A DNA stretch of 64,000 bases from Parvularcula mediterranea (GTDB lineage Bacteria; Pseudomonadota; Alphaproteobacteria; Caulobacterales; Parvularculaceae). The translations under genes and the position numbers were made by a program. Below are positions 1-64,000 of the stretch, piece after piece (within the stretch, counting starts at the first letter, position 1; the number at the start of each line of letters is the position of its first letter). The stretch covers positions 186,001 to 250,000 of the forward strand of contig NZ_JABFCX010000003.1 in assembly GCF_013085255.1 (NCBI RefSeq). The letters run 5' to 3'. Below the pieces are notes generated by a model, which was not told the origin of the DNA, did not search any database, and saw nothing but the letters and a program-made list of their open reading frames with translations.

Positions 1-59
1 CACGCTTGTGCGCCTTCTGGCGGAACCGTTGGGAAGAAGTCACTAGCTTTGAGGTGCCG

Positions 60-170
60 CCTCCCTCTCCGACCGGGGATAGGGATCGAGGGTGAGGGCG
101 TTCAGGCGACCAGCTCCAGAGCCCTCACCCGAAATCGGAGATTTCGACCTCTCCCCAAGGGAGAGGTGAC
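60..170. repeat. Composite palindromic (REP-like) intergenic repeat
   Basis: This non-coding stretch contains three nested or adjacent perfect dyads. A 10-bp inverted repeat (GGGTGAGGGC at 90-99 and its complement at 121-130) has a 21-nt loop. A 7-bp stem (130-136 with 140-146) follows. A 9-bp stem (147-155 with 159-167) has a 3-nt loop. Paired GGTGAGGGC/GCCCTCACC arms beside an ACCTCTCCC/GGGAGAGGT hairpin are a common intergenic repeat architecture in alphaproteobacterial genomes. It lies downstream of the leftward DUF4170 gene and could also slow or stop transcription. I see no gene in 1-183. Confidence 0.55.
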
Positions 171-183
171 ACCCCCAGCTGGC

Positions 184-426
184 TTAAAGGAGGCCGTCGC
201 CGTCCGGGTCGAGGAACTCGTGCAGGTGAACGATGAAGTAGCGCGTGTGAGCGCTGTCGACGGTGGCTTGGGCTTTGGCGCGCCAGGCTTTGTCGGCCTC
301 AGCCTTGTTCGGGAAGATGCCGACGATGTCGAGCTTGTCGAGGTCGCGGAAGCGGGCTTCGCGGGGGCTGGTCAGCTCGCCGCCGAAGACGAGGTGAAGG
401 AGTTGCGGGGCTTGGGTCTCGCTCAT
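184..426 (-). CDS. DUF4170 domain-containing protein
   Basis: This 80-residue protein matches the small alphaproteobacterial DUF4170 family in length and pattern. It has an early Leu/Val-rich strand (HLVFGGEL), a central GIFPNKAEADKAWRAKAQ segment and a late RYFIVHLHEFLDP strand. No signal peptide or membrane segment is visible, so it should be cytoplasmic. The function of the family is unknown. It starts 11 bp after the CysQ-like phosphatase gene and is probably the last gene of the leftward operon pmbA - phosphatase - DUF4170, an order widely kept in alphaproteobacteria. Family recognition is from memory of the family pattern. Confidence 0.8.
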   Translation of the reverse strand: MSETQAPQLLHLVFGGELTSPREARFRDLDKLDIVGIFPNKAEADKAWRAKAQATVDSAHTRYFIVHLHEFLDPDGDGLL

Positions 427-437
427 CGGAAGTCTTT

Positions 438-1271
438 CTATGTCTGGATGGACCGGAGGTCGCCCGGCAGGTGCGACAACCGTTCAATGATGTGCGGATA
501 AAGGCCCGGGCTGGCGCAGACAAGGCCCCGCTGTTCGGGTTTTTCCTGTCCGAAGCGGAAGGACTTTCCGAGGTGGTCCGAAACCTTCGCGCCGGCTTCT
601 TCCGCGATTAAAGCACCCGGCGCTGCGTCCCAGTCAGCCTTGGGCACGAGCGCTAATGTCCCGTCAAACCGACCCGCGGCGACACAGGCCATGCGGTAGC
701 TGGTCGAGTTCTTGTAATGAACGCCCATCTCCGGCCAGGGCTCAGGCCAGCTGGGGTGCTGGAACATCCGCTTCTGGCCCAGCATCTGGCAGTCCTCGAG
801 GCCCTTGCAGTCACTCGCGGAGATAGGCTTGCCGTTGAGGGTCGATCCGCCGCCGAGGGAAGCAGCGAACGTCTCGTTTCGCGCTGGAGCATGGATCACC
901 GAAGCGACCACGCGCTCGCCTTCGGTCACCGCGATGCAGACCGTGAACTGGTCATCGCCCTGAAGGAACGCGCGGGTGCCATCGATCGGATCAACGATGA
1001 TCGTTCGCGGCGCTTCGAGGCGTGAACGGTCATCGCAGCTTTCCTCGGAAAGCCAGCCATAGTTCCTCCGCGGCCCATCAAGGAGCGCCTCGCGCAGGAT
1101 GGCATCGGCGCGCATGTCGGCTTCGGAGACCGGGCTGTCGTCGCCCTTGGTCCACACCTTCACCGACCGGTCCCGCCACAGCGGCATGATCGCCTCGCCA
1201 GCCTCCCGCGCCGCGCCGATCAGCACGTCGCGTTCAGCTGCATAGGAGGGGAGGCCGTCAGTCGCCTGCAA
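438..1271 (-). CDS. cysQ: Inositol monophosphatase family protein, 3'(2'),5'-bisphosphate nucleotidase-like
   Basis: This 277-residue cytoplasmic enzyme is of the Mg-dependent inositol monophosphatase fold. The two metal-binding motifs are intact: WLSEES (residues 73-78) and DPIDGT (residues 94-99), with the third site WDAAPGA near residue 213. Family members hydrolyse inositol phosphates or 3'-phosphoadenosine 5'-phosphate. CysQ is the likelier role because the pmbA - CysQ-like - DUF4170 order is common in alphaproteobacteria. The frame opens with TTG at 1269-1271, overlapping the end of pmbA by 14 bp. There is no clear Shine-Dalgarno there, and a GTG 15 codons further in is the alternative. 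Exact substrate is inferred. Confidence 0.8.
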   Translation of the reverse strand: MQATDGLPSYAAERDVLIGAAREAGEAIMPLWRDRSVKVWTKGDDSPVSEADMRADAILREALLDGPRRNYGWLSEESCDDRSRLEAPRTIIVDPIDGTRAFLQGDDQFTVCIAVTEGERVVASVIHAPARNETFAASLGGGSTLNGKPISASDCKGLEDCQMLGQKRMFQHPSWPEPWPEMGVHYKNSTSYRMACVAAGRFDGTLALVPKADWDAAPGALIAEEAGAKVSDHLGKSFRFGQEKPEQRGLVCASPGLYPHIIERLSHLPGDLRSIQT

Positions 1272-2598
1272 TGGTCATCCGCTCGATGATAAGCGTCGGC
1301 GCGTTGATCGAGCCCTTACGCTCGAGGTCGCTGCCCGCAACGATCGAGCCCCACATGTCCAGGAGGTTCCCGGCGATGGTGATCTCGCTCACCGGATGGG
1401 CAATCTCGCCGCCTCCGATGGCGAAGCCTGAGCAGCCGACGGAGTAATCGCCAGTGTTGCCGTTGATCTGTGGGCCGAACATATCGGTCACGAGGAGGCC
1501 GTTGCCTGCTTCCTTGATCAGCTCCTCAGGCGTCTTGTCACCGGGCAGGAGGTCGAGGTTCGACGGGCCGGATGATGGCGCACCACCGGTGCCGCGCTTG
1601 GCCCGGCCATTGGTCTCGAGGCCCAGCTGCTTGGCCTGCGCGGCGTTGAGATACCATTGGGTGAGGACGCCTTTGTCGATCAGGTCGAAAGCCTCACAGG
1701 TCACACCCTCGCCGTCGAAGGGCTTCGACCCGAAGCCGCGGGGACGGAGGGGGTCATCGCGGACGATGATGCTTTCAGGGAAGAGGCGCTCGCCGAGCTT
1801 TTCGAGGAGGAAGCTCGTTTTGCGGGTGATCGCACCGCCATTGGCTGCGCTCGCGAGGGGGCCGAGCAGGGATGCAGCGAGGCGGCGCTCGAAAATCACC
1901 GGCGCCTGCTGGGACTTCATCTTCTTGGGGTTGAGGCGGCGGACGGCGCGCTCGCCAGCCTCGCGGCCAACCTCTGCGGCCTCTTTGAGATCCGAGATGT
2001 GGACGGCGGCGTCGCTCTCATAGTCGCGCTCCATCGCCGTGCCTTCGCCTGCGAGGACCGAAACCCCGACCGAATGGCTGCCGCCAAACTTGCGCCCGAA
2101 GAAGCCGTGGGAGGTGGCAAAGAAGCTCTCACCCGCCGAGACACTTGCGCCTGCGCCCGAGGAGTTGGTGACGCCCTCGACGGCGCGCGCCGCATCTTCG
2201 CAGAGCTTCGCCCGCTCGGTCAGTTCCTCCGTAGACGGCTCATAGCCATCGGAGAGGTCGAGATCAGGATAGGGCGCGCTCGCCAGCCTGTCCGCCGGGG
2301 CAAGGCCTGCATAGGGATCAGACGGCGCAAGCTTCGCCATCTTCACTGCCCGCTCGACGAGCGTATCCAGCGCATCCTCGCGGAAGTTCGTGGAGCTCAC
2401 CGTCGCCTGGCGGTCGCCGACAAAGACCCGGAGGCCCAGGTCCTGGTTCTCCGACCGCTCCACCTCTTCAGTCTCGCCAAGGCGCACCTGAACGGACGCG
2501 GAAAGGCTCTTGTAAAGAAGAGCATCGGCAGCATCAGCGCCTTGCGCTTTGGCCTTGTCGAGGAGGGCGGAGAGAAGCTTCTCGGGATCAGCGGTCAT
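1258..2598 (-). CDS. pmbA: TldD/PmbA (TldE) family metalloprotease subunit
   Basis: This 446-residue protein of the modulator-of-gyrase family lacks the HExxxH motif of TldD, as expected for PmbA/TldE. TldE works with TldD as a heteromeric zinc protease that degrades unfolded peptides and matures small peptide modifications. Recognisable features are the N-terminal LLDKAKAQGADAADALLYKS helix, the RVFVGDRQATVSSTNF segment and the C-terminal GCSGFAIGGGEIAHPVSEITIAGN block. The ATG at 2598 is chosen because the family starts just before LLSALLDKA; the 57 upstream codons in frame are unlike the family. It is the first gene of a leftward operon and is divergent from the glycine riboswitch. Confidence 0.88.
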   Translation of the reverse strand: MTADPEKLLSALLDKAKAQGADAADALLYKSLSASVQVRLGETEEVERSENQDLGLRVFVGDRQATVSSTNFREDALDTLVERAVKMAKLAPSDPYAGLAPADRLASAPYPDLDLSDGYEPSTEELTERAKLCEDAARAVEGVTNSSGAGASVSAGESFFATSHGFFGRKFGGSHSVGVSVLAGEGTAMERDYESDAAVHISDLKEAAEVGREAGERAVRRLNPKKMKSQQAPVIFERRLAASLLGPLASAANGGAITRKTSFLLEKLGERLFPESIIVRDDPLRPRGFGSKPFDGEGVTCEAFDLIDKGVLTQWYLNAAQAKQLGLETNGRAKRGTGGAPSSGPSNLDLLPGDKTPEELIKEAGNGLLVTDMFGPQINGNTGDYSVGCSGFAIGGGEIAHPVSEITIAGNLLDMWGSIVAGSDLERKGSINAPTLIIERMTIAGD

Positions 2599-2727
2599 GC
2601 TCGGGCAGGTAGCGTGCGCTGCAGCACCTGTCCAAGGATGAATGAGCGCGCCTGAGCCCGCGAAGCCGCATTGACGACCCGGCGATTCGCGGGCACTCCC
2701 TTCCGGTGGCGCGTATGCCACGCCCCT

Positions 2728-2897
2728 CAGCGGGAGACGTCCTGAGAGATCAGGAGGCCGAAGGCGCAACCACCCCGGAAACGCTCAGGCACAAGGGACC
2801 GCCAAGGGGATCGTAAAGGCTGGAAAAGGGCTGGCAGGCCCTGCCGAAGGAGCAAGCCGCGGGTCCGCCCGCCGCCAATCTCTCAGGCGCCCTCAGC
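2728..2897 (+). promoter_or_regulatory. Tandem glycine riboswitch (two aptamers) upstream of gcvT
   Basis: Two glycine aptamers lie in series. Aptamer I (about 2730-2802) closes with GCGG (2730-2733) and CCGC (2799-2802). It contains the GCCGAAGGCGCAA core (from 2757) and a CGCTCAGGCACA segment (2782-2793). Aptamer II (about 2819-2897) contains TGCCGAAGGAGCAAG (from 2842) and TCTCAGGCGCC (2881-2891), closing GCTG (2819-2822) with CAGC (2894-2897). The short linker and order match the known cooperative gly riboswitch that switches on gcv operons when glycine is abundant. A TTGACG at 2671-2676 could be the -35 box, but no good -10 is visible. Confidence 0.93.
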
Positions 2898-2954
2898 TCC
2901 CCTGAAAAGGGGAGAGGGTGAAGACAGCCGGGGCCGTTCGCGGGATTATCCCGC
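2897..2954 (+). other. Two hairpins between riboswitch and gcvT start (candidate expression platform)
   Basis: A perfect 6-bp hairpin (CTCCCC 2897-2902 with GGGGAG 2909-2914) begins within or next to the closing stem of aptamer II, so the two may compete. A second perfect 6-bp hairpin (GCGGGA 2940-2945 with TCCCGC 2949-2954) ends just before the Shine-Dalgarno at 2960-2964. Neither is followed by a T-run, so translational control or antitermination by exclusion is more likely than a simple intrinsic terminator. The structures are read from the sequence; the role is inferred. Confidence 0.5.
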
Positions 2955-2972
2955 AAGATGGAGGCCCGACGC

Positions 2973-4112
2973 TTGAGCGACCTGAAACAACTTCCCCTCG
3001 ATGGGCTGCACCGCGAGCTTGGCGGCAAGATGGTGCCGTTCGCAGGCTATGACATGCCCGTGCAGTACCCGATGGGCGTCAAGGACGAGCACCTCTGGAC
3101 CCGCGCCAAGGCTGGCCTTTTCGACGTCAGCCACATGGGCCAGGCAGTCCTGTCGGTGGAAGGCGGTAGCCATGAAGACGTCGCTGCGCTGATCGAGGAA
3201 ATCGTCCCCGGCGAGATCAAGAAGCTCGGCTCTGGCCGCATCCGGTACACGCTCCTGATGGCTGACGATGGCGGTGTGCTGGATGATCTGATGATCACCC
3301 GCCTGCCGACCGAGCTTGGCCATGAGGGCGACCTGGTCCTGGTGGTGAACGCTGCCTGCAAGGACGCCGACTATGCCTATATCGAGAAGAAGCTCGGGGG
3401 GCGCGCGAAGCTGACAGTCAAGGACCGCTGCCTCCTCGCGCTGCAGGGTCCTAAGGCGCATGAGGTGATTGCTGCGCTCGACCCCGAAGCTGCGACCATG
3501 CCCTTCATGTCGGGGCGGGTGACGCAGCTCGATGGCAAGAACGTCATGCTGTCACGCTGCGGCTACACAGGCGAGGACGGCTACGAGATTTCCGTGGCGA
3601 ACGAGGATGCCGAAGCGCTGGCGCGCACGCTCCTCGCCCGTGACGACGTCGCGCCGATCGGCCTTGGTGCGCGGGACTCGCTGCGCCTTGAGGCAGGGCT
3701 TTGCCTCTACGGCCATGACATGGACCCAGAGATTTCGCCGGTTGGCGCGGGCCTCAATTTCGCGCTCGGCAAGCGCCGCCGGACAGAAGGCGGCTTTGCG
3801 GGTGCTGACCGCGTGCTCCGTGAGTTGAAGGATGGCTGCCAGTCGATCCGCGTCGGCCTCAAGCCTGAAGGCCGCGCGCCTGCTCGCGAGGGCACGGCGA
3901 TCATGACCGAGAACGGCGCCGTTATCGGCAAGGTCACTTCGGGCGGCTTCGGCCCCTCCGTGGGCGGACCGATCGCCATGGGCTATGTTCCCATGACCCA
4001 TGCGGAGGAGGGCACCCAGGTGATGCTCGACATCCGCGGCAAACTTCATCCTGCGCGCGTGGTGCGCATGCCCTTCGTTGAACCCCGCTACTATCGAGGA
4101 CCCTCAGCATGA
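2973..4112 (+). CDS. gcvT: Glycine cleavage system T-protein (aminomethyltransferase)
   Basis: GcvT transfers the methylene group from the aminomethyl-lipoyl H-protein to tetrahydrofolate, releasing ammonia. The 379-residue product carries the family signature [16 protein letters not shown] near the N-terminus, FDVSHMGQ, the [12 protein letters not shown] block, the [19 protein letters not shown] folate-site segment and the C-terminal barrel. I favour the TTG at 2973 as start: a strong GGAGG (2960-2964) lies 8 bases upstream and the product then begins at the family's usual point. An in-frame ATG at 2958 would destroy that spacing. It is the first gene of the glycine operon, under the tandem glycine riboswitch, and overlaps gcvH by 4 bp. 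Confidence 0.95.
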
Positions 4113-4480
4113 CGACGAAATTCACCAAGGACCATGAGTGGGTCCGCCTCGACGGCGATATCGCGACCGTTGGCATCACCAAGCACGCCGCCGAACAGCT
4201 CGGCGATGTCGTATTTGTTGAGCTGCCGGACGTCGGCAAGAGCTTTGGCCAGGGCGACGACATGGCGGTCGTCGAATCGGTCAAGGCGGCTTCGGACGTC
4301 TACGCGCCCGTCGCTGGCGAGATCGTTGAGACAAATGGCGCGATTGTCGACGCGCCCGAAGGCGTCAATGACGGCCCCGAAGGCGACGGCTGGTTCGTGA
4401 AGATGAAGCTCTCGGACGCTTCACAGCTCGACGAGCTGATGGACGAAGCGGCTTACAAGGAACACGCGGCGGATGCGTAA
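4109..4480 (+). CDS. gcvH: Glycine cleavage system H-protein
   Basis: This is a 123-residue lipoyl carrier that shuttles the aminomethyl group from the P- to the T-protein. The lipoyl domain is complete, and Lys59 in the [15 protein letters not shown] motif is the lipoylation site. Length and sequence are standard for the family. The ATGA overlap with gcvT implies translational coupling. The 3' end overlaps a 46-codon membrane peptide gene by 8 bp. Confidence 0.96.
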
Positions 4481-4613
4481 AGGGACCTCGATCGGGGTCG
4501 CCGTTGCCGTGGGAGTTGGCATCGGCGTCGCGATCAAGGACCCGGTGGCCGGTATGGCCACCGCAGGCGTTATCGCCATCCTGCTGATCTTGTTCGGTAG
4601 GCTGAGGAAGTGA
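4473..4613 (+). CDS. Small 46-residue hydrophobic peptide of unknown function
   Basis: An ATG at 4473 lies inside the last codons of gcvH and opens a 46-codon frame ending at TGA 4611-4613. The peptide has a short basic start (MRKGTS), a Gly/Val alternating segment (residues 8-20, glycine-zipper-like), a central IKDPVAG turn and a second hydrophobic segment (about 29-41) ending in RLRK. This suggests a one- or two-pass inner-membrane peptide. The overlap with gcvH suggests coupled translation. I do not recognise a family. The alternative is a fortuitous open frame, but codon use is consistent with the genome and the hydrophobic pattern is orderly. Confidence 0.5.
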
Positions 4614-4618
4614 CGCGA

Positions 4619-4700
4619 AGCGTCATCCCGGACTTGATCCGGGATCCATGTTTTGACCGCTCCGCGGTCGATGGGTTCCGGGTCGGAGCCCGGAATGACG
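4619..4700. repeat. REPIN-like element: two inverted palindromic units
   Basis: The left unit (about 4620-4649) reads CGTCATCCCGGA-cttga-TCCGGGATCCATG. The right unit (about 4670-4700) is an inverted, diverged copy ending in CCCGGAATGACG. Each unit has its own hairpin, and the two units are inverted around about 20 bp. The same unit family recurs at 17651-17679, 17707-17811, 18146-18176 and 18199-18323. It splits the gcv operon between gcvH/small peptide and gcvPA and could attenuate or stabilise the transcript. Confidence 0.75.
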
Positions 4701-4743
4701 ATGGGATTTGAACCCCTCCCGAGGGGAAACTGGTGGAAAGACG

Positions 4744-6081
4744 ATGCGGTACCTACCCCTGACAGATGCCGACCGGCAGGCGATGCTGGCGACCGTCGGT
4801 GTCGAGACGATTGATGACCTTTTCAGCGATGTCCCCAAGGACGCGCTGAACCCCGACCTCAAGCTGCCCGATCACAAGGGCGAGTTCGAGGTGGAGCGTC
4901 ACCTCTCAGCTTACGCGAAGAAGAACCACGCCGCGGGCGACGGGCCGTTCTTCGCGGGCTGCGGCGCCTACCGGCACCATGTCCCGGCGACGGTGGATCA
5001 CATCATCCAGCGCTCGGAGTTCCTGACCGCCTACACGCCCTACCAGCCCGAAATCGCTCAGGGTACGCTGCAATATCTCTTCGAGTTTCAGAGCCAGGTG
5101 GCCGAGCTCACCGGCATGGAGGTCGCCAACGCCTCCATGTATGACGGCTCCACCGCAACGGCCGAGGCTGCGCTGATGGCGCGCCGGATCACCAAGCGGA
5201 ACAAGGTGGTCATGGCCGGTGGCCTCCATCCTCATTACGCTGAGGTTGTCCGCACCAATGAAGAGCTGATCGGCGACACGGTGCTCCAGGCTCCGGCAAC
5301 GCCGGGCGCGGGCGCTGTCCTCGATATGATCGACGATGAAACCTCTTGCGTGATTGTTCAGTCCCCGGACGTCTTCGGCTTCCTACGTGACCTCGAAGGC
5401 ATCACCGAGAAAGCCCACGCCCGCGGCGCGCTTGTGGTCGCGGTTGTGACCGAAGCGGTCTCCCTCGGCCTCCTCAAATCACCCGGTTCGCAAGGCGTCG
5501 ACATCGTGGTCGGCGAGGGCCAGTCGATCGGCAACGCGCTGAACTTCGGTGGTCCGTACCTTGGTCTCTTCGCTGCGCGTCAGAAGCATATTCGCCACAT
5601 GCCCGGCAGGCTCTGCGGGGAAACGGTGGATGCTGACGGTCGCCGCGGATTCGTCCTGACCCTCTCGACGCGTGAGCAGCATATCCGCCGTGACAAGGCG
5701 ACGTCGAACATCTGCACAAACTCCGGCCTCTGCGCGCTGGCCTTCACGGTCCACATGTCGCTGATGGGCGGCAAGGGCCTGCGCGAAGTCGCGACGCTCA
5801 GCCACGAGAGCGCCTGCAAGACCGCTGATGCGCTCGAAGCCATCGATGGCGTCGAGGTCCTCAACGACACCTTCTTCAACGAGTTCACTGTCCGCCTACC
5901 GAAGAATGCCTCGCAAGTGGTGGACAGCCTCGCGGAGCAAGGCATCATCGCAGGCGTCCCCGGTGGCCGCCTCTGGCCCGGCCGTGAGGAGACCGAGAAC
6001 CTCCTCATCATCGCCGCCACCGAGCTGACCCAGGACAGCGATATCAAAGCCCTCGCCAGCGCACTCCGCGCGGCGGTCTGA
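4744..6081 (+). CDS. gcvPA: Glycine dehydrogenase (decarboxylating) subunit 1
   Basis: This 445-residue protein is the N-terminal half of the split P-protein, which decarboxylates glycine with pyridoxal phosphate and loads the H-protein. Family features are the start [15 protein letters not shown], the [16 protein letters not shown] segment, [18 protein letters not shown], the [15 protein letters not shown] block and the C-terminal GGRLWP segment. The ATG at 4744 is chosen over an upstream in-frame TTG at 4708 because the product then starts at the family's conserved point. GcvPA lacks the PLP-lysine, which is in GcvPB just downstream. The split form is usual in many alphaproteobacteria and Gram-positives. 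Confidence 0.95.
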
Positions 6082-6095
6082 GGGAGGATCATCCG

Positions 6096-7613
6096 ATGAC
6101 GAACGAAACCTTCACCGGCCACAAGGGCCTCCAGCTCGAAGTGCCCCTCCTTTTCGAGGAAGGCTCCTACGAGAAGGCGGGCGTGGACCTGCCGCAGCCG
6201 TCTGGCACCAAGAGCCGCCTTGGCGATCAGGGCGCTGAGCACGCACCCCACCTGCCGGCGTTCACCGAGCCCCAGGCGATGCGCCACTTCGTGCGCCTCA
6301 GCCAGAAGAACTATGCCATCGACATGGGCATCTTCCCGCTCGGCTCGTGCACGATGAAGCATAATCCGCGCCTCAACGAGAAAATGGCGAGGCTTCCGGG
6401 CTTTGCGGATCTCCACCCGCTGGCGCCTGAGAAGACGGCGCAGGGTGCCCTCGCTCTGATCCATGAGCTGCAGGACTGGCTTTGCGAGCTGACCGGTATG
6501 CCGGCCGTGGCCATGTCGCCGAAAGCCGGTGCCCACGGCGAGCTTTGCGGCATGATGGCCATCCGCGCTGCGATCGTGGCGAAGGGCGAAGAGAAGACCC
6601 GCACCCGGGTCCTCGTCCCTGAATCGGCCCACGGAACGAACCCTGCGACGGCTGTTCAGTGCGGCTTCACCGTGGACAAGCTTCCGGGCACGGAAGATGG
6701 CCGTGTCGATCTCGAAGCCATGAAGGCGAAGCTCGGCGACGACGTCGCGGCGATCATGGTCACCAACCCCAACACCTGCGGCCTGTTCGAGCGCGACATC
6801 CGCGCCATGGCCGACGCGGTGCATGAAGCTGGCGGCTACTTCTACTGCGACGGCGCGAACTTCAACGCCATCGTCGGCAAGGCTCGCCCCGGCGACCTCG
6901 GCGTCGATGCGATGCACATCAACCTGCACAAGACCTTCTCGACGCCCCACGGCGGCGGTGGTCCGGGTTCAGGCCCGACGGTGCTGTCCGATGCGCTCGC
7001 ACCCTTCGCGCCGATCCCCGCTGTGGTGAAAGAGGGCGAGACCTTCCGCCTGATCGAACAGGAAGAGGGCGACTTCGCCGATAGTTTTGGCCGCATGGTC
7101 GCCTTCCACGGCCAGATGGGCATGTTCGTCCGCGCGCTCAGCTACATGCTCAGCCACGGCGCCGATGGCCTCCGGAAAGTGGGCGAGGACTCGGTCCTCA
7201 ACGCCAACTATGTCCGCGTCCGCCTCGCCGAGGAGATGACTCAGGGCTACCCCGGCCCTTGCATGCACGAGGCGCTGTTCAGCGATAAGTGGCTGAAGGA
7301 CACCGGCGTCGGCACCCTCGATTTTGCGAAAGCGATGATCGACGAGGGCTTCCACCCGATGACCATGTACTTCCCGCTGGTCGTCTCGGGCGCGATGCTG
7401 ATCGAGCCCACCGAGACCGAATCGAAGGCATCGCTGGACGAGTTCTGCGATTCGCTCCTCGGCCTCGCCAAGGCTGCCAAGGCTGGCGAGACGGAGCGCT
7501 TCAAGAACGCGCCTTACTTCGCCCCGCGCTCGCGCCTCGATGAGACCAAGGCTGCCCGCCAGCCGAAGCTCCGCTGGGTCGAGCCGGAAGAAGGCGCCAT
7601 GGCTGCCGAGTAG
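6096..7613 (+). CDS. gcvPB: Glycine dehydrogenase (decarboxylating) subunit 2
   Basis: This 505-residue protein is the C-terminal half of the P-protein and forms an alpha2-beta2 enzyme with GcvPA. The PLP-binding lysine is Lys279 in the INLHKTFSTPHGGGGPG motif. The substrate/cofactor segments FPLGSCTMKHNPR and ESAHGTNPATA are also present. It starts 14 bp after gcvPA, with GGGAGGAT upstream as ribosome binding site. It ends the glycine operon, and a strong hairpin follows at 7627-7653. No gcvL (dihydrolipoamide dehydrogenase) is in the window; that subunit is normally shared with other complexes. Confidence 0.96.
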   Translation: MTNETFTGHKGLQLEVPLLFEEGSYEKAGVDLPQPSGTKSRLGDQGAEHAPHLPAFTEPQAMRHFVRLSQKNYAIDMGIFPLGSCTMKHNPRLNEKMARLPGFADLHPLAPEKTAQGALALIHELQDWLCELTGMPAVAMSPKAGAHGELCGMMAIRAAIVAKGEEKTRTRVLVPESAHGTNPATAVQCGFTVDKLPGTEDGRVDLEAMKAKLGDDVAAIMVTNPNTCGLFERDIRAMADAVHEAGGYFYCDGANFNAIVGKARPGDLGVDAMHINLHKTFSTPHGGGGPGSGPTVLSDALAPFAPIPAVVKEGETFRLIEQEEGDFADSFGRMVAFHGQMGMFVRALSYMLSHGADGLRKVGEDSVLNANYVRVRLAEEMTQGYPGPCMHEALFSDKWLKDTGVGTLDFAKAMIDEGFHPMTMYFPLVVSGAMLIEPTETESKASLDEFCDSLLGLAKAAKAGETERFKNAPYFAPRSRLDETKAARQPKLRWVEPEEGAMAAE

Positions 7614-7626
7614 GCAACAACCCTAG

Positions 7627-7653
7627 GCCCGCAGAGCGTCAAGCTCGGCGGGC
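7627..7653. terminator. Hairpin between convergent gcvPB and lipoprotein genes
   Basis: GCCCGC-a-GAGC (7627-7637) pairs with GCTC-g-GCGGGC (7643-7653) around a 5-nt loop, giving ten pairs with one symmetric mismatch. It lies in the 64-bp gap between two convergent genes, so it could serve both. There is no T-run on either side, so intrinsic termination is uncertain. Confidence 0.45.
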
Positions 7654-7677
7654 TAACGCTTCAAGGCGCTGAAATAC

Positions 7678-7965
7678 TTAGAGAATAGGCTCGACGGCCC
7701 CGGTGCTCGTGGGCTGCGGTCCGCCGATCCCTGTGCGCTGGCAATTGGCGAAACCCTCGCGCCAGCCAGCGGCGTAGCTCGGCTGGTTCTGGAAAAGCTC
7801 GTCATTGCGGAAGCTGCGGGTGTCGAACGCTGCCCGGCGCGCTTCGGCCGTGCGGCAGCCGTCGGAGAACCCTTCCGTGAAGTAGGGGCCTTCATCCACT
7901 TCGGTGACCGTGGTGCAGGCGCCCAGCGCCAGGACGGCTAGAGCGAACAATGCTGCGGCGCGCAT
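7678..7965 (-). CDS. Small lipoprotein of unknown function
   Basis: This 95-residue protein has an N-terminal signal (MRAAALFALAVLALGAC) with lipobox LGAC and lipid-bearing Cys17. The mature part contains two related motifs, FTEGFSDGCRTAEAR and YAAGWREGFANCQ, each with a cysteine, which could form a disulphide. Small outer-membrane or periplasmic lipoproteins with this aromatic-x-x-G-[FW]-x-x-G-[CF] spacing are common in alphaproteobacteria. I cannot give it a function. It is convergent with gcvPB and divergent from the antiporter operon. Confidence 0.75.
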   Translation of the reverse strand: MRAAALFALAVLALGACTTVTEVDEGPYFTEGFSDGCRTAEARRAAFDTRSFRNDELFQNQPSYAAGWREGFANCQRTGIGGPQPTSTGAVEPIL

Positions 7966-8147
7966 AAGCGACCTTCCCGTGACGAAAACACAGCTTAAAC
8001 CCCAAACCAGCAGGAGCGCCAGTGCGTTCTCCGGGCATCACGAGTGCGAAACGCAGGCATTAGCTGTTGACCCGGGCGCGACTTCTGCTTTTTTCCGGCG
8101 TTGCCGGAGCGCTATGGGGCGCGAACGGCCAAGGAAGGACGGCGTAC

Positions 8148-8654
8148 TTGTCAGAGTTTCTGAAAATCTCCGGTCGCCGCATCGTCCTCGTACTCGCGCT
8201 GATCGCGCTTTGGATGCTGCTGTCGGGTTACTGGAACAAGGCGACGCTGGTCGCATTCGGTGCGTTCTCGGTCGCTGTGACGCTTTGGTTTTCGGAGAGG
8301 GCCGAGATCGTTGACCGCGAGGGGGTGCCGACATCCATCTTCCCGCGCATCCTCACCTACATGTCCTGGCTGCTGCTCGAGATCGGCAAGGCCAACATCA
8401 TCGTGGCGCGTGAGGTCATCCGCCCACAAATCAAGCTGGCGCCCAAGATGATCCGTGTGCCTGCTGACCAGCCAAGCGACCTGACCCGCACGATCTTCGC
8501 CAATTCCGTCACTCTCACCCCCGGCACTGTCACCGTCGACGTGCGGGAGGACTGCCTCCTCATCCATGCGCTGGATGAGAAGCTGGCAGACGTGGAAGGC
8601 ATCGCCGAGATGGGCGCGAAGTGCACAAGGCTTGAGTCGGGGAGGGGCGCCTGA
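8148..8654 (+). CDS. mnhE: Na+/H+ antiporter subunit E (MrpE/MnhE-like)
   Basis: MrpE is a small subunit of the multi-subunit Mrp cation/proton antiporter. The product (168 residues from TTG at 8148) has hydrophobic segments near LVLALIALWMLLSG, LVAFGAFSVAVTLWF and ILTYMSWLLLEIGKANI. It ends in the soluble domain with the family's RTIFANSVTLTPGTVTVD block. The TTG at 8148 is preceded by AGGAAGGA (from 8131) at good spacing and gives a family-typical N-terminus. A TTG at 8067 would add 27 unlike residues. It is the first gene of a ten-gene operon with stop/start overlaps throughout. Confidence 0.85.
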   Translation: MSEFLKISGRRIVLVLALIALWMLLSGYWNKATLVAFGAFSVAVTLWFSERAEIVDREGVPTSIFPRILTYMSWLLLEIGKANIIVAREVIRPQIKLAPKMIRVPADQPSDLTRTIFANSVTLTPGTVTVDVREDCLLIHALDEKLADVEGIAEMGAKCTRLESGRGA

Positions 8655-8950
8655 TGTTTGCTGCTACGACCCTCGCCCTCGGCGTCGCCATGATCCTGAT
8701 GCTGATCAGGGCGGTCCTCGGCCCCACCGTCTATGACCGCGTCCTCGCGGTGAACAGCTTCGGGACGAAGACGGTTCTGCTCCTTGGCGTCCTTGGCTTC
8801 CTGATGGGCCGTCCTGCGTTTCTCGACATCGCGCTTCTCTACGCGCTCATCAACTTCGTCGGCACGATCGCGATCCTGAAATTCTTCCGGTACGGAGGAC
8901 TTATGACCGCCATGGATGATGAGGACCCGATCAGGCAGGAGGGCCGCTGA
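8654..8950 (+). CDS. mnhF: Na+/H+ antiporter subunit F (MrpF/MnhF)
   Basis: This 98-residue protein has three hydrophobic segments and the family motif RAVLGPTVYDRVLAVNSFGTK between the first and second. It overlaps mnhE by one base and abuts mnhG. The charged tail MDDEDPIRQEGR is cytoplasmic by usual topology. It is a small structural subunit of the Mrp/Mbh-type membrane module. Confidence 0.92.
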   Translation: MFAATTLALGVAMILMLIRAVLGPTVYDRVLAVNSFGTKTVLLLGVLGFLMGRPAFLDIALLYALINFVGTIAILKFFRYGGLMTAMDDEDPIRQEGR

Positions 8951-9315
8951 TGGAACTCTTCGCTGACACCCTCTCCTGGCTGCTGCTTCTTTCGGGTGGT
9001 GCCTTCGTCATCATCGGAGCCGTCGGTACGCTGCGTTTTCCGGATTTCTACACCCGGACCCACGCGGCGGGCGTGACCGATACGCTGGGCGCTGACCTCG
9101 TGCTGCTCGGCATGCTGCTTCAGGCGCCGGACGCGATGACCGCGATCAAGATCCTGCTGATCTTCTTCTTCCTCATCATGACCAGCCCCGTAGCCACGCA
9201 CTCGGTCGCCCACGCAGCCTATGCAGGCCGCGAAGCGCCGCTGACCGGAAAGTTGCTCCTCCGCCAGAACGTGCCGCTTGCACCGGGCGCGGAAGATGAG
9301 GGAGGCGCATCATGA
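8950..9315 (+). CDS. mnhG: Na+/H+ antiporter subunit G (MrpG/MnhG)
   Basis: This 121-residue protein has the PhaG/MnhG signature: GTLRFPDFYTRTHAAGVTDTLG followed by the second and third membrane segments (LVLLGMLLQA, IKILLIFFFLIMTSPVATHSVAHAAY). It is a structural part of the membrane arm. It overlaps mnhF at 8950 and the next gene by 4 bp, so the genes are translationally coupled. Confidence 0.93.
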   Translation: MELFADTLSWLLLLSGGAFVIIGAVGTLRFPDFYTRTHAAGVTDTLGADLVLLGMLLQAPDAMTAIKILLIFFFLIMTSPVATHSVAHAAYAGREAPLTGKLLLRQNVPLAPGAEDEGGAS

Positions 9316-9935
9316 TGATGGCCGACGAACAAGCCGCCGTCGCGCAGGCCGCCGAGAGCGTGCCTGCAGTCTCTGGCCCGATCTTTGTCGAGATCTTCCT
9401 CCTCGCGCTTCTGTTCGCAACCGCGATTTCGATGATCCGTATGCGCCAGCTTTTCAGCGTGGCGATGCTCTCGGGGATCTACTCGCTCCTCTCGGCGGCG
9501 TTCTTCGTGGCGCTCGATGCAGTAGACGTGGCGTTCACCGAAGCGGCTGTGGGCGCAGGGATCTCGACCGTACTCATCCTCACCGGCGTCGCACTGACGG
9601 CGAAGTGGGAGATGCCGGTCGACCGTGAGCGGCAGATCCTGCCCCTCGCTATCGTCATTGTGACGGGTGGAGCGCTCTTCTACGCGACCCTCGACATGCC
9701 GGCGTTCGGCGAGGCGACGGCACCGGCCAACGCCTATGTCGGTCAGGCCTACATCGATCAGACGCCCACGGACATTGACGTCCCGAACATCGTGACAGCG
9801 GTCCTCGCTAGCTATCGCGGCTTTGATACGATGGGCGAAGTGGTCGTCGTTTTCACCGCAGGTCTTGCCTGCCTCCTCCTCCTCGGCGTTGGCGCCATCA
9901 GGGGTGGTGGCCGCAATGATGACGGGGAGCACTGA
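9312..9935 (+). CDS. DUF4040 / MrpA C-terminal-like membrane subunit (MbhD-MbhE-like)
   Basis: This 207-residue membrane protein corresponds to the C-terminal part of canonical MrpA plus the N-terminal region of MrpB, here a separate gene. Segments SVAMLSGIYSLLSAAFFVALDAVDVAFTEA and AGISTVLILTGVAL match the DUF4040/MnhB-N pattern. The last part (VTAVLASYRGFDTMGEVVVVF) is the typical region preceding MnhB domains. Archaeal Mbh and Mrp complexes encode this portion as separate MbhD/MbhE subunits in the same position between G and B. Three tandem ATGs (9312, 9315, 9318) are possible starts; GGAGG at 9301 suits the first two. Confidence 0.82.
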   Translation: MMMADEQAAVAQAAESVPAVSGPIFVEIFLLALLFATAISMIRMRQLFSVAMLSGIYSLLSAAFFVALDAVDVAFTEAAVGAGISTVLILTGVALTAKWEMPVDRERQILPLAIVIVTGGALFYATLDMPAFGEATAPANAYVGQAYIDQTPTDIDVPNIVTAVLASYRGFDTMGEVVVVFTAGLACLLLLGVGAIRGGGRNDDGEH

Positions 9936-9937
9936 CG

Positions 9938-10378
9938 ATGGGTCACCTCATTCTCCGCGTCACGATCAAGCTGCTCTTCGCGCCGATCCTCCTCTTCGCG
10001 CTCTATGTTCAGTTCCACGGCGATTACGGCCCCGGCGGCGGCTTTCAGGCTGGCGTGATCTTCGCCGCTGCCTTCATCCTCCACGCCCTCGGTTTCGGGC
10101 TTGGCAGCTGCCAGCGCGTGATCCCGCCGAACTGGCTTCCGGTGGGGATGGCCCTCGGTGTGCTGATCTATATGGGCTGCGGTTTTTACACGATGTTCCT
10201 TGGCGGGAACTTCCTCGATTATGACGTGATCCAGCCCGACAGCACCCACCATGCAGGCCAGCATATCGGCATTGTCGTGGTGGAGATCGGCGTCGGCCTC
10301 GCGGTCGCGGCGACCATGCTGCAGATCTTCTACGCTTTCGCTGGGCGCGAGCCCGAACCCATGGACGACGCCTGGTAA
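9938..10378 (+). CDS. mnhB: Na+/H+ antiporter subunit B (MrpB/MnhB)
   Basis: This 146-residue MnhB-domain protein has the family motif HGDYGPGGGFQAGVIFAAAFILH (residues about 24-46) and four hydrophobic segments. Canonical MrpB is of similar length. It follows the DUF4040 gene after 2 bp and overlaps mnhC by one base. It is a structural subunit of the antiporter membrane module. Confidence 0.92.
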   Translation: MGHLILRVTIKLLFAPILLFALYVQFHGDYGPGGGFQAGVIFAAAFILHALGFGLGSCQRVIPPNWLPVGMALGVLIYMGCGFYTMFLGGNFLDYDVIQPDSTHHAGQHIGIVVVEIGVGLAVAATMLQIFYAFAGREPEPMDDAW

Positions 10379-11094
10379 TGCTCGAATTCATCCTGGCACG
10401 GTACAACTACTGGATCGTCATCTGCCTGATGATGACGGGCCTCTACATTGTCTTCTCGCGGGGCAACCTCGTGAAGACGCTGGTGGGTCTTAACCTCTTC
10501 CAGACCTCGGTGTTCATCTTCTACATCACCATCGGCAAGGTCATCGGCGGCACGGCCCCGATCCTGATCGAGGACAAGTCCAAGAAAAAGGACGACCATA
10601 GCGGCGGTCACGATGCTCACAGCGCGGATCATCAAAGCGCCAGCGAAGCGCCCGTTGGCTTCTTCCCGGAAGGCCAGAGCGCCAGCCCGGACTCCAGCGC
10701 CATGCACGATGATGCAGGCGCAGCCGAAGGCTACGACGCTCCGGTCAACCAGCTCACCGGCGTTCGCGACCCGGGGGCAGCACAAGGCGGGGAAGGGAGC
10801 CTTCATCTTCAACCCGAAGGCGCGCCTGCTAACGAGCTCCTGCCGAACGTGCTGACCGACAATCCCGATCACACGGCGGATATCGCGAAGGCAGCAGGTG
10901 GTGCGACCGAGATCCTCTACTCGAACCCGTTGCCCCACGTCCTGATCCTCACTGCGATTGTCGTGGGCGTCGCGACCACGGCCGTGGGCCTGTCCCTCGC
11001 CGTGCGTATTCGCGAAGCCTACGGAACAGTTGAGGAGGACCAGCTCGAGACGCTGGACAATGAGGCCGAGCGGCGTGAGGTGGCACGGGCATGA
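10378..11094 (+). CDS. mnhC: Na+/H+ antiporter subunit C (MrpC/MnhC, NuoK-like) with long hydrophilic insert
   Basis: This 238-residue protein is about twice the usual 110-125 residues of MrpC, a NuoK homologue. The first two membrane segments (residues about 10-60, including GLYIVFSRGNLVKTLVGLNL) and the third (NPLPHVLILTAIVVGVATTAVGL, about 183-206) are normal. Between them, where relatives have a short loop, lie about 100 hydrophilic residues (about 66-178). The insert begins with a Lys run then a His/Asp-rich stretch (DDHSGGHDAHSADH, residues 72-85) and continues rich in Ala, Gly, Ser, Pro and acids. There is no frameshift or repeat. The loop could bind metal or sense pH, but this is inference. 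Confidence 0.88.
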   Translation: MLEFILARYNYWIVICLMMTGLYIVFSRGNLVKTLVGLNLFQTSVFIFYITIGKVIGGTAPILIEDKSKKKDDHSGGHDAHSADHQSASEAPVGFFPEGQSASPDSSAMHDDAGAAEGYDAPVNQLTGVRDPGAAQGGEGSLHLQPEGAPANELLPNVLTDNPDHTADIAKAAGGATEILYSNPLPHVLILTAIVVGVATTAVGLSLAVRIREAYGTVEEDQLETLDNEAERREVARA

Positions 11095-12596
11095 TACTCG
11101 ACGACCTCCCCGTCCTTCCCGTCATCATCCCGCTGTTTGCAGCGCCGATCTGCCTGTTGCTCCCAAACACAAGGCTTGCAGGCAGCTTCGCGACGCTGAT
11201 CGCGTGGGTGTCCTTCGCCTTCGCCGCGATGCTTCTCGCGACAGTCGCCGAAGTCGGGCCGATCGAGTATGGCCTTGGCGGCTGGGCTAACCCGCTGGGC
11301 ATCGTCTACCGCGTGGACCTCGCAGGCGCGATCGTCATGACGCTGGTGTCGCTCCTGGCATCGGTCGTCTTCCCCTACGCCATCGAAAGCGCGAGGGATG
11401 AAATCGTCCCCTCACAAACGAGCGCCTTCTTTGCGATGTTCCTGATTTGCTTCTCAGGCCTCATGGGCGTGGTGGCGACAGGCGACGCTTTCAACGTCTT
11501 TGTCTTCCTCGAGATCTCGTCGCTCTCGACCTACACCCTCGTGGCGCTTGGCGCGAAGCGGGACAGGCGGGCGCTGACGGCGGCCTTTACCTATCTCGTC
11601 CTCGGCACCATCGGCGCGACGTTCTTCGTGATCGGCCTTGGCCTTCTTTACCAGGTGACCGGCACCCTCAACATGACGGACCTCCATGACCGTCTTCAGG
11701 GTGCGGACAACAAGGTAATCCGCGCAGGCTATGCGTTCATCTTCACGGGGCTCGGGCTGAAGCTCGCCATGTTCCCGATGCACCGGTGGCTGCCTGCGGC
11801 CTACACCTACGCACCCTCGGCAGTGACAGCGTTCCTCGCATCGACCTCCACCAAGGTCGCGATCTACGCGATGCTCAGGTTCCTCTTCACGATCTTCGGG
11901 TTCAGCTTCGGCTTCGCGGATATCGCCTTCGGCTTCTTCCTCGTGCTCGGCCTTGTCGGGATGTTCTATGCCTCGACGGTCGCCATTTTCCGCGAGGACG
12001 TGAAGATGATCCTCGCTTATTCCTCGGTGGCGCAGATCGGCTACATGCTCCTCGGCATCAGCTTCGCGACGGTCGATGGCGTTGGCGCTGCGCTGGTCCA
12101 TGTCTTCCAGCACGCGGTGATGAAGACGACCCTGTTCATGGCAGTGGGCGCAGTCTTCTTCGCCCTCGGCTCGCATAGGCTCTCCGCGTATAAGGGGCTC
12201 GGCAAGACGATGCCGGTGACGACAGGGGTGTTCCTGATCGGCGGCTTGAGCCTTGTCGGCGTGCCGCTGACGGGCGGGTTCATCTCGAAATGGGTACTCG
12301 TGCAGGCCGCGTTCGGCAGTGTGCAGGCGATCCCGTCGCTCCTCATTGTGCTGATGATCGTTGCTAGCTCGCTTCTCGCGGTGGCCTATGTCGGCCGCAT
12401 CGCGTGGACCATGCTCCTCGAAGAGCCGACCAGCAGGACGCCGCGCAAGGTGCCGCTGGCGATGATGGCGCCCATGCTGCTCATGGCGGCGGTGACGATC
12501 TATTTCGGCATTGATGCAGAGGGCCTCGTCAACATCTGCAGGGCGGCGGCTGAGTCGCTCCTTGATACGGGCCTTGGGTATGGGGGGGCGATGTAA
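11091..12596 (+). CDS. mnhD: Na+/H+ antiporter subunit D (MrpD-like, proton-translocating)
   Basis: This 501-residue polytopic protein is of the NuoL/M/N - MrpD family of ion-translocating subunits. Conserved segments include VVATGDAFNVFVFLEISSLS with the key glutamate of TM5, LGLKLAMFPMHRWLPAAYTYAP with the TM7 lysine and a Pro break, and LAYSSVAQIGYMLLG. It overlaps mnhC by 4 bp and the next D-type gene by one base. It is the first of three D-type subunits in this operon. Confidence 0.92.
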   Translation: MILDDLPVLPVIIPLFAAPICLLLPNTRLAGSFATLIAWVSFAFAAMLLATVAEVGPIEYGLGGWANPLGIVYRVDLAGAIVMTLVSLLASVVFPYAIESARDEIVPSQTSAFFAMFLICFSGLMGVVATGDAFNVFVFLEISSLSTYTLVALGAKRDRRALTAAFTYLVLGTIGATFFVIGLGLLYQVTGTLNMTDLHDRLQGADNKVIRAGYAFIFTGLGLKLAMFPMHRWLPAAYTYAPSAVTAFLASTSTKVAIYAMLRFLFTIFGFSFGFADIAFGFFLVLGLVGMFYASTVAIFREDVKMILAYSSVAQIGYMLLGISFATVDGVGAALVHVFQHAVMKTTLFMAVGAVFFALGSHRLSAYKGLGKTMPVTTGVFLIGGLSLVGVPLTGGFISKWVLVQAAFGSVQAIPSLLIVLMIVASSLLAVAYVGRIAWTMLLEEPTSRTPRKVPLAMMAPMLLMAAVTIYFGIDAEGLVNICRAAAESLLDTGLGYGGAM

Positions 12597-14086
12597 TGGA
12601 AGCGCTCTTCTCAGCAGTCTCCCTCGAAACGGCCATCGCAGGCAGCATGATCGCGCCGCTCGTGGGCCTCGTCTTTGTCGCGTTCCTCGATCGCTCCCCG
12701 AACCTTCGCGAGAGTGCGTCGATCGCCTCAGGGCTCGTCACGCTCTTCTTCACCCTGACGATCTTCACCGCGGTGGGCACCGGCGCACGGCCAGAGCTCG
12801 CCATTATCGAGATGCTCCCGGGCCTTGAGATCAAGTTCAAGGTCGAGCCCCTCGGCGCGCTCTTCGGCCTGATCGCCTCGGGCCTCTGGGTGGTGAACAC
12901 GGTCTATTCGATCGGCTACATGCGCGGCCACGACGCCAAGGGTCAGACGCGCTTCTACATGGCCTTCTGTGTCGCGATCTCCGCGGCGCTCGGCATTGCG
13001 TATGCAGGCAACCTTCTCACCTTTTTCCTCTTCTACGAGGTCCTGACCATCTCGACCTTCCCGCTCGTCACCCATGAGCGGAACGAGGCTGCGAGGGCTG
13101 GGGGCCGGGTCTACCTTGGCATCCTGATGGGCACCTCGATCGGGCTCCTGCTGCCGGGCGTGATCTGGGTCTACGGCATGACCGGGACGACGGATTTTGT
13201 CCTCGGCGGCATCCTGGGCGATGTCTTCACCAACATGCCGCTCGTCTTCGGCATCATGCTCGCGCTCTTCGCCTGGGGCACGGCCAAGGCGGCGCTGATG
13301 CCGTTCCACCCCTGGCTGCCTAATGCGATGGTGGCGCCGACGCCTGTCTCGGCCTTCCTCCACGCCGTGGCGGTTGTGAAGGCAGGTGTCTTCGGTGTGC
13401 TGAAGGTCACGGTCTATACCTTCGGCGCGGCGAATGTGGCGGAGTCGGTAGCCGCCGATGTTATCCTCTACGTGGCCGCAGCCTCTATCCTGATCGCGAG
13501 CTTCATCGCGATGACCCAGGACAATCTGAAAGCCCGCCTTGCCTATTCGACCGTCAGCCAGTTGAGCTACATCACGCTCGGCGCGATGCTGGCGACGAAG
13601 ATGGGCATCCTTGGCGGGGGCACACAGATCGCGGCCCACGCGCTTGGCAAGATGACCCTGTTCATGTGTGCAGGGGCCATCGCCACTGCGACCCACAAGA
13701 AATACATCTCCGAGATGCGGGGCCTCGGGCGCGTCATGCCCTACACCTTCATCGCCTACATCATTGGTGCCTGTTCAATCATCGGCCTGCCGCCGCTGGC
13801 TGGGACATGGCCCAAGTTCTTCCTGATGCTGAGCAGTGTCGAGACAGGCGACCTTGTCCTGATCGCAATCCTGATCCTGTCGAGCCTCCTCAACATCGTC
13901 TATCTGCTGCCGCCGGCTGTCCGGGCCTTCATGGATCCCGTGCCGCGTGACCAGGTGAGCGAAGTGAACGAAGCGCCGCTGCTCTCCGTGGTGCCTGCGT
14001 GGCTGACGGCCATCGGCTGCCTCATCCTCTTTATCTATATGGGCGATCTCGTCCGTTACCTCGAACCGTTGGTGGAGGGCCTGTGA
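12596..14086 (+). CDS. Second MrpD-like proton-conducting membrane subunit
   Basis: This 496-residue paralogue of MrpD/NuoM has the TM5-type segment LLTFFLFYEVLTISTFPLV with its glutamate. It also has GTAKAALMPFHPWLPNAMVAPTPVSAFLHAVAVVKAG, which carries the proton-path lysines, and ARLAYSTVSQLSYITLGAM. The ALMPFHPWLPNAM-VAPTPVSAFLHA pattern is closer to NuoL/NuoM and MrpA-N than to the preceding gene. It may therefore take the place of the missing MrpA N-terminal unit. Assignment to a specific subunit is inference. Confidence 0.88.
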   Translation: MEALFSAVSLETAIAGSMIAPLVGLVFVAFLDRSPNLRESASIASGLVTLFFTLTIFTAVGTGARPELAIIEMLPGLEIKFKVEPLGALFGLIASGLWVVNTVYSIGYMRGHDAKGQTRFYMAFCVAISAALGIAYAGNLLTFFLFYEVLTISTFPLVTHERNEAARAGGRVYLGILMGTSIGLLLPGVIWVYGMTGTTDFVLGGILGDVFTNMPLVFGIMLALFAWGTAKAALMPFHPWLPNAMVAPTPVSAFLHAVAVVKAGVFGVLKVTVYTFGAANVAESVAADVILYVAAASILIASFIAMTQDNLKARLAYSTVSQLSYITLGAMLATKMGILGGGTQIAAHALGKMTLFMCAGAIATATHKKYISEMRGLGRVMPYTFIAYIIGACSIIGLPPLAGTWPKFFLMLSSVETGDLVLIAILILSSLLNIVYLLPPAVRAFMDPVPRDQVSEVNEAPLLSVVPAWLTAIGCLILFIYMGDLVRYLEPLVEGL

Positions 14087-14448
14087 GCGACGACGATCAT
14101 CCCAAGATCCTCCCTGAAGAGCGTTCGATCTTCGAGACCGACACGTGGATCAAGTATATGTGGATCGGCGTTCCCGCTGCCGGAGCGTTCTTTGCACTGA
14201 TGAACACGGTCCTGTTCTTCATGGGCAAGACCAAGCCAAAGTTCGGCTGGGTCGACGGCAACCCTGTTTTCTACGGCATCGTTGGTTTCGTCAGCTTCTC
14301 CTTCATCGTTCTGGCGGGCCAGCACCTTCGTAAGATCCTCATGCGCGAAGAGGGTTATTATGACGGCCCGACGGCAGAGATGCCGCGCATTGGCGAGGAC
14401 GAAGAGGTGCGCATCCGCAGCCTTGAGACCGGGGGGCGCGAAGAATGA
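14083..14448 (+). CDS. Small membrane protein within antiporter operon
   Basis: This is a 121-residue product from GTG at 14083, preceded by GGAGGG at 14074-14079. It overlaps the previous stop by 4 bp and the next start by 4 bp. It has an acidic N-terminus (SDDDHPKILPEERS) and two membrane segments (about YMWIGVPAAGAFFALMNTVLF and FYGIVGFVSFSFIVLAG). An acidic, basic-flanked tail follows. I do not recognise a family. Strict translational coupling between two D-type genes argues for an accessory subunit of the complex. Confidence 0.72.
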   Translation: MSDDDHPKILPEERSIFETDTWIKYMWIGVPAAGAFFALMNTVLFFMGKTKPKFGWVDGNPVFYGIVGFVSFSFIVLAGQHLRKILMREEGYYDGPTAEMPRIGEDEEVRIRSLETGGREE

Positions 14449-16208
14449 TTCCGTTCATCCCGGCGGATACGAACCCCGCCATGATCATGATGGTCGCAGG
14501 CGCGCTGATGGTCTTTTTCGGCCATCAGGGGCGCGGCATCATCGGCCTCATCGCCGTGGTGCTTTCGGGCTGGCAGCTCTTCAATCTCGGCGTCGGTCCC
14601 ATGGGCGATGCCCAGGTCTACGGCACCGGTGAGATCCTCGGCTACGAGTTCATGCCTCTGCGGCTCGACAAGCTGTCGGTCATTTTCGCCATCGTCTTCC
14701 ACTCGGCAGCATTCCTGAACGTGATCTATGGCTGGCAGTCGGCGACCAAGGTCGAGGCGTCGATGGGCATCGTCTATGCAGGTTCCGCCGTGGGCGGAGC
14801 GCTTGCTGGCGATCTCCTGACGCTTTTCATCTTCTGGGAGATTGCTGCGCTCAGCTCGGTCTTCATCGTCTGGGCTGGCGGTGGCCACGCGGCGTTCAAG
14901 GCCGGGATGCGCTACCTCGTGATCCAGGTGATGTCGGGCCTTCTCCTCTTCGCAGGCATCGTGCTGCACCTCGCGCGCGGCGGCTCGTCCGAGTTCGGAG
15001 CGTTCGAGCTGGTGGGCGAAGCGGGGGTCGATCCGGTGGCCGCGCTGATCCTCTTCGCGTTCGGCATCAAGGCCTGTTTCCCGCTCCTCCATACCTGGCT
15101 TCAGGACAGCTATCCTAAGGCGTCGGGCGTTGGCGCGGTGATGCTCTCGGCCTTCACGACCAAGCTGGCGATCTACACCCTCGCGCGCGGTTTTGCCGGG
15201 ACGGACATCCTGATTCCGATCGGTGTCGTCATGACCGCCTTCCCGGTCTTCTTCGCACTCATCGAGAACGACCTTCGCAAGGTCCTCAGCTACTCGCTCA
15301 ACAACCAACTCGGCTTCATGGTCTGCGCCATCGGCATCGGGACAGAACTCGCGATCAATGGCGCCGCGGCCCACGCCTTCGTCCACATCACCTACAAGGC
15401 GCTCCTCTTCATGGGCATGGGCGCAGTGATGCAGCAGGCGGGCACAGCGCGCGCGACGGAGCTTGGGGGTCTGCATAAGTCGATGCCGTGGACGACTGCG
15501 TTCACGATTGTCGGGGCGATGTCGATCTCGGCCTTCCCGCTCTTCTCGGGTTTCGTGGCCAAGTCCATGATCACCGTAGCAGCCGGCGAGGAGCACCTGC
15601 TGCTCGTCTACATCATGCTGCTCTTCGCCTCGGCGGGTGTGCTTGAGCACTCGGGCATCAAGATCCCGTACTTCGCCTTCTTCGCCCACGACCGGTTTGC
15701 GCCCTCGCTCAGGAACGGTGTGCCGCGCCCGAAGGAAGCGCCGCTCAGCATGCTGATCGCGATGGGTATCGCAGCGTTCCTGTGCCTTCTCGTCGGGTTC
15801 TACCCTCCGATCCTCTATGGCCTGTTGCCCTACGAGACCGACTACCACGCCTATACGGCGGAGCATGTGGCGACGCAGATGCAGCTCCTCCTGTTTGCGA
15901 TCTTCGCCTTCATGCTGCTGGTGAAGTTCAAGCTCTACCCGGCGGAGGTCCGCTCGCAGAACCTCGATGTCGACTGGTTCTGGCGCGTCCCGGGTCGGAA
16001 GGCGCTGATGGCGACGGTCGCTGGTGTGGCTTCGGTCTGGCATACTGTCTGGGGTGGTCTGAAGGGCCTCAGCGGTTCGGTGGTGAGCAGCCTTGGGACT
16101 CTTCATGGCCCCGGCGGCGTGCTGTCGCGCTATTGGACGGTCGGTTTCACGGCGCTCTTTACGGCGGCGGTGCTGGCGGTGGTGCTGATCACGGCGTTCC
16201 TGAACTGA
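14445..16208 (+). CDS. Third MrpD-like proton-conducting membrane subunit, C-terminally extended
   Basis: This 587-residue polytopic protein is of the NuoL/M/N - MrpD family. Landmarks are LLTLFIFWEIAALSSVFIVW (TM5-type glutamate), FAFGIKACFPLLHTWLQDSYPKA (lysine near the TM7 break, where MrpD relatives usually have MPLHxWLPxAxP) and LSYSLNNQLGFMVCAIG. A C-terminal extension of about 100 residues ends in one further membrane segment (LFTAAVLAVVLITAF). It is the last gene of the operon; der follows 45 bp later and may be cotranscribed. Confidence 0.88.
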   Translation: MIPFIPADTNPAMIMMVAGALMVFFGHQGRGIIGLIAVVLSGWQLFNLGVGPMGDAQVYGTGEILGYEFMPLRLDKLSVIFAIVFHSAAFLNVIYGWQSATKVEASMGIVYAGSAVGGALAGDLLTLFIFWEIAALSSVFIVWAGGGHAAFKAGMRYLVIQVMSGLLLFAGIVLHLARGGSSEFGAFELVGEAGVDPVAALILFAFGIKACFPLLHTWLQDSYPKASGVGAVMLSAFTTKLAIYTLARGFAGTDILIPIGVVMTAFPVFFALIENDLRKVLSYSLNNQLGFMVCAIGIGTELAINGAAAHAFVHITYKALLFMGMGAVMQQAGTARATELGGLHKSMPWTTAFTIVGAMSISAFPLFSGFVAKSMITVAAGEEHLLLVYIMLLFASAGVLEHSGIKIPYFAFFAHDRFAPSLRNGVPRPKEAPLSMLIAMGIAAFLCLLVGFYPPILYGLLPYETDYHAYTAEHVATQMQLLLFAIFAFMLLVKFKLYPAEVRSQNLDVDWFWRVPGRKALMATVAGVASVWHTVWGGLKGLSGSVVSSLGTLHGPGGVLSRYWTVGFTALFTAAVLAVVLITAFLN

Positions 16209-16253
16209 CGGCCAGATGACAGGGGCGCGTGCGTCTGCTAGCGGCGCGCGACT

Positions 16254-17624
16254 ATGCTCAAGCTCGCGATCATCGGCCGGCCTAATGTCGGCAAATCCAC
16301 CCTGTTCAACCGCCTTGCCGGGCGAAAGCTGGCGCTTGTCGACGACCAGCCGGGGGTAACGCGGGACAGGCGTGACCTCGATATCCAGTTCGGCGACTTC
16401 GACGTCCGCCTGATGGACACCGCTGGCCTCGAAGACGCTGCCGACGGCTCGCTTCAGGCGCGGATGCGCCAGGGGACCGAGCGCGCGGTGGCCGAAGCGG
16501 ACGTCGCCTTCTTCATGGTCGATGCGCGCTCCGGCCTTACTGCGCAGGACAGGAACCTTGCGGAGATCCTGCGGCAGAGCCCGACGCCTGTGGTCCTCGT
16601 CGCCAACAAGACCGAGGGCCGCGGCGAAGAAGGCGCCTACGAAGCCTACGAGCTAGGCCTTGGCGACCCGGTGGCGATTTCCGCCGAGCATGGCGAGGGG
16701 ATGGCGGACCTCTACCAAGCCATGGTCGAGATGGTGGTCCAGCACGGTATCGACCCTGACAAGGACGAGGAAGAAGAACCTGAGTTCAAACCTCTCCGTG
16801 TAGCGATTGTCGGCAGGCCGAATGCAGGGAAGTCGACCCTCATCAACAAGCTCTTGCAGGAAGACAGGTTACTGACGGGACCGGAGGCGGGGATAACCCG
16901 CGACTCCATCGAGGTGGACTGGGTCTGGAACGACGGAGAGCGCGACTGGCCTGTCGCCCTCTGGGATACCGCGGGTATGCGGAAGAAGGCGAAGGTGGCG
17001 GAGAAGCTGGAGAAGCTCTCGGTTGGTGACACCCTTCGTGCTGTCAGGTTCTGCGAAGTCGCGGTGCTGATGATCGACGCGACGACGCCGTTCGAGAAGC
17101 AGGATCTTCAAATTGCGGACTTCATCTCGAAGGAGGGGAGAGCCGCTGTTGTCGTCGTCAACAAGTGGGACCTCATCGAGGATACAGACCGGGCCGCAAA
17201 GGAGATGCGGCTCGATGCGATGCGGGCATTTCCCCAGTTCGGCGGTGTACGGATCGTCTTCCTCTCGGGCCTGACCGGGCGGCATATCGACAAGCTGATG
17301 CCTGCGATTACGGATGCCTATCGCGACTGGAACGCCAAGGTGAAGACGGCGGAGATGAACCGCTGGCTGGAAGGTGTTGTTGCGCACCACCCGCCGCCTG
17401 CGGTGGCTGGTCGCCGGATCAAGATGCGCTACGCCAGCCAGATCAAGTCACGGCCGCCGACGTTTGTCATTAAGTGTCAGCGTGCGGAGGAAGTGCCGGA
17501 GACCTATCGCCGGTATCTTGTGAACTCGATCCGTGAGAGTTTTGAGCTGGAAGGGACACCTGTGCGGGTGTTCCTGCGGGCTGGGGACAATCCCTATGCT
17601 GGGAAAGCGAAGCGGAAGCATTGA
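16254..17624 (+). CDS. der: GTPase Der (EngA), ribosome assembly
   Basis: This essential GTPase acts in 50S subunit maturation. The 456-residue protein has two tandem G domains. The first P-loop is GRPNVGKS (residues 8-15) and the second is GRPNAGKS (about 187-194). DTAGLED and DTAGMRKK are the switch II motifs, and NKTEG and NKWDL the G4 motifs. A C-terminal KH-like domain contains RIKMRYASQIKSRPPTFVIK. Length is standard. The start is the ATG at 16254. A weak terminator directly follows the stop. Confidence 0.97.
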   Translation: MLKLAIIGRPNVGKSTLFNRLAGRKLALVDDQPGVTRDRRDLDIQFGDFDVRLMDTAGLEDAADGSLQARMRQGTERAVAEADVAFFMVDARSGLTAQDRNLAEILRQSPTPVVLVANKTEGRGEEGAYEAYELGLGDPVAISAEHGEGMADLYQAMVEMVVQHGIDPDKDEEEEPEFKPLRVAIVGRPNAGKSTLINKLLQEDRLLTGPEAGITRDSIEVDWVWNDGERDWPVALWDTAGMRKKAKVAEKLEKLSVGDTLRAVRFCEVAVLMIDATTPFEKQDLQIADFISKEGRAAVVVVNKWDLIEDTDRAAKEMRLDAMRAFPQFGGVRIVFLSGLTGRHIDKLMPAITDAYRDWNAKVKTAEMNRWLEGVVAHHPPPAVAGRRIKMRYASQIKSRPPTFVIKCQRAEEVPETYRRYLVNSIRESFELEGTPVRVFLRAGDNPYAGKAKRKH

Positions 17625-17647
17625 GCGCTTTGCGCGCTTTGATTTTT
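17624..17647 (+). terminator. Probable intrinsic terminator after der
   Basis: AGCGC (17624-17628) pairs with GCGCT (17634-17638) around a 5-nt loop. The tract TTGATTTTT follows (to 17647). The stem is short, so termination strength is uncertain. Confidence 0.45.
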
Positions 17648-17650
17648 GGG

Positions 17651-17679
17651 ATGGATCCTGAATTGAATTCAGGATGACG
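17651..17679. repeat. Solitary REP-like palindrome
   Basis: ATCCTGAATT (17655-17664) and AATTCAGGAT (17666-17675) form a perfect 10-bp inverted repeat around a single G, followed by GACGG. The edges (GGATGGATCC ... GGATGACG) match the right-hand unit of the REPIN family at 4619-4700 although the palindrome core differs. Confidence 0.6.
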
Positions 17680-17706
17680 GGGTGGAGGGGTTCGTTCTTC
17701 TCCTTC

Positions 17707-17811
17707 GTTCTCCCGGACTTGATCCGGGATCCATGGACTGACTGTTTCTCTGATTGGCTCGGTTGGTTCATGGGTCCCGGATTTTCGCTGCGCGAATTCC
17801 GGGAAGACGAG
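17707..17811. repeat. REPIN-like element
   Basis: The left unit has CCCGGA-cttga-TCCGGGATCCATGG (from 17712), identical in its core to the left unit at 4620. The right unit (17771-17809) is an inverted copy beginning CATGGGTCCCGGA and ending TTCCGGGAAGACG, with a longer internal stem (TTCGC/GCGAA). The two are separated by about 35 bp. This is part of the 700-bp gene-free repeat field downstream of der. Confidence 0.7.
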
Positions 17812-17858
17812 CAGGGGTCGGGTTCGGCCCAAGTCCGGTTTTGCGACATTGCGGGTGC

Positions 17859-17921
17859 CCGGGCGCGGCTTTTGCCGTGCTCTGAGTAAATTTGTATATG
17901 CGCGACGAAAGCCGCGCCCGG
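17859..17921. repeat. 14-bp perfect inverted repeat with AT-rich 35-nt loop
   Basis: CCGGGCGCGGCTTT (17859-17872) and AAAGCCGCGCCCGG (17908-17921) are exact complements. The loop (17873-17907) contains the AT-rich AGTAAATTTGTATAT, unusual in this GC-rich genome. It does not belong to the REPIN unit family around it. It could be a structured RNA, a cruciform or a protein-binding site. I see no coding frame that explains it. Confidence 0.55.
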
Positions 17922-18145
17922 CAGCGCTTTGTGCGAGAGGCCATGTCCGCGGGCTTTTGAGACCGGCGGCTAAGCACTTCAAACTCTCGAGCGATGGCGG
18001 AGGGTAGTGACCCCTCACGCAACCGCCGACGCCGCATCCAAAGCCAGTACGCGGAACGACCGGTCCGGCCCGCTTTCTTCGGAGAACGGAGGGGTTTTAG
18101 CGTGGGTTGAGGGGGCGGGGATAAATTGGGTTTTGCTTTTTTTGA
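17922..18145. other. Gene-free intergenic stretch
   Basis: Short open frames exist here, but none shows a recognisable domain, ribosome binding site or coding-like composition. This central part of the 700-bp gap between der and the convergent VWA gene may be decayed sequence. A run GGGTTTTGCTTTTTTTGAG near 18128-18146 is T-rich but is not preceded by a clear stem. Confidence 0.4.
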
Positions 18146-18176
18146 GATGGATTCTGGAACAAGTCCAGGATGACGA
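18146..18176. repeat. Solitary REP-like palindrome (right-type unit)
   Basis: GATGGATTCTGGA-acaag-TCCAGGATGACG has the edges of the REPIN right-hand unit and an imperfect palindromic core. It precedes the next complete element by 23 bp. Confidence 0.55.
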
Positions 18177-18198
18177 TGATGGAGAGCAGGTTTCTCCG

Positions 18199-18323
18199 CT
18201 TGTCATCCTGGGCTCGATCCAGGATCCATCGCGAGCGTGAGCGAGCCAACAATAGGATTGGCGCGCCAGCTGCTAAGGCTGTCCATAGGTCCCGGATAAG
18301 CCTTCGGCTTTCCGGGAGGACGG
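18199..18323. repeat. REPIN-like element
   Basis: The left unit is TTGTCATCCTGG-gctcga-TCCAGGATCCATC (from 18199). The right unit is inverted, CCATAGGTCCCGGATAAGCC-ttc-GGCTTTCCGGGAGGACGG (18283-18323). The two units have diverged cores yet each keeps its own hairpin, which is compensatory change. It ends 6 bp before the stop of the leftward VWA gene. Confidence 0.65.
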
Positions 18324-18328
18324 ATAGA

Positions 18329-19507
18329 TCACCGCTTCAACTCCCTAATCGCCCGTTCCAGCCCTTCCAGCGTCAGGGGGAACATCCGGCCGTCGAAGAG
18401 TTGCTGGGTCAGGTCAATCGACGGGGCCCATTTCCAGCGGTCTTCGGGGATGGGGTTCAGCCAGACGGCTTTTTCGTAGATCTGGAGGAGGCGTTTCATC
18501 CAGATGCCGCCGGCTTCCTTGTTGTAGTACTCGACCGAGCCGCCGGGCATGGTGATCTCGTAGGGGCTCATCGAGGCGTCGCCGATGAAGAGGACCATGT
18601 AGTCGCTGCCGTAGGTATGCAGGACGTCCCAGGTGTTGGTTTTCTCCGACCACCGACGGTTGTTGTCCTTCCACACGAAGTCGTAGAGGAAGTTGTGGAA
18701 GTAGAAATATTCGAGGTGTTTGAACTCGGACCTGACGGCGGAGAAGAGCTCTTCGCAGAGCTCGACATAGGGGTCCATTGATCCGCCTACGTCGAAGAAG
18801 ATGAGAAGCTTGACGGCGTTTCGGCGCTCGGGTCGCATCTGGACGTCGAGGAAGCCGTGGCGGGCGGTGGCGTCGATCGTGCCGCCCAAGTCAAACTCGT
18901 CAGGGGCGCCCGTCCTCGCGAAGCGGCGAAGCTTCCTGAGCGCGACCTTGATGTTCCGTGTGCCGAGTTCCTTCTGGTCATCGAGGTTCTTGAACTGGCG
19001 CTGCTCCCAGACTTTCACCGCGCGCTTGTTTTTGGACTGGCCGCCGATGCGGACGCCTTCGGGGTGGTAGCCTGAATGGCCGAAGGGGGATGTGCCGCCG
19101 GTGCCGATCCATTTGTTGCCGCCCTCGTGGCGCTTTTCCTGTTCCTTGAGGCGCTCCTCGAGGGTCTTCATCAGCTCGTCCCAGCCGCCGAGCTTTTCGA
19201 TCTGGGCCTTTTCTTCTTCGGTCAGGTATTTCTCGTTCAGTGCACGGAGCCAGTCCTCGGGCACCTCTCTTGCGTCGGGCGCCATCTCGGCGAGGCTCTC
19301 TATGCCTTTGAAGGTCTCGCCGAACACCGCGTCGAAGCGGTCGAGGTGGCGCTCGTCCTTCACGAGGCTCGCGCGGGAGAGGTAGTAGAAATTCTCGACC
19401 TTCATGTCCGCGAGGTCCTGCTTCATCGCTTCGAGCAGGGTCAGGTACTCGCGCAGGGAGACGGGGACTTCGCGGGCTTTGAGGGCGTGGAAGAACTGGG
19501 TGAACAT
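18329..19507 (-). CDS. VWA domain-containing CoxE-like protein
   Basis: This 392-residue cytoplasmic protein has a C-terminal von Willebrand A-like domain of the CoxE type. The metal-site motif is FFDVGGSMDPY, the DxGGS variant usual in this family. The N-terminus MFTQFFHALKAREVPVSLREYLTLLEAM and the later DNNRRWSEKTNTWDVL segment are also family-like. CoxE/VWA proteins normally work with a MoxR-type AAA ATPase in cofactor insertion or complex assembly, but no ATPase gene is adjacent here. The ATG at 19507 is chosen because upstream in-frame codons are unlike the family and low in complexity. Confidence 0.85.
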   Translation of the reverse strand: MFTQFFHALKAREVPVSLREYLTLLEAMKQDLADMKVENFYYLSRASLVKDERHLDRFDAVFGETFKGIESLAEMAPDAREVPEDWLRALNEKYLTEEEKAQIEKLGGWDELMKTLEERLKEQEKRHEGGNKWIGTGGTSPFGHSGYHPEGVRIGGQSKNKRAVKVWEQRQFKNLDDQKELGTRNIKVALRKLRRFARTGAPDEFDLGGTIDATARHGFLDVQMRPERRNAVKLLIFFDVGGSMDPYVELCEELFSAVRSEFKHLEYFYFHNFLYDFVWKDNNRRWSEKTNTWDVLHTYGSDYMVLFIGDASMSPYEITMPGGSVEYYNKEAGGIWMKRLLQIYEKAVWLNPIPEDRWKWAPSIDLTQQLFDGRMFPLTLEGLERAIRELKR

Positions 19508-19547
19508 GGGGAGGGCGTAGCGCGTCGGGTGCCCTAGAGCTAGCGCG

Positions 19548-20126
19548 CTACTCCGGCGCAGTGATGCCGATGCGCTCAAGTTCGGAGATGGCTTCTTCGA
19601 TGGCAGTGATGGCCTCTGGCTCAGCCACCTGGGCACGGTTGATGTAGTAGATGAAGCCCGAGAGATATTGCTCGCCGTCGCGGTAGCGGACCTGCGCGTT
19701 ACGGCTGTCGATGAAGTCCTCGTTGCCGGAAACTGTGGAGAGGGCCTCGTAGGCGAGGGCGGTCTTTAGGACGGCGTCGGTGGGGAAGCGAGAGACGGCG
19801 CCTGAATCGGTGCCGAGCTGGTAGGCGATATCGGTGATGTCGGGCGTGATCAGGCGGGGGAGCGTCTGGGGGAAGCTGCCTGTGTCTTTAAGCTGGCCGA
19901 GCTTGTCGATGTAGGTGTCGAGCTGGCCCTGACGCCCTGAGCGTACGCGCTTCAGCTCCTCGAGGTTCTGTTCCAACTCGGCGCGGACGAGGGTCATGGT
20001 GGCCTCGGCCCGCTCCTGTTCTTCGCGGTCGCTGCGCCATTCCTCGACGGCGAAGGCGAGGATGACGGAGAAGAAGATCGCGGCGCTTTCGGCTGCGAGC
20101 TTTCCGATCTGAAGTCTGCTGGCCAT
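19548..20126 (-). CDS. Membrane-anchored protein of unknown function
   Basis: This 192-residue protein has one N-terminal membrane segment (AAESAAIFFSVILAFAVEEW, about residues 12-31). A charged coiled-coil-like helix follows (DREEQERAEATMTLVRAELEQNLEELKRV). The soluble remainder is predicted to face one side of the inner membrane. Sequences with a membrane helix followed by EEWRSDREEQERA recur in marine alphaproteobacteria as uncharacterised proteins. Start ATG at 20126. It lies 40 bp upstream of the VWA gene on the same strand and could be cotranscribed. Confidence 0.65.
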   Translation of the reverse strand: MASRLQIGKLAAESAAIFFSVILAFAVEEWRSDREEQERAEATMTLVRAELEQNLEELKRVRSGRQGQLDTYIDKLGQLKDTGSFPQTLPRLITPDITDIAYQLGTDSGAVSRFPTDAVLKTALAYEALSTVSGNEDFIDSRNAQVRYRDGEQYLSGFIYYINRAQVAEPEAITAIEEAISELERIGITAPE

Positions 20127-20256
20127 GGGTTCTGCCCTGCTGGTTCCCTCGAGATAGGAGCGCGTTCCGCCAGCGGCGAGAAGGGGTTGATGCAGCGGGA
20201 GGGCTTCTGACGCCCGGCGAACGTACCTATGTCTTCATGACAACAGGGAGAGGTTC

Positions 20257-21042
20257 ATGACCGCAGCGGACGAAGTCGACTTCAAGATCTACGGCGAAGA
20301 AATGCAGTATGTGGAGGTCGAGCTCGACCCCGGCGAGAGTGCCGTGGCTGAGGCTGGAGCCCTCATGTACAAGGACGCGACGATCGGCATGACGACGATC
20401 TTCGGCGATGGATCGGCCCAGACGGGCGGGTTCATGGGGAGCCTCTTGGGCGCTGGCAAACGGCTGCTGACGGGGGAGAGCCTGTTCACGACAGTCTTCA
20501 CCCATAATGGTCAGGGTAAGGCGCATGTGGCCTTTGGCGGGCCGTTTCCGGGCTCGATCCTGGCGATCGACCTTTCCCAGCATGGCGGCAAGCTGGTCTG
20601 CCAGAAAGACAGCTTCCTCGCGGCGGCGAAGGGGGTGCAGATCGGCATCGACTTCAGGAAGAAGCTGGGCGCTGGCCTCTTTGGCGGCGAGGGCTTCATC
20701 ATGCAGGGCCTCGAGGGCGATGGCATGGTCTTCGTCCATTTCGGCGGTGCGATCCATGAGCGGGAGCTGAAGCCTGGCGAGGAGCTGCACGTTGATACGG
20801 GTTGCCTCGCGGCGCTCGAGCCTAGCGTGGATTACGACGTTGTGCTGGCTGGAGGGATCAAGAACATGGTGTTCGGCGGCGAAGGGATGTTCTTCGTCAA
20901 GCTGACGGGGCCGGGGAAGGTCTGGCTGCAGTCGCTACCGTTTGCGCGGCTTGCGGGCCGGGTGCTGGCCAATGCCGGGCCTAGCGGGCAGGGCGAAAGC
21001 TCTGTACTCGGAGGGGTTGGCGACCTCCTGCGCGGGGATTGA
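20257..21042 (+). CDS. TIGR00266/AIM24 family protein
   Basis: This 261-residue protein of the TIGR00266 (AIM24-like) family has a beta-rich double fold. Recognisable parts are QYVEVELDPGESAVAEAGALMYKD near the N-terminus, the central DSFLAAAKGVQIGIDFRKKLGAGLFGGEGFIMQ and the LKPGEELHVDTGCLAALEPSVDYDV block. AIM24 in mitochondria affects cristae organisation; bacterial members have no established function. A good ribosome site (GGGAGAGG) precedes the ATG. It is convergent with the next gene, with a 3-bp gap. Confidence 0.88.
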   Translation: MTAADEVDFKIYGEEMQYVEVELDPGESAVAEAGALMYKDATIGMTTIFGDGSAQTGGFMGSLLGAGKRLLTGESLFTTVFTHNGQGKAHVAFGGPFPGSILAIDLSQHGGKLVCQKDSFLAAAKGVQIGIDFRKKLGAGLFGGEGFIMQGLEGDGMVFVHFGGAIHERELKPGEELHVDTGCLAALEPSVDYDVVLAGGIKNMVFGGEGMFFVKLTGPGKVWLQSLPFARLAGRVLANAGPSGQGESSVLGGVGDLLRGD

Positions 21043-21045
21043 TTC

Positions 21046-21537
21046 TCAGCTGAAGAACCGGCGGCGGGCGGCGATCAGTAGGGCGACGATTGATGCTGCC
21101 CCTGCTGTGCCGCTCAGCGGAAGTTTGATCGGTGTCGCGACGGCTTTCACGGGGAGGACTTCGAAGCCCCCGTGGAGAATGATCACCTGCGCGAAGCCTT
21201 CGACGAGGTCTGCCGGGATGGCGAGGGCCGCGATGATCGCGAAGAACGGGCCTGCCTTGCCGAGGAAGCGGAGGCTGAGCCCTGCGAACAATGATGCGTA
21301 GACGAACGGGTAGAGCACATCGACGGTAGCGGTGAGCCATGCGTGGGTCATGCGCTGGCGCTCGGTCATGGCTTCGACGTGGTCGCGGATCTTTTGAGCG
21401 TCCTGCATCTCGTCGATGATGGTGAACCCGCTGAGGAGCATGACGATGCCGAAGGTCGCGGAGAGCAGGGCGACCAGAATGAAGCTCAGCCAGAGGTTCC
21501 GGTCGCTGACCAGCTTGGCGCGGAAGGTTGCTAGCAT
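21046..21537 (-). CDS. Four-helix membrane protein of unknown function
   Basis: This 163-residue hydrophobic protein has segments near residues 15-37 (LWLSFILVALLSATFGIVMLL), 75-95, 98-120 and 138-155. A helix rich in charge separates the first two (MQDAQKIRDHVEAMTERQRM). I do not recognise a family. It is convergent with the TIGR00266 gene and ends 3 bp from it. Confidence 0.6.
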   Translation of the reverse strand: MLATFRAKLVSDRNLWLSFILVALLSATFGIVMLLSGFTIIDEMQDAQKIRDHVEAMTERQRMTHAWLTATVDVLYPFVYASLFAGLSLRFLGKAGPFFAIIAALAIPADLVEGFAQVIILHGGFEVLPVKAVATPIKLPLSGTAGAASIVALLIAARRRFFS

Positions 21538-21632
21538 CTGACGGGCCCTTTTGCGTCGGGCGCCGATGTTAGATTGCTTTCGCCAGGGGTGGAAATCCGA
21601 CGCTGCAGTTGGCCTTCAGGAGTGCTGACGGC

Positions 21633-22352
21633 TCAAGCGAGCCCGATCATGGAGAGCGTTTCCTTGCCGAGGGCAGCGGGGCTTTCGTCGGGCTTGCTTT
21701 CGCGTCTTGCGAGGAAGGGGGCGGACTTTCCGTGGTCGCCATGGAGCGCGCACTCGATCAGGAAATGTGCGAGGTCCCCGTGCCGTGTACGGAAGGCTCC
21801 GTCGGGAAGGTTCTCGGTGGAGACGTGGTAGCTCTGTGTCCGTGGGCGGTCGAGGAGCCAGCCCGGGCGCGCTGCGGTCCAGTTGAGGCTGGAGCTTCTG
21901 AGCGCCTCCTCCATCTCGCGCATGTCTTCGAGGATGCTGCCGAGGGCCCTCACAACCGTCTGCTCAAACCAGAGGGGGAGGTTGGCGCGTTCAGCCGCGA
22001 AGGCGGCGGAGATCACGCAAAGCCTGTCGCGGCCGGCTTCCTTCATCGCGGCGATGATCCGGCCTGTGCCTTTTGAGTAGAGCGGCGGCGGGTCGATGGC
22101 GGTCTTGGGTGAGAAGGCGACACCAAGGGCAGAGATCACGGCTGCTGAATCCGCGACCAGAGGGGCGAGATCATCCTCGAGCACATCGGCGGTCCGGTGC
22201 TCGATCCCTTTTCGTGCCTCGGGTTCGTCGGGCATGGAGTGGTCGATGGCGAGGACCTTCAGGCCCCGGTCTGTCGCCTGGTTGAGGATGTCGATCCCCG
22301 TGCGGCCGGAGGCTCCGAACAGGGTCAGGTCATATTGATGCGCTTCGGGCAT
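21633..22352 (-). CDS. NAD(P)-binding oxidoreductase (atypical short-chain dehydrogenase-like)
   Basis: This 239-residue Rossmann-fold protein has the nucleotide-binding motif TLFGASGRTGIDIL (about residues 10-23). It has the NmrA/NAD(P)H-binding pattern of biliverdin-reductase-B-like proteins, including VISALGVAF and a central SAAF segment. LNWTAARPGWLLDRP matches the usual 'W-T-[IA]-[VL]-RP' step. The ATG at 22352 is preferred to an upstream in-frame codon because the Rossmann strand then begins at a normal position. The substrate is unknown. It is divergent from the serine hydrolase gene. Confidence 0.75.
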   Translation of the reverse strand: MPEAHQYDLTLFGASGRTGIDILNQATDRGLKVLAIDHSMPDEPEARKGIEHRTADVLEDDLAPLVADSAAVISALGVAFSPKTAIDPPPLYSKGTGRIIAAMKEAGRDRLCVISAAFAAERANLPLWFEQTVVRALGSILEDMREMEEALRSSSLNWTAARPGWLLDRPRTQSYHVSTENLPDGAFRTRHGDLAHFLIECALHGDHGKSAPFLARRESKPDESPAALGKETLSMIGLA

Positions 22353-22473
22353 GATCGCTCCCGTCAGTTCATTGGCCTTAACAGCTCTGCGGGGAGAATG
22401 TTGCTCCATCGCGGTTGCGGCGGATGGAACCATCACCACCTAGCGGAAGGCGCGGAGGAGCAGGGAGCGGCAG

Positions 22474-23574
22474 ATGACCAAGTGGCTGATCGGATTGGCG
22501 GGGCTTGTGTCCTTGGGTGCGTGCGCGTCGTTCGTGCCGCAGGAGCCCACCTCTCGCTTCGAAGCCTACGCCGAGGCGGACAATCGCATGACGGAAGAAG
22601 GCCGCATGCGGATCACGGCCTTTCTGGAGGATAGCGGCTCGTCGTCCGCACTGGTGCTCTACAAGGGAAAGATTGCTTATCAGTATGGAGACATTCACGA
22701 GAAGCACCTGATCCACTCGATGCGCAAGGCAATCCTTGGGACGATGTATGGCGCGCTGGTGGAGGAGGGGGCAGTCAGCCTCGACGAGCATGTCGGAGTG
22801 CTGGATCTCGACGAGCCGGGCAATCCGCTGACGGAGCAGGAATCAGCGGCCACGGTGCGCGAGCTGCTCCAGTCGCGGAGCGGGATCTATCTTCCGTCTG
22901 CTGCCGAAAGCGAAGGGATGACCGCAAGCAAGCCTGATCGCGGGGCGCATCTTCCGGGTGAGGCCTATTACTACAACAACTGGTCGTTCAACGCTCTGGG
23001 TACGCTCTATGAGGAGCGGGCTGGCGAGAGCATCTATGCGGCGTTCGAGGAGCAGCTTGCCGGGCCCTTGGGCATGACCTCATGGCGCGGCCGGATTGGC
23101 GAGATGCGGCTCGGGGAGGGGGGTGATGACCCCGACGTCTTCCCTGCACGGCTGAAGCGGGCCGACGGGTTCTATCTCTACGAGCCGGAGAAGTCGCGGC
23201 ATCCGGCCTATCATTTCCGGCTTTCGGCCCACGACCTCGCGCTCTTCGGTCAGATGCTGGCGCAGGATGGGGTTTGGGACGGTGAGCGGCTGGTGAGCGC
23301 GGACTGGATCGACGAGATGACCGACTGCGCGTCGGTGACGTTGCCGGACATCGGGGGCGGGATGCGGCTCTGCTACGGCATGATGTGGACGGTGACGGAC
23401 CGCGTTGGGCGGACGATCGCATTCAGCCACACCGGGCTCGGGACGCATATGCTCTCGGTGCATCCGGGGGCTGAGCTGGTCATCGTGCACCGCGCGCCGA
23501 CGGAGGATCCGGAGTTTGAGCGCAAGAACCCGCCGTCGAGGCTGATCGGGTTGGTGTTTGGGGCTTTTGAGTGA
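22474..23574 (+). CDS. Beta-lactamase-family serine hydrolase, lipoprotein
   Basis: This 366-residue secreted lipoprotein has a signal with lipobox LGAC (Cys17). Its hydrolase domain is of the beta-lactamase/penicillin-binding-protein/esterase fold. The catalytic SxxK is Ser82-Met-Arg-Lys85, and the YxN-type motif is YYNNWS (about residues 170-175). The late HTGLGTHMLSVHPG stands where the third motif is expected. Such proteins act as peptidases or esterases in the periplasm; antibiotic hydrolysis is not implied. A good GGGAGCGG sequence precedes the ATG. Confidence 0.85.
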   Translation: MTKWLIGLAGLVSLGACASFVPQEPTSRFEAYAEADNRMTEEGRMRITAFLEDSGSSSALVLYKGKIAYQYGDIHEKHLIHSMRKAILGTMYGALVEEGAVSLDEHVGVLDLDEPGNPLTEQESAATVRELLQSRSGIYLPSAAESEGMTASKPDRGAHLPGEAYYYNNWSFNALGTLYEERAGESIYAAFEEQLAGPLGMTSWRGRIGEMRLGEGGDDPDVFPARLKRADGFYLYEPEKSRHPAYHFRLSAHDLALFGQMLAQDGVWDGERLVSADWIDEMTDCASVTLPDIGGGMRLCYGMMWTVTDRVGRTIAFSHTGLGTHMLSVHPGAELVIVHRAPTEDPEFERKNPPSRLIGLVFGAFE

Positions 23575-23859
23575 GTGTGGAGCGCTGCGGTCGATGGAGG
23601 CTGAACCGTAGGCGTGCTCCGCGGTCACATCGAGTAAGCGCACAATCAATGTTGTCGCAAATTAGGGCCTAGGGGATGCGCTTTAGCCTCGGACCATGTT
23701 TCAGGCATGCCTCCGCTGCAAACGTCCAAGCTATCTTCGGGCTCCGGAACCAAGCCAGCAACCCGGGCTCCTGGAGAACAACGGTTGTGATCGTCGAGTT
23801 CGGAATCGCGTTCTCCTCTCGAACGAGCTAGCCCATAGCGGCACTTGGCGGAGCGAATC

Positions 23860-25788
23860 ATGACCCTCGGCGTCTGTTACTATCCTGAGCATTGGGCGCC
23901 TGAGATGGGGCCTGAGGATGCGAAACGGATGGCTCGGCTGGGCCTGTCGTTTGCTCGGATTGGGGAGTTCGCCTGGGCCCCGATGGAGCCTGAGCCGGGC
24001 CGGTATGAGTTCGGCTGGCTCGATCAGGCTATCGAGAACCTCCATGCGGAGGGGCTCGAGGTGATGCTCGGTACACCGACGGCGACGCCACCTAAATGGC
24101 TGATCGACCGCCATGACGACATTCTTGCCTGGGATGAGGAAGGCCGGGCGCGGGGGTTTGGCTCGCGGCGGCATTATTGCTTTTCATCTGAGACGTATAG
24201 GGAGCATTCGCGGCGTATCACGGAGGTGATGGCCAAGCGCTATGGCGGCCATCCTGCGGTGACGATGTGGCAGACGGATAATGAGTTCGGGTGCCATGAG
24301 ACTGTGCGGAGCTATTCGCCAATGGCGCGGGATGCGTTCCGGGGCTGGTTGTCTGCGAAGTATGGCGATGTGGCTGCGCTGAACGAGGCGTGGGGCAATG
24401 TTTTCTGGTCGATGCTGTACCGGAGCTTTGACGAGGTGGAGCTGCCGAACCTGACGGCGACCGAGGCGAACCCGAGCCATTGGCTCGACTTCTACCGGTT
24501 CTCGTCGGACCAGGTGATGAGCTTTCACCGTGAGCAGGTGGCGATTATCCGTCAGTATGCGCCTGATGCTATGATCACGCACAACGCTATGGGGTACTTC
24601 ACGCACTATGATCACCATGATCTGGGTGCGGAGGTCGATGTCCTGACGTGGGATAGCTATCCGCTCGGGTTTCTTGCTCAGGGTCCTGAGGACCAGTCGC
24701 GAACGCTTCGGTACCTGCGGCAGGGTGATCCGGACATGGCGGGGTTTCACCATGACCTTTACCGGGGATGTGCGCCGTTTGCGGTGATTGAGCAGCAGCC
24801 GGGGCCTGTGAACTGGGCGCCGGACAACCCTTCCCCCCTGCCCGGCATGGTGCGGCTTTGGGAGCTTGAATGCCTTGCGCATGGCGGGCGGTTCAGCTCG
24901 GTTTTCCGCTGGCGGCAGGCGCCGTTTGCGCAGGAGCAGAACCATGCGGGGATGCTGCGTCCGGACTCGGAGCCTGCGGCTGCGTTCCATGAGACGGATG
25001 AGGTTGCGAAGGAGCTCAGCCTGCTGAGCGATGATTTGGCTTCCTCGAAGGTTGCGCTGCTCTTCGATTATGACAGCGTGTGGATGTCCGACATCCAGCC
25101 TCAGGGGACCGGATATGACGGCCTCTATGTGGCGAAGGACTGGTACGCGGCGGCGCGGAAGCTCGGTGCGGATGTCGATATTGTTCCTCAGGGGACGGAC
25201 CTGTCAGGCTATGCCGTGGTGCTGGTGCCCTCGCTCCTTCACTTGACGGCGGAGACGGCTGAGGCGCTGAAGACGACGGAAGCGCGGGTGGTGATCGGGC
25301 CGCGTTGCGGGTCGAAGGATGAGAACGGCAACATCCCGGACGGCCTCGCGCCGGGGCCGCTGCGGGAACTGATCCCGTTGACTGTGGCGCGGAGCGAGAC
25401 TGTTCCTGAGGGCGCTGGCGGGGCCGTGGCCGGCCGCGGAGGCTGGAAGGCGTGGCGGGACGAGTGCGAGACGGCGCTTGATCCTCTTTGGACGGATGAA
25501 GCGGGTCGGCCTGTGCTTTATCGCGAAGGGCGGACGTCGATGTTCGCTGCGCTGCCCGAGCGGGAGCTGCTGACGGACTATTTGGCGGAGGTCTTTGCCG
25601 AAGCAGGAATGGACGCTGAGCGCCTGCCTGCCGGGCTCAGGTTGCGGCGCGGGTGCGGGCTGCGGTTTGCCTTCAACTATGCGCCGGAGGCTGTGCGGCT
25701 TCCTGATGCGCTGTGTTCTGACGATGCGTTTGTCATTGGCGGGCGGGAGTTGCCGCCTGCTGGGGTCTCCGCTTGGCGCGAGACCTAG
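23860..25788 (+). CDS. GH42 family beta-galactosidase
   Basis: This 642-residue glycoside hydrolase of family 42 is predicted cytoplasmic because no signal peptide is visible. The catalytic barrel begins MTLGVCYYPEHWAPE. The acid/base glutamate is Glu142 in WQTDNEFGCHE, and the nucleophile is Glu311 in AVIEQQPGPVNW. A trimerisation domain and a short C-terminal beta domain follow, as usual. It releases terminal beta-galactosides. The ATG at 23860 is preferred over a TTG 5 codons upstream, with GGCGGAG as ribosome site. Many codons end in T or G compared with neighbours, and it stands alone without transport or regulator genes, so it may have been acquired. It overlaps yacG by 4 bp tail to tail. 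Confidence 0.93.
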   Translation: MTLGVCYYPEHWAPEMGPEDAKRMARLGLSFARIGEFAWAPMEPEPGRYEFGWLDQAIENLHAEGLEVMLGTPTATPPKWLIDRHDDILAWDEEGRARGFGSRRHYCFSSETYREHSRRITEVMAKRYGGHPAVTMWQTDNEFGCHETVRSYSPMARDAFRGWLSAKYGDVAALNEAWGNVFWSMLYRSFDEVELPNLTATEANPSHWLDFYRFSSDQVMSFHREQVAIIRQYAPDAMITHNAMGYFTHYDHHDLGAEVDVLTWDSYPLGFLAQGPEDQSRTLRYLRQGDPDMAGFHHDLYRGCAPFAVIEQQPGPVNWAPDNPSPLPGMVRLWELECLAHGGRFSSVFRWRQAPFAQEQNHAGMLRPDSEPAAAFHETDEVAKELSLLSDDLASSKVALLFDYDSVWMSDIQPQGTGYDGLYVAKDWYAAARKLGADVDIVPQGTDLSGYAVVLVPSLLHLTAETAEALKTTEARVVIGPRCGSKDENGNIPDGLAPGPLRELIPLTVARSETVPEGAGGAVAGRGGWKAWRDECETALDPLWTDEAGRPVLYREGRTSMFAALPERELLTDYLAEVFAEAGMDAERLPAGLRLRRGCGLRFAFNYAPEAVRLPDALCSDDAFVIGGRELPPAGVSAWRET

Positions 25789-25955
25789 TGGCGGAGGCCT
25801 TCGTCTTCGTCGGTTGAGCCTGCGCTTTCGTCTTCCGCGCCGCCGACCTTGTAGCTCTCATTGAGCCAGCGGCCGAGGTCGACGTCGGCGCAGCGTTTCG
25901 AGCAGAAAGGCTCGTAGCTTTTGTCGGTTTGCTTTTCGCAGATCGGGCAGCGCAT
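25785..25955 (-). CDS. yacG: DNA gyrase inhibitor / zinc-binding protein YacG
   Basis: This 56-residue protein has the four-cysteine zinc site: CPIC near residue 3 and CSKRC near residue 22. The typical ADVDLGRWLNESYKV segment and an acidic tail follow. YacG inhibits DNA gyrase in E. coli. It overlaps the RNase E/G gene by one base and ends the infA - maf - RNase - yacG operon, the usual alphaproteobacterial order. Confidence 0.92.
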   Translation of the reverse strand: MRCPICEKQTDKSYEPFCSKRCADVDLGRWLNESYKVGGAEDESAGSTDEDEGLRH

Positions 25956-27187
25956 CAGCTGGTCCTCTCGATGGTCAGGTCTTCGGTGTCGTCCGTAGAC
26001 AGAGCGAGCCTGCCGCCGAGCTTCGTGTTGAGGTCCTTGAGCGCCCCTGCCTTTTCGAACAGCTTGAGGGCCTCGCCGGGCAGGCCCAGGGCCAGCTTCT
26101 CTTGGGGGTCGGAGGTGAGCGCGTCCCACGCTGCGGAGTAGCCGTTCCATGCGAGAAGCTCGGGCGACATGGCCCTGCCCTCGCGGACGGTGCCGCCCGC
26201 TGGCTCGGTCAGGTCTTCGAGCAACGTCCTGCGGTTCTGGCCGAAGACGAGGACGGCGAGGCCTTCCTTGGTGACGGCGGGAATGCTCATCAGGCCAGCG
26301 GGTTTGCAGGCTGCGTTGATCTGATCACGGAGGGGTTTGGGGGCCTTCACGGCGGAGCGTGGAAGGTCGAGGACCACCTGTCCGCCGATGGCGCGCAAGG
26401 AAATTGCGCGGCCAAGCGCGTCGAGGGCGCGGCGGCGGAGGCTTTCGCCTGCGCCTTTTTGCGATTGCCCGCCGCCTTGTCCGAGGTCGACATCGACCGT
26501 CGTGAGCGCTTCGGTTTCGTCGAAGACGAGGCTGCCGCCGCCTTCGAGGGCGACGGTGCGTTCGAGGGCTTCTTCGATGGCATCCACAAGGAAGGCGGAG
26601 ACGCGGTCGTCCGACTGCAGAAGAACACGCTCCGGAAGGAAGGGCGCGACGCGGGCGCCGAGGTCGCCGGTATTGGTGACGACGCGCTCGACATTGCGGT
26701 TGGCGAGGCTCGCGATGAGGAGCACGGCGGGCTCGATGTCGAGGGCCGGGCCGGGTTTGGAGGGCTTGTCGCCGAGAGGATCGAGTAGCCCTGCGGGCGG
26801 CTCTGACGTGCCGAGGGTTCCGGGCTTGGCTTCGGCATCGCTGCCGGGGCGGAGGACCGCGCCGGGGAGCGTCAGGGCTGGCCTGTCCGAGAGAACGGGG
26901 CGCTTGTCGCCGATGGCCTCGCGGCGGACGCTCGTGAGGAGCATCTGGCCGTCTGGATACTGACGGTCCTTGACGGGGAGCATCCCCTGCCCCGCTTCTC
27001 CGAGGTCGAAGCTTTGCAGGCCGAGGCGCTTGTCCCGGCGGCCTGCGCGCGCCCAGTAGAGGTCTCCCGCGTGAACGTCGCCGCGGTGGGCAAAGCGGTG
27101 GGCGAGACGGAGCGGCCTTTGGTCCTCGTCGAGGACGACAGCGCGGACGCCGAAGGGCGTCTCTTCGAGGAGCAGGGTTTCGCTCAT
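25955..27187 (-). CDS. Ribonuclease E/G family protein (short form)
   Basis: This 410-residue protein is of the RNase E/G family but shorter than RNase G (about 490) and much shorter than RNase E. An S1-like N-terminal part (AGDLYWARAGRRDKRLGLQSFDL) is followed by the nuclease core. Aspartates that could be catalytic remain in TTVDVDLGQ and VVLDLPRS. The CPxC zinc-link motif of RNase E is absent. The operon position between maf and yacG is the class-typical place for this family member. Activity is uncertain because the motifs are diverged. It overlaps maf by 4 bp. Confidence 0.82.
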   Translation of the reverse strand: MSETLLLEETPFGVRAVVLDEDQRPLRLAHRFAHRGDVHAGDLYWARAGRRDKRLGLQSFDLGEAGQGMLPVKDRQYPDGQMLLTSVRREAIGDKRPVLSDRPALTLPGAVLRPGSDAEAKPGTLGTSEPPAGLLDPLGDKPSKPGPALDIEPAVLLIASLANRNVERVVTNTGDLGARVAPFLPERVLLQSDDRVSAFLVDAIEEALERTVALEGGGSLVFDETEALTTVDVDLGQGGGQSQKGAGESLRRRALDALGRAISLRAIGGQVVLDLPRSAVKAPKPLRDQINAACKPAGLMSIPAVTKEGLAVLVFGQNRRTLLEDLTEPAGGTVREGRAMSPELLAWNGYSAAWDALTSDPQEKLALGLPGEALKLFEKAGALKDLNTKLGGRLALSTDDTEDLTIERTS

Positions 27188-27759
27188 GCGCGTTTTCCCA
27201 AAGCGGAGGCGAGGCAGTTCTCGGCCTCATAGAGAGGCAGGCCGACAATGGCGGTGTAGCTGCCGATGATCTGGATGATGTGCGCGGCGAAAGCGCCCTG
27301 AATGCCGTAGCCTCCGGCCTTCCCTTCCCACTCGCCTGTGTCGAGGTAGGCCTTGATATGCTCGTCTGTCAGCCTGCGGACCTTCACCCGGGCCTCGACG
27401 ACGCGCTTGCGCATCTCGGGCCCCGGGCCAGCGACGCACATGCCGGTGTAGACCCGGTGGCTGCGGCCCGACATCAGGCGCAGGCATTCCTCGGCATAGC
27501 CGCGGGTTTCGGCCTTATCGAGAAGGCGGCGACCCACCGCGACGACGGTGTCGGCGGTCAGGATGACGTCGCCGGGGAAGCGGTCCCTGATCGCCTCGCA
27601 TTTCTGGACAGCGAGACGCTCGGCCAGCGGGCGCGGCTCCTCCCCGGGAGCCGGGGTCTCGTCGATGTCAGCAGGCGCGATTTCGTCAGGGGTGTAGCCG
27701 ATCTGCTCGAGCAGCTGGCTACGCCTCGGGCTCGCACTGGCGAGGATCAGCCGCGGCAC
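27184..27759 (-). CDS. maf: Maf family nucleoside triphosphate pyrophosphatase
   Basis: This 191-residue cytoplasmic protein hydrolyses dTTP/UTP or modified nucleotides to the monophosphate. It has the family start LILASASPRRSQLLEQIG, the catalytic-site VILTADTVVAVGRRLLDK and the GKAGGYGIQGAFAAHI block. It lies 3 bp downstream of infA on the leftward operon, a conserved arrangement in alphaproteobacteria. Confidence 0.95.
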   Translation of the reverse strand: MPRLILASASPRRSQLLEQIGYTPDEIAPADIDETPAPGEEPRPLAERLAVQKCEAIRDRFPGDVILTADTVVAVGRRLLDKAETRGYAEECLRLMSGRSHRVYTGMCVAGPGPEMRKRVVEARVKVRRLTDEHIKAYLDTGEWEGKAGGYGIQGAFAAHIIQIIGSYTAIVGLPLYEAENCLASALGKRA

Positions 27760-27762
27760 GGC

Positions 27763-27981
27763 TTACTTGAAGCGGTACGTGATCCGGCCCTTGGTCAGAT
27801 CGTAGGGGCTCATCTCCACGAGAACCTTGTCGCCCGCTAGGACGCGGATGCGGTTCTTGCGCATCTTGCCCGCGGTGTGGGCAATGATTTCGTGGTCGTT
27901 GTCGAGCTTCACACGGAAGTTCGCATTGGGGAGGAGTTCTTCAACAGTCCCCTGAAACTCGAGCAGTTCTTCCTTGGCCAT
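27763..27981 (-). CDS. infA: Translation initiation factor IF-1
   Basis: This 72-residue single OB-fold protein is standard in length. It begins [22 protein letters not shown] and contains [36 protein letters not shown]-1 occupies the ribosomal A site during initiation. It leads the operon infA - maf - RNase E/G - yacG. The ATG at 27981 is chosen over an in-frame start two codons upstream because the family begins MAKEE. Confidence 0.98.
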
Positions 27982-28007
27982 CGGCACCCTTGGTTAAAAC
28001 GAGGCGG

Positions 28008-28037
28008 ACATCTGGCGTGTGCCGGGCGGAACGTCAA
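28008..28037 (-). promoter_or_regulatory. Candidate promoter for infA operon
   Basis: On the minus strand TTGACG (28032-28037) is separated by 18 bases from AGATGT (28008-28013), 27 bases before the infA start codon. The -35 matches consensus well; the -10 is weak, as is common in GC-rich alphaproteobacteria. Confidence 0.35.
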
Positions 28038-28049
28038 GGTAACAGGCGG

Positions 28050-28077
28050 TTGGATGCGTCTCAAACTGCGTTAGTCT
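28050..28077 (+). promoter_or_regulatory. Candidate promoter for S41-like lipoprotein gene
   Basis: TTGGAT (28050-28055) and TAGTCT (28072-28077) are separated by 16 bases and lie 21 bases before the ATG, with GGGAGGG between. It is divergent from the infA promoter. Confidence 0.33.
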
Positions 28078-28097
28078 TGGGGATTGGGAGGGCGACC

Positions 28098-29192
28098 ATG
28101 CGCGGATTTCTTGTGGGCTTTGGTGTCTTGGTGCTTGTCGGATGTGCCTCGCCGGGACCGGTGGTCGATATTGGCGCAGCGGATGCGGTCCGCTTCAACC
28201 GGGCTGACGATTTCGCCGCGATGATCGAGGAGCCGCTGATGGCCGCTGCCGGGCTGGACCGGATGGCGGCGCGGGACCTCATTCGGGTGAGCTTCACCGA
28301 GGAAATGGTCGGAAGGATCGACCGGGTCTACCCAAACGACGGGCCTGACGCGTTCGGACAGCGGGTCGAGGCTCTCCTGACGGCTGCGGTAGCCTTGAGG
28401 CCAGACCTTTCGGCTGACCAGCTCGTGGCGCTGTCCTTCGATGCGCTTTCGGTGGAGCGTGATCCCCTCACCGGGCGGCCGAGACCGGTGTTCGGTAGGC
28501 TGAAGGATGGTGACGGAACAAGCTTCGGCTATCTTCAGGATGAGATCTTCGGCGCGCGGGACGACGGCCCCTCTGGAGCGCCGGTCCTGAACCGGGGGGG
28601 CTTGCCCTTCCCTGTGCTGCGGGTGCCTGTTCTCTCTGCTGAGAGCCAAGCGTGGGAGACCATCCGGGCAGAGCTTGCTGATCCTGAGCTGCAAGCCCGT
28701 CCGCTGGTGCTTGACCTGCGCGGCAATCCGGGTGGGTTGCTAGAAAAGGTGGTGGACGTGGCGAGCCTTGGGCTGCCCGAAGCAGAGGTTGTGCTCGTGT
28801 TCGAGGGGCCTTCGGGGATCTCTGAAGAGATGCTCAGCCGGGATGACGGGATCACCTTTCCGCTGGTCTTCGTGATTGTGGATGAGCGCACCAATCTTGG
28901 GGCGCTGGCCGTTGCGGCGGCTCTCGGAGAGCGCGCCAACGGTGTCGTCGTCGGAGCGGTGTCGGATCGTGTCATCGCGGGCATCACGACTGTGACCCCG
29001 CTTTTCCGCGTCCGGGAGTTCGAGCTTTGCCCTGTCAAAAACTGCTTCATGGCTCTGCCAACGAACGTGCTTTTGACGCCTTCAGGGCGCAGGCTGTCCG
29101 ATGGCGTTGACGTGGACCTGCCTGTTGATCCTGGCGATGAGGCTGCCGTGCGGCGCGCGATCGAGGATGAAGCTGTCCGCCGCGGGTTTTAG
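28098..29192 (+). CDS. S41 peptidase-like lipoprotein, catalytic serine apparently missing
   Basis: This 364-residue lipoprotein has lipobox LVGC (Cys16). The C-terminal half resembles carboxyl-terminal processing proteases (S41). It has the DLRGNPGG motif (about residues 206-213) and the strand VFVIVDERTN followed by LGALAVAAALGERANGVVVG. In active S41 enzymes the helix after that strand starts with S-A-S-E, with the nucleophile serine; here a glycine/alanine stretch replaces it. No PDZ domain is obvious. It may be a non-catalytic relative. The ATG at 28098 has GGGAGGG upstream. It sits, with the UrcA gene, inside an otherwise conserved gene cluster. Confidence 0.7.
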   Translation: MRGFLVGFGVLVLVGCASPGPVVDIGAADAVRFNRADDFAAMIEEPLMAAAGLDRMAARDLIRVSFTEEMVGRIDRVYPNDGPDAFGQRVEALLTAAVALRPDLSADQLVALSFDALSVERDPLTGRPRPVFGRLKDGDGTSFGYLQDEIFGARDDGPSGAPVLNRGGLPFPVLRVPVLSAESQAWETIRAELADPELQARPLVLDLRGNPGGLLEKVVDVASLGLPEAEVVLVFEGPSGISEEMLSRDDGITFPLVFVIVDERTNLGALAVAAALGERANGVVVGAVSDRVIAGITTVTPLFRVREFELCPVKNCFMALPTNVLLTPSGRRLSDGVDVDLPVDPGDEAAVRRAIEDEAVRRGF

Positions 29193-29200
29193 GGAAAAGA

Positions 29201-29230
29201 CGAAGGGCGGGAGCGGGACGCCGCCCTTCG
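29201..29230. terminator. Bidirectional intrinsic terminator
   Basis: CGAAGGGCGG (29201-29210) and CCGCCCTTCG (29221-29230) form a perfect 10-bp stem with a 10-nt loop between convergent genes. Rightwards the tail is GTCCTTTGG. Leftwards, on the minus strand, it is TCTTTTCCC. It can serve both the S41-like gene and the UrcA-family gene. Confidence 0.65.
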
Positions 29231-29239
29231 GTCCTTTGG

Positions 29240-29527
29240 TCAGGTGTCGAAGGCGACCCGGATGCCGTCATCGTTGAGGCTGTCTTCGACGGCGGCGATG
29301 ATCTGGGCCTGGCAGTCCCTGAGCTGGTGGATCGTGGCGTAGGGAGCTTCGCGCTCACAATAGTCGCGGGCGGCGCGTTTGAGGCGCTTCTCGAAGTCGT
29401 CCTGGTTCTTTGCGTCGGAAAGATCAGCAAGGATCACGTCGATCTCGAACGTGTCGAGTTCATCCGCAGATGCGATGCCGCCTGCCATGAACAGGGCTGC
29501 TGCTGCGGTGATGAGAGTGCGTTTCAT
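29240..29527 (-). CDS. UrcA family protein, secreted
   Basis: This 95-residue protein has an N-terminal signal peptide (MKRTLITAAAALFMAGGIAS, cleavage near ASA-DE). The mature part has the UrcA pattern: a DLSDAKNQDDFEKRLKRAARDYC helix and a second cysteine in the QLRDCQAQ segment, a probable disulphide pair. UrcA proteins are small secreted proteins common in Caulobacterales, Sphingomonadales and relatives, with no defined function. The ATG at 29527 is preceded by a purine-rich GGAG (minus strand). A Pho-box-like array lies 82-132 bp upstream. Confidence 0.78.
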   Translation of the reverse strand: MKRTLITAAAALFMAGGIASADELDTFEIDVILADLSDAKNQDDFEKRLKRAARDYCEREAPYATIHQLRDCQAQIIAAVEDSLNDDGIRVAFDT

Positions 29528-29608
29528 AATAGGGTCTCCAGAAAAGTAAGTGCGTTCTGGCCGCGCGGCGGCCGGCATGACCTCTCCCTTGTTGCTTCAA
29601 CCTTCGAG

Positions 29609-29659
29609 CTGTCATCGAAGTGTCATACACATGTCATCTAAGCTTTGCAATTCTGTCAT
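29609..29659 (+). promoter_or_regulatory. Pho-box-like array of 11-bp phased TGTCAT repeats
   Basis: CTGTCAT (29609-29615), GTGTCAT (29620-29626) and ATGTCAT (29631-29637) are spaced exactly 11 bp apart. Another CTGTCAT stands at 29653-29659, two further periods on. Heptamers of this sequence every 11 bp are the hallmark of PhoB binding sites (7-bp direct repeat plus 4-bp AT-rich spacer). The array lies between the UrcA-family gene and the phosphatase gene. Repeats read rightwards, but both flanking genes read leftwards, so the regulated transcript is unclear. Binding by PhoB is inferred. Confidence 0.6.
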
Positions 29660-29921
29660 TGTCACTGAAGCGCGATTTTCGTTGACGAGTCAGGGGTATG
29701 GTACAGGAAATCGCTGAAAAAGCGTCGCTTTTCGATTCGAAGAACGGTGAAATATTTTCCGGTCGTTCAACAGGGTAAGGCCGAATCAGCCTTCATGAGA
29801 CACTGAACTGTCACAATAGCAGCGAGCTGTGTCGCAGAAGCTGGACTGGCGATACCCATGGGAAGGGGCTGGGCTGAAGCTTTCTCCGCCGGTCCTTCAG
29901 CGCTGAGAAATGCGCCTGGTG
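29660..29921. other. Non-coding stretch downstream of the Pho-box-like array
   Basis: I see no coding frame with a supported start here. It is more AT-rich than the surroundings near 29670-29780. It contains a dyad GAAAAAGCG-t-CGCTTTTC (29716-29733), more like an operator than an RNA hairpin because the centre is one base. A TATGGT (29697-29702) could act as a rightward -10. A small RNA starting near 29710 is possible but unproven. Confidence 0.35.
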
Positions 29922-30329
29922 TCAGCCGCCGAAGCGCTGGCGGACCTTGGTGACGAGATCGTCGCGCAGGCGGGCGTAGGCCATGCGGAGGTCAATCTCG
30001 CTGCCGCGGGTGTCGGTGGGGTTCTCGACTTCCCAGAACTCCACCTTGTCGTGGAGCTTGCGCGCTTCGCCAGCGGCTTCGGGGGTCAGGGCGATGACGA
30101 CGTCATGGCCAGAGATATCGCACTGGGAGAACTCGCGGGGCTCATGGATCTCGGGCGGGATGCCCTCCTCCTCGAGCGCGGCCTTCACGAAGGGATCGAG
30201 GGCGCCGCGATAGACGCCGCAGCTGCCGATCTCGAAATCCGGGCCGAGGACGTGCTTGGCGACCGCCTCTGCCATGGGCGAGCGGACGGAGTTCATGTTG
30301 CAGACAAAGAGGATGCGCCGCTCGGTCAT
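29922..30329 (-). CDS. Low-molecular-weight phosphatase / arsenate reductase-like protein
   Basis: This 135-residue protein of the LMW protein-tyrosine-phosphatase fold has the CX5R loop Cys10-NMNSV-Arg16 followed by SPMAEA. The usual late Asp-Pro is replaced by VENPTD, so the general acid is uncertain. The family includes arsenate reductases and phosphatases. In alphaproteobacteria a member sits beside UPF0262 and infA, so a housekeeping role is more likely than arsenic resistance. It overlaps the UPF0262 gene by 4 bp. Confidence 0.82.
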   Translation of the reverse strand: MTERRILFVCNMNSVRSPMAEAVAKHVLGPDFEIGSCGVYRGALDPFVKAALEEEGIPPEIHEPREFSQCDISGHDVVIALTPEAAGEARKLHDKVEFWEVENPTDTRGSEIDLRMAYARLRDDLVTKVRQRFGG

Positions 30330-30814
30330 GCCGTGCCCCTCCCCATGCGCATGGCAAGGGAGCAGATCAGCGTGAAGACCCTCCGCGCAGTCTCGAAGTC
30401 GGTTTCGATCTTTCCGTCGAGGCGGTCGAGGAGGATCTCGGTGCCTTCGTTATGGACGGCGCGCCGGGCCATATCGATGGTTTCGAGCTTCTCTGGCTGG
30501 GCGGCGCGGATAGCGTCGTAGTAGTTTTCGCAGAGGAGGAAGTAGTCCTTGATGAGCTTCCTCAGCGGCGCGAGCGAGAGGTGGTGGGCGACGAGCTCGC
30601 CCCCCTGCTCGTCCCTGATGTCGAAAATCAGGCGGCCGTTCTGTTCGGAGAGCTTGAGCTGGTACGGACCGTCTACCGTGGCGCCTGCGGGAGCGAAGCT
30701 GTTCTCCTGAAGGAGATCATGCATCGCCACTTTCCGCTCATGGTCGATGTCGCCCTTGGCAGAGCCGAGGGATTTCTCGTCGAGTTCGACGCTGCCGAGG
30801 CGCTTGTTGTCCAT
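30326..30814 (-). CDS. UPF0262 family protein
   Basis: This 162-residue cytoplasmic protein matches UPF0262 in length and in motifs such as DHERKVAMHDLLQENSF, LSLAPLRKLIKDYFLLCENYYDAIR and DMARRAVHNEGTEIL. Function is unknown. It occupies the standard position between hisD and the LMW phosphatase gene in alphaproteobacteria. The gap to hisD is 18 bp. Confidence 0.92.
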   Translation of the reverse strand: MDNKRLGSVELDEKSLGSAKGDIDHERKVAMHDLLQENSFAPAGATVDGPYQLKLSEQNGRLIFDIRDEQGGELVAHHLSLAPLRKLIKDYFLLCENYYDAIRAAQPEKLETIDMARRAVHNEGTEILLDRLDGKIETDFETARRVFTLICSLAMRMGRGTA

Positions 30815-30832
30815 GAGGCGTTCCTTACGCGG

Positions 30833-32128
30833 TCAGTCTTTCTGAGGACCTAAGCGCAGAGTTACGGATGCTGCGTGGCTGGGCAAACCTTCAATGTCAG
30901 CGAGGGTGGCTGCGGCGGGGCCGATCTCGCGGAAGCCTGTCTCAGGGCAGCCGGTGACGGACATGCGCTTGACGAAGTCGAGGATCGAGAGGCCTGATGA
31001 GAAACGCGCCGAGCGGCTGGTGGGCAGGACGTGGCTCGGCCCGCCGACATAGTCGCCGATGGCCTCTGGCGTGTGACGGCCGAGGAAGACAGCGCCTGCG
31101 TGCTTGATCAGCGGCAGGAGGGCTTCTGGGTCATCGACCACGAGCTCGAGGTGCTCCGGCGCGATGATGTTGGAGGCGGCTGCCGCGTCAGCGAGGTCTT
31201 GGGTTACGATGATCACACCCTGCTCGTCCCATGCCTTCTTGGCGATGTCGCGCCGCGGGTGATCCGTAAGCTGACGGTTGACTTCGCCCTCGACGGAGGT
31301 GGCGAGGCTGGCGCTCGGGGTCAGGAGGATCGATTGGCTGAGCGCGTCGTGTTCGGACTGGCTCAGGAGGTCCGCCGCGATCTGCACCGGGTCGGAGGCC
31401 TCGTCAGCGATGACGGTGATCTCCGAAGGGCCAGCGATGGAATCGATGCCAACATGGCCGAAGACCTGTCGTTTGGCCTCGGCAACATAGGCGTTGCCCG
31501 GGCCAACGATCTTGTCGACGGGCTTGATCGTCTCTGTACCGAAGGTGAGTGCCGCGACGGCCTGGGCGCCGCCGATCTTGTAGATTTCGGTGACGCCTGC
31601 GCGCTTCGCTGCTGCGAGCACGAGCGGGTTGAGAGCGCCGTCCTTCGCCGGGGTGACGATGACGATGCGTTCGACGCCTGCGACGCGGGCCGGGATGGCA
31701 TTCATCAGGACGCTCGACGGATAGGCCGCGGTGCCGCCGGGGACGTAAAGGCCTACGGCATCGAGCGCCGTCCAGCGCCAGCCGAGCGTGATGCCGAGCT
31801 CGTCCGCCCACTGCTTGTCTTCGGGGCGCTGCTGTTCGTGATAGGCCTCGATCCGCTGCGCTGCAACTTCGAGGGCGTCCAGCGCTTCCTTCGAACAGTC
31901 AGCGATGGCGGCGTCGATCTCGGCTTCCGTGACAGCGAGACCGCCCGAGAGGTCCGTCTGATCGAAGCGCTGGGTCAGCTCGACGAGCGCTGCGTCGCCG
32001 CGGGTGCGGACATCGTCCACGATCGTGCGAACGCTGTCGGAGATGCCGCGCACGGCCTCTTCGTCGCGCTGCAGGAGCGCGCGGAGCTCCTTCTCGAAGC
32101 CCGCGTCCTTGGTTGTCAGTCTGCGCAT
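30833..32128 (-). CDS. hisD: Histidinol dehydrogenase
   Basis: This 431-residue zinc enzyme oxidises L-histidinol to histidine in two NAD-dependent steps. Family blocks include YVPGGTAAYPSSVLMNAIPA, KIVGPGNAYVAEAKRQVFG, the GPSEITVIADE segment, LLSQSEHDALSQSILLT and IIAPEHLELVVDDP (catalytic Glu-His). It lies 2 bp downstream of the DUF2948 gene in a leftward operon murA - DUF2948 - hisD - UPF0262 - phosphatase. hisG is elsewhere in the window (51148-52056); the rest of the pathway is not here. Confidence 0.97.
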   Translation of the reverse strand: MRRLTTKDAGFEKELRALLQRDEEAVRGISDSVRTIVDDVRTRGDAALVELTQRFDQTDLSGGLAVTEAEIDAAIADCSKEALDALEVAAQRIEAYHEQQRPEDKQWADELGITLGWRWTALDAVGLYVPGGTAAYPSSVLMNAIPARVAGVERIVIVTPAKDGALNPLVLAAAKRAGVTEIYKIGGAQAVAALTFGTETIKPVDKIVGPGNAYVAEAKRQVFGHVGIDSIAGPSEITVIADEASDPVQIAADLLSQSEHDALSQSILLTPSASLATSVEGEVNRQLTDHPRRDIAKKAWDEQGVIIVTQDLADAAAASNIIAPEHLELVVDDPEALLPLIKHAGAVFLGRHTPEAIGDYVGGPSHVLPTSRSARFSSGLSILDFVKRMSVTGCPETGFREIGPAAATLADIEGLPSHAASVTLRLGPQKD

Positions 32129-32130
32129 TC

Positions 32131-32571
32131 TTAGCCCAGTTCGTGGTCCGGCTTGCGGCTGGCGCGCCAGGGCTCGGAGACGTCGTTGACGGTGGCGTTC
32201 ACCGCTTCGACTTCCAGCCTGATCGTCCCGCCGCCTGCGAGGTTGAGGGTGATGGCACCGCCATCTTCGCCGCCCTCATACTCCATGGAGAGGATGTCGA
32301 TCACTGCGTCTTTTGCGTCCATGCGGACCCCGCGCGCCTTCACCGCGGTGACGTCGTCGAAATGGATGCCTGTCCGCACACGCATGCCCTTCGAGAAGAA
32401 GCCGCGCTTTTTCTCCCAGACGAAGCGGTTCGCCATGAGGACAAAGCGGCGCTCGTCCTGGAGGTAGGCGATGTCGGCGATCTTGACGATCGCGTCCTGC
32501 ATCAGGGCGGAGAGGGTTTTGAGGTCCTCTTCGTCGCCAGCGATGAGGGCAAGTGGTTGGTAGGCTGCCAT
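32131..32571 (-). CDS. DUF2948 family protein
   Basis: This 146-residue cytoplasmic protein has the DUF2948 pattern: LALIAGDEEDLKTLSALMQDAIV at the start, FVLMANRFVWE in the middle and IRLEVEAVNATVNDVSEPWRA near the end. Function is unknown. The murA - DUF2948 - hisD order is conserved in alphaproteobacteria. Gaps of 6 and 2 bp to its neighbours indicate cotranscription. Confidence 0.93.
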   Translation of the reverse strand: MAAYQPLALIAGDEEDLKTLSALMQDAIVKIADIAYLQDERRFVLMANRFVWEKKRGFFSKGMRVRTGIHFDDVTAVKARGVRMDAKDAVIDILSMEYEGGEDGGAITLNLAGGGTIRLEVEAVNATVNDVSEPWRASRKPDHELG

Positions 32572-32577
32572 GAGGCG

Positions 32578-33843
32578 TCAGTCCTCGTCCTTGATACGTT
32601 CGATAAGCGCGCCGACACTGCGCAGCTTGTCGTCCAGTTTCTCGAAGCCGCGGTCGAGATGGTAGACACGGCTGATCATGGTTTGCCCCTCGGCGCAAAG
32701 GGCCGCGATGATGAGGGACATGGAGGCGCGCAGGTCGGTCGCCATGACGGGCGCGCCCTTGAGGCGCTTGACGCCCCTGACGGTCGCCGTTCGTCCGTCC
32801 ACGTCGATATCTGCGCCGAGACGGCGAAGCTCTGGCACGTGCATGAAGCGGTTCTCGAAGATCGTCTCTTTAATCGTCGCCTCGCCGTCGCCCTTGGCCA
32901 TGAGGGCCATGTACTGGGCCTGGAGGTCGGTGGCGAAGCCGGGATAGGGCTCGGTCGTGACGCTCGTGGAAACCGTCGGTGTACCCCAGCGGGAGACGCG
33001 CAGGCCCCTCTCCTCCTCTTTGAGGGTCAGGCCGCTTTCTTCCATCACTGCGGCGGCTGTGCCGAGAAGGTCGCGGCGGCCACGTTCGAGCAGCAGCTCT
33101 CCGCCCACAGCGCCGACGGCCATGGCATAGCTGCCCATCTCGATGCGGTCAGCGACAACTTCGTGGGTGGTGCCTTCGAGGCGGTCGACGCCGGTGATGG
33201 TGATCGTGTCGGTGCCGTCGCCCTCGACCTTGGCGCCCATCGCGCGGAGGCAGTCACCGAGATCGACGATCTCAGGCTCGCGGGCTGCGTTCTTGAGGAC
33301 GGTCGTACCCTTGGCGAGGGTGGCCGCCATCATGACGTGCTCAGTCGCGCCGACGGAGACGAAGGGGAATTCGACCTCAGCGCCTTTAAGGCCGCCCTTG
33401 GCCTCGGCGAGGACGTAGCCTTCTTCGAGTTCGATATCAGCACCCATCGCGCGGAAGGCGTCGAGGTGCAGGTCCACGGGCCGGGCGCCGATGGCGCAGC
33501 CGCCGGGGAGCGAGACCTTGGCCTGCCCTTCCCTTGCGAGGATGGGGCCGAGGACGTTGAAGCTCGCGCGCATCTTGCGGACGATCTCATAGGGCGCGGT
33601 GGTCGAGGTGATGGTGCCGGCGTCGAGGGTGAGGCGCGCGCCTTCGCGCGTCCACTGGACCCCGTGGTTCTCGAGCAGCACAAGGAGCTGGCGGGCGTCG
33701 GCAAGGTCGGGGACCTCATCGAGGATCAGCTTGCCGTCAGTGAGGAGGCACGCAGCCATGACCTTCAGCGCCGAGTTCTTCGCGCCGGAGATGCGGAGTT
33801 CGCCGTAGAGCTCACGGCCGCCGATAATGGCGAGTTTATCCAA
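32578..33843 (-). CDS. murA: UDP-N-acetylglucosamine 1-carboxyvinyltransferase
   Basis: MurA transfers enolpyruvate from phosphoenolpyruvate to UDP-GlcNAc, the first committed step of peptidoglycan synthesis. The 421-residue protein has SGAKNSALK near residue 20 and the catalytic Cys116 in LPGGCAIGARPVDLH, so it should be sensitive to fosfomycin-type alkylation. The late DLRAS and RVYHLDRGFE blocks are present. Length is standard. It is near the head of the operon, 4 bp after a small charged-peptide gene. Confidence 0.97.
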   Translation of the reverse strand: MDKLAIIGGRELYGELRISGAKNSALKVMAACLLTDGKLILDEVPDLADARQLLVLLENHGVQWTREGARLTLDAGTITSTTAPYEIVRKMRASFNVLGPILAREGQAKVSLPGGCAIGARPVDLHLDAFRAMGADIELEEGYVLAEAKGGLKGAEVEFPFVSVGATEHVMMAATLAKGTTVLKNAAREPEIVDLGDCLRAMGAKVEGDGTDTITITGVDRLEGTTHEVVADRIEMGSYAMAVGAVGGELLLERGRRDLLGTAAAVMEESGLTLKEEERGLRVSRWGTPTVSTSVTTEPYPGFATDLQAQYMALMAKGDGEATIKETIFENRFMHVPELRRLGADIDVDGRTATVRGVKRLKGAPVMATDLRASMSLIIAALCAEGQTMISRVYHLDRGFEKLDDKLRSVGALIERIKDED

Positions 33844-33847
33844 GGGC

Positions 33848-33979
33848 TTAGTCCTTCTTGGCTTTGCGGCGGCGGAGATTGTCGCGCAGGGCCTTGGCGA
33901 GCTTTTCCTCGCGGGTCAGCTCCTTGTCCTCCTTCTCGGAGGGCTTGCTTTCCTGATCGCGCGTCGTCTCGCCAGCCAT
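33848..33979 (-). CDS. Small charged 43-residue protein upstream of murA
   Basis: This 43-residue highly charged peptide (MAGETTRDQESKPSEKEDKE, then ELTREEKLAKALRDNL and a basic RRRKAKKD tail) is predicted helical and cytoplasmic. Small proteins with the pattern REEKLAxALRxNLRRRKAQ recur before murA in alphaproteobacteria, so I regard it as real. Function is unknown. The ATG at 33979 is chosen because upstream residues in frame are unlike the family and run into the next gene. Confidence 0.65.
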   Translation of the reverse strand: MAGETTRDQESKPSEKEDKELTREEKLAKALRDNLRRRKAKKD

Positions 33980-34010
33980 CGCCGGGAGATGGCACGTGCC
34001 GAGCGGGTTC

Positions 34011-35666
34011 TCAAGGGGAAGAGCGCCAGACATTGGGGCCGTGGAAGTAGAGGGCTTCCTTCATCGGGCAGGCATACCTGCTCCCCCGGTCGACGTGGAA
34101 CGCCATCATGGGCTGCGGCTCGGCCAACTTGCGCGCATAGCGGGGAATGGGGAGCCACGCGGGCAAGGCGTGGATGACCCGGTGGGTGAGACGCCTCGGT
34201 TTGACCTCGTAATATTCGAGGAAGCGGAGGTTGGGCTCTGACAGCGTGGTCTGAGCCTCGTAGAGCTCGAGCCCTGTCTCGAGGGAAACGAGTACGACGT
34301 CGCACTGGCGTCCCTCCTCCTCAACGAGGCCGACCCAGCGGACCTGGTGCTCGATCTCCGCTTCGTCGTCCATTGTGTAGCCGAGGTGCCAGCGGGCGCG
34401 GATCATGGGGATGGGGTCGGTGAAGACGGGCCTGTCGGGCGATGAGAGCTCGGCGACGAAGCGGGCGTCTTCGTAGCGGCCGTGCTTGCGGAAGTCGGCG
34501 CCTGCCCAGTCGATGAGGACGACCGCGCCGACGACTGCCGCGAAGGCTCCGCCTGTAAGATGGGGCCTGAGCTTCGCGAGGAGGATCGCGGCGACGAGCA
34601 TCGCCGTGTACTGAAGGAATGGGTAGTAATAGGGGTCTTCGAGGCTGAAGACGAAAGCGTTGAGGATCACTGCGACGAATGACGTGAAAGCGAGGACTGC
34701 GACGGGCCAGCTCTTGAGTGCGGCGGGCAGCCTTTTCCTCAGGGCAAAGACTATGAGCGCTCCCGTGACGGTCACGAGGAACGGTGCGGAGGATGGCGCG
34801 CTGAGGGTTCCGACGAGGGGTTTGATGAGAAACTCAAGGGGCGGCTTGGCGATTTCCATGAGCCCGGTGCCTTCGCCCCCTCCGCCGTGGCCGAGGTCGG
34901 TGCGGTAGCGGTAGAGCGGGTCACCGGTGAGCAGGAAATAGCTGAGCGCTTCGGCGGCGAGGAGTGCCCAGTAGCAGAGGCAGAAAGCTGCGAAGCTCAG
35001 GAAGCTGAGCGTCTTTCGCCAGAAGACGGCGACCAGCGACAAAAGGCCGATGGCCATGGGCAGGTAGGCTGCGCTTTCCCGGCAGAGCCATGAGAGGAAG
35101 CAGGCGAGCGCGCTGAACGCCATGAGCCGGGCGGGCTTCTCGCCGCCGTCTGATGCCTTGGTGAAGAGCCAGACGCCAAGCGCTGCAAAGAAAATCTCTG
35201 GTCCGAAGATGCGGACTTCGGCTGCGAGGATGGCTGTGAGGGCCGAGGTGCCGGCGAAAAGGCCGAAGAGAAAGGCCGTGAGCTGACCGAAACGCGGCAG
35301 GGCTGCGCGGTAGCTGAGGAGCGCGAGAAGCGCCGTGTAGAGAAAGTTCGGCAGCGTGGCCTGCAGGTTGCCTAGGCCGAAGAGCTTGAAGCTCACGGCA
35401 ATGGGAAGGACGAAGGGGTGGCGGAGCTCCCAATGGTCCTGACCGAGATAGAGACCTTGGTCGAGCCATGCCCTCGCGCCGCGTATGTATTGCTCGGCAT
35501 CACGCCTGCCGATGCCGTCATAGAAGATCAGTAGGGTGAGGAAGACGGCGACGAGAATCCAGAACTCAGGTCTCGACAGGAGCGGCTGGAGACGCACTGG
35601 GACCGACGTGCGGAATGCGGCGCGGAGCAGCGCCCAGTCGCTTTGGTCCTTCGCCTTCTCCGTCAT
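34011..35666 (-). CDS. GT39/ArnT-like polytopic glycosyltransferase
   Basis: This is a 551-residue membrane protein with about 10-12 hydrophobic helices and a C-terminal soluble part. A GT39/GT-C-type first loop carries the acidic motif FYDGIGRRDAEQYI after the first helix, and the conserved ELRHPFVLPIAVSFKLFG resembles the 'H-P-P-L' region of ArnT/PMT proteins. Such enzymes use polyprenyl-phosphate sugars on the periplasmic face. The acceptor is unknown. It is head-to-tail with a GT4 gene. The ATG at 35666 has GGGGA just upstream; a GTG at 35690 is possible. Confidence 0.72.
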   Translation of the reverse strand: MTEKAKDQSDWALLRAAFRTSVPVRLQPLLSRPEFWILVAVFLTLLIFYDGIGRRDAEQYIRGARAWLDQGLYLGQDHWELRHPFVLPIAVSFKLFGLGNLQATLPNFLYTALLALLSYRAALPRFGQLTAFLFGLFAGTSALTAILAAEVRIFGPEIFFAALGVWLFTKASDGGEKPARLMAFSALACFLSWLCRESAAYLPMAIGLLSLVAVFWRKTLSFLSFAAFCLCYWALLAAEALSYFLLTGDPLYRYRTDLGHGGGGEGTGLMEIAKPPLEFLIKPLVGTLSAPSSAPFLVTVTGALIVFALRKRLPAALKSWPVAVLAFTSFVAVILNAFVFSLEDPYYYPFLQYTAMLVAAILLAKLRPHLTGGAFAAVVGAVVLIDWAGADFRKHGRYEDARFVAELSSPDRPVFTDPIPMIRARWHLGYTMDDEAEIEHQVRWVGLVEEEGRQCDVVLVSLETGLELYEAQTTLSEPNLRFLEYYEVKPRRLTHRVIHALPAWLPIPRYARKLAEPQPMMAFHVDRGSRYACPMKEALYFHGPNVWRSSP

Positions 35667-35709
35667 GTCCCCTGCCCGGCCACTCGTCACCGGGTCTACC
35701 TAACCCGCT

Positions 35710-36972
35710 TCACGCGAAGGTCGCACCCGGAGTCATCAGCTTGCGGTAGAAGCCCAGCATGGTCTCGCCGGTCTTCTCGAGGTCGTAGTCCTCCAGGACC
35801 TTGTCCGCGCCGCGTCGGCCCATCTCTGGCCAGCGGTCGCTTTCGCTGATCAGGCGGGTCAGGGCCTCGGCGATGGCTGGCGGGTCGTACTCTGGCACGA
35901 GGTAGCCGGAGACGCCGTCCTCCACGAGTTCGGGGATGCCGCCATGGGTCGTGCCGATGACCGGCGTGCCGCTGGCCATAGCCTCCTTGAGGGTGTTGAT
36001 CGGCGCGTCCTGGTTGCCGTCAGGGGCAGTGACCGAGGGGCCGAGGAAGATGTGGCTGGCCTTGAGCTCCCTGGCGACGGTGTCGAGGGACTGGGCCCCG
36101 AGGAAGGTGATGTGGTCGCCTATCCCAAGCTCTGCGATACGCTTCTCGAACGGGGCGCGGAGGATGCCGTCGCCGATGAGGGTGTAGTGGACGTCGTGGT
36201 GTTTGAGCACCTCAGGCAGAGCCTCGATGACGTCGCCGAAGCCCTTCTTCTCGACCAAACGGCCCACGGAAATGAGCTTCACCGGCCCCTCCTTCGGAAT
36301 GGTGCGCGGGCTGTAGGGGAAGTTCGACGTATCGAGGCCTGAGACGAGGATGCCGGTCATCTCCGCCGGGGCGCCGAGGCGGACAGCCTTGTTCCGGAAG
36401 AAGGCGCAGTTCGAGACGAAGCCGTCCGCCTCCTCGAAGACGTTGGCGTAGACGTCATCGCCCTGCGCCTGCACGTGGGAGGAGATGTCCGAGCCGCGGA
36501 AATGGACGAGGACCTTGCCCTTGAGGAGCCCTGTGCGCCTGAGGTGCAGGACGCGGCCTGCGAGCTGACCGAAATGGACGTGGATGACGTCGTACTCCGC
36601 GCCCTTCTTGAGGGCCGAAGCGTCGAAGACGGCGCGGGCGGCGGTCCTCAGGCCGTCGAGGCTCCTGGTGGTCAGGAGGCGCAGCGCGCCTGCCCCTTCG
36701 CGGCCTAGGGTCTTGGCGAACGCGCTGAGGACGGCGGGCAGCTTGAGGAGGTCCGAGTGCGGCACATCCGGTGAGCGCGTGCGCTCGATCATGCCGTAGC
36801 GGGCCACCGTTTCCTGCACGTCGCTGGTCTGGCGGCTTGTGGGATCGACGGCGTAGATGTCGAGGTCGTGCCCTGCGTCGAGGATTTTCTTTGCAGCGTT
36901 CACTACGAAGGTCTCGGAGGTCATCGGGAACGCACCGACGAAGAAAGCTATTCGCATACGGATTGCATTCAT
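35710..36972 (-). CDS. Glycosyltransferase family 4
   Basis: This 420-residue GT-B enzyme of the colanic-acid type (WcaL/EpsF-like) has an N-terminal RIAFFVGAFPMTSETFVVN acceptor domain and a VHVHFGQLAGRV step. The C-terminal donor domain has LISVGRLVEKKGFGDVI, the FLGAQSLD region and the nucleotide-sugar EAMASGTPVIGTTHGGIPELV motif with the EX7E-type glutamates. It probably extends a surface or exported polysaccharide. ATG at 36972 or 36957 could start it; the former has a modest AAGG upstream. It is divergent from the GT2 pair, with 57 bp between. Confidence 0.9.
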   Translation of the reverse strand: MNAIRMRIAFFVGAFPMTSETFVVNAAKKILDAGHDLDIYAVDPTSRQTSDVQETVARYGMIERTRSPDVPHSDLLKLPAVLSAFAKTLGREGAGALRLLTTRSLDGLRTAARAVFDASALKKGAEYDVIHVHFGQLAGRVLHLRRTGLLKGKVLVHFRGSDISSHVQAQGDDVYANVFEEADGFVSNCAFFRNKAVRLGAPAEMTGILVSGLDTSNFPYSPRTIPKEGPVKLISVGRLVEKKGFGDVIEALPEVLKHHDVHYTLIGDGILRAPFEKRIAELGIGDHITFLGAQSLDTVARELKASHIFLGPSVTAPDGNQDAPINTLKEAMASGTPVIGTTHGGIPELVEDGVSGYLVPEYDPPAIAEALTRLISESDRWPEMGRRGADKVLEDYDLEKTGETMLGFYRKLMTPGATFA

Positions 36973-37029
36973 TTCTTGCCTTTGCAGGGGCTTAGCACCA
37001 GACTCTGCAGGAGTTTCAGGCGATCCGCC

Positions 37030-37962
37030 ATGCCCCGCGTCTCTGTGATCATTCCGACCCACAACCGTCCCGGCGACGTCGTGAAGGCGGTTCAGTCCGT
37101 GTTCGCCCAGACGTTCCATGATTTAGAGGCCCTCGTTGTGGTCGATGGCGGCTCGCCGGAGACGCTGGCCGCGCTTCATGGGATCAGCGATGACCGGCTG
37201 ACGGTCATCGTGAATGAGGTAGCGCTCGGGAACGCCGAGGCGCGGAATGTCGGCATACGTGCGGCGGGCGGGGATCTGATCGCGCTTCTCGACGATGACG
37301 ATCTTTGGATGCCGGAGAAGCTGCGCCTGCAGGTCGAGGCGTTTGATGCGCGTGGGCATGACCGGGCGATTGTCTGCTGTCATTTCCGGCTGCTTGGTGA
37401 GACGCAGGATCTGGTCTTTCCTCGGCGCAGACCGCGGGCGGGTGAGCCGATCTCTGACTATATCTTCTGCCGCGACAGGAGCCTTGGGACCGAGGGTGCG
37501 ATCCAGACGTCCTGTATCCTCGCGCCGCGGTCGCTGTTCGAGGAGGTGCCCTTCGACAAGGACCTGCCCCGGCTTGTGGATCGTGACTGGCTCCTCCGCG
37601 CGGGCGAGGCCCGGGCGGAGGTGATCTTTCCGGATACGGACGAGGTTCTGTCGATCTACGCGGTTCATGATGCCCGCTCCCGCGTCAGCCATTCGTTGCG
37701 CTGGCGCTGGCAGCAGGAATGGGCGGAGGAGCGGCGCGCGCTGTTCACCGATCGGAGCTTCGCCGGGTTTCTCCTGACGGCGGCGAGCCAGACGGCTTCG
37801 CTCGAGGGCCAGAGGTCAGCGTTCTGGCCTCTCCTCAAGGCGGCATATGCCGGGGGACGGCCCAGCGTTGCCGAGGTGGCGATCCATGCGGGCAAGCACG
37901 CGGTGCCTGCCGGGGTGGAGCAGCGGGTCGCGAGCTGGCTTGAAAAGCGCGGCTCGAAATGA
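37030..37962 (+). CDS. Glycosyltransferase family 2
   Basis: This 310-residue GT-A enzyme has the nucleotide-sugar motif VSVIIPTHNRP at the N-terminus, a VVVDGGS segment, the metal-binding ALLDDDDLW (DxD) and the late RDWLLRAGEA helix. No membrane segment is visible. The start ATG 37030 gives the family's usual N-terminus. It overlaps the next GT2 by 4 bp, so the pair is cotranscribed. Sugar and acceptor are unknown. Confidence 0.92.
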   Translation: MPRVSVIIPTHNRPGDVVKAVQSVFAQTFHDLEALVVVDGGSPETLAALHGISDDRLTVIVNEVALGNAEARNVGIRAAGGDLIALLDDDDLWMPEKLRLQVEAFDARGHDRAIVCCHFRLLGETQDLVFPRRRPRAGEPISDYIFCRDRSLGTEGAIQTSCILAPRSLFEEVPFDKDLPRLVDRDWLLRAGEARAEVIFPDTDEVLSIYAVHDARSRVSHSLRWRWQQEWAEERRALFTDRSFAGFLLTAASQTASLEGQRSAFWPLLKAAYAGGRPSVAEVAIHAGKHAVPAGVEQRVASWLEKRGSK

Positions 37963-38813
37963 CGGGCCCTGAGTTTTCGATCATCATCCCGACCTATGGG
38001 CGTCCGGAGCAAATCGCGGCCTGCGTCGAGAGCCTGCGGGGGCTTGAGGGGCCGAGTTTCGAGGTGGTGGTGGTCGATGACGGCTCGCCGGAGCCTGTGA
38101 TGATCGACCCTGCGCTTTATGCTGATGATTTTGCGCTGCGGGTGATCAGGCAGGAGAATGCCGGGCCGGGCGCTGCGCGCAACCGCGGTGCGAACGAAGC
38201 GCACGGGCGGTATCTGGCGTTTACGGATGATGACTGCCGCCCCTGTCCTGACTGGCTGGAGCGCTATCTGGCGGTGCTGGACGGGCATCCTGAGCGGTTG
38301 GCCGGCGGGCTGGTGGTCAATGGGCTGGAGCGGAACGTCTTCGCTGCGGCGAGCCAGGACATCATCACCTTCCTCTACAAGAAGGACGGCGCGGATCTCG
38401 CGTTCTTCACGTCGAACAATTTCGCCTGCGCGCGGGAGGCTTTCCTTGACTGCGGCGGGTTTGATCCTGCGCTGCGGACGGCTTCCGAGGACAGGGACTT
38501 CTGCATCCGATGGCGGGCGCGAGGCGGTGAGACGGTTCAGGCCGAATGCGCGATCGTGGAGCATTTCCATGATTTGCGGATGGAGAGCTTCTGGCGTCAG
38601 CATACGAACTATGGCCGGGGTGCGCGGGACCTGTCGGACAAGCTCGAGCGGACGGGCGATGCCGAGCCCCTCCGGGTGCGGGGCTTCGGCTTCTACCGCG
38701 ACCTTGTCAGCTGGCCCTACGCCGCTGGCGGTTCGGGCAAGCTGGCGCGGTCGCTGCTGATCGTCTTGTCCCATGTCGCCATGGCCCGCGGGTTCTACCT
38801 CAGGCGACGCTGA
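37959..38813 (+). CDS. Glycosyltransferase family 2
   Basis: This 284-residue GT-A enzyme begins with FSIIIPTYGRPEQI and continues with VVVDDGSPE, the AGPGAARNRGANEA helix, the FTDDDCRP (DxD) motif and the acceptor-side TASEDRDFCIRWRARGG step. It is translationally coupled to the preceding GT2. Its last 19 bp overlap the convergent FAD-oxidoreductase/GT2 fusion gene. Confidence 0.92.
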   Translation: MTGPEFSIIIPTYGRPEQIAACVESLRGLEGPSFEVVVVDDGSPEPVMIDPALYADDFALRVIRQENAGPGAARNRGANEAHGRYLAFTDDDCRPCPDWLERYLAVLDGHPERLAGGLVVNGLERNVFAAASQDIITFLYKKDGADLAFFTSNNFACAREAFLDCGGFDPALRTASEDRDFCIRWRARGGETVQAECAIVEHFHDLRMESFWRQHTNYGRGARDLSDKLERTGDAEPLRVRGFGFYRDLVSWPYAAGGSGKLARSLLIVLSHVAMARGFYLRRR

Positions 38814-41320
38814 GGCTGGGGCTTGAGGACCCATGCGTGGCTCTTGGCGGCCAAGGGAGGCAGGCGGAGCATTTTTGCCGCTGCGACCAGCGAGAAGCAT
38901 GCTGACGAATAGAAGTGGTAGGCGGCGTGGAGCCCTACCCCTGCGATCGCTGTCCTGAGCCCGCCCTTGCGGTAGAGGAGCTTGAAGAAGTGCTCGTTCA
39001 TCACCGCATAGGTGATGGCGCCGATGGCGACGCCAAACCATGCCGCCGGGACGAAGAAGGCCACCGCGAGGCAGAGGAGCGCGAAGCCGACAGCCACGGC
39101 CTTGGCCTTCTCCTCGATCCGCGTGTTGAGCGTCTTCGCGGGCGCGCGGCCATGGACGATCAGGGTCGACCAGGGGATCGCACGGGAGTGGATATCGTCG
39201 CGCCAGAGCTGCTTCAGCGTCCAGTTCTTGAGGTGCTTGCCTTGCGCCTTGGGCACGAGGCGGATGCGATAGCCGCTCTCTGCGAGGCGGTGGCCGATCT
39301 CCACGTCTTCCATCGCAGGCTTCAGGATGTCGTTCGAGAAGCCGTTGAGGCGGGAGAAAGCCTGTGCACGGATAACACCGAGGCCGGTCCAGAAGCTGTT
39401 CGCTTCGCGCTTGCCGGTCTGGTGGAAATAATGGTGCCTGAGGTTCGCGTAGCGGGCCACAAGGTTCGGACAGGCCTGCTCGCTGCCGTAGGAGCCGAAG
39501 GCCGCTGCGACCTGCGGATCGTCACCGATCTCGCGGAGGAGATGCTTCGGTGCGGAAGGCTCGATCACCACGTCGGCGTCGATGAAGACGTAATTGTCCG
39601 TGGTCGCATGGGCTGCGCCCGTGTTCCTCGCGCGCGCAGGGCCGACGGAGGTTTTCTCCTCATGGGAGATCACTGTAGCGCCGTGCTTGCGGGCGATTTC
39701 GGCGGTGCGATCGGTTGAGGCATCATCGACGACGATGACTTCTGCCGGAGCGGGGTCTGCGGCGAGCGCGGCGGAGACGCAGCGGGCGATGGTGGCCTCG
39801 GCGTTCTTTGCGGGGATCACGGCCGAATAGGCGGCGAGCTCCGCTACCTTGTCGCCATCGATGTCGTCGTCGTCCTTGCGCGGAGGTTCGCCGTCCTTCT
39901 TGTCCGCCTTGACGAACTCCTCGTGGTAGGAGCGCTCGACATTGACGTTCCAGAGGTCGTGGCTGCCGCCCAGGATGTTGTCCGCTGCCAGCATCGCCGT
40001 CAGCATGGAGTGATCCTGATTGTTATAGCGATGCATGCCGTTGCGGCCGACGGTCTGGAAATTGTCGAAGCCTTCGAGCCAGGCCCGGACGATTTCGAGA
40101 TTCGGCGTGTAGTCGGCGTCGTAGACCGGATAGGCCTTGGGCTGACGAATGATGGCACCGTCGATGACGCTTGAAGCCGGGGCGAGGCCGATCTTTTCGA
40201 GTTCTTCGCCCGCCTGCTTGATGAGGTCCTCGTCAGACATCTCCCAGAGGCCGTCGCCTTCGTGGCAGAAGTATTCCATGCCGAGAGACGACGTCCCCTC
40301 GTCCGGCACCATGTCCGGGGACCAGGCGCGGAAGTTCTGGATACGGCCGACCTGTACCTCGGGGCTGTGGACGTAGATCCAGTTGTCCGGGAACGGATCG
40401 GCGTGGTCGAGGACCAGCGTGACGATGAGGAAGTCGCGGTACTTGAGCTTGTCGGCTGCCTCCATGACCGCTGGCGGCGGCGGAGGATCCATGACGCGGA
40501 GGAGCGTTCGGAGGTCCATCGAGTTGATGAACTGATCGCCCTCGACCCGGCGCTCTTCTCCGTCAGGGCCGCGCACGGTGACGGCATCGACGTGCTGGTC
40601 GGTGCGGTGCACTTTCTCGACCCGGGTGTTCATGACGACCTGGCCGCCATCTTCTTCGATGTCCTGGGTGCACTTTTCCCACATCTGGCCGGGGCCGAGG
40701 CGTGGGTACTCGAATTCCTCAATCAGGCTGACGGTATCGTTCGCGCCGGTCAGCGCGTTCCAGACGGCCTTTGAGACCGAGAGGTTCTTGATCCGCTGAG
40801 CAGCCCAGTCGGCGCGGATTTCCGAGCATGGGATGCCCCAGACCTTTTCCGTATACGTCTTGAAAAACGTGTCGAAGAGGCGCTTGCCGAAGCGGTTGGT
40901 CACCCACTGGTCGAACGTCTCTTCTTCCTTGAGCGGAGAAATACGGACCTTGGCGTAGCTGCACATGATGGCAGCAGCCTCGAACGGGCCGAGATTGGTC
41001 AGCGCGTTGAAGATCTTCAGCGGGTAGGAATAGAATTTGCCGTTGTAATAGATGCGCGACATGCGCTCGCGGGTGACGAACTCATCCTTGAGCGTCCGGC
41101 GCCAGAATTCGGTGACCTCGTCGACCTTCGTGAAGAAGCGGTGGCCGCCAATGTCGAAGCGGTAGCCATTATGGCTTTCGGTGCGGGAGATGCCGCCGAC
41201 GAGGCTGTGGGCCTCGAAGACTTCAGGCGTCCAGTCGGAGCTTTTCTCCTGGAGCGTCCTTGCGGCTGTGAGGCCAGCTGGCCCTCCCCCGATGACAACA
41301 GCTTTGTTCATACGCGTCAT
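38795..41320 (-). CDS. Fusion: FAD-dependent oxidoreductase (UGM/protoporphyrinogen-oxidase-like) plus membrane glycosyltransferase family 2
   Basis: This 841-residue protein has two complete domains. Residues about 7-485 form a flavoprotein. The dinucleotide motif is VVIGGGPAGLTAA, then GGISRTE and IGGHRFFTKVDEV, which resemble the glf/UDP-galactopyranose-mutase-like 'NAD(P)-binding' amine-oxidase group found in polysaccharide clusters. A charged Asp/Lys linker follows. Residues about 498-720 form a GT2 domain with YSAVIPAKNAEATIARCV, VIVVDDASTD, FIDADVV and the acceptor motif MEDVEIGHRLAESGY. The C-terminus has two or three membrane helices (about 755-815). Both domains are usually separate proteins. 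Start ATG 41320; 41309-41311 is a second ATG. Confidence 0.88.
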   Translation of the reverse strand: MTRMNKAVVIGGGPAGLTAARTLQEKSSDWTPEVFEAHSLVGGISRTESHNGYRFDIGGHRFFTKVDEVTEFWRRTLKDEFVTRERMSRIYYNGKFYSYPLKIFNALTNLGPFEAAAIMCSYAKVRISPLKEEETFDQWVTNRFGKRLFDTFFKTYTEKVWGIPCSEIRADWAAQRIKNLSVSKAVWNALTGANDTVSLIEEFEYPRLGPGQMWEKCTQDIEEDGGQVVMNTRVEKVHRTDQHVDAVTVRGPDGEERRVEGDQFINSMDLRTLLRVMDPPPPPAVMEAADKLKYRDFLIVTLVLDHADPFPDNWIYVHSPEVQVGRIQNFRAWSPDMVPDEGTSSLGMEYFCHEGDGLWEMSDEDLIKQAGEELEKIGLAPASSVIDGAIIRQPKAYPVYDADYTPNLEIVRAWLEGFDNFQTVGRNGMHRYNNQDHSMLTAMLAADNILGGSHDLWNVNVERSYHEEFVKADKKDGEPPRKDDDDIDGDKVAELAAYSAVIPAKNAEATIARCVSAALAADPAPAEVIVVDDASTDRTAEIARKHGATVISHEEKTSVGPARARNTGAAHATTDNYVFIDADVVIEPSAPKHLLREIGDDPQVAAAFGSYGSEQACPNLVARYANLRHHYFHQTGKREANSFWTGLGVIRAQAFSRLNGFSNDILKPAMEDVEIGHRLAESGYRIRLVPKAQGKHLKNWTLKQLWRDDIHSRAIPWSTLIVHGRAPAKTLNTRIEEKAKAVAVGFALLCLAVAFFVPAAWFGVAIGAITYAVMNEHFFKLLYRKGGLRTAIAGVGLHAAYHFYSSACFSLVAAAKMLRLPPLAAKSHAWVLKPQPQRRLR

Positions 41321-41616
41321 GAAGCCCCCACGGCGTCATTCGAGGCACAGTGGATTCCCGACCTCCACCCAGCCGGGACGAGCGGCGGCGCCGCTTGAAA
41401 GTTACCTCGTGATGAACAAGCTAGATAAGATTGATCAGCGCGCAATGCGGCTGAGCTGTTCAGGTTAAACCATCACGTTTGCAGTCTTTTCCTGAAATCG
41501 TGGCTGCAGGCCAATGGCTGCGCCGTTCTCAGAATAGTTCCTTCGCCCGGGCAGTTTTTTTCGCCTGAAATGTACCGAAATTGTGATCGATGGAGCCTGC
41601 CGATCACTCTTGATGG
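41321..41616. other. Intergenic promoter-bearing region upstream of the fusion gene
   Basis: No gene is seen here. A spaced dyad GTGATCG (41582-41588) ... CGATCAC (41600-41606) lies just beyond the end of the DUF1295 gene and could mark its transcript end, though no T-run follows. The segment 41400-41480 is relatively AT-rich and probably holds the leftward promoter of the fusion gene. I could not fix a -35/-10 pair with confidence. Confidence 0.35.
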
Positions 41617-42495
41617 TCACGATCCGAGGCGGGGAATGAGCGCTGGAGTTCGCTTTCGATAGGCCCGGTACTCCGGATCATCGCCCCAACGCTTGCGAGC
41701 CGAGGCGTCCAGAAGCGGGATGCCGCTGACCTTGGTGAGGAGCAGGGTCACGAACAGCGGCGAGATGAGCGTGATCCACAGGCCGCCTGTCAGGACCGGG
41801 ATCGCCGCGACGGCCATGCCTGTCCAAAGGAGGATCTCTCCGAAGTAGTTGGGATGGCGCGAGCGGGACCAGAGGCCCTTGTCGATGAACTTGCCTGCAT
41901 TGGCCGGGTCCTTGCGGAAGGCCTTCTTCTGCTCGTCCGCGATGACTTCGATGAGGAAGCCGATCACCCACATGGCGCCGCCGACGACGAGGAAGATGTC
42001 GAGGGGCTGCTGCTTCGGGCTGGTGATGATCGCGAGGGCCGCTGCGGCGGTGAGGAGGCACCAGAGCGCCTGGATGCTCCACGCGGCGAGGAAGCGGAAG
42101 GGGTTGATCTTGATCTCCGCAAAGCGCCTGTCGTGGCCGTCGGCACTAATCCGCGTGAAGAGGAAGAGGCCAAGCCTCAGGCTCCACAGAATTACCGCGC
42201 CCGCCGCGAGCTTGGCGCGGAGGTCTAAGGATGGCGTCAGCGCTAGCGCTAGGCCCATCATGGAGAGATAGGTGATCGAGCCTGTGAGGTCGTAGAACTT
42301 CTCCGTACGCGCCATCGCTGACGGGATGAAGACCAGCCAATTGATGGCGAAGGAGAGGATCCCACAGAGGAGGAAGAGGCCTCCCACATAGAACGGCAGC
42401 GACACCTGAATGCTGCTCTGGCTGGCTGTCCACGCGACGCCGTAGCCAATCAGCGCGGTGACGAGGGCGACGATGATCCCGCGCACTGCCTTCAT
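41617..42495 (-). CDS. DUF1295 / steroid 5-alpha-reductase-like membrane protein
   Basis: This 292-residue polytopic protein has about seven hydrophobic segments. The C-terminal domain has the signature of the isoprenylcysteine methyltransferase/5-alpha-reductase/ICMT-like superfamily: GKFIDKGLWSRSRHPNYFGE followed by a membrane segment and RWGDDPEYRAYRKRTPALIP. Relatives reduce or methylate lipids and sterols using NADPH or SAM. It overlaps the thiolase gene by 4 bp, the third gene of a leftward operon with a carotenoid oxygenase and a thiolase. The ATG at 42495 gives the hydrophobic N-terminus typical of the family. Confidence 0.85.
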   Translation of the reverse strand: MKAVRGIIVALVTALIGYGVAWTASQSSIQVSLPFYVGGLFLLCGILSFAINWLVFIPSAMARTEKFYDLTGSITYLSMMGLALALTPSLDLRAKLAAGAVILWSLRLGLFLFTRISADGHDRRFAEIKINPFRFLAAWSIQALWCLLTAAAALAIITSPKQQPLDIFLVVGGAMWVIGFLIEVIADEQKKAFRKDPANAGKFIDKGLWSRSRHPNYFGEILLWTGMAVAAIPVLTGGLWITLISPLFVTLLLTKVSGIPLLDASARKRWGDDPEYRAYRKRTPALIPRLGS

Positions 42496-43727
42496 GCGTC
42501 GACTCCCACAACGAAGGAGCAGTTGGTGGTGCCCGAGCCGCCTACGTTGAAGGTTGCAATGTTCCGTGCACCCTCGACCTGCATGTCGCCAGCTTGGCCA
42601 GTCACCTGATGGGAGGCGTCGAGCAGCATCCTGACGCCCGTGGCGCCAACCGGATGGCCGATGCCCATGAGGCCGCCGGAGGGGTTCACGGGGATCGAGC
42701 CGCCGTGGGCGATGCGGCCATCCTCGACTGCCTTCCATGCCTCGCCGGGGGCGGTGATGCCGAAATGCTCGATCGCGATGTATTCGTTGATGGTGAAGCA
42801 GTCATGGGTCTCGATCGCGTCGATTTCTTCAGCGCCAGAGACCCCTGCCCGCCCGTAGGCATCGGTGATGGCCTTGCGGGTCCACGGCAGGAGATAGTCC
42901 TGACCCTGACTGGCTGTGAGCTTGGTATCCATTAGCATGGGCGCGGTGGTGTGGCCCCAGCCTTTGATCCGGGCGAAGCTTTCGAGCGGTTTGCCGAGCT
43001 TCTTCGCATGGGCACGGGCGCGTTCTTCGCTGGCGAGGAAGACGACGGCAGTACCGTCCGTGATCTGACTGCAATCGTGGCGCCGCATCCAGCCTTCGAC
43101 GACTGGGTTGAGCTCTTCATTATCTGAGAAGTGCTCGTCAGTGAGGGTCCAGCCGCGGGTCTGGGCGCGGCCGTTGCGCTTGGCGTTGGCGAAGTTGATC
43201 TGTGCGATCTCGGCCAGGTGGTCGTGGTTGAGGCCGTGGCGGCGGTCGACTTCCTCTGCGAGGCCTGAGAACATGGCTGGCCAGATGAAGGTCGCGTCCT
43301 CGGCCTCTTCTCCGACCCAGATGGCGGCACCGAGATGGTCGGCTGCGTCCTTGCCCGGGACGTTCCGCATCAGCTCGATCCCTGCGACGCAGGCGAGATC
43401 GTAGCGGCCGCTCTCGAGGTCCGCCATGGCTGCAAGGGCTGCGAGGGAGCCTGACGCGCAGGCCCCTTCGTGGCGGGAGGCAGGCACCCCGGCGAGGTCA
43501 GGATGGACGTGCCCCATGAACCCGCCGAGCATCCCCTGCCCCGTGAAAAGCTCGCCTACGAAGTTGCCGACATGGGCGACCTCGACGTCCTTGGGACCAA
43601 GCGAGGCGTTCTCGAGCCCACCGCGGACCCCTTCGGCGAAGAGGTCGAAGATCGACAGGTCCTCGCGTGTGTAATTGCGAGCGAAGTCGGACTGGTAGCC
43701 GCCGAGAATGTAGATGGCTTTGCTCAT
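42492..43727 (-). CDS. Acetyl-CoA acetyltransferase, SCP2/thiolase-like
   Basis: This 411-residue enzyme is of the thiolase superfamily, closer to SCP2/SCP-x-type thiolases than to FadA. The nucleophile is Cys90 in SRHEGACASGS. The partner His stands in EIDAIETHDCFTINEYIAIEHFG and in PSGGLMGIGHPVGATG. It cleaves beta-ketoacyl-CoA, often of branched or sterol side chains. Start ATG 43727. It is 8 bp after the carotenoid oxygenase gene. Confidence 0.88.
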   Translation of the reverse strand: MSKAIYILGGYQSDFARNYTREDLSIFDLFAEGVRGGLENASLGPKDVEVAHVGNFVGELFTGQGMLGGFMGHVHPDLAGVPASRHEGACASGSLAALAAMADLESGRYDLACVAGIELMRNVPGKDAADHLGAAIWVGEEAEDATFIWPAMFSGLAEEVDRRHGLNHDHLAEIAQINFANAKRNGRAQTRGWTLTDEHFSDNEELNPVVEGWMRRHDCSQITDGTAVVFLASEERARAHAKKLGKPLESFARIKGWGHTTAPMLMDTKLTASQGQDYLLPWTRKAITDAYGRAGVSGAEEIDAIETHDCFTINEYIAIEHFGITAPGEAWKAVEDGRIAHGGSIPVNPSGGLMGIGHPVGATGVRMLLDASHQVTGQAGDMQVEGARNIATFNVGGSGTTNCSFVVGVDA

Positions 43728-43735
43728 GTATGGCC

Positions 43736-45196
43736 TCACGCGCTCAATTCGTCAGCACCCGCCCAAACGGCATGGGTGCCGCTGCAGATACGATGGGGCA
43801 GGAAGATGCGGCAGAGAGGGCCGCGCTCGATGTCCCTGGCGTCGAGGACGACGCATTCGGAGCGATCGGTGTTCATGTCGGTGATGAAGCTGACGAGGTA
43901 GCCGTCATCCTCTTCCGTGGCGCCCTTGCGCGGGATGAAGGGGGCTTCGGAGCCAAAGCGCTTGTCACCGAAATGCAGGCGCTGGGTCGCGCCCGTTTCG
44001 AGGTCGTGCTTGATCAGCCCATTGAAGAGGAACCAGTCAGGCTCTGCCGTTGCGCTGTAGACATAGCGGTTCTTCCGCATGAGGTATTGCGGGTTGATCG
44101 TGCCGAACTCGACGTAATGATCCTTGTAGAGAGGTTCCTCACGGGTCTCTCCGGTCTTCAGGTTGAAGCGCCAGCGGTGAAGGTGCGGCTTGAAGGAATG
44201 GTAGTCGATGCCCGCTGCGAGCAGCCGGTACTTTGGGTCGAAGCGCTCATTCGGCTCGGGCCACGGCGCGTTCTGGAAGTAGCCGTCGAGGACGATCTCG
44301 TCGCCCTCCTCGTAACAGTTCGTATAGTGAAGAACGTAAGTGGGGTCGGCCTCGAACCAGCGGATGTCCGCTGGCTGCCCGTATCTTGGAAGGATAGCGA
44401 AGCGGGATTTAAGCTCTGGCTTGTAGACCGGGACGTAGTAGCCGTTCTCCAGCGCTTCGGGTGCCCAGAAGAGCGGGAAGTCATTCAGTATCGAGAAGTT
44501 CTCGGAAAACGCCATGTCATGGGGCAGCCGTCCGCCGGGCAGCTCCACGGGGATATAGTGCTTGAGCTGATTATCCGCGCCGACCACGCCATAGTGCATG
44601 TACGGCGCCTTGAGCGAGTAGTTGAAGAACAGGAGCTCGCCTGTCTTTGGGTCGACCTTGGGATGGGCTGAAATGCCGTCATCCGGCGTCCAGCCTTCGA
44701 TCCCAAGCGTGTCGAGGCTTTCCGGGTCGAGCCGGTAGCCCTCCCCGCATTGCCAGAACGTCGAGAGGATCTGGCCTGCGTGCACAAGGACGTCGGTGGA
44801 AGAGCTGTCCTTGACGTAGCCGTGCGCACCCCAGCCGGGACGTTCTGACTTCTGCGGATTGCCGGTGAAGCCTATCCAGAGGGACCGCCCGGCCTCCTGC
44901 TCTGCCTCAAAGCCCCGGGTGCGGATGAAACGGTTCTTGTAGGAAGCCTTGCCCCCTGAGAAGCGCATCATGTGTAGCATCCCGTCGCCATCGAAGGGAT
45001 GGTACTTCCCGATGGCGTCATGGACCGGGTTCTCGGTGTTGCGAACGTAGATCCCGTCGAGGTCAGCAGGGATCTCGCCGATGACCTCCATCTCCTCGGC
45101 GTCGTACTCGTCGAAGTTCGGCGTCCAGGCTCCGTTCAGGTAGGGGTGATCGGACTCGCTAAGGGTCGAAGGGACCCGGCGGACGAGGCGTTCCAT
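43736..45196 (-). CDS. Carotenoid oxygenase family protein
   Basis: This 486-residue non-haem iron dioxygenase is of the RPE65/carotenoid-cleavage/lignostilbene family. The four iron-binding histidines can be placed at His178 (GISAHPKVD), His226 (LPHDMAFSEN), His290 (VLHYTNCYE) and His475 (SGTHAVW). The usual second-shell acidic residues and a 7-bladed propeller length are present. It cleaves a central C=C of carotenoids, stilbenes or related isoprenoids. Start ATG 45196. First gene of an operon with a thiolase and a DUF1295 reductase. Confidence 0.9.
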   Translation of the reverse strand: MERLVRRVPSTLSESDHPYLNGAWTPNFDEYDAEEMEVIGEIPADLDGIYVRNTENPVHDAIGKYHPFDGDGMLHMMRFSGGKASYKNRFIRTRGFEAEQEAGRSLWIGFTGNPQKSERPGWGAHGYVKDSSSTDVLVHAGQILSTFWQCGEGYRLDPESLDTLGIEGWTPDDGISAHPKVDPKTGELLFFNYSLKAPYMHYGVVGADNQLKHYIPVELPGGRLPHDMAFSENFSILNDFPLFWAPEALENGYYVPVYKPELKSRFAILPRYGQPADIRWFEADPTYVLHYTNCYEEGDEIVLDGYFQNAPWPEPNERFDPKYRLLAAGIDYHSFKPHLHRWRFNLKTGETREEPLYKDHYVEFGTINPQYLMRKNRYVYSATAEPDWFLFNGLIKHDLETGATQRLHFGDKRFGSEAPFIPRKGATEEDDGYLVSFITDMNTDRSECVVLDARDIERGPLCRIFLPHRICSGTHAVWAGADELSA

Positions 45197-45281
45197 GGCG
45201 TTTCTTCCCGTGGTTCTTTTGGGAGGAACGCTACGCGGAACCGGATCAGAGGGTCAAACGGAGGGAGCTGCGCTTTTTCTA

Positions 45282-45487
45282 TCTCACGGCGCGTGGCGCC
45301 TCCGATGGGGCGGGCCTGACCGGCCCGGACGCACGCTTGTGCGTCTTCCGGCGGACAGGACGGGACCAAGCTACCAGGATGAGCGGTACGGAAGAGCGAA
45401 TGGTGTTCGCATACCTCTGAGCGCGAAAGCCGCGACCGCGGCTCGGGCGGTCAGCCCGCCCCATCGGAGGGCCTGCGGCCCGTGAGA
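45282..45487. repeat. 206-bp element with 39-bp imperfect terminal inverted repeats and internal hairpins
   Basis: Left arm 45282-45321 and right arm 45449-45487 are inverted copies sharing CTCCGATGGGGCGGGC and TCTCACGG. Each arm also contains its own hairpin with different sequence: GGCGC-gtg-GCGCC on the left and GGGCC-tgc-GGCCC on the right. That difference shows compensatory change. Inside are GACGCAC-gctt-GTGCGTC (from 45329), GCGAA-tggtg-TTCGC and AGCCGC-gacc-GCGGCT. It lies 8 bp beyond the 3' end of tRNA-Thr. It looks like a REPIN or MITE of a family distinct from that at 4619 and 17707, or a structured RNA. No coding frame is supported in 45197-45495. Confidence 0.7.
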
Positions 45488-45495
45488 TCAGAAAA

Positions 45496-45570
<75 letters not shown>

Positions 45571-45582
45571 GCTGAGCGGACG

Positions 45583-45611
45583 CTAATGCCGCTGGTTTAG
45601 ACTGGCGTCAA
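45583..45611 (-). promoter_or_regulatory. Promoter of tRNA-Thr
   Basis: On the minus strand TTGACG (45606-45611) and CATTAG (45583-45588) are separated by 17 bases. The -10 ends 12 bases before the tRNA 5' end, giving a short leader. The -35 matches consensus well. Confidence 0.6.
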
Positions 45612-45727
45612 CGGTGAATTGGGGAACTTTCCCGGAAGTTTTCCGCTCTCCCGGTTCCATGTGGCGCGGGTGCGCGACCGCTGCTAGCAACCTGTCTCCC
45701 CCTCCGGGCAGACAGGGAGAGCATCAG

Positions 45728-46918
45728 GTGGATCGAGAGGCGAAGGACGAGCGACCGTTCAGGCGGCATGTGTTCTTCGTGTCCGGCTTCGACCCGCGAG
45801 GCCCCTCGCCCTACTATGCCCGCTTTGAGAAAGGCGTGCCTCTGGCGGCTGAAAGACACGGCATGAGCCTCGAGCTTTCGCCGAGGGCCAGGGTGTCGAA
45901 CGTGGTCAACCGCTGGACCCTGAGCGCGGAGCGCGCTGACGGGCAGACGGAGACGACCTACGACTTTCTCCGGTGGGATGACGATATCCGGAGGATCTGG
46001 TCAGGGCGGAAGGCCCCTTCCCTCGCTGCCGCTGCCTTCTTCATCGTGGGGGATTGCTGGCGCCGGGGGTTCATTCAAGAGAATTTTGGCATCGCGAGAG
46101 CCTTGGGGCTCGCCGTGATGCTGCCGCCTGCTGCTTTGATCGTCGCGGCTCTCCTGTCGGCGGTTTTGGGGTTCGGCGCGTGGTGGCTCGCTGGTTTGCT
46201 TGCCGGTGGTCTTGGCGAGGCAGCGATCATTGTGCAGGCGGCGGCTTTGGCCGTGGTGCTCGGCGGGCTGTTCGTGATCTGGCGCTGGCTCGATCAGTCG
46301 ATCGGTATCTGGTGGCTGACCCGGAGCTTCGATTTCGTGCGGGAGACAGCCTACGGACGGTTTTCGCGTTCCGAGGAGCGGTCAAAGGCTTTCGTCGATC
46401 AGATCCTTGCCGCGGTGAAGGCGGATGAGGCGGATGAGATTGTTCTCTCCTGCCACAGCCTTGGTTGCCTCCTGCTGATGCGTACCGTGGCCGATGCCTT
46501 GCGGGCTGATCCTGCAATCGGGAGCGAAGGGCCTGAGGTGAAGGTCCTCTTCCTCGGCCAGTCGATTGCCGGGTACAACGCTTACGATCAGGACGAGGGT
46601 TTCAAGGATGATGTCAGGCTTGTTCTGTCTACGGACAGGCTTCAGGTCTTCGATGTGACGGCTGGCGCTGATCCGGGTACGACGTGCCGTATGGATATGC
46701 AGACGAGGCTCGAGCCGCCTCAGTCGCCGCCGAGGCATATCATCGAGCGTCCGGCGTTTCACAAGTCCCATACGCCCGAACGCTACAAGGCAATCAAGGC
46801 CGACCATCAGGCCTACCATTTCCAATATCTTGAGCCGACGGAATGCGGGACGGAGTTCGACTGGTTCGAACTCCTGACCCGCCCGCGGCCTATTGTGACG
46901 ACGAGACAAGAAGCATGA
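45728..46918 (+). CDS. Alpha/beta hydrolase-like membrane-associated protein of unknown function
   Basis: This is a 396-residue protein from GTG at 45728, preceded by a strong GGGAGAG (45716-45722). The first 30 residues reach RRHVFFVSGFDPRGPSPYYARFE, an oxyanion-type strand of alpha/beta hydrolases. Two or three hydrophobic helices follow at about residues 135-185. The motif EIVLSCHSLGCLLLMRTVADAL (nucleophile Ser in CHSLGC, about residue 245) fits a serine hydrolase elbow. The family is uncharacterised to my knowledge. It overlaps the first P450 gene by 4 bp, so the two are translationally coupled. Confidence 0.75.
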   Translation: MDREAKDERPFRRHVFFVSGFDPRGPSPYYARFEKGVPLAAERHGMSLELSPRARVSNVVNRWTLSAERADGQTETTYDFLRWDDDIRRIWSGRKAPSLAAAAFFIVGDCWRRGFIQENFGIARALGLAVMLPPAALIVAALLSAVLGFGAWWLAGLLAGGLGEAAIIVQAAALAVVLGGLFVIWRWLDQSIGIWWLTRSFDFVRETAYGRFSRSEERSKAFVDQILAAVKADEADEIVLSCHSLGCLLLMRTVADALRADPAIGSEGPEVKVLFLGQSIAGYNAYDQDEGFKDDVRLVLSTDRLQVFDVTAGADPGTTCRMDMQTRLEPPQSPPRHIIERPAFHKSHTPERYKAIKADHQAYHFQYLEPTECGTEFDWFELLTRPRPIVTTRQEA

Positions 46919-48315
46919 CCAACCTGCGCCCACCGATGCCCGAGCCGAAGGACAAGGCGAATGCCCTGCAAAAACTCTGGGCGTCGTTCGACTCGTCGAT
47001 CTCCGGTTTTGCGGCGGGAGCTTACCGTACACTGACGATCACGAAGATCAGGACGCCGAACCTACCGATCGAGCAGGTCAAGCGAGCTTTCCTTGTGCGC
47101 GATCCAGAATGGATCCGGGAGATCCTGGTCAAGCGGTATGCGGACTTTCCAAAATCGAAGCAGACCAGGAAGATGCTGGGCTGGCTGGCCGGGGGGAGCA
47201 TGTTCACCTCGAACGGTGACGACTGGCTCTACCAGAGAAGGATCATCGACCAGGCGTTCACGAATGCCGGGGTGAAGGCCGTCCTGCCTTTGATGCTCGA
47301 CGCTGTGGATGCCAGCCTGAACCGGATCACCGGACGCGGAAGCGCAACCTTCGATGTGACTGAGGAGACCAACCTCTTCGCAGGGGACATCATCTACAGG
47401 ACGCTCTTCTCTGAAGAGATTGCGCGCGACGATGCCAACCGGATGTTCGGTGCCTTCGAAGCTTATCAGCGTGCGGCCTATCAATTCGGCATTTCGTGGA
47501 GCCTTGGCGTTCCTGAGTTTCTGAACCCGCAAGCGGGGATGCTGAAGCGGAACGGTAAGATCATCCGTGAAGAGCTTATCAAGCCCATCGACAGGCGCCT
47601 CTCTGCCATCGAGGCGGGCGAAGAGACGCCTCAGAATGATATCCTCGGTTCGCTGATTAGCTGCTCCGATCCTGAAACTGGGAAACGCTTCGACCGTGGT
47701 GAGCTCCACGATCATATCAGCGCCTTTTTCCTTGCGGGGCATGAGACATCGGCGGTGTCGCTCGGTTGGTCGCTGTACCTCCTCGCGAAGGATCAGGAGA
47801 TGCAGGACGCGGTGCGGCGGGAGGTTCTCGAAGCCTTGCCCGAGGGGCGGCCCGCCTTCTCCGATGTTCGCAAGTTCCAGCTCGCGCGCAATACCTTCCG
47901 CGAGGCGCTGCGCCTCTATCCACCCGTCGCGTACATCAATCGTGATGCTACGAAGGAGGAGAAGATGCGCAAGCACGAGCTCTGCCCGGGCGACCTTGCG
48001 TCAATCCCGGTCTGGCTCATGCACCGGAACGAGGAGATCTGGGAACAGCCCCATGAATTCTGTCCGCACCGGTTTGCCGATCACGATCAGAAGGAGGCAA
48101 TCTCTTCCGCCTACCTCCCCTTTGGCCTCGGCGCACGGGTTTGCGTCGGCGCTTCCTTCGCGACCCAGGAGGCTGTGCTGTTCCTTGCCATGTGCCTCAG
48201 ACAGTTCCGGGTGGAGCCAGTTGAGGGGCACACTCCTGATCCGATGGCACGCCTGACCATCCGCTCACGGAACGGCATCGTTCTGAAGTTCGTGCCGCTG
48301 GACGATAAGGCCTGA
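46915..48315 (+). CDS. Cytochrome P450 (first of tandem pair)
   Basis: This 466-residue soluble bacterial P450 has the I-helix oxygen-binding motif AGHETS (about residue 274), the K-helix EALR motif (about 329) and the haem loop FGLGARVCVG with Cys near residue 410. The N-terminus TNLRPPMPEPKDKANALQKLW lacks a membrane anchor. It carries out monooxygenation with an external ferredoxin system; no redox partner gene is in the window. It resembles the following P450 closely in motif spacing, indicating tandem duplication. It is coupled to the upstream hydrolase-like gene by a 4-bp overlap. Confidence 0.94.
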   Translation: MTNLRPPMPEPKDKANALQKLWASFDSSISGFAAGAYRTLTITKIRTPNLPIEQVKRAFLVRDPEWIREILVKRYADFPKSKQTRKMLGWLAGGSMFTSNGDDWLYQRRIIDQAFTNAGVKAVLPLMLDAVDASLNRITGRGSATFDVTEETNLFAGDIIYRTLFSEEIARDDANRMFGAFEAYQRAAYQFGISWSLGVPEFLNPQAGMLKRNGKIIREELIKPIDRRLSAIEAGEETPQNDILGSLISCSDPETGKRFDRGELHDHISAFFLAGHETSAVSLGWSLYLLAKDQEMQDAVRREVLEALPEGRPAFSDVRKFQLARNTFREALRLYPPVAYINRDATKEEKMRKHELCPGDLASIPVWLMHRNEEIWEQPHEFCPHRFADHDQKEAISSAYLPFGLGARVCVGASFATQEAVLFLAMCLRQFRVEPVEGHTPDPMARLTIRSRNGIVLKFVPLDDKA

Positions 48316-48316
48316 C

Positions 48317-49711
48317 ATGGACCGCCTCACCCCACCGATGCCGAGGCCGCCAAAGGGTGGGACCCGTGTGGATCGCATCAGGGCGGTGCTGCATTCGGGG
48401 CTGAGCATCTTTCCTGAAGGCGCCTTCTCCACCGGCGGGGTGACGAAGAACAAGGTGCCGAAGATCCCGATGATGAATGCGGGTGACCAGTACTCCGTGC
48501 GCGATCCTGAGACGATCCGTGAGATGCTGGTGAAACGTCCGATGGAGTTTCCCAAGGGAAAGCTCATGGACGATATGCTCCGCAAGCTGACGGGCTATTC
48601 GATCTTCGTTTCCAATGGCGAGGCGTGGGAGCGGCAGCGGCGGATCATTGACCAGGCCTTCACCCATGCGGGCGTGCGAGGTGTCTTTCCAATGATGCAG
48701 GATGCGGTGCTGGGCAGCCTCGATCGCATCGAGGGAGCGGTTGGTCAAGAGACGGACGTTCAGGTCGAGATGACCCACTATGCCGGGGACATCATCTTCA
48801 GGACGATCTATTCCGAAGGCATGACAGCGGAGCAGGCGAAGACGATCTTCTCCGCCTTCGACAAGTTCCAGGAGGTTGCCTACCGCCAGGGGATGATCGC
48901 CACGTCGGGTTTTCCGCTCTCGCTCCTCCCCTCGAACCTCGCGGCACTCTGGACGGCGCGGGTGATCAGGGCGGAGCTTGATAAGCCGCTGAAGCGCAGG
49001 CTGGATGCGGTGAAGTCTGGCGAGGACGTTCCTGATACGGATATTCTTTCGTCTTTCATGACGTCCGAAGACCCGGTGACAAAGACGAAGTTTGATCGGG
49101 GCGAACTGCTCGACCAGATCGCGATGCTGTTTCTTGCGGGGCACGAGACGTCGGCGGCGGCGCTAGGCTGGGCGCTTTATCTGCTGGCCCATGACCAGGA
49201 AGCGCAGAATGGTCTGCGGGCGGAGGCTCGGCGGGTCCTCGGTGATCGTGCGCCGGAGTTCTCCGATATCAAGAAGCTCGAATTCACGCGGAACATCTTC
49301 CGCGAGACCATGCGGCTCTATCCGCCTGTGGCCTTCCTTTCCCGAGATGTCGTCGGTGATGAGAGCATGTGCGGACGGGACGTGGCGGCTGGCTCGGCCG
49401 CTGTGGTCCCGGTGTTCGTGATGCACCGGCACGAGGACCATTGGGAGGCGCCCCATGTCTTTGCGCCTGAACGGTTTGCGCAGGAAAAGAACAAGGAAGC
49501 AATCCGCGGGGCGTTCATGCCGTTCAGCATGGGCGCGCGGGTTTGCGTGGGTGCGGCGTTCGCGCTTCAGGAAGCGACCTTGCTTCTCGCACAGCTTGTG
49601 CGGAAATTCAGGGTGCTGCCGGTCGATCACGAGCCTGACCCGGTGGCACGCCTGACCGTGCGGTCGGCGAACGGGATCAGGCTCCGTTTTGAGAGGGCGC
49701 CGGAGCAATGA
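48317..49711 (+). CDS. Cytochrome P450 (second of tandem pair)
   Basis: This 464-residue P450 paralogue of the preceding gene starts one base after its stop. It has the I-helix AGHETS (about residue 274), K-helix ETMR in RNIFRETMRLYPPVAF and haem loop FSMGARVCVG with Cys near residue 410. It shares the QRRIIDQAFT and DPxARLTxRSxNGIxLxF signatures with the first copy. It overlaps the next gene by 4 bp. Substrate is unknown; fatty acids, terpenoids or sterols are plausible from the neighbouring operon. Confidence 0.94.
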   Translation: MDRLTPPMPRPPKGGTRVDRIRAVLHSGLSIFPEGAFSTGGVTKNKVPKIPMMNAGDQYSVRDPETIREMLVKRPMEFPKGKLMDDMLRKLTGYSIFVSNGEAWERQRRIIDQAFTHAGVRGVFPMMQDAVLGSLDRIEGAVGQETDVQVEMTHYAGDIIFRTIYSEGMTAEQAKTIFSAFDKFQEVAYRQGMIATSGFPLSLLPSNLAALWTARVIRAELDKPLKRRLDAVKSGEDVPDTDILSSFMTSEDPVTKTKFDRGELLDQIAMLFLAGHETSAAALGWALYLLAHDQEAQNGLRAEARRVLGDRAPEFSDIKKLEFTRNIFRETMRLYPPVAFLSRDVVGDESMCGRDVAAGSAAVVPVFVMHRHEDHWEAPHVFAPERFAQEKNKEAIRGAFMPFSMGARVCVGAAFALQEATLLLAQLVRKFRVLPVDHEPDPVARLTVRSANGIRLRFERAPEQ

Positions 49712-50103
49712 TGATCATGGCTATCGCCGCAGGGGCTGTGGCTGCGGCGCTCTTCCTTGCGCTCATGTCCACCGTGGGGCTGCATCGGGACAAGGGGTTC
49801 TACGCTGCACTTCTGATCGCGATCGCGTTCTTCTACCCGGTTTTCTCGGCGGAGCGGTTCGACATTGATGGGGCGCTGTTCCAGCTTCTCTATGCGATGC
49901 CGTTCGTCCTGATTGCGATGATCGGGTATCGGCGGGAGCCGGGCCTGCTGGCAACGGGGCTTCTGTTCCATGCCAGTTTTGACGTGCTGGGGCTTTTGTT
50001 CGGCTTCCATGCGCCAGAGCTTTGGGCGGAGCTCTGCATCGGGTTTGATCTCGTCCTGGCGCTGGCGGCGCGGGTTTTCCTTCAAGGGTCAACGAAACAT
50101 TGA
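49708..50103 (+). CDS. Small membrane protein cotranscribed with the P450 pair
   Basis: This 131-residue protein has about four or five hydrophobic segments starting at the N-terminus (IAAGAVAAALFLALMSTVGLH). It includes FYPVFSAERFDIDGALFQLLYAMPFVLIAMIGY and LLFHASFDVLGLLFGFHAPELW. The LLFHASFDVLG region resembles small DUF-type membrane proteins found near lipid genes, but I cannot name the family. The 4-bp overlap with the second P450 gene supports a joint function. Confidence 0.68.
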   Translation: MMIMAIAAGAVAAALFLALMSTVGLHRDKGFYAALLIAIAFFYPVFSAERFDIDGALFQLLYAMPFVLIAMIGYRREPGLLATGLLFHASFDVLGLLFGFHAPELWAELCIGFDLVLALAARVFLQGSTKH

Positions 50104-50153
50104 CGAGATAGGGTGCATGTCTCCTTCCCGAGGATCAGGGAAGGAACAGGTCC

Positions 50154-51143
50154 ATGCGGAATGCACTTATCGGCAGCGCAGCGGCGCTCACGTTCTTTGC
50201 GGGCGGAGCGGCTTTCGCTGACGAGGCCTACCTCGCCAAGGCGCGCGCGACGCTGGAAGCTGCGGCAGAGACCGGCGATGCCTATGTGGTGCAGTCGGTG
50301 CTCGATGCGTTCGTCACTGCGCGGCCTGACCTCACCGATGAATTGACGGCGATTGCGCAGGGCACGCCAGCGCGACCTGAGAAAGCAGCGCCAGAGGCGG
50401 CACCTGCCCCTGCTCCTGCGCCTGCAGAGCCCCTCCCCGCCGCAGCGCAGGAAGTGCCAGCGCCGGCGCGTGAGGGTTTCTGGCAAGGCTGGTCAGGCTC
50501 AGCGACCTCCGGCTTCGAGGTGGACACGGGTAACACGGAGGAAGTCGAGCTCGACCTGTCGCTCGACCTCACCCGCGGCTTTGGCAAGTGGGAAGTCGAC
50601 ACGCTGGCACAGGCGAACTTCGGCGATGTCAGCGATGTCCGGGTCGAGGAGCAGTACCGTGGTCGGATCGATCTGAGACGTGAATTCACGCCGAAATGGT
50701 CGCTGGCCAACTTTGCAGAGATCGAGCGGGATCTCTTCTCAGGCTTCGACTACCGCGCCACGATCGGCTTTGGTCCAAGCTACAAGATCTTCAATCGCGA
50801 TACGCTGAAGTGGCGTGTGTCTGCTGGTCCCGGTGTTCGCTTTGACAAGCCTGCGCCGACGGATGCGGATGTCGAGACCAATGGCATCATGGCCCTCGAA
50901 AGCCGCTACCGGCAGAGCTTCGTGAGCAATAAGTTCCGTATCGGGAACGATCTGACAGGCTCGTTTGGCGAGGCGCAGGTCTACACAATCCTGTCCTTTG
51001 GCGAGGTGGATCTGAACAGCCGCCTCTCCGCTCGTGCGTCCTATCAGATCGAGATCGAGAGCGATGCTCCGCCCACGGCGTCGGCGTCGGACACGACGAC
51101 GCTCCTGTCGCTTGTCTACAAGATCGGCTCGCTCGACGAGTAA
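50154..51143 (+). CDS. DUF481 outer-membrane protein
   Basis: This 329-residue protein has a signal peptide (cleavage near AFADE). A helical segment follows, then an Ala/Pro-rich linker (about residues 73-105). The C-terminal DUF481 beta-barrel begins WQGWSGSATSGFEVDTGNTEEVELDLSLDLTR. DUF481 proteins (YdiY-like) are predicted salt-induced outer-membrane barrels. The upstream helical domain plus linker is longer than in minimal members. An aromatic end is lacking; the protein finishes LVYKIGSLDE. It is convergent with hisG, with a 4-bp gap. Confidence 0.85.
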   Translation: MRNALIGSAAALTFFAGGAAFADEAYLAKARATLEAAAETGDAYVVQSVLDAFVTARPDLTDELTAIAQGTPARPEKAAPEAAPAPAPAPAEPLPAAAQEVPAPAREGFWQGWSGSATSGFEVDTGNTEEVELDLSLDLTRGFGKWEVDTLAQANFGDVSDVRVEEQYRGRIDLRREFTPKWSLANFAEIERDLFSGFDYRATIGFGPSYKIFNRDTLKWRVSAGPGVRFDKPAPTDADVETNGIMALESRYRQSFVSNKFRIGNDLTGSFGEAQVYTILSFGEVDLNSRLSARASYQIEIESDAPPTASASDTTTLLSLVYKIGSLDE

Positions 51144-51147
51144 TTCG

Positions 51148-52056
51148 TCAGGCGAGCATCTTGTCGATGTCCAGGACAAGGATCGCGCTTGCGCCAAGTT
51201 TCCTCAGCTTTTCAAGCTGTTCCCACACCACTTCCTCGCGGCAGACCGTGTGGACTGCGACCTTGTCGCTCTGCCCCGCGAGCTCGAGGATCGTCGGCTG
51301 GTCGGCTGCGGGCAGCACGGCTGCGATGGCGTCGACCGCATCGCGCGGTGCGTTGAGCATCACGTATTTCGCATCGGCGCTGCGCTGGACCCCTTCGATC
51401 CGCAGGCGGAGGGCTTCCGCGATCTCGGCTTTCCGGCCATCGAGCGGGCCGCCGATGAAGAGCGCTTCGGAGCGGTAGATCGTCTCCGCAACGGCGAGGC
51501 CATTGGCATCGAGCGTTCCGCCGGTGGAGACGATATCGCAGACGGCGTCCGCAACCCCTAAGCGCGGAGCGATCTCGTGGGCGCCGTTCATCACGACGGT
51601 CCTGGCGCCCTCGACGCCGTTCTCATTGAGCCATGCTTCGGTGAGCGCAGGATAGGAGGTGGCGATCCGCATACCCGCCATGTCCTTTGGCGCGGAGTAG
51701 ATCGTCTCCTTGGGCAGTGCGATGCAGAGGCGGCACTTCGAGAAGCCGAGCGGCACCACCATCGGGACATTGTCGCCAAGCCGTCCTGCCGCGCGCTCTT
51801 CCTCGAAAACGTTGCCGCCGACGATGCCAAGATCGCTGGCACCCCCTGCGACCAGCGCAGGGATGTCGTCGTCACGGACGAGGAGGATGTCGATCGGCAG
51901 CTGCTCGACCCGTGCGTAGAGCCTGTTCTTCGACTGGCTCATGGTGAGGCCACACTTCTTCAGAAGGTCGAAGGTGTCATCGGCCAGGCGGCCTTTCTTC
52001 TGGACCGCTAGGCGCAGGCGATCGGGCTGGTCGGAGCCAAAGGGCTGTTCGGGCAT
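51148..52056 (-). CDS. hisG: ATP phosphoribosyltransferase (long form)
   Basis: This is the first enzyme of histidine synthesis. The 302-residue protein has the catalytic domain (LRLAVQKKGRLADDTFDLLKKCGL, and GASDLGIVGGNVFEEE) and the PRPP-binding VCDIVSTGGTLDANGL. The C-terminal ACT-like regulatory domain of long-form HisG follows (MLNAPRDAVDAIAAVLPAADQPTILEL). The long form needs no HisZ and is inhibited by histidine. It is alone on this strand; hisD is about 20 kb away. Confidence 0.95.
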   Translation of the reverse strand: MPEQPFGSDQPDRLRLAVQKKGRLADDTFDLLKKCGLTMSQSKNRLYARVEQLPIDILLVRDDDIPALVAGGASDLGIVGGNVFEEERAAGRLGDNVPMVVPLGFSKCRLCIALPKETIYSAPKDMAGMRIATSYPALTEAWLNENGVEGARTVVMNGAHEIAPRLGVADAVCDIVSTGGTLDANGLAVAETIYRSEALFIGGPLDGRKAEIAEALRLRIEGVQRSADAKYVMLNAPRDAVDAIAAVLPAADQPTILELAGQSDKVAVHTVCREEVVWEQLEKLRKLGASAILVLDIDKMLA

Positions 52057-52235
52057 CGGGTTTCCTCGGCGGGAAGCGTTTGAAATCAGTGCCGCGCCGT
52101 TAGCGTGCGCTGCCCCCCTCGGCTAGGGGCCAAGGCGGGACCAAGAGCGACTGCCAAATTGCCGCACTTTTCACTTGTTTGGTGCATCATCTGTCTGTCA
52201 CACTCGGGTAACCGCGCTGGGACAGGGTAGAGGCC

Positions 52236-52715
52236 ATGCGTTGTCAGGGGACTATTGGAATTCTTTTAGGGCTAGCGGCACCCGCCTGCCTCGCCGCCGA
52301 CCTTGATGTCGACGGGCGCTGGTACACGCCTGATCGTGAAAGCATTGTCGAGATCCGCGACTGTGGCGACGGCACGCCTTGCGGGACCGTGGCCTGGGTC
52401 GATGGCGACCATGGCGGCATGATCGCCGACACCCACAACCGCGATCACGACCTGCGCGGCAGGCCAATGGTCGGTGTCACCCTCCTCCACGGGTTCGAGC
52501 GCGAGGCCGAAGGCTGGCAGGCCGGACGGATCTACAACCCTGAAGACGGGCGATTTTATCGGGCGCGTATACGCCTTCTTTCCGATAATGCTCTCGCCGT
52601 TTCCGGTTGCTTAGGCCCAATCTGCAAGAAACTTATCTGGGAGCGCGCTGATCAGGAGATCAGCACGAATGCGAGCTCGGGTGAGGTGCGTTCGGAAGAC
52701 GTCGCCTCCCTCTGA
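52236..52715 (+). CDS. DUF2147 family secreted protein
   Basis: This 159-residue protein has an N-terminal signal peptide (MRCQGTIGILLGLAAPACLAA). The DUF2147 core follows: DVDGRWYTPDRESIVEIRDCG, then CGTVAWVDGDH, GWQAGRIYNPEDGRFYRARI and a conserved late CLGPICKKLIWERA. Paired cysteines suggest a periplasmic disulphide. The domain is calycin-like and of unknown function. The next gene begins 15 bp after its stop. Confidence 0.85.
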   Translation: MRCQGTIGILLGLAAPACLAADLDVDGRWYTPDRESIVEIRDCGDGTPCGTVAWVDGDHGGMIADTHNRDHDLRGRPMVGVTLLHGFEREAEGWQAGRIYNPEDGRFYRARIRLLSDNALAVSGCLGPICKKLIWERADQEISTNASSGEVRSEDVASL

Positions 52716-52730
52716 AGAAGGTGAGGCAAC

Positions 52731-53681
52731 ATGGAGATGGTCGCGGAACGGCTCGAGCCGGATCACGTCCCTGTCCGCAAGGGGTCGCGGTGGGCGATCC
52801 CGATTGCTGTCGCACCTCTTCTCGCACTCATCCTCTACCTCTTCATCGACGGTGATGTTCTCCTGTCCGACCCGGCCCCTGCGCCTGCGAAGGAGTACTA
52901 TCCGGCTGTCGCCATCGTGCACGTGGCCTCGGAGTCCGAAGGCCGCGAAGTCGTCATGGACGGCAATGTCGAAGCCGAACGCGAGGTCGCCCTTCGCGTG
53001 GAGCGGGACAGCCAGCTGATCTCTGTCGATGTTCGCCGAAGCCAGAAGGTCCGCGCTGGCCAGCCCCTCTGCCGTGTGCGCCCTTCGGGCAGCCAGGAGA
53101 TGCAGGTGCTCTTCAGCCCCATTGAGGGCGTTGTCTCGCTGATCGGCGGGACAGGTGGCTCTGACCTCAATTCAGGCGCGCCCTGCGTGACGGTCTTCGA
53201 CCCTGCCTCGATGATGGCGATGGGTGAATTCTCGCCGCGGTATGCCGAGGTCATCAAGCCGGGCAACCACGTCCTCCTCACCATCGATGGCGAGAACTTC
53301 GATAGCCAGATCCGCATCATCTATCCGAGCATGGATGATAAGGGCCTCGACAACCGTCAGTTCGAGGTCGCCCTGCCCGAAGGCGTGCCGATCAATCCCG
53401 GCACGGTCGTCGGTATGAAGATCACCACGGACCAGATTACCCCGACCCTCGTGCCCTTCGGTGCGCTCGTCCTGCATGACGAGTATGGAATGGCTGCGCG
53501 TACGGTGTCCGGCGATGGCCCGACGGGACTCGTGAAGACCTATGCCGTGACGTTGGTCGCGACGGGCAAGGACGGCTTTTACGTCGAAGGCCTGCCGCCC
53601 AAAGCCCGCCTTATCGTCAAGGATCCCGCCTTCCCCCAGCCGCCCGAAGGCGAGCGGGTGCGGATAGGGCGGATGTACTAG
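52731..53681 (+). CDS. Orphan RND-type periplasmic adaptor-like protein
   Basis: This 316-residue protein has one N-terminal membrane segment (about residues 23-41) and a periplasmic region like HlyD/RND adaptors. A barrel-sandwich half reads REVALRVERDSQLISVDVRRSQKVRAGQPLCRVRP and the return half SPIEGVVSLIGGTGGSDLNSGAPCVTVF. The alpha-hairpin is very short or absent. The usual partners (RND pump, TolC) are not adjacent. It may be a diverged adaptor or a stand-alone biotinyl-lipoyl-like protein. A terminator follows immediately. Confidence 0.7.
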   Translation: MEMVAERLEPDHVPVRKGSRWAIPIAVAPLLALILYLFIDGDVLLSDPAPAPAKEYYPAVAIVHVASESEGREVVMDGNVEAEREVALRVERDSQLISVDVRRSQKVRAGQPLCRVRPSGSQEMQVLFSPIEGVVSLIGGTGGSDLNSGAPCVTVFDPASMMAMGEFSPRYAEVIKPGNHVLLTIDGENFDSQIRIIYPSMDDKGLDNRQFEVALPEGVPINPGTVVGMKITTDQITPTLVPFGALVLHDEYGMAARTVSGDGPTGLVKTYAVTLVATGKDGFYVEGLPPKARLIVKDPAFPQPPEGERVRIGRMY

Positions 53682-53709
53682 GGACCTCCGGGAGAGGACC
53701 CTAGCTTTT
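53681..53709 (+). terminator. Intrinsic terminator
   Basis: GGGACCTC (53681-53688) pairs with GAGGACCC (53694-53701), with one mismatch, around a 5-nt loop. CTTTTC follows (53705-53710). It overlaps the last base of the upstream stop codon and separates convergent genes. Confidence 0.55.
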
Positions 53710-53716
53710 CTTCAGC

Positions 53717-54916
53717 TTACAGAACTTCGAAGATGCCTGCGGCGCCCTGGCCGCCGCCGACGCACATGGTGACGCAGACATATTTCGCGCCGACGCGCTT
53801 GCCCGCGATGAGAGCGTGCATGACCATCCGTGCACCGCTCATCCCGTAAGGGTGACCGATGGAGATGGCGCCGCCGTCGACGTTGAGGCGGTCCATCGGG
53901 ATGCCGAGCTCGTCCGCGCTGGCGAGGACCTGGCTCGAGAAGGCTTCGTTGAGCTCCCAGAGGCCGATGTCGTCCATCTTGAGGCCAGTGCGATCGAGGA
54001 CCTTCGGCACGGCATAGATCGGGCCAATGCCCATTTCCGAAGGATCGGTGCCAGCCACGGCCATGCCGACATAGCGGCCAAGCGGGTTGAGGCCTGCCTT
54101 CTCAGCGGCTTTCGCTTCCATGACGGTGACGGCTGCTGCGCCATCGGAGAGCTGCGAGGCGTTGCCCGCGGTGATGAACTTGCCTTCCTTGACGCGCTGG
54201 CCGTTGGCGAAGACGGGGTTCAGGCCCTGAAGCCCTTCAAGCGTCGTCTGCGGACGGTTGCCCTCGTCTTTTTCGAGGGTGACTTCCATCTGGCTTACCT
54301 CGCCGGTGGCCTTGTCCTTCTTCTCCATGACCGAGGTCATCGGGACGATTTCGTCCGCATAATGACCAGCCTGTTGCGCCTCGTGGGTGCGCATTTGGGA
54401 GTTGTAGGCGTACTCGTCCTGGCGGTCGCGGGAGACGTTCCACTTCTCCGCGACGATCTCCGCCGTCTCGATCATCGCCATGTAGGTCGCAGGGATTTCG
54501 TTCACGAGCCACTGGTTCGGGAAGATGATCTGGGCGTCGGGCGTCTGGTTCGTGGAGATCGACTCAACGCCGCCAGCGATGACGGTGGTCATGTTGTCGG
54601 CAATCACCTGCTTCGCGGCGGTCGCGATCGCCATAAGCCCCGAGCCGCACTGACGGTCGAGGGTCATGCCCGGAACGTCGAAGCCGAGACCAGCCCTGAG
54701 GGCTGCCTGACGACCGAGGTTCATGCCGCCGGTCCTGAGCTGGAGCGCCTGGCCCATGACGCAGTCGTTGATGCTGCTGCCCTCGACCCCTGCGCGCTCG
54801 GCGGCGTGCTTGACCGCGTGGCCTGCGAGCTCAACGGCTCCCGTGGTGTTGAAGGCGCCTCTGTAGGCTTTGCCGATGGGCGTGCGCGCGGCGCTGACGA
54901 TGACGGCATCTCTCAT
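53717..54916 (-). CDS. Acetyl-CoA C-acyltransferase (thiolase)
   Basis: This 399-residue thiolase has the acyl-enzyme Cys90 in [10 protein letters not shown], the His in [17 protein letters not shown] and the C-terminal Cys in [16 protein letters not shown]. Length and motifs fit degradative thiolases acting on straight-chain beta-ketoacyl-CoA. It is not in an operon with a fadB-like gene here, but two acyl-CoA dehydrogenase genes lie within 8 kb. Start ATG 54916. Confidence 0.95.
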
Positions 54917-55027
54917 GGGATAGTCCTCCGTTCGGGGGCCAGCGGGATCGCGGCCCTCTCTCTTTGCCGCCGTTAGAGCGCATGGCCGGGGCCTGAGGGA
55001 AGGCTGATCCTGAGAAAACCTGCGTGA

Positions 55028-55897
55028 TTAGGCCCGGGCGGCGAGGAGGAGCGCGCCCTTGAGGCCTGCGTCCTCGCCAAGGGCGGCTTTCTTGATGAGG
55101 TTCGCGGTGGCTTCGGGGAGGTAGCCATTGTTGAGGGCCTCGAAGGCTCGCGCGACCTCCGGCACCAGCGCAGGGGCCTCGGACACGCCTCCGCCGATGG
55201 TGATCCGCTGAAGCCGTGCCGTGCTGGCGAGGGTGAGGCAGAGCTGGCCGAGATAGTGGCCCGCGAGGCGCCAGGCTTGGTGGTGCTGCGGCAGCTTCTC
55301 CAGCGGTCCGAAGCGCTTGATGAGCGCCGGGGCTGAGGCGAGCCCTTCGAGGCAGTCGCCATGGAAGGGGCAGACGCCCTCGAAGGTTTCGTCGCCGGGG
55401 AAACGCGCAACGCGGACATGGCCAAGTTCCGGGTGCGAGGGGCGGCCTGCGAGCTGGCCAGCTGCAATCATGCCGACGCCGATGCCTGTGCCTACGGTGA
55501 TGTAGGCGGCGCGGCTGAGACCCTCCTCCGCAAGCTCCGCGATAAGGGCGGCATTGACGTCGGTGTCGAGGGCAGCCGGGACGCTGAGGGCTTGGCTCAG
55601 CTGCGTAAGAAGCGGTGTGCCGGACCAGCCTTCCTTCGGGGTCGCGAGTATCGTGCCGTAGCTTTGGCTGGCCGGATCGACATCCACCGGGCCGAAGCTG
55701 GCGATGCCTAGCGCTTCGATCTTGCCGCCTGCCTCCTCCGCGAGCTTTCGCAGGGCTGCCACACTTGCCTCGATTGTGGCGGCGGGTGTGGTTGTCGGCA
55801 CCCTCGCCCGGTCCAGGATGCTGCCATCTGGGCCTGCTATGCCGAGCTTGAAGCTTGTGCCGCCAGCATCGATTCCGGCCAAAATCGGCTTGGTCAT
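55028..55897 (-). CDS. ROK family sugar kinase, fructokinase-like
   Basis: This 289-residue cytoplasmic ATP-dependent hexokinase of the ROK family begins ILAGIDAGGTSFKLGIAG (phosphate motif). It has the AALDTDVNAALIAE catalytic region. The zinc-type motif HPELGHVRV ... CPFHGDCLEGLASAPAL is typical of the fructokinase subgroup rather than GlcK. The ATG at 55897 gives the family's N-terminus; an upstream in-frame start would add 23 residues. It is monocistronic and divergent from the LytM-like lipoprotein. Confidence 0.88.
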   Translation of the reverse strand: MTKPILAGIDAGGTSFKLGIAGPDGSILDRARVPTTTPAATIEASVAALRKLAEEAGGKIEALGIASFGPVDVDPASQSYGTILATPKEGWSGTPLLTQLSQALSVPAALDTDVNAALIAELAEEGLSRAAYITVGTGIGVGMIAAGQLAGRPSHPELGHVRVARFPGDETFEGVCPFHGDCLEGLASAPALIKRFGPLEKLPQHHQAWRLAGHYLGQLCLTLASTARLQRITIGGGVSEAPALVPEVARAFEALNNGYLPEATANLIKKAALGEDAGLKGALLLAARA

Positions 55898-55989
55898 GAA
55901 ATTTCTTCCGTCCGTTTCAGCCGGGTATTTCCTCAGCTTTTCGCCGCCCGAAGCGATTTGGCGCAAATTAGCAGCAAATTGAATGAACG

Positions 55990-56019
55990 TTGTAACGCCT
56001 CGGCAGGAGACACTATGGC
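55990..56019 (+). promoter_or_regulatory. Candidate promoter of LytM-like lipoprotein gene
   Basis: TTGTAA (55990-55995) and TATGGC (56014-56019) are separated by 18 bases, about 42 bases before the start codon. The -10 begins TAT. The assignment is tentative. Confidence 0.35.
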
Positions 56020-56061
56020 ACCTTTAAGGCGGGTTCGGGGCGCAAGATTTGGGAGAGACAC

Positions 56062-56529
56062 ATGTCTTTTCATCGCGCTGCCATGATCATCGCCGTCCTT
56101 TTCGGCACCTCCGCCTGTGTTTCCGCATCGAGCGACAATTACGCCCTGCCCCTCAATGGTGCAGTGAAGGCGTCCGTGTCCTCTGACGGCGTCACGCTCG
56201 AAGCCAAGGGTCCCAAGCGTGTCCTCGCCTCGATGACCGGCAAGGTGATCAGTGTGAAGAAGGCCAAGGACGGCACCCGCACCCTTGTCATGGACCATGG
56301 CGGCGGTATGCGGACGGTCTATGCCCAGCTCTCCCATGTCAGCGCTGCCCGTGGTGAGGATGTGCGCCGTGGTCGGACCATCGGCTGGATCGGCGAGAAG
56401 GGCTCTGACGCCTCCGAGCTTCGTTTTGCGATGAAGGTCGGTGAGGCGAAGATCGCGCCTCTTGAGGTGATCGACACCAAGAAGGTCAAGGTCACGATCG
56501 AAGAGATCGCCCTCGCTAGCGCTCAGTAG
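56062..56529 (+). CDS. Degenerate LytM/M23 peptidase-like lipoprotein
   Basis: This 155-residue lipoprotein has lipobox TSAC (Cys19). The domain follows the LytM outline DHGGGMRTVYAQLSHVSAARG ... GRTIGWIGEKGSDASELRFAMKV. The zinc-binding histidines of active M23 enzymes are not kept: the usual HLHFE is ELRFAM and the YAHL position is YAQL. It should therefore be non-catalytic, as in EnvC/NlpD-type activators of amidases or cell-envelope adaptors. It has a good GGGAGAG ribosome site and a strong hairpin afterwards. Confidence 0.8.
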   Translation: MSFHRAAMIIAVLFGTSACVSASSDNYALPLNGAVKASVSSDGVTLEAKGPKRVLASMTGKVISVKKAKDGTRTLVMDHGGGMRTVYAQLSHVSAARGEDVRRGRTIGWIGEKGSDASELRFAMKVGEAKIAPLEVIDTKKVKVTIEEIALASAQ

Positions 56530-56543
56530 ACAGAGTTTCAGAC

Positions 56544-56600
56544 AAGACTGCCCTGTCCCGGCTCCCTCCCGTCCTTCCCTCGCCGGGACGGGGTGGTCTT
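56544..56600 (+). terminator. Long hairpin after LytM-like gene
   Basis: AAGAC-tg-CCCTGTCCCGGC (56544-56562) pairs with GCCGGGACGGGG-tg-GTCTT (56582-56600), with three mismatches over 19 pairs and a 19-nt loop. Only a short TTT follows, so it may be a processing or attenuating structure as well as a terminator. Confidence 0.5.
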
Positions 56601-56682
56601 TGTCGTAGGGCAGCTTGCAAAGCCAGCTGCCGCCACGGCCGCCGGACTGGACAAGGCTTCATCGGCCGCGCAGATTTCTTGT

Positions 56683-57378
56683 ATGCGCGCTCTCCTCCTG
56701 CTTCCCTTCCTCCTTCTCACAGCCTGCGGTGGCCCGACGGGCTATCTTGTCGAGGACGGTCAGGTCTTCTGGGCGGAGTATTCAGGCAGCACGGCCTTCA
56801 TGACCATCAGCCGGGTTGAGCGGCCTCTGGATGCGGATCCCGAGAGCTTCCGGGTTGAGCGGTTCAAGGTCTGGGCGAGTGACAAGACCAGCGCCTTCTA
56901 TGAAGGCGAGCGGGTTGGCGATGTCGATCAGGCGACCTTCGGCGCGCTGAACAAGCGCTATGCCAAGGACGGGACGACCGTCTGGTTCAGGACCCACCTT
57001 CTCGAAGAGGCGCATGCGGAGAGCTTCCGGATCCTCGAAGATACCTACACCGCTGATCGCAGATACGGGTTCTACGGACAGTCACCTTTTGAGCTTTGCG
57101 ATCCAGCGTCGGTGCGGGTGCTCGACGTCGGGGTGCACCCGTTTGCGGTCGATGACCTTTGCGCCTTTGCGGGGAGCCTCAAGATCCCTCTGGAGGACAG
57201 GTCCACGTTCGAACGGCTCGGCGGGTCTTATAGCAAGGACAGCGTCAGGGTTTACTGGCGCAATCAGGTCGTGGAAGGCGCTGACGTGGCGACGTTCTAC
57301 GTCCCCGAAGGCAAGCTCTACGGCCGCGACGCAGACGGGTGTTTCCAGTCGCAGTATGAAATGGCGTGTTCGGAGTAA
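56683..57378 (+). CDS. DKNYY-type repeat lipoprotein
   Basis: This 231-residue lipoprotein has lipobox LTAC (Cys15). The mature part has repeats of the DKNYY type, for example WASDKTSAFYEGERVGDVDQATF, YAKDGTTVWF and YSKDSVRVYWRNQVVEGADVATF. Each repeat has a K-D-x-x-x-[VF]-[WY] core followed by G/A and 'D-x-x-[ST]-F'. Such repeats are predicted beta-rich and surface or periplasmic; function is unknown. The ATG at 56683 gives a clean signal peptide. It is convergent with the next gene. Confidence 0.82.
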   Translation: MRALLLLPFLLLTACGGPTGYLVEDGQVFWAEYSGSTAFMTISRVERPLDADPESFRVERFKVWASDKTSAFYEGERVGDVDQATFGALNKRYAKDGTTVWFRTHLLEEAHAESFRILEDTYTADRRYGFYGQSPFELCDPASVRVLDVGVHPFAVDDLCAFAGSLKIPLEDRSTFERLGGSYSKDSVRVYWRNQVVEGADVATFYVPEGKLYGRDADGCFQSQYEMACSE

Positions 57379-57384
57379 GCTCGG

Positions 57385-57843
57385 CTACGGGCTGCGGACA
57401 ACTTCGACCTTATCGGCGATGATGAATTTGTCGCCGATGATCCTCTTACAGATCTGAGCATCTGGCGCATGCTCGCACAGCACGACCTCCACGCCCATGG
57501 CCCGAACCAGCGTCCCTTCTGCGAAATCGGGCATGTCTTCACCGGAGCGTAGTCCGCTCAGAGGAATGGTGTGTCGGTCTCTTTCCTGAATGAACCTGAG
57601 TTGTAGGGCTTCGGACTCTGCCTGAAAATTTGCCTGAGCGAGGAGCTCTCCGATGTTCGGCGATGTTGCGACAGCGACGTGATGATAGCCGCAGGTGAGA
57701 TAACCTTGAACATTGAGACCTATGGGCAGACGGCCTTCCTCAGCACCGATCGCCGCTTCGTACACGGATAGCGCTGGCCTGTCCTCGCCACTGGTTGCGC
57801 ATGCGCACAGCGTGAGTGCGGCGAGAACAGACCCGACTCGCAT
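57385..57843 (-). CDS. Lipoprotein of unknown function
   Basis: This 152-residue protein has a signal MRVGSVLAALTLCACATSG with lipobox-like LCAC (Cys15). The mature part contains several cysteines (TCGYHHVAV, VVLCEHAPDAQICKR). I do not recognise a family. Its ATG overlaps the stop of the acyl-CoA dehydrogenase gene (TGATG), so it may be translated from the same transcript. Confidence 0.62.
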   Translation of the reverse strand: MRVGSVLAALTLCACATSGEDRPALSVYEAAIGAEEGRLPIGLNVQGYLTCGYHHVAVATSPNIGELLAQANFQAESEALQLRFIQERDRHTIPLSGLRSGEDMPDFAEGTLVRAMGVEVVLCEHAPDAQICKRIIGDKFIIADKVEVVRSP

Positions 57844-58976
57844 CAATACCCCATCAGCTCCGCGAGCTTGCCCATGTGGTAGTCCTGGTCGCCGTAGAGC
57901 TCTCCGGCAACGCGGACGCGTTTCATGAAGAAGCCTACGTCATATTCGTCGGTCATGCCGATGCCGCCGTGCATCTGGACGGCTTCGTTGGTGGCGAGGC
58001 GGGAGACCTGGGCGATCTTGGCCTTGGCGAGGCTGACCGAGGCGGCGGCGCCTTCGGGGTTGGCGTCGAGTTCCACAAGGGCCTGCAGCATCACGGCCTT
58101 GGAGAGTTCAATCTCCGTATAAAGATGAGCTGCACGATGCTGGAGCGCCTGGAAGCGGCCGATCTCGGTGCCGAACTGCTTGCGCTGTTTGAGGTAGTCG
58201 AGGGTCATGGCAAAGGCGCCTTCGGAGCTGCCCACCATTTCCGCAGCGAGACCTGCGCGCCCTGCGTCGAGGATGGTTTCGAGCGCCGCGAGGCCCTGAT
58301 CCACCTGGCCGAGGACCGCGTCGCCATCGACCTCGACACCGTCGAGCTTGATGCGCGCGAAGCCGCGGCTGTCGATCGTCTTCATGCGGTCTTTTTCAGC
58401 CTTCGACGCATCGACGAGGAAGAGTGTGATGCCTTCCTTCTCATCATCAGCGCCAGCCGTGCGGGCCGCGACGATGAGCTGGTCGGCGGCGTAGCCTTCC
58501 GCAACAAAGGCCTTCTCGCCGGAGAGCTTGAAGCCATTGCCCGAGCGCTCGGCCTTCATGGAGACGTGGTTCGGGGTGTGCTTGCGCGCTTCGTCCGAGG
58601 CGATAGCGAAGACGCTCTCACCAGCGGCGATCTTGGGCAGGTGCTCCGCCTTCTGATCATCGGAGCCGAGGCGCGAGAGCGCCGTTGCAGCCATCATCGA
58701 GGTGGCGATGAAGGGCGACGCGGCCAGCGTGCGGCCCATCTCCTGCGCGATGAGGCCAGCGCCGACATGGCCAAAGCCTGCGCCGCCGTGCTCCTCAGGC
58801 ACGAGGACACCGGCGAGGCCAAGCTCGGCCATCTGGGACCAGAGGTCGCGGTGGAAGCCGTCGGCGACGTCTTCGTCACGCAGGCGGCGGAGTTCGGAAA
58901 TGGGGGACTTCTCGTCGGCGAAACCTGCGGCGGTTTCCTGCAGCATCTGCTGCTCGTCGTTCAGCACCAGGGGCAT
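57843..58976 (-). CDS. Acyl-CoA dehydrogenase family protein
   Basis: This 377-residue FAD enzyme has the acyl-CoA dehydrogenase outline: LGLAGVLVPEEHGGAGFG near residue 55, the KLSGEKAFVAEGYAADQLIVAAR middle strand and the C-terminal bundle RKQFGTEIGRFQALQHRAAHLY. QMHGGIGMTDEYDVGFFMKR completes the FAD site. It introduces a 2,3-double bond in an acyl-CoA. The neighbours do not form a full beta-oxidation operon, but a second paralogue lies 2 kb away. Confidence 0.93.
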   Translation of the reverse strand: MPLVLNDEQQMLQETAAGFADEKSPISELRRLRDEDVADGFHRDLWSQMAELGLAGVLVPEEHGGAGFGHVGAGLIAQEMGRTLAASPFIATSMMAATALSRLGSDDQKAEHLPKIAAGESVFAIASDEARKHTPNHVSMKAERSGNGFKLSGEKAFVAEGYAADQLIVAARTAGADDEKEGITLFLVDASKAEKDRMKTIDSRGFARIKLDGVEVDGDAVLGQVDQGLAALETILDAGRAGLAAEMVGSSEGAFAMTLDYLKQRKQFGTEIGRFQALQHRAAHLYTEIELSKAVMLQALVELDANPEGAAASVSLAKAKIAQVSRLATNEAVQMHGGIGMTDEYDVGFFMKRVRVAGELYGDQDYHMGKLAELMGY

Positions 58977-59082
58977 TGGGCGTCTCCTGAATGGTTATCG
59001 TTTTGCTTGCACCCTGCCCGACTGCGCGGCCTGAGCCAAGGCGCGCGGTGGACATCTGTGCCAATCGCCGCTTTCTGGAGGA

Positions 59083-59448
59083 GTGCCGAAGCCAAGACGA
59101 TATGCCCGGGTCACTGACCCCCTGCCCGACCGCGCCATCAAGGTGCCGCCCGGCGCGGTGCCGTGGGTCGTCTATGTCCTGACCGATGAGACCCGCGCGC
59201 GCTATTCGATCTCCATGGCCAAGGACGTGGATGCGCGGGTGTTCCGGCATCGACAGCTGATCTCTCCGGTGATCCGGCACAGGACGCCGATCCTCGTCCT
59301 GACCGAACGATTTGCGGATCGCTACACGGCGATTGCGCGGATGAAGCGGCTCCGGGCGTGGGCCCTTCCGCAGCTCATCGCGCTGATCGAGGCGGAGAAC
59401 CCGGAGTGGAAGGACCTCTCCTCGCCCCTGCCCGGAGAGGAGACATGA
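59083..59448 (+). CDS. GIY-YIG-like protein, active-site motif degenerate
   Basis: This 121-residue protein follows the GIY-YIG layout: VVYVLTDETRARYSISMAKDVDARVFRHRQ, then an L-V-L-T-E strand and AIARMKRLRAWALPQLIALIEAENPEWKDL. The C-terminal ALPQLIALIEAENPEW matches the YhbQ/UPF0213 type. The GIY and YIG triplets are not conserved (YVL and YSI), so nuclease activity is doubtful. The start is GTG at 59083 with GGAGGA directly upstream. It overlaps the next gene by 4 bp. Confidence 0.7.
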   Translation: MPKPRRYARVTDPLPDRAIKVPPGAVPWVVYVLTDETRARYSISMAKDVDARVFRHRQLISPVIRHRTPILVLTERFADRYTAIARMKRLRAWALPQLIALIEAENPEWKDLSSPLPGEET

Positions 59449-60617
59449 AGGTCGCCGTGATCGGCGGTGGCCCTGCGGGCCTGATGGCGGCGGAGGCTGC
59501 GTCCGCTCGCGGGGCGGAGGTGTCGGTCTATGACCAGATGCCGAGCCTTGCGCGGAAGTTCCTGATGGCTGGGAAGAGCGGACTCAATATTACGCATACG
59601 GAGGAGGCGCAGCAGTTTCTGGCGCGGTATGACGCGCCCCTGTTGCGGGAGATCGTTGCGGCGTATGGGGGCTCGGAAGCTGTCCGTGAGTGGATGGCCG
59701 GACTTGGGATTGAGGAGGCCGTCGGATCCTCGGGACGGGTTTTTCCGCTGCAGATGAAGGCTTCGCCGCTCCTGCGCCGCTGGCTTGCGCGGCTTGAAGA
59801 GCGGGGCGCTGTGGTGCGGCTCAAGCATCGTTGGTCAGGCTGGGACGGCGGGACGACTGTGCAGTTCGAAGGCCCTGATGGCGAGATTTCCGTTGAGGCC
59901 GATCGCCTCATACTCGCTTGTGGTGGCGGGAGCTGGCGCAGGCTCGGTAGCGACGGTGCGTGGACGGAGCAGTTCTCTTCGCAGGGGCTGGAGACAGCGC
60001 CTTTCCGCGCGTCGAATGCAGGCGTCCTGATCGGCTGGAGCGAGCATTTCCGAGACCGGTTCGAGGGCGAAGCGCTCAAGAATGTCCGCTTTTCTGCTGG
60101 AGGCGAGAGCAATCGGGGCGAGGCTGTGATCACCAAGCGGGGCCTTGAAAGCGGCGGGATCTATCCGCTGACGAAGTATCTCTTGGGAGGCGGGACGCTG
60201 ACGGTCGATCTCTTGCCGGACGTCTCGGAAGCGAAGCTTGCGGCTAAGCTCTCAGTGCAGAAACCAAAGCAATCCCTCTCCAACCGCCTGCGCAAAGGCG
60301 CTCGGTTGCAGGGTGTGAAGGCCGGTCTTTTGAGGGAGGCACTGTCGCCAGAGGAGCTACGGGACGCGGGGCGGCTCGCCGCGGGGATCAAGGCCCTGCC
60401 CTTGCGCGTCGATGGCCCGGTGCCGCTCGATGAAGCGATCTCCACAGCAGGCGGTGTTCCGTGGACTGAGCTGAGCGATGGCCTCGAGTTGAAGGCGCAT
60501 CGCGGCGTTTTCTGCGCAGGTGAGATGATCGACTGGGACGCGCCGACGGGCGGCTATCTCCTGACGGCGTGCAAGGCGACCGGGTGGGCGGCAGGGCAGA
60601 ACGCTGCCCTGCCCTAG
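59445..60617 (+). CDS. HI0933/TIGR03862-like flavoprotein
   Basis: This 390-residue FAD protein has the dinucleotide motif VAVIGGGPAGLMAAE (residues 3-17), ARKFLMAGKSGLNITH and SGRVFPLQMKASPLLR. The C-terminal FCAGEMIDWDAPTGGYLLTACKATG is the family's closing motif. Members of this group are predicted oxidoreductases with no settled substrate; some may act on tRNA or sulphur compounds. The start is the ATG overlapping the GIY-YIG-like stop. It is convergent with an acyl-CoA dehydrogenase gene. Confidence 0.9.
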   Translation: MKVAVIGGGPAGLMAAEAASARGAEVSVYDQMPSLARKFLMAGKSGLNITHTEEAQQFLARYDAPLLREIVAAYGGSEAVREWMAGLGIEEAVGSSGRVFPLQMKASPLLRRWLARLEERGAVVRLKHRWSGWDGGTTVQFEGPDGEISVEADRLILACGGGSWRRLGSDGAWTEQFSSQGLETAPFRASNAGVLIGWSEHFRDRFEGEALKNVRFSAGGESNRGEAVITKRGLESGGIYPLTKYLLGGGTLTVDLLPDVSEAKLAAKLSVQKPKQSLSNRLRKGARLQGVKAGLLREALSPEELRDAGRLAAGIKALPLRVDGPVPLDEAISTAGGVPWTELSDGLELKAHRGVFCAGEMIDWDAPTGGYLLTACKATGWAAGQNAALP

Positions 60618-60623
60618 TGCGCT

Positions 60624-61808
60624 TTAGCTCGGCAGTTCGAGGATCCGCTTGGAGATGATGTTCAGCTGGATCTCGCTCGTGCCGCCTTCGATGGAGTTGG
60701 CGCGGGTGCGGAGCCAGCTCCGTGCGCGGTCGCCGTCATCGTTGCGGTCGGTCTCCCATTCGAGTTCATCCGAGCCGCCGATGTCCATCATCAGCTCGTA
60801 GCGGCGCTTGTTGAGCTCGGTGCCGTAGTATTTCAGGGCGGAGCTTTCCGCGCCGAGGCTTTCGCCAGCTTCTGAGCGGTCCTTCACGGCGCGCATCAGG
60901 GTCAGGAAGGCCCATCCGTCAAGGTCGGCCTGGGTCGCCCGTGCACGGAGCATTGGGTCTTCGATCCGGCCCTTTTCGTCCGTGCCCATCTCCTGCGCTG
61001 CGATCTGGCCGACGAAGCGGGTCGCTGCGCCGCCGAACATGCCGGAGATCATCTCGCGCTCGTGGGTCAGGAGGTAGGTCGCGACGCGCCAGCCTTCGCC
61101 GATCTTGCCGACGACTTCGTCATCGTCCTTCTTGACCTTCACATCGTCGAAGAAGGTCTCGCAGAAGGGCGAGCGGCCTGAGATGAGCTTGATCGGCTTA
61201 GTCGAGACGCCTTCGTTCTCCATGTTGATCAGCATGAAGGTGATGCCCTGGTGCTTCGGACCTGAATTGTCCGTACGCGTCAAGCAGAAGATCCAGTCGG
61301 CTTGATCCGCATAGGAGGTCCAGACCTTCTGGCCGTTGACGAGCCAGTGGTCGCCCTTGTCCTCGGCCTTCGTCTTGATGGAGGCGAGGTCGGAGCCTGA
61401 TCCGGGTTCGGAATAACCCTGACACCAGCGGATTTCGCCGCGTGCAATGGGCTTCAGGAAGCGCTCTTTTTGCTCATGGGTACCGAACTTCAGGAGTGCC
61501 GGGCCAAGCATGGAGATGCCGAAGTTCTCATGCGGAGGAAACGCTTTGATGCGCTTCATCTCTTCACTGAGGATCTCTGCTTCGTCCTTGGAGAGGCCGC
61601 CGCCGCCATACTCCTTGGGCCAGGTCGGGACAGTCCAGCCTCGATCGGCCATGCGGTCGAGCCAGAGCTTCTGCTCAGGGTTTTTGAATTCCCAGCGCTT
61701 GCCGCCCCAGCAGGCTTTGTCGGCGGAGTATTCGCCGCGCATGGTGGGCGGGCAGTTCTCTTCGAGCCAGGCGCGCGTTTCGCTGCGGAACTGTTCGAGG
61801 TCGGTCAT
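60624..61808 (-). CDS. Acyl-CoA dehydrogenase family protein
   Basis: This 394-residue protein has the usual GYSEPGSGSDLASIKT FAD/substrate block, KVWTSYADQADWIFCLTRT and the C-terminal YYGTELNKRRYELMMDIGG helices. It ends SWLRTRANSIEGGTSEIQLNIISKRILELP, where the FAD-site Gly-Gly-Thr stands. It probably acts on medium or long acyl-CoA, or on steroid-type side chains as in the ChsE group; the latter is only suggested by the P450/thiolase neighbourhood. Start ATG 61808. Confidence 0.93.
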   Translation of the reverse strand: MTDLEQFRSETRAWLEENCPPTMRGEYSADKACWGGKRWEFKNPEQKLWLDRMADRGWTVPTWPKEYGGGGLSKDEAEILSEEMKRIKAFPPHENFGISMLGPALLKFGTHEQKERFLKPIARGEIRWCQGYSEPGSGSDLASIKTKAEDKGDHWLVNGQKVWTSYADQADWIFCLTRTDNSGPKHQGITFMLINMENEGVSTKPIKLISGRSPFCETFFDDVKVKKDDDEVVGKIGEGWRVATYLLTHEREMISGMFGGAATRFVGQIAAQEMGTDEKGRIEDPMLRARATQADLDGWAFLTLMRAVKDRSEAGESLGAESSALKYYGTELNKRRYELMMDIGGSDELEWETDRNDDGDRARSWLRTRANSIEGGTSEIQLNIISKRILELPS

Positions 61809-61890
61809 GGGTGTCTCCTCGCAAGGGATTTTCTCGTTTGCGAAGAGATAAGCATGACTGGGCGCCGCTGGCCATGCGGCGGAGGGTGCG

Positions 61891-62409
61891 TCAGCCTGGG
61901 AAGGCTGACCTCAGGGCGGCGAGCTGTCCGGCAGCGTCGCCTTCCACTTCGCGGGCCTCTTCGGGCGAGAAGATCTCGCGGTCGAGACGGGTGATTCGGC
62001 TGTAGAGCGTGTCGGTGTCCTCAACGAGGGCCAGCATCCGCTCGGGCAGGCCTGCGGTCAGGTTACGCGCGAGAGCGCCGCCTTCATTGCCGCCGATCCG
62101 GTACTTCTCCTGCGACGCTTCCTCGGCAGTCATCTCGCCATCACGCAGAGCGCGCAGGACGAGGAGCCACGAAGCGATCTGCATCAGGCGGGTGGTGAGG
62201 CGCATCGAAAGGCCGGCATAGGCGAGCGCGGCCTCGCGGGGCAGCGTGCGGGCGGCGGACTTGCCGTCCTCATCGAGGTAGAGCGCGGTCTCCTCGACGA
62301 GTTCCATGCCGCTGGCGAACAGGTTGTTGAACATTTTCGAGCCGACAAACGCCATCACGCCGTCGCCGCCCTGTTCCCCGGTAATCGTATGGATGTTGTC
62401 GGTACTCAC
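61891..62409 (-). CDS. rcdA: DUF1465 family protein, RcdA-like
   Basis: This 172-residue helical protein has the DUF1465 pattern: FNNLFASGMELVEETALYLDEDG, then SMRLTTRLMQIASWLLVLRALRDGEMT and a late ITRLDREIFSPEEARE. In Caulobacter the member RcdA is a protease adaptor that helps deliver CtrA and other substrates to ClpXP at the pole during the cell cycle. Orthology is inferred from family membership. Start GTG at 62409, with AAGGGA seven bases upstream. It is the only cell-cycle gene visible in the window. Confidence 0.78.
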   Translation of the reverse strand: MSTDNIHTITGEQGGDGVMAFVGSKMFNNLFASGMELVEETALYLDEDGKSAARTLPREAALAYAGLSMRLTTRLMQIASWLLVLRALRDGEMTAEEASQEKYRIGGNEGGALARNLTAGLPERMLALVEDTDTLYSRITRLDREIFSPEEAREVEGDAAGQLAALRSAFPG

Positions 62410-62519
62410 GCCTGATCCCTTCGTCGCTATCGTCGGCGCTCCGTGCCTCGCCCCCCAATAGGCGATCGAGCATGAAACGATAGCGGAGAATGAGCAACAT
62501 CCGCGCCAGAAAAGAGGGA

Positions 62520-63506
62520 TCAGCGGTTCTGGCCGCCGTAAATCCGTTTCTTTTCGGTCACTTTGGAGATCGGCTGGGGTTCTCCGTCCGGGCCTGGCGT
62601 GCCGTAGACGCGTACCCTCGCCGCCTCTTCGGAAGCGCCGAGACGCTTAACGAGACGGCGGACCGAGGGCTCTCTCATGGCCTCGGGCGAGGCATAGACA
62701 AAGAGCGGCCGCGACAGCGGATAGCTGCGGTCGAGAATGCTGCGCTCATTCGGTGCAACGCCGGCGATCGGCAACGCATGGAGGCCAGGCTGTCCCTGAA
62801 AAGCGCGCCAGCCGAAGATGCCGACCGCATCATCGACGCGGCTGAGAGCAAAGGCGATGGCTTCGTCATTCTCTCCCGCATCGAGCCAGACCCGGTCGTG
62901 CCTCGGCATGATCGCGCGCTCGAAGGCTGCCGGGTCCTGACGTTCAAGCTCTTCGAGGCAGTCGATCTGGCGCGCGCCCCGCGCAAGGGCCCGGTCGATG
63001 AAGATGCCGCGGGTGGCCGAACTTGCTGGAGGACCGAAAATCCTGATCGGCCGATTGGGGTTGCTCGGGTCGACGTCGCGCCAGCTCGTGTTCGGGTTCG
63101 GGACGAGGACGCAGGTCTCATCGAGGGGAATCTGGGCCGCCGCCGCGAGGTAGAGCTCGAGGAGGTCCACCTGGAACCCACGCATCCTGCGACCCGTCGC
63201 GACGACGAGGCCGTCCATGCCGATGGGGATTTCGAGGAGGTCGCCCATCCCGTTCCGGGCGCAGAGGTCGATCTCCATCTCGTTGATCTTGCGGGACGCA
63301 CCGATCACGCCTGCGGATCGCTCGTCGCAGAGCTCGCGGAAGCCTTCGAGGGTGCCGGTGGGGTCGAGGTCGACCCCGTCGAGGGCCTCTTCCAGCATGG
63401 CGTCGGCAATGAGCGGCGCAGCGGTCGAGGACCCGGAGATGCGCAGCTCTTGCGCCGACGATGTCCCAGCGATGAGCAGGATGAGCGCAGTCAGACTTCT
63501 GATCAT
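62520..63506 (-). CDS. PstS-like phosphate-binding periplasmic protein
   Basis: This 328-residue protein has a signal peptide (MIRSLTALILLIAGTSSA). The mature protein starts LRISGSSTAAPLIADAML, typical of phosphate-binding PstS proteins. It contains GVIGASRKINEMEID, the PASSATRGIFIDRAL segment and AVGIFGWRAFQ. No pstCAB permease genes are near. It overlaps the upstream hybrid histidine kinase by 4 bp and is cotranscribed with it, so it may be a ligand sensor rather than a transporter component. Confidence 0.82.
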   Translation of the reverse strand: MIRSLTALILLIAGTSSAQELRISGSSTAAPLIADAMLEEALDGVDLDPTGTLEGFRELCDERSAGVIGASRKINEMEIDLCARNGMGDLLEIPIGMDGLVVATGRRMRGFQVDLLELYLAAAAQIPLDETCVLVPNPNTSWRDVDPSNPNRPIRIFGPPASSATRGIFIDRALARGARQIDCLEELERQDPAAFERAIMPRHDRVWLDAGENDEAIAFALSRVDDAVGIFGWRAFQGQPGLHALPIAGVAPNERSILDRSYPLSRPLFVYASPEAMREPSVRRLVKRLGASEEAARVRVYGTPGPDGEPQPISKVTEKKRIYGGQNR

Positions 63507-64000
63507 GCCTTGGCCTCCTCCTTCTCTTCCTCGCCCGTCTTCCTGACGTAGCGGTCGTAGACGTCCGCCATCAACGCCTTGCGGATCGGCTTATGGATCA
63601 CCGCCTGGAAGCCCTTGTTGAGGTAGTCGCCCACATCCTCAGGGGCGACATGGGCGGTGACCGCCACGATCGGGGTGGCTTTGTTGGGGCCGTCCTCGCG
63701 CCTGATGGCTTCGGTGGCCTCGACGCCGTCCATGACCGGCATCGCGATATCCATGAGGATGAGGTCGTAGCGTTTCTTCATGGCGCAGGCGACGGCCTGC
63801 TGCCCGTCTTCGGTAAGGTCCGAGGACGTTCCGAGCATGGCCATCATGGCCTCGGCCACGAGACGGTTTGGCTGGTTATCGTCGACGATCAGGACACTGA
63901 CGTCACCGTCCAGTGTGCCTGCGTTGGGGGCGAGGACCGCGCGGGGCATGTTGAGCTCCAGCGTGATGCGGGTGCCCTCGCCCAGCTTCGAGGCGACGCT
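63503..64000 (-). CDS. Hybrid histidine kinase, C-terminal part (runs off the window)
   Basis: This is the last 165 residues of a longer protein whose 5' end lies beyond 64000. The first visible residues (SVASKLGEGTRITLELNMP) are the end of an ATPase domain of a sensor kinase. A receiver domain follows: SVLIVDDNQPNRLVAEAM, the phosphoacceptor Asp in DLILMDIAMPVMDG, the T in VAVTAHV and Lys in VIHKPIRK. The tail is acidic/basic. It is upstream of and overlaps the PstS-like gene. Whether the N-terminus has a membrane or periplasmic sensor cannot be seen. Confidence 0.9.
   Translation of the reverse strand, partial: SVASKLGEGTRITLELNMPRAVLAPNAGTLDGDVSVLIVDDNQPNRLVAEAMMAMLGTSSDLTEDGQQAVACAMKKRYDLILMDIAMPVMDGVEATEAIRREDGPNKATPIVAVTAHVAPEDVGDYLNKGFQAVIHKPIRKALMADVYDRYVRKTGEEEKEEAKA

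Follow-up and report, generated by a model that had tools for sequence, protein, structure and literature searches.

An 841-residue protein encoded in the window (the whole 64,000-nucleotide stretch analyzed) joins a UDP-galactopyranose mutase (UGM)-like flavoprotein to a family 2 glycosyltransferase (GT2). It is probably bifunctional, acting in a surface-glycan locus as both an NDP-pyranose/furanose mutase and a furanosyltransferase. The parts are of known kinds, while their combination in one chain is rare. No description of such a mutase–glycosyltransferase fusion was found among open-licence PMC papers, and the accessible portion of a two-hybrid paper contains neither the word Glf nor the word mutase (PMC4213368). 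The gene, its domains and its neighbors are:

38795..41320, minus strand: fusion gene, 841 aa; UGM-like flavoprotein, charged linker and GT2 with a helical, partly hydrophobic C-terminus
39926..41320, minus strand: domain 1, residues 1–465, UGM-like FAD domain (NF005548, PF01593)
39845..39925, minus strand: linker, residues 466–492, D/K/E-rich, pLDDT below 50
38795..39844, minus strand: domain 2, residues 493–841, GT2 (D533/S535, D581xD583, E671–D672) followed by helices 735–754, 760–774 and 776–817
37959..38813, plus strand: GT2 glycosyltransferase whose gene converges on the fusion gene, the 3′ ends sharing 19 bp
36868..37962, plus strand: GT2 glycosyltransferase, which probably starts near 37027
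35710..37119, minus strand: GT4 glycosyltransferase, WcaL-like but under the WcaL family cut-off, which probably begins downstream of its listed start
34011..35690, minus strand: GT-C/PMT_2 (GT39-like) multi-pass glycosyltransferase

The initial annotation proposed this fusion from the sequence, and it is real. The frame opens with an ATG and has zero internal stops, both halves match family profiles, and a congener, G054, carries a colinear fusion frame of 856 aa with 71% identity to the window protein over residues 6–834. NG86 dN and dS for this pair are 0.167 and 0.841 in the flavoprotein half and 0.330 and 0.979 in the GT2 half, values that point to purifying selection on both. A sequencing accident, missed stop or frame error is excluded by the open 841-aa frame, the G054 fusion and the dN/dS values. 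The AlphaFold2 model has a mean pLDDT of 88.4, dropping below 50 across the charged linker, which lies where the annotation had placed it, between the domains, and is poorly conserved. Judged by pLDDT and pTM (0.60), and with the linker predicted to be disordered, the model gives no defined interdomain interface; the direct handover between the domains that the annotation raised is no more than a possibility. The proposed C-terminal membrane helices fared less evenly. The GT2 domain and the three helices are modeled, but a simple hydropathy scan passed a single segment, 741–759, leaving the number of membrane passes unsure.

The flavoprotein half had been called either UGM-like or protoporphyrinogen oxidase-like, and the first of these holds. 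Residues 4–475 score 688.3 bits against NCBIfam NF005548 (PRK07208.1-4; cut-off 389), Foldseek with the flavoprotein model returned UGM at every rank from 1 to 34, and a VIA fold comparison gave UGM throughout rows 1–21, the best match being Trypanosoma cruzi UGM (4dsh; Z 36.9, rmsd 2.7, 442 residues). Fold alone does not settle a UGM-type mutase, since protoporphyrinogen oxidase 2ivd is also near in fold (Z 31.4). The active site is more telling. When Aspergillus fumigatus UGM residues were mapped onto 94 flavoprotein homologues from across bacteria, the equivalents of H63, R91, Y104, R182, W315, Y317, R327, Y419, R447, Y453 and N457 were identical in 94/94. H60, R326 and R426 of the window flavoprotein, which we take to be the catalytic histidine and two diphosphate-binding arginines of UGM, are present in all 94 rows, although the histidine column is biased, since a search for DIGGHRFF or for a Rossmann pattern had picked out the loci behind 79 of the rows. 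Two oxidoreductases of the same genome served as a control, with a rough alignment given their great distance from the family: CrtI keeps 3 of the 11 residues (Y104, R182, Y317) and HpnE also 3 (H63, R91, W315), eight being missing from each, and both lack the R327 and R447 equivalents. Protoporphyrinogen oxidase profiles scored below cut-off (TIGR00562, 34.5 bits against 97.85; NF008841, 49.4 against 517). Together, the profile cut-offs and active-site residues rule out a protoporphyrinogen oxidase or a carotenoid/hopanoid oxidoreductase.

The domain is nonetheless not a canonical UGM. TIGR00031 (cut-off 303.75 bits) was not among the best 25 of 38 matching families, the weakest of these 25 having an E value of 4.6e-6, and no canonical glf scored above cut-off in the 62 genomes of the family surveyed (133.6 bits in G058). 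Among eight UGM residues with mutants in PDB titles, Q107 is replaced by K/S/R/T and N207 aligns with I/E, so that neither is kept; the Y334 equivalent is Trp in 94/94 homologues and the N163 equivalent is Thr in 91/94. Q107, N207 and Y334 are presumably uridine- and sugar-contacting residues in A. fumigatus UGM. With these positions and N163 changed, the nucleotide or sugar may differ from that of UGM. The flavoprotein family is spread over many phyla, its NCBIfam models are named just 'hypothetical protein', and no paper on PRK07208 was found in the open-licence PMC literature.

In the GT2 half, PF00535 matches residues 499–625 with 96.6 bits against a cut-off of 23.3. The catalytic DxD and ED residues D581, D583, E671 and D672 are invariant in 18/18 GT2 rows, and the same four, numbered D90, D92, E180 and D181, are also invariant in a second alignment of 23 rows. 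The best VIA fold match is 8snc (Z 24.0, rmsd 3.3, 311 residues, 13% identity), and fold neighbors include hyaluronan and cellulose synthases. GlfT2 came as low as Foldseek rank 40, so the fold lends no support to furanose specificity.

The annotation had also placed the gene in a surface-glycan locus among GT39-, GT4- and GT2-type genes. All of these neighbors are present, and they support a glycan-locus setting. The PMT_2 match of 34011..35690 is below the Pfam cut-off (20.5 against 26.1 bits), while its homologue in L039 exceeds it (40.9 bits). The start of 36868..37962 is placed near 37027 because homology begins at residues 53–59.

Relatives were surveyed for fused and split forms. The annotation would have been refuted by halves that always stand apart and unlinked in homologues, and that is not the pattern: split homologues in the family are mostly linked, and G054 is fused. 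The flavoprotein occurs in 18 of the 62 family genomes and this GT2 type (E 1e-50 threshold; next best GT2, 1e-13) in 16, all of them flavoprotein-bearing (Fisher p 6e-13, uncorrected for kinship). In 10 genomes the GT2 gene follows the flavoprotein gene immediately and in the same orientation; where such neighbors are split, the spacing runs from an overlap of the open frames up to 284 bp. Most flavoprotein homologues are unfused. In the loci taken from other bacteria, just 7 out of 80 had this GT2 type within reach, and a plasmid search gave 6 records, 0 fused.

Besides the GT2 fusion, at least two or three other kinds of fusion join the flavoprotein to glycan enzymes. A UDP-xylose synthase (UXS) domain is joined to it in seven family genomes, with six intact frames and one with stops (G026). 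Judged by PDB sequences, the UXS assignment is firm for L039, the one tested (human UDP-glucuronate decarboxylase 1, E 3e-106; next protein 7e-36); the best NCBIfam model for this domain type, dTDP-glucose 4,6-dehydratase, reached 133 bits (cut-off 365). In one homologue, from an alphaproteobacterium, the fusion partner is a DPM/ArnC-like GT2 (78 bits with the ArnC model, whose cut-off is 529); in another, from Puia, it is a domain with nine hydrophobic segments and no Pfam match, which we read as GT-C-like. Several other long frames did not turn out to be further examples. In the 857-aa frame of G626 the flavoprotein sits at the C-terminal end, the ~450-aa tail of L161 is low-complexity rather than an enzyme, and BLAST with three query domains found the flavoprotein alone in G242 and G093 (686 and 724 aa), this search covering just those three domain types for the 182 residues that precede the flavoprotein in G093. 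Frames of 657–696 aa in G928, G719 and G921 may hold small or other fusions. Co-occurrence, adjacency and repeated fusion to glycan enzymes support a functional coupling of the halves.

We propose that the N-terminal domain acts as a UGM-type NDP-pyranose/NDP-furanose mutase. Reduced FAD would attack C1 of the NDP-sugar and NDP would leave; the sugar ring would contract and the NDP-furanose be re-formed. The membrane-anchored GT2 would then use the nucleotide donor to add this furanosyl group, at the inner membrane face, to a glycan that is lipid-linked or nascent. The flexible charged linker may keep the mutase close to its consumer, and consumption by the GT2 would pull the mutase reaction, whose equilibrium favors the pyranose (11:1 for UGM in the accessible text of PMC7278926). 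We infer the mutase activity, the sugar identity, the furanosyl specificity of the GT2 and the kinetic benefit of the tether. UDP-galactose is the default guess for the sugar, because GalE is present in the window's genome (380 bits, cut-off 262) and no UXS was found there.

The fusion partners could be read more widely, though this is tentative. PRK07208-type flavoproteins would then be NDP-pyranose mutases of a bacteria-wide, uncharacterized class separate from Glf, and the partner that each is fused to or encoded beside would determine the sugar, which would vary by lineage. Paired with UXS they might make a UDP-pentofuranose, possibly UDP-xylofuranose; joined to GT2 or membrane transferases they might be one-chain 'make and use' furanosyltransferases, the window protein being an example. 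UDP-xylofuranose made with a UXS partner would differ from the polyprenyl-phosphoribose route (PMC11127046).

The flavoprotein might instead work on a polyprenyl-phosphate-linked sugar, in a role like that of DprE1, which has an unrelated fold. It would then carry out oxidation/epimerization or a ring change on the lipid carrier, the GT2 would make or use the lipid-linked sugar, and a GT-C enzyme would transfer it outside the cytoplasm. We consider this unlikely, even though the company the gene keeps is suggestive: among 83 neighbors of the flavoprotein gene from many phyla, GtrA/DPMS_TM (7), GT2 PF00535 (6) and PMT_2 (5) are the top families, PMT_2-type homologues of 34011..35690 adjoin it in seven relatives (G002, G003, G005, G008, G009, G052 and G057), and the DPM/ArnC-like and GT-C-like fusions point the same way. 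However, an NDP-furanose later loaded on a lipid would also fit these neighbors, neither the best family matches nor the fold rows of the window GT2 place it in the DPM/GtrB type, and the conserved flavoprotein residues are presumably the NDP diphosphate binders of UGM.

A pentose substrate, with UDP-xylose or UDP-arabinose converted to UDP-Xylf or UDP-Araf and the GT2 acting as a pentofuranosyltransferase, is quite improbable. It draws on the seven UXS fusions and on UXS matches above 50% identity in 11/14 close-clade genomes against 7/48 others (p 1.5e-5, uncorrected for kinship, two of the 18 matches, in G055 and G024, containing an in-frame stop). According to the available part of PMC10615251, Campylobacter jejuni obtains UDP-L-Araf through UXS, an epimerase and a mutase resembling UGM. 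This mutase also breaks the C1–O bond of UDP-xylose, yet the authors there doubt, for their own mutase, UDP-xylofuranose formation because of the stereochemistry at C4. Moreover, UXS is missing from three close-clade genomes, and two of them are those with the flavoprotein–GT2 fusion; the remaining one, G003, has a completeness of 72%. In each of the two fusion genomes, both 99% complete, the best UXS match is 31% identical, which weakens UDP-xylose as the substrate of the window enzyme; the window's genome encodes a nucleotide-sugar dehydrogenase of the UDP-glucose dehydrogenase type. Finally, we give little credence to a neutral fusion of neighboring genes, with the halves working independently. 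Split neighbors, a disordered and poorly conserved linker and the unfused syntenic GT2 of G052 would all be compatible with it, but two species differing at 29% of residues both retain the fusion, with purifying selection on its two halves, and the flavoprotein's other fusions to glycan enzymes also argue against it, although these points leave a kinetic benefit hypothetical.

The mutase–transferase reading would give the fusion a wider use, as a hint at the role of a large uncharacterized flavoprotein family. Treated as Rosetta stones, the fusions name the partners (UXS, GT2, membrane domain) and make mutase activity a precise prediction. If it is correct, the presence of rare furanoses in surface glycans could be predicted for bacteria whose genomes lack glf, and a natural one-chain mutase–transferase could serve as a glycoengineering tool where the unfavorable pyranose/furanose equilibrium hinders.

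Among known systems, the eukaryotic-type UGMs (A. fumigatus 3ukh/5hhf, T. cruzi 4dsg/4dsh) share their fold with the entire window flavodomain, along with the catalytic histidine, two arginines and tyrosines. Identity is about 20–22%, the Q107, N207, Y334 and N163 equivalents are changed, and the solved chains are single-domain, whereas the window protein is fused to a GT2. NF005548 matches near full length, but homologues in this analysis mostly lack a fused transferase. The accessible text on Kingella kingae pamABC (PMC12269835) describes a predicted UGM, PamB, beside a GT2 Galf transferase, PamC, in a surface-glycan locus, as in the window. These are, however, two proteins, and PamC activity is experimental; the window GT2 is membrane-anchored and its furanosyl transfer predicted. 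C. jejuni HS:15.16-19, in the portion of PMC10615251 available, combines a UXS-type decarboxylase with a UGM-like UDP-L-Arap mutase in one pathway of separate genes; relatives of the window protein fuse UXS to the flavoprotein, while the window's own genome has no recognizable UXS. Hyaluronan synthase and BcsA, like the window GT2, place helices after a GT-A domain. The window protein has only about three such helices, of which a single one is clearly hydrophobic, and hence shows no evident translocation channel.

The gene at the center of this analysis runs unbroken from ATG to stop in a 3.21-Mb, three-contig genome (G000; window at C2:186001-250000).

38795..41320, minus strand: flavoprotein–GT2 fusion, 841 aa (flavoprotein, residues 1–465; linker, 466–492; GT2, 493–841)

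Residues 4–475 match NCBIfam NF005548 (PRK07208.1-4) at 688.3 bits against a cut-off of 389, and this half also matches PF01593 and an N-terminal Rossmann family. Residues 499–625 match PF00535 (2e-27). AlphaFold2 modeling of the full protein with 32 aligned proteins gave a mean pLDDT of 88.4 and a pTM of 0.60, with the linker below pLDDT 50; as modeled, the fusion is two well-folded domains joined by a flexible tether. The GT2 part modeled by itself reached pLDDT 91.3 and pTM 0.90. The C-terminal membrane helices proposed in the initial annotation are partly borne out: three helices are modeled there, but only one (741–759) passes a simple hydropathy scan. The concern that a stop had been missed is removed by the single frame and by the second species of the genus (G054), where the same architecture occupies one 856-aa frame (77% identity to the window protein in the flavoprotein, 61% in GT2). 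The fusion is thus real and kept.

The flavodomain had been described as UDP-galactopyranose mutase (UGM)-like or protoporphyrinogen-oxidase-like, and the first description is the one that stands. Against PDB sequences, the family profile hit UGMs in each of the top 19 places, down to E 1.9e-13. A structure search (VIA) returned UGM in rows 1–21 (best Z 36.9), the two enzymes being mixed from Z 31.4 downward. Residues were compared across 94 rows: the window protein, 79 of 80 relatives' loci (the other was excluded because its frame is split) and 14 rows of alignment A1. Equivalents of Aspergillus fumigatus UGM H63, R91, Y104, R182, W315, Y317, R327, Y419, R447, Y453 and N457 are identical in every row, and those of S93, F66 and W167 in 93; using DIGGHRFF as a search pattern biases the columns near H60. 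The genome's own phytoene desaturase (L001) and HpnE (L002) each lack 8 of the 11, R327 and R447 among them. Judged by sequence, these conserved residues, beyond the fold, decide for a putative UGM-like enzyme. UGM Y334 is replaced by Trp and V64 by Arg throughout, N163 by Thr in 91 rows; Q107 varies, Q458 persists in 63 rows and N207 is not retained. Because these positions are altered or variable, a different nucleotide or sugar may be used.

The GT2 domain retains its catalytic residues, and an R-A-x-P-W motif ahead of the helices is invariant in 23 aligned rows. By fold it is nearest to hyaluronan synthase (Z 24.0), the archaeal mannosyltransferase PcManGT and cellulose synthase; soluble enzymes such as GalNAc-T2 are interspersed among the matches, and GlfT2 lies at Foldseek rank 40. 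The domain looks like an inner-membrane type, not DPM/GtrB.

Between the two congeners, NG86 estimates were dN 0.167 and dS 0.841 for the flavoprotein and dN 0.330 and dS 0.979 for GT2. A phylogeny of 48 flavodomains places the fused proteins as sisters (100/98), with the unfused protein of G052 next (100/99). The window and G054 share a block of GT4(−), GT2(+), GT2(+) and fusion(−). In G052 the block recurs, but the position of the fusion is taken by a separate GT2 with 62% identity to the window's domain; sulfotransferase and FkbM-type genes come next in both G054 and G052. The G052 flavoprotein gene lies at another site, adjoining a PMT_2 gene and a further GT2 of this type. Phylogeny of the GT2 domains unites G000 with G052 only weakly (85/71) and leaves G054 outside, so the fusion may have arisen a single time or have been lost secondarily in G052. 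Other features of the window were also recorded.

41617-45196, minus strand: adjoining the glycan locus, DUF1295/steroid-dehydrogenase-like protein, thiolase, RPE65-type carotenoid/lignostilbene oxygenase
46843-49711, plus strand: two cytochromes P450
32113-34050, plus strand: 645-aa ORF, unmatched in Pfam and NCBIfam and probably a shadow of the gene listed below
32578-33843, minus strand: MurA-like in its reading

Among 62 genomes of the family, 18 carry the flavoprotein (E 1e-90 or better) and 16 the GT2 (E 1e-50 or better; at most 15 candidates scored per genome). All 16 have the flavoprotein (Fisher p 6e-13, kinship ignored), G006 and G023 have the flavoprotein without such a GT2, and the best match beneath the group is 1e-13. 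The halves are not always separate and unlinked: in 10 genomes the GT2 gene immediately follows the flavoprotein gene in the same orientation, at spacings from overlapping frames up to 284 bp. Five of these belong to the family (G026, G028, G031, G032 and G040, in the last of which the flavoprotein is more divergent, at 37% identity) and five to another (G113, G129, G169, G241, G277). It is nearby in other arrangements in G002, G003, G008, G009, G052 and G057, about 24 kb away in G055, and on a separate contig in G005 and G051. This is good evidence that both halves act in one pathway. Of the 80 loci in the wider set, 7 have this GT2 type; the pairing is therefore old, yet far from universal.

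Surveys that overlap in some genomes, and that sought fusions by frame length so that short ones could escape, found the flavoprotein in 42/398 genomes of the order (E 1e-60 or better), 23/385 of the class (E 1e-70) and 26/398 of the phylum (E 1e-90), where the window protein alone matches across both domains. In the order the GT2 fusion was found only in G000 and G054, and the split halves are mostly linked in relatives. The fusion is a confirmed, rare, lineage-specific union of two known enzyme kinds. The order also holds fusions to UDP-xylose synthase (UXS), six in intact frames and one, in G026, with internal stop codons; the class adds one further GT2 fusion, which is independent. A wider contig search gave at least 114 relatives (80 loci kept), spanning Cyanobacteria, Actinomycetota, Acidobacteriota, Planctomycetota, Bacteroidota, Bacillota and others.

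Fusions of the flavoprotein to other domains (UXS N-terminal; UXS fusions from relatives of the window's family)
L038:14891-17458, UXS–flavoprotein
L039:7236-9812, UXS–flavoprotein
L040:13686-16298, UXS–flavoprotein
L041:9916-12423, UXS–flavoprotein
L042:8908-11412, UXS–flavoprotein
L044:3824-6370, UXS–flavoprotein
L043 (G026), UXS–flavoprotein, frame interrupted
L182:2-2290 (G544, alphaproteobacterial), flavoprotein truncated at the contig end, GT2 DPM/ArnC-like, of another subfamily than the window's
L147:5977-9180 (Puia dinghuensis), flavoprotein, then an in-frame stretch of ~530 aa with nine hydrophobic segments and no Pfam match, perhaps a GT-C enzyme

Across the order, class and contig surveys, the flavoprotein is joined to other domains in at least four ways, three with recognized sugar enzymes. 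Two UXS-fusion loci also carry a second, distant flavoprotein paralogue (27–28% identity; L039:13433-14896, L038:821-2335), which in L039 has an LPG_synthase_TM gene on one side and a polysaccharide deacetylase gene on the other; a DPM-like GT2 lies further on.

The seven UXS fusions bear on the sugar. For the one UXS domain tested (L039), the best match is human UDP-glucuronate decarboxylase 1 (3e-106, against 7e-36 for the next protein), with no NCBIfam profile above cut-off, and UXS tracks the close flavoprotein clade (11/14 genomes versus 7/48 others). No UXS was found in G000 or G054 (best match 31% identity), and no canonical UGM gene (glf) in G000. That genome has GalE (380 bits) and dTDP-glucose 4,6-dehydratase (460 bits against a cut-off of 365). 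It also has a nucleotide-sugar dehydrogenase, closest by name to UDP-glucose dehydrogenase, that scored 209 bits over the 188 aa scanned (cut-off 190). Because GalE is present and no UXS was found, UDP-Gal is the default substrate, with low confidence.

Moderate evidence favors a mutase–transferase, whose activity, sugar, acceptor and benefit from the tether are inferred. Reduced FAD in the flavodomain would drive ring contraction of an NDP-pyranose to the NDP-furanose, which the tethered GT2 would then consume. Less probably, the flavoprotein could act on a polyprenyl-phosphate-linked sugar that GT2 makes or uses. GtrA, GT2 and PMT_2 families among the flavoprotein gene's neighbors favor this (83 of 150 roughly picked genes scanned, leaving out 54 from L153–L180 and 13 hand-chosen), as does analogy to three-component extracytoplasmic pentofuranose systems, which rely on an SDR rather than a flavoprotein for Xylf (PMC11127046).

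The main interest of the fusion is the light it sheds on a widespread, uncharacterized flavoprotein family. Since the UGM equilibrium favors the pyranose 11:1 (PMC7278926), there is logic in tethering the producing enzyme to the consuming one. In Kingella kingae (PMC12269835) a predicted UGM and a GT2 transferase are encoded by separate neighboring genes, whereas the window encodes both halves in a single chain.
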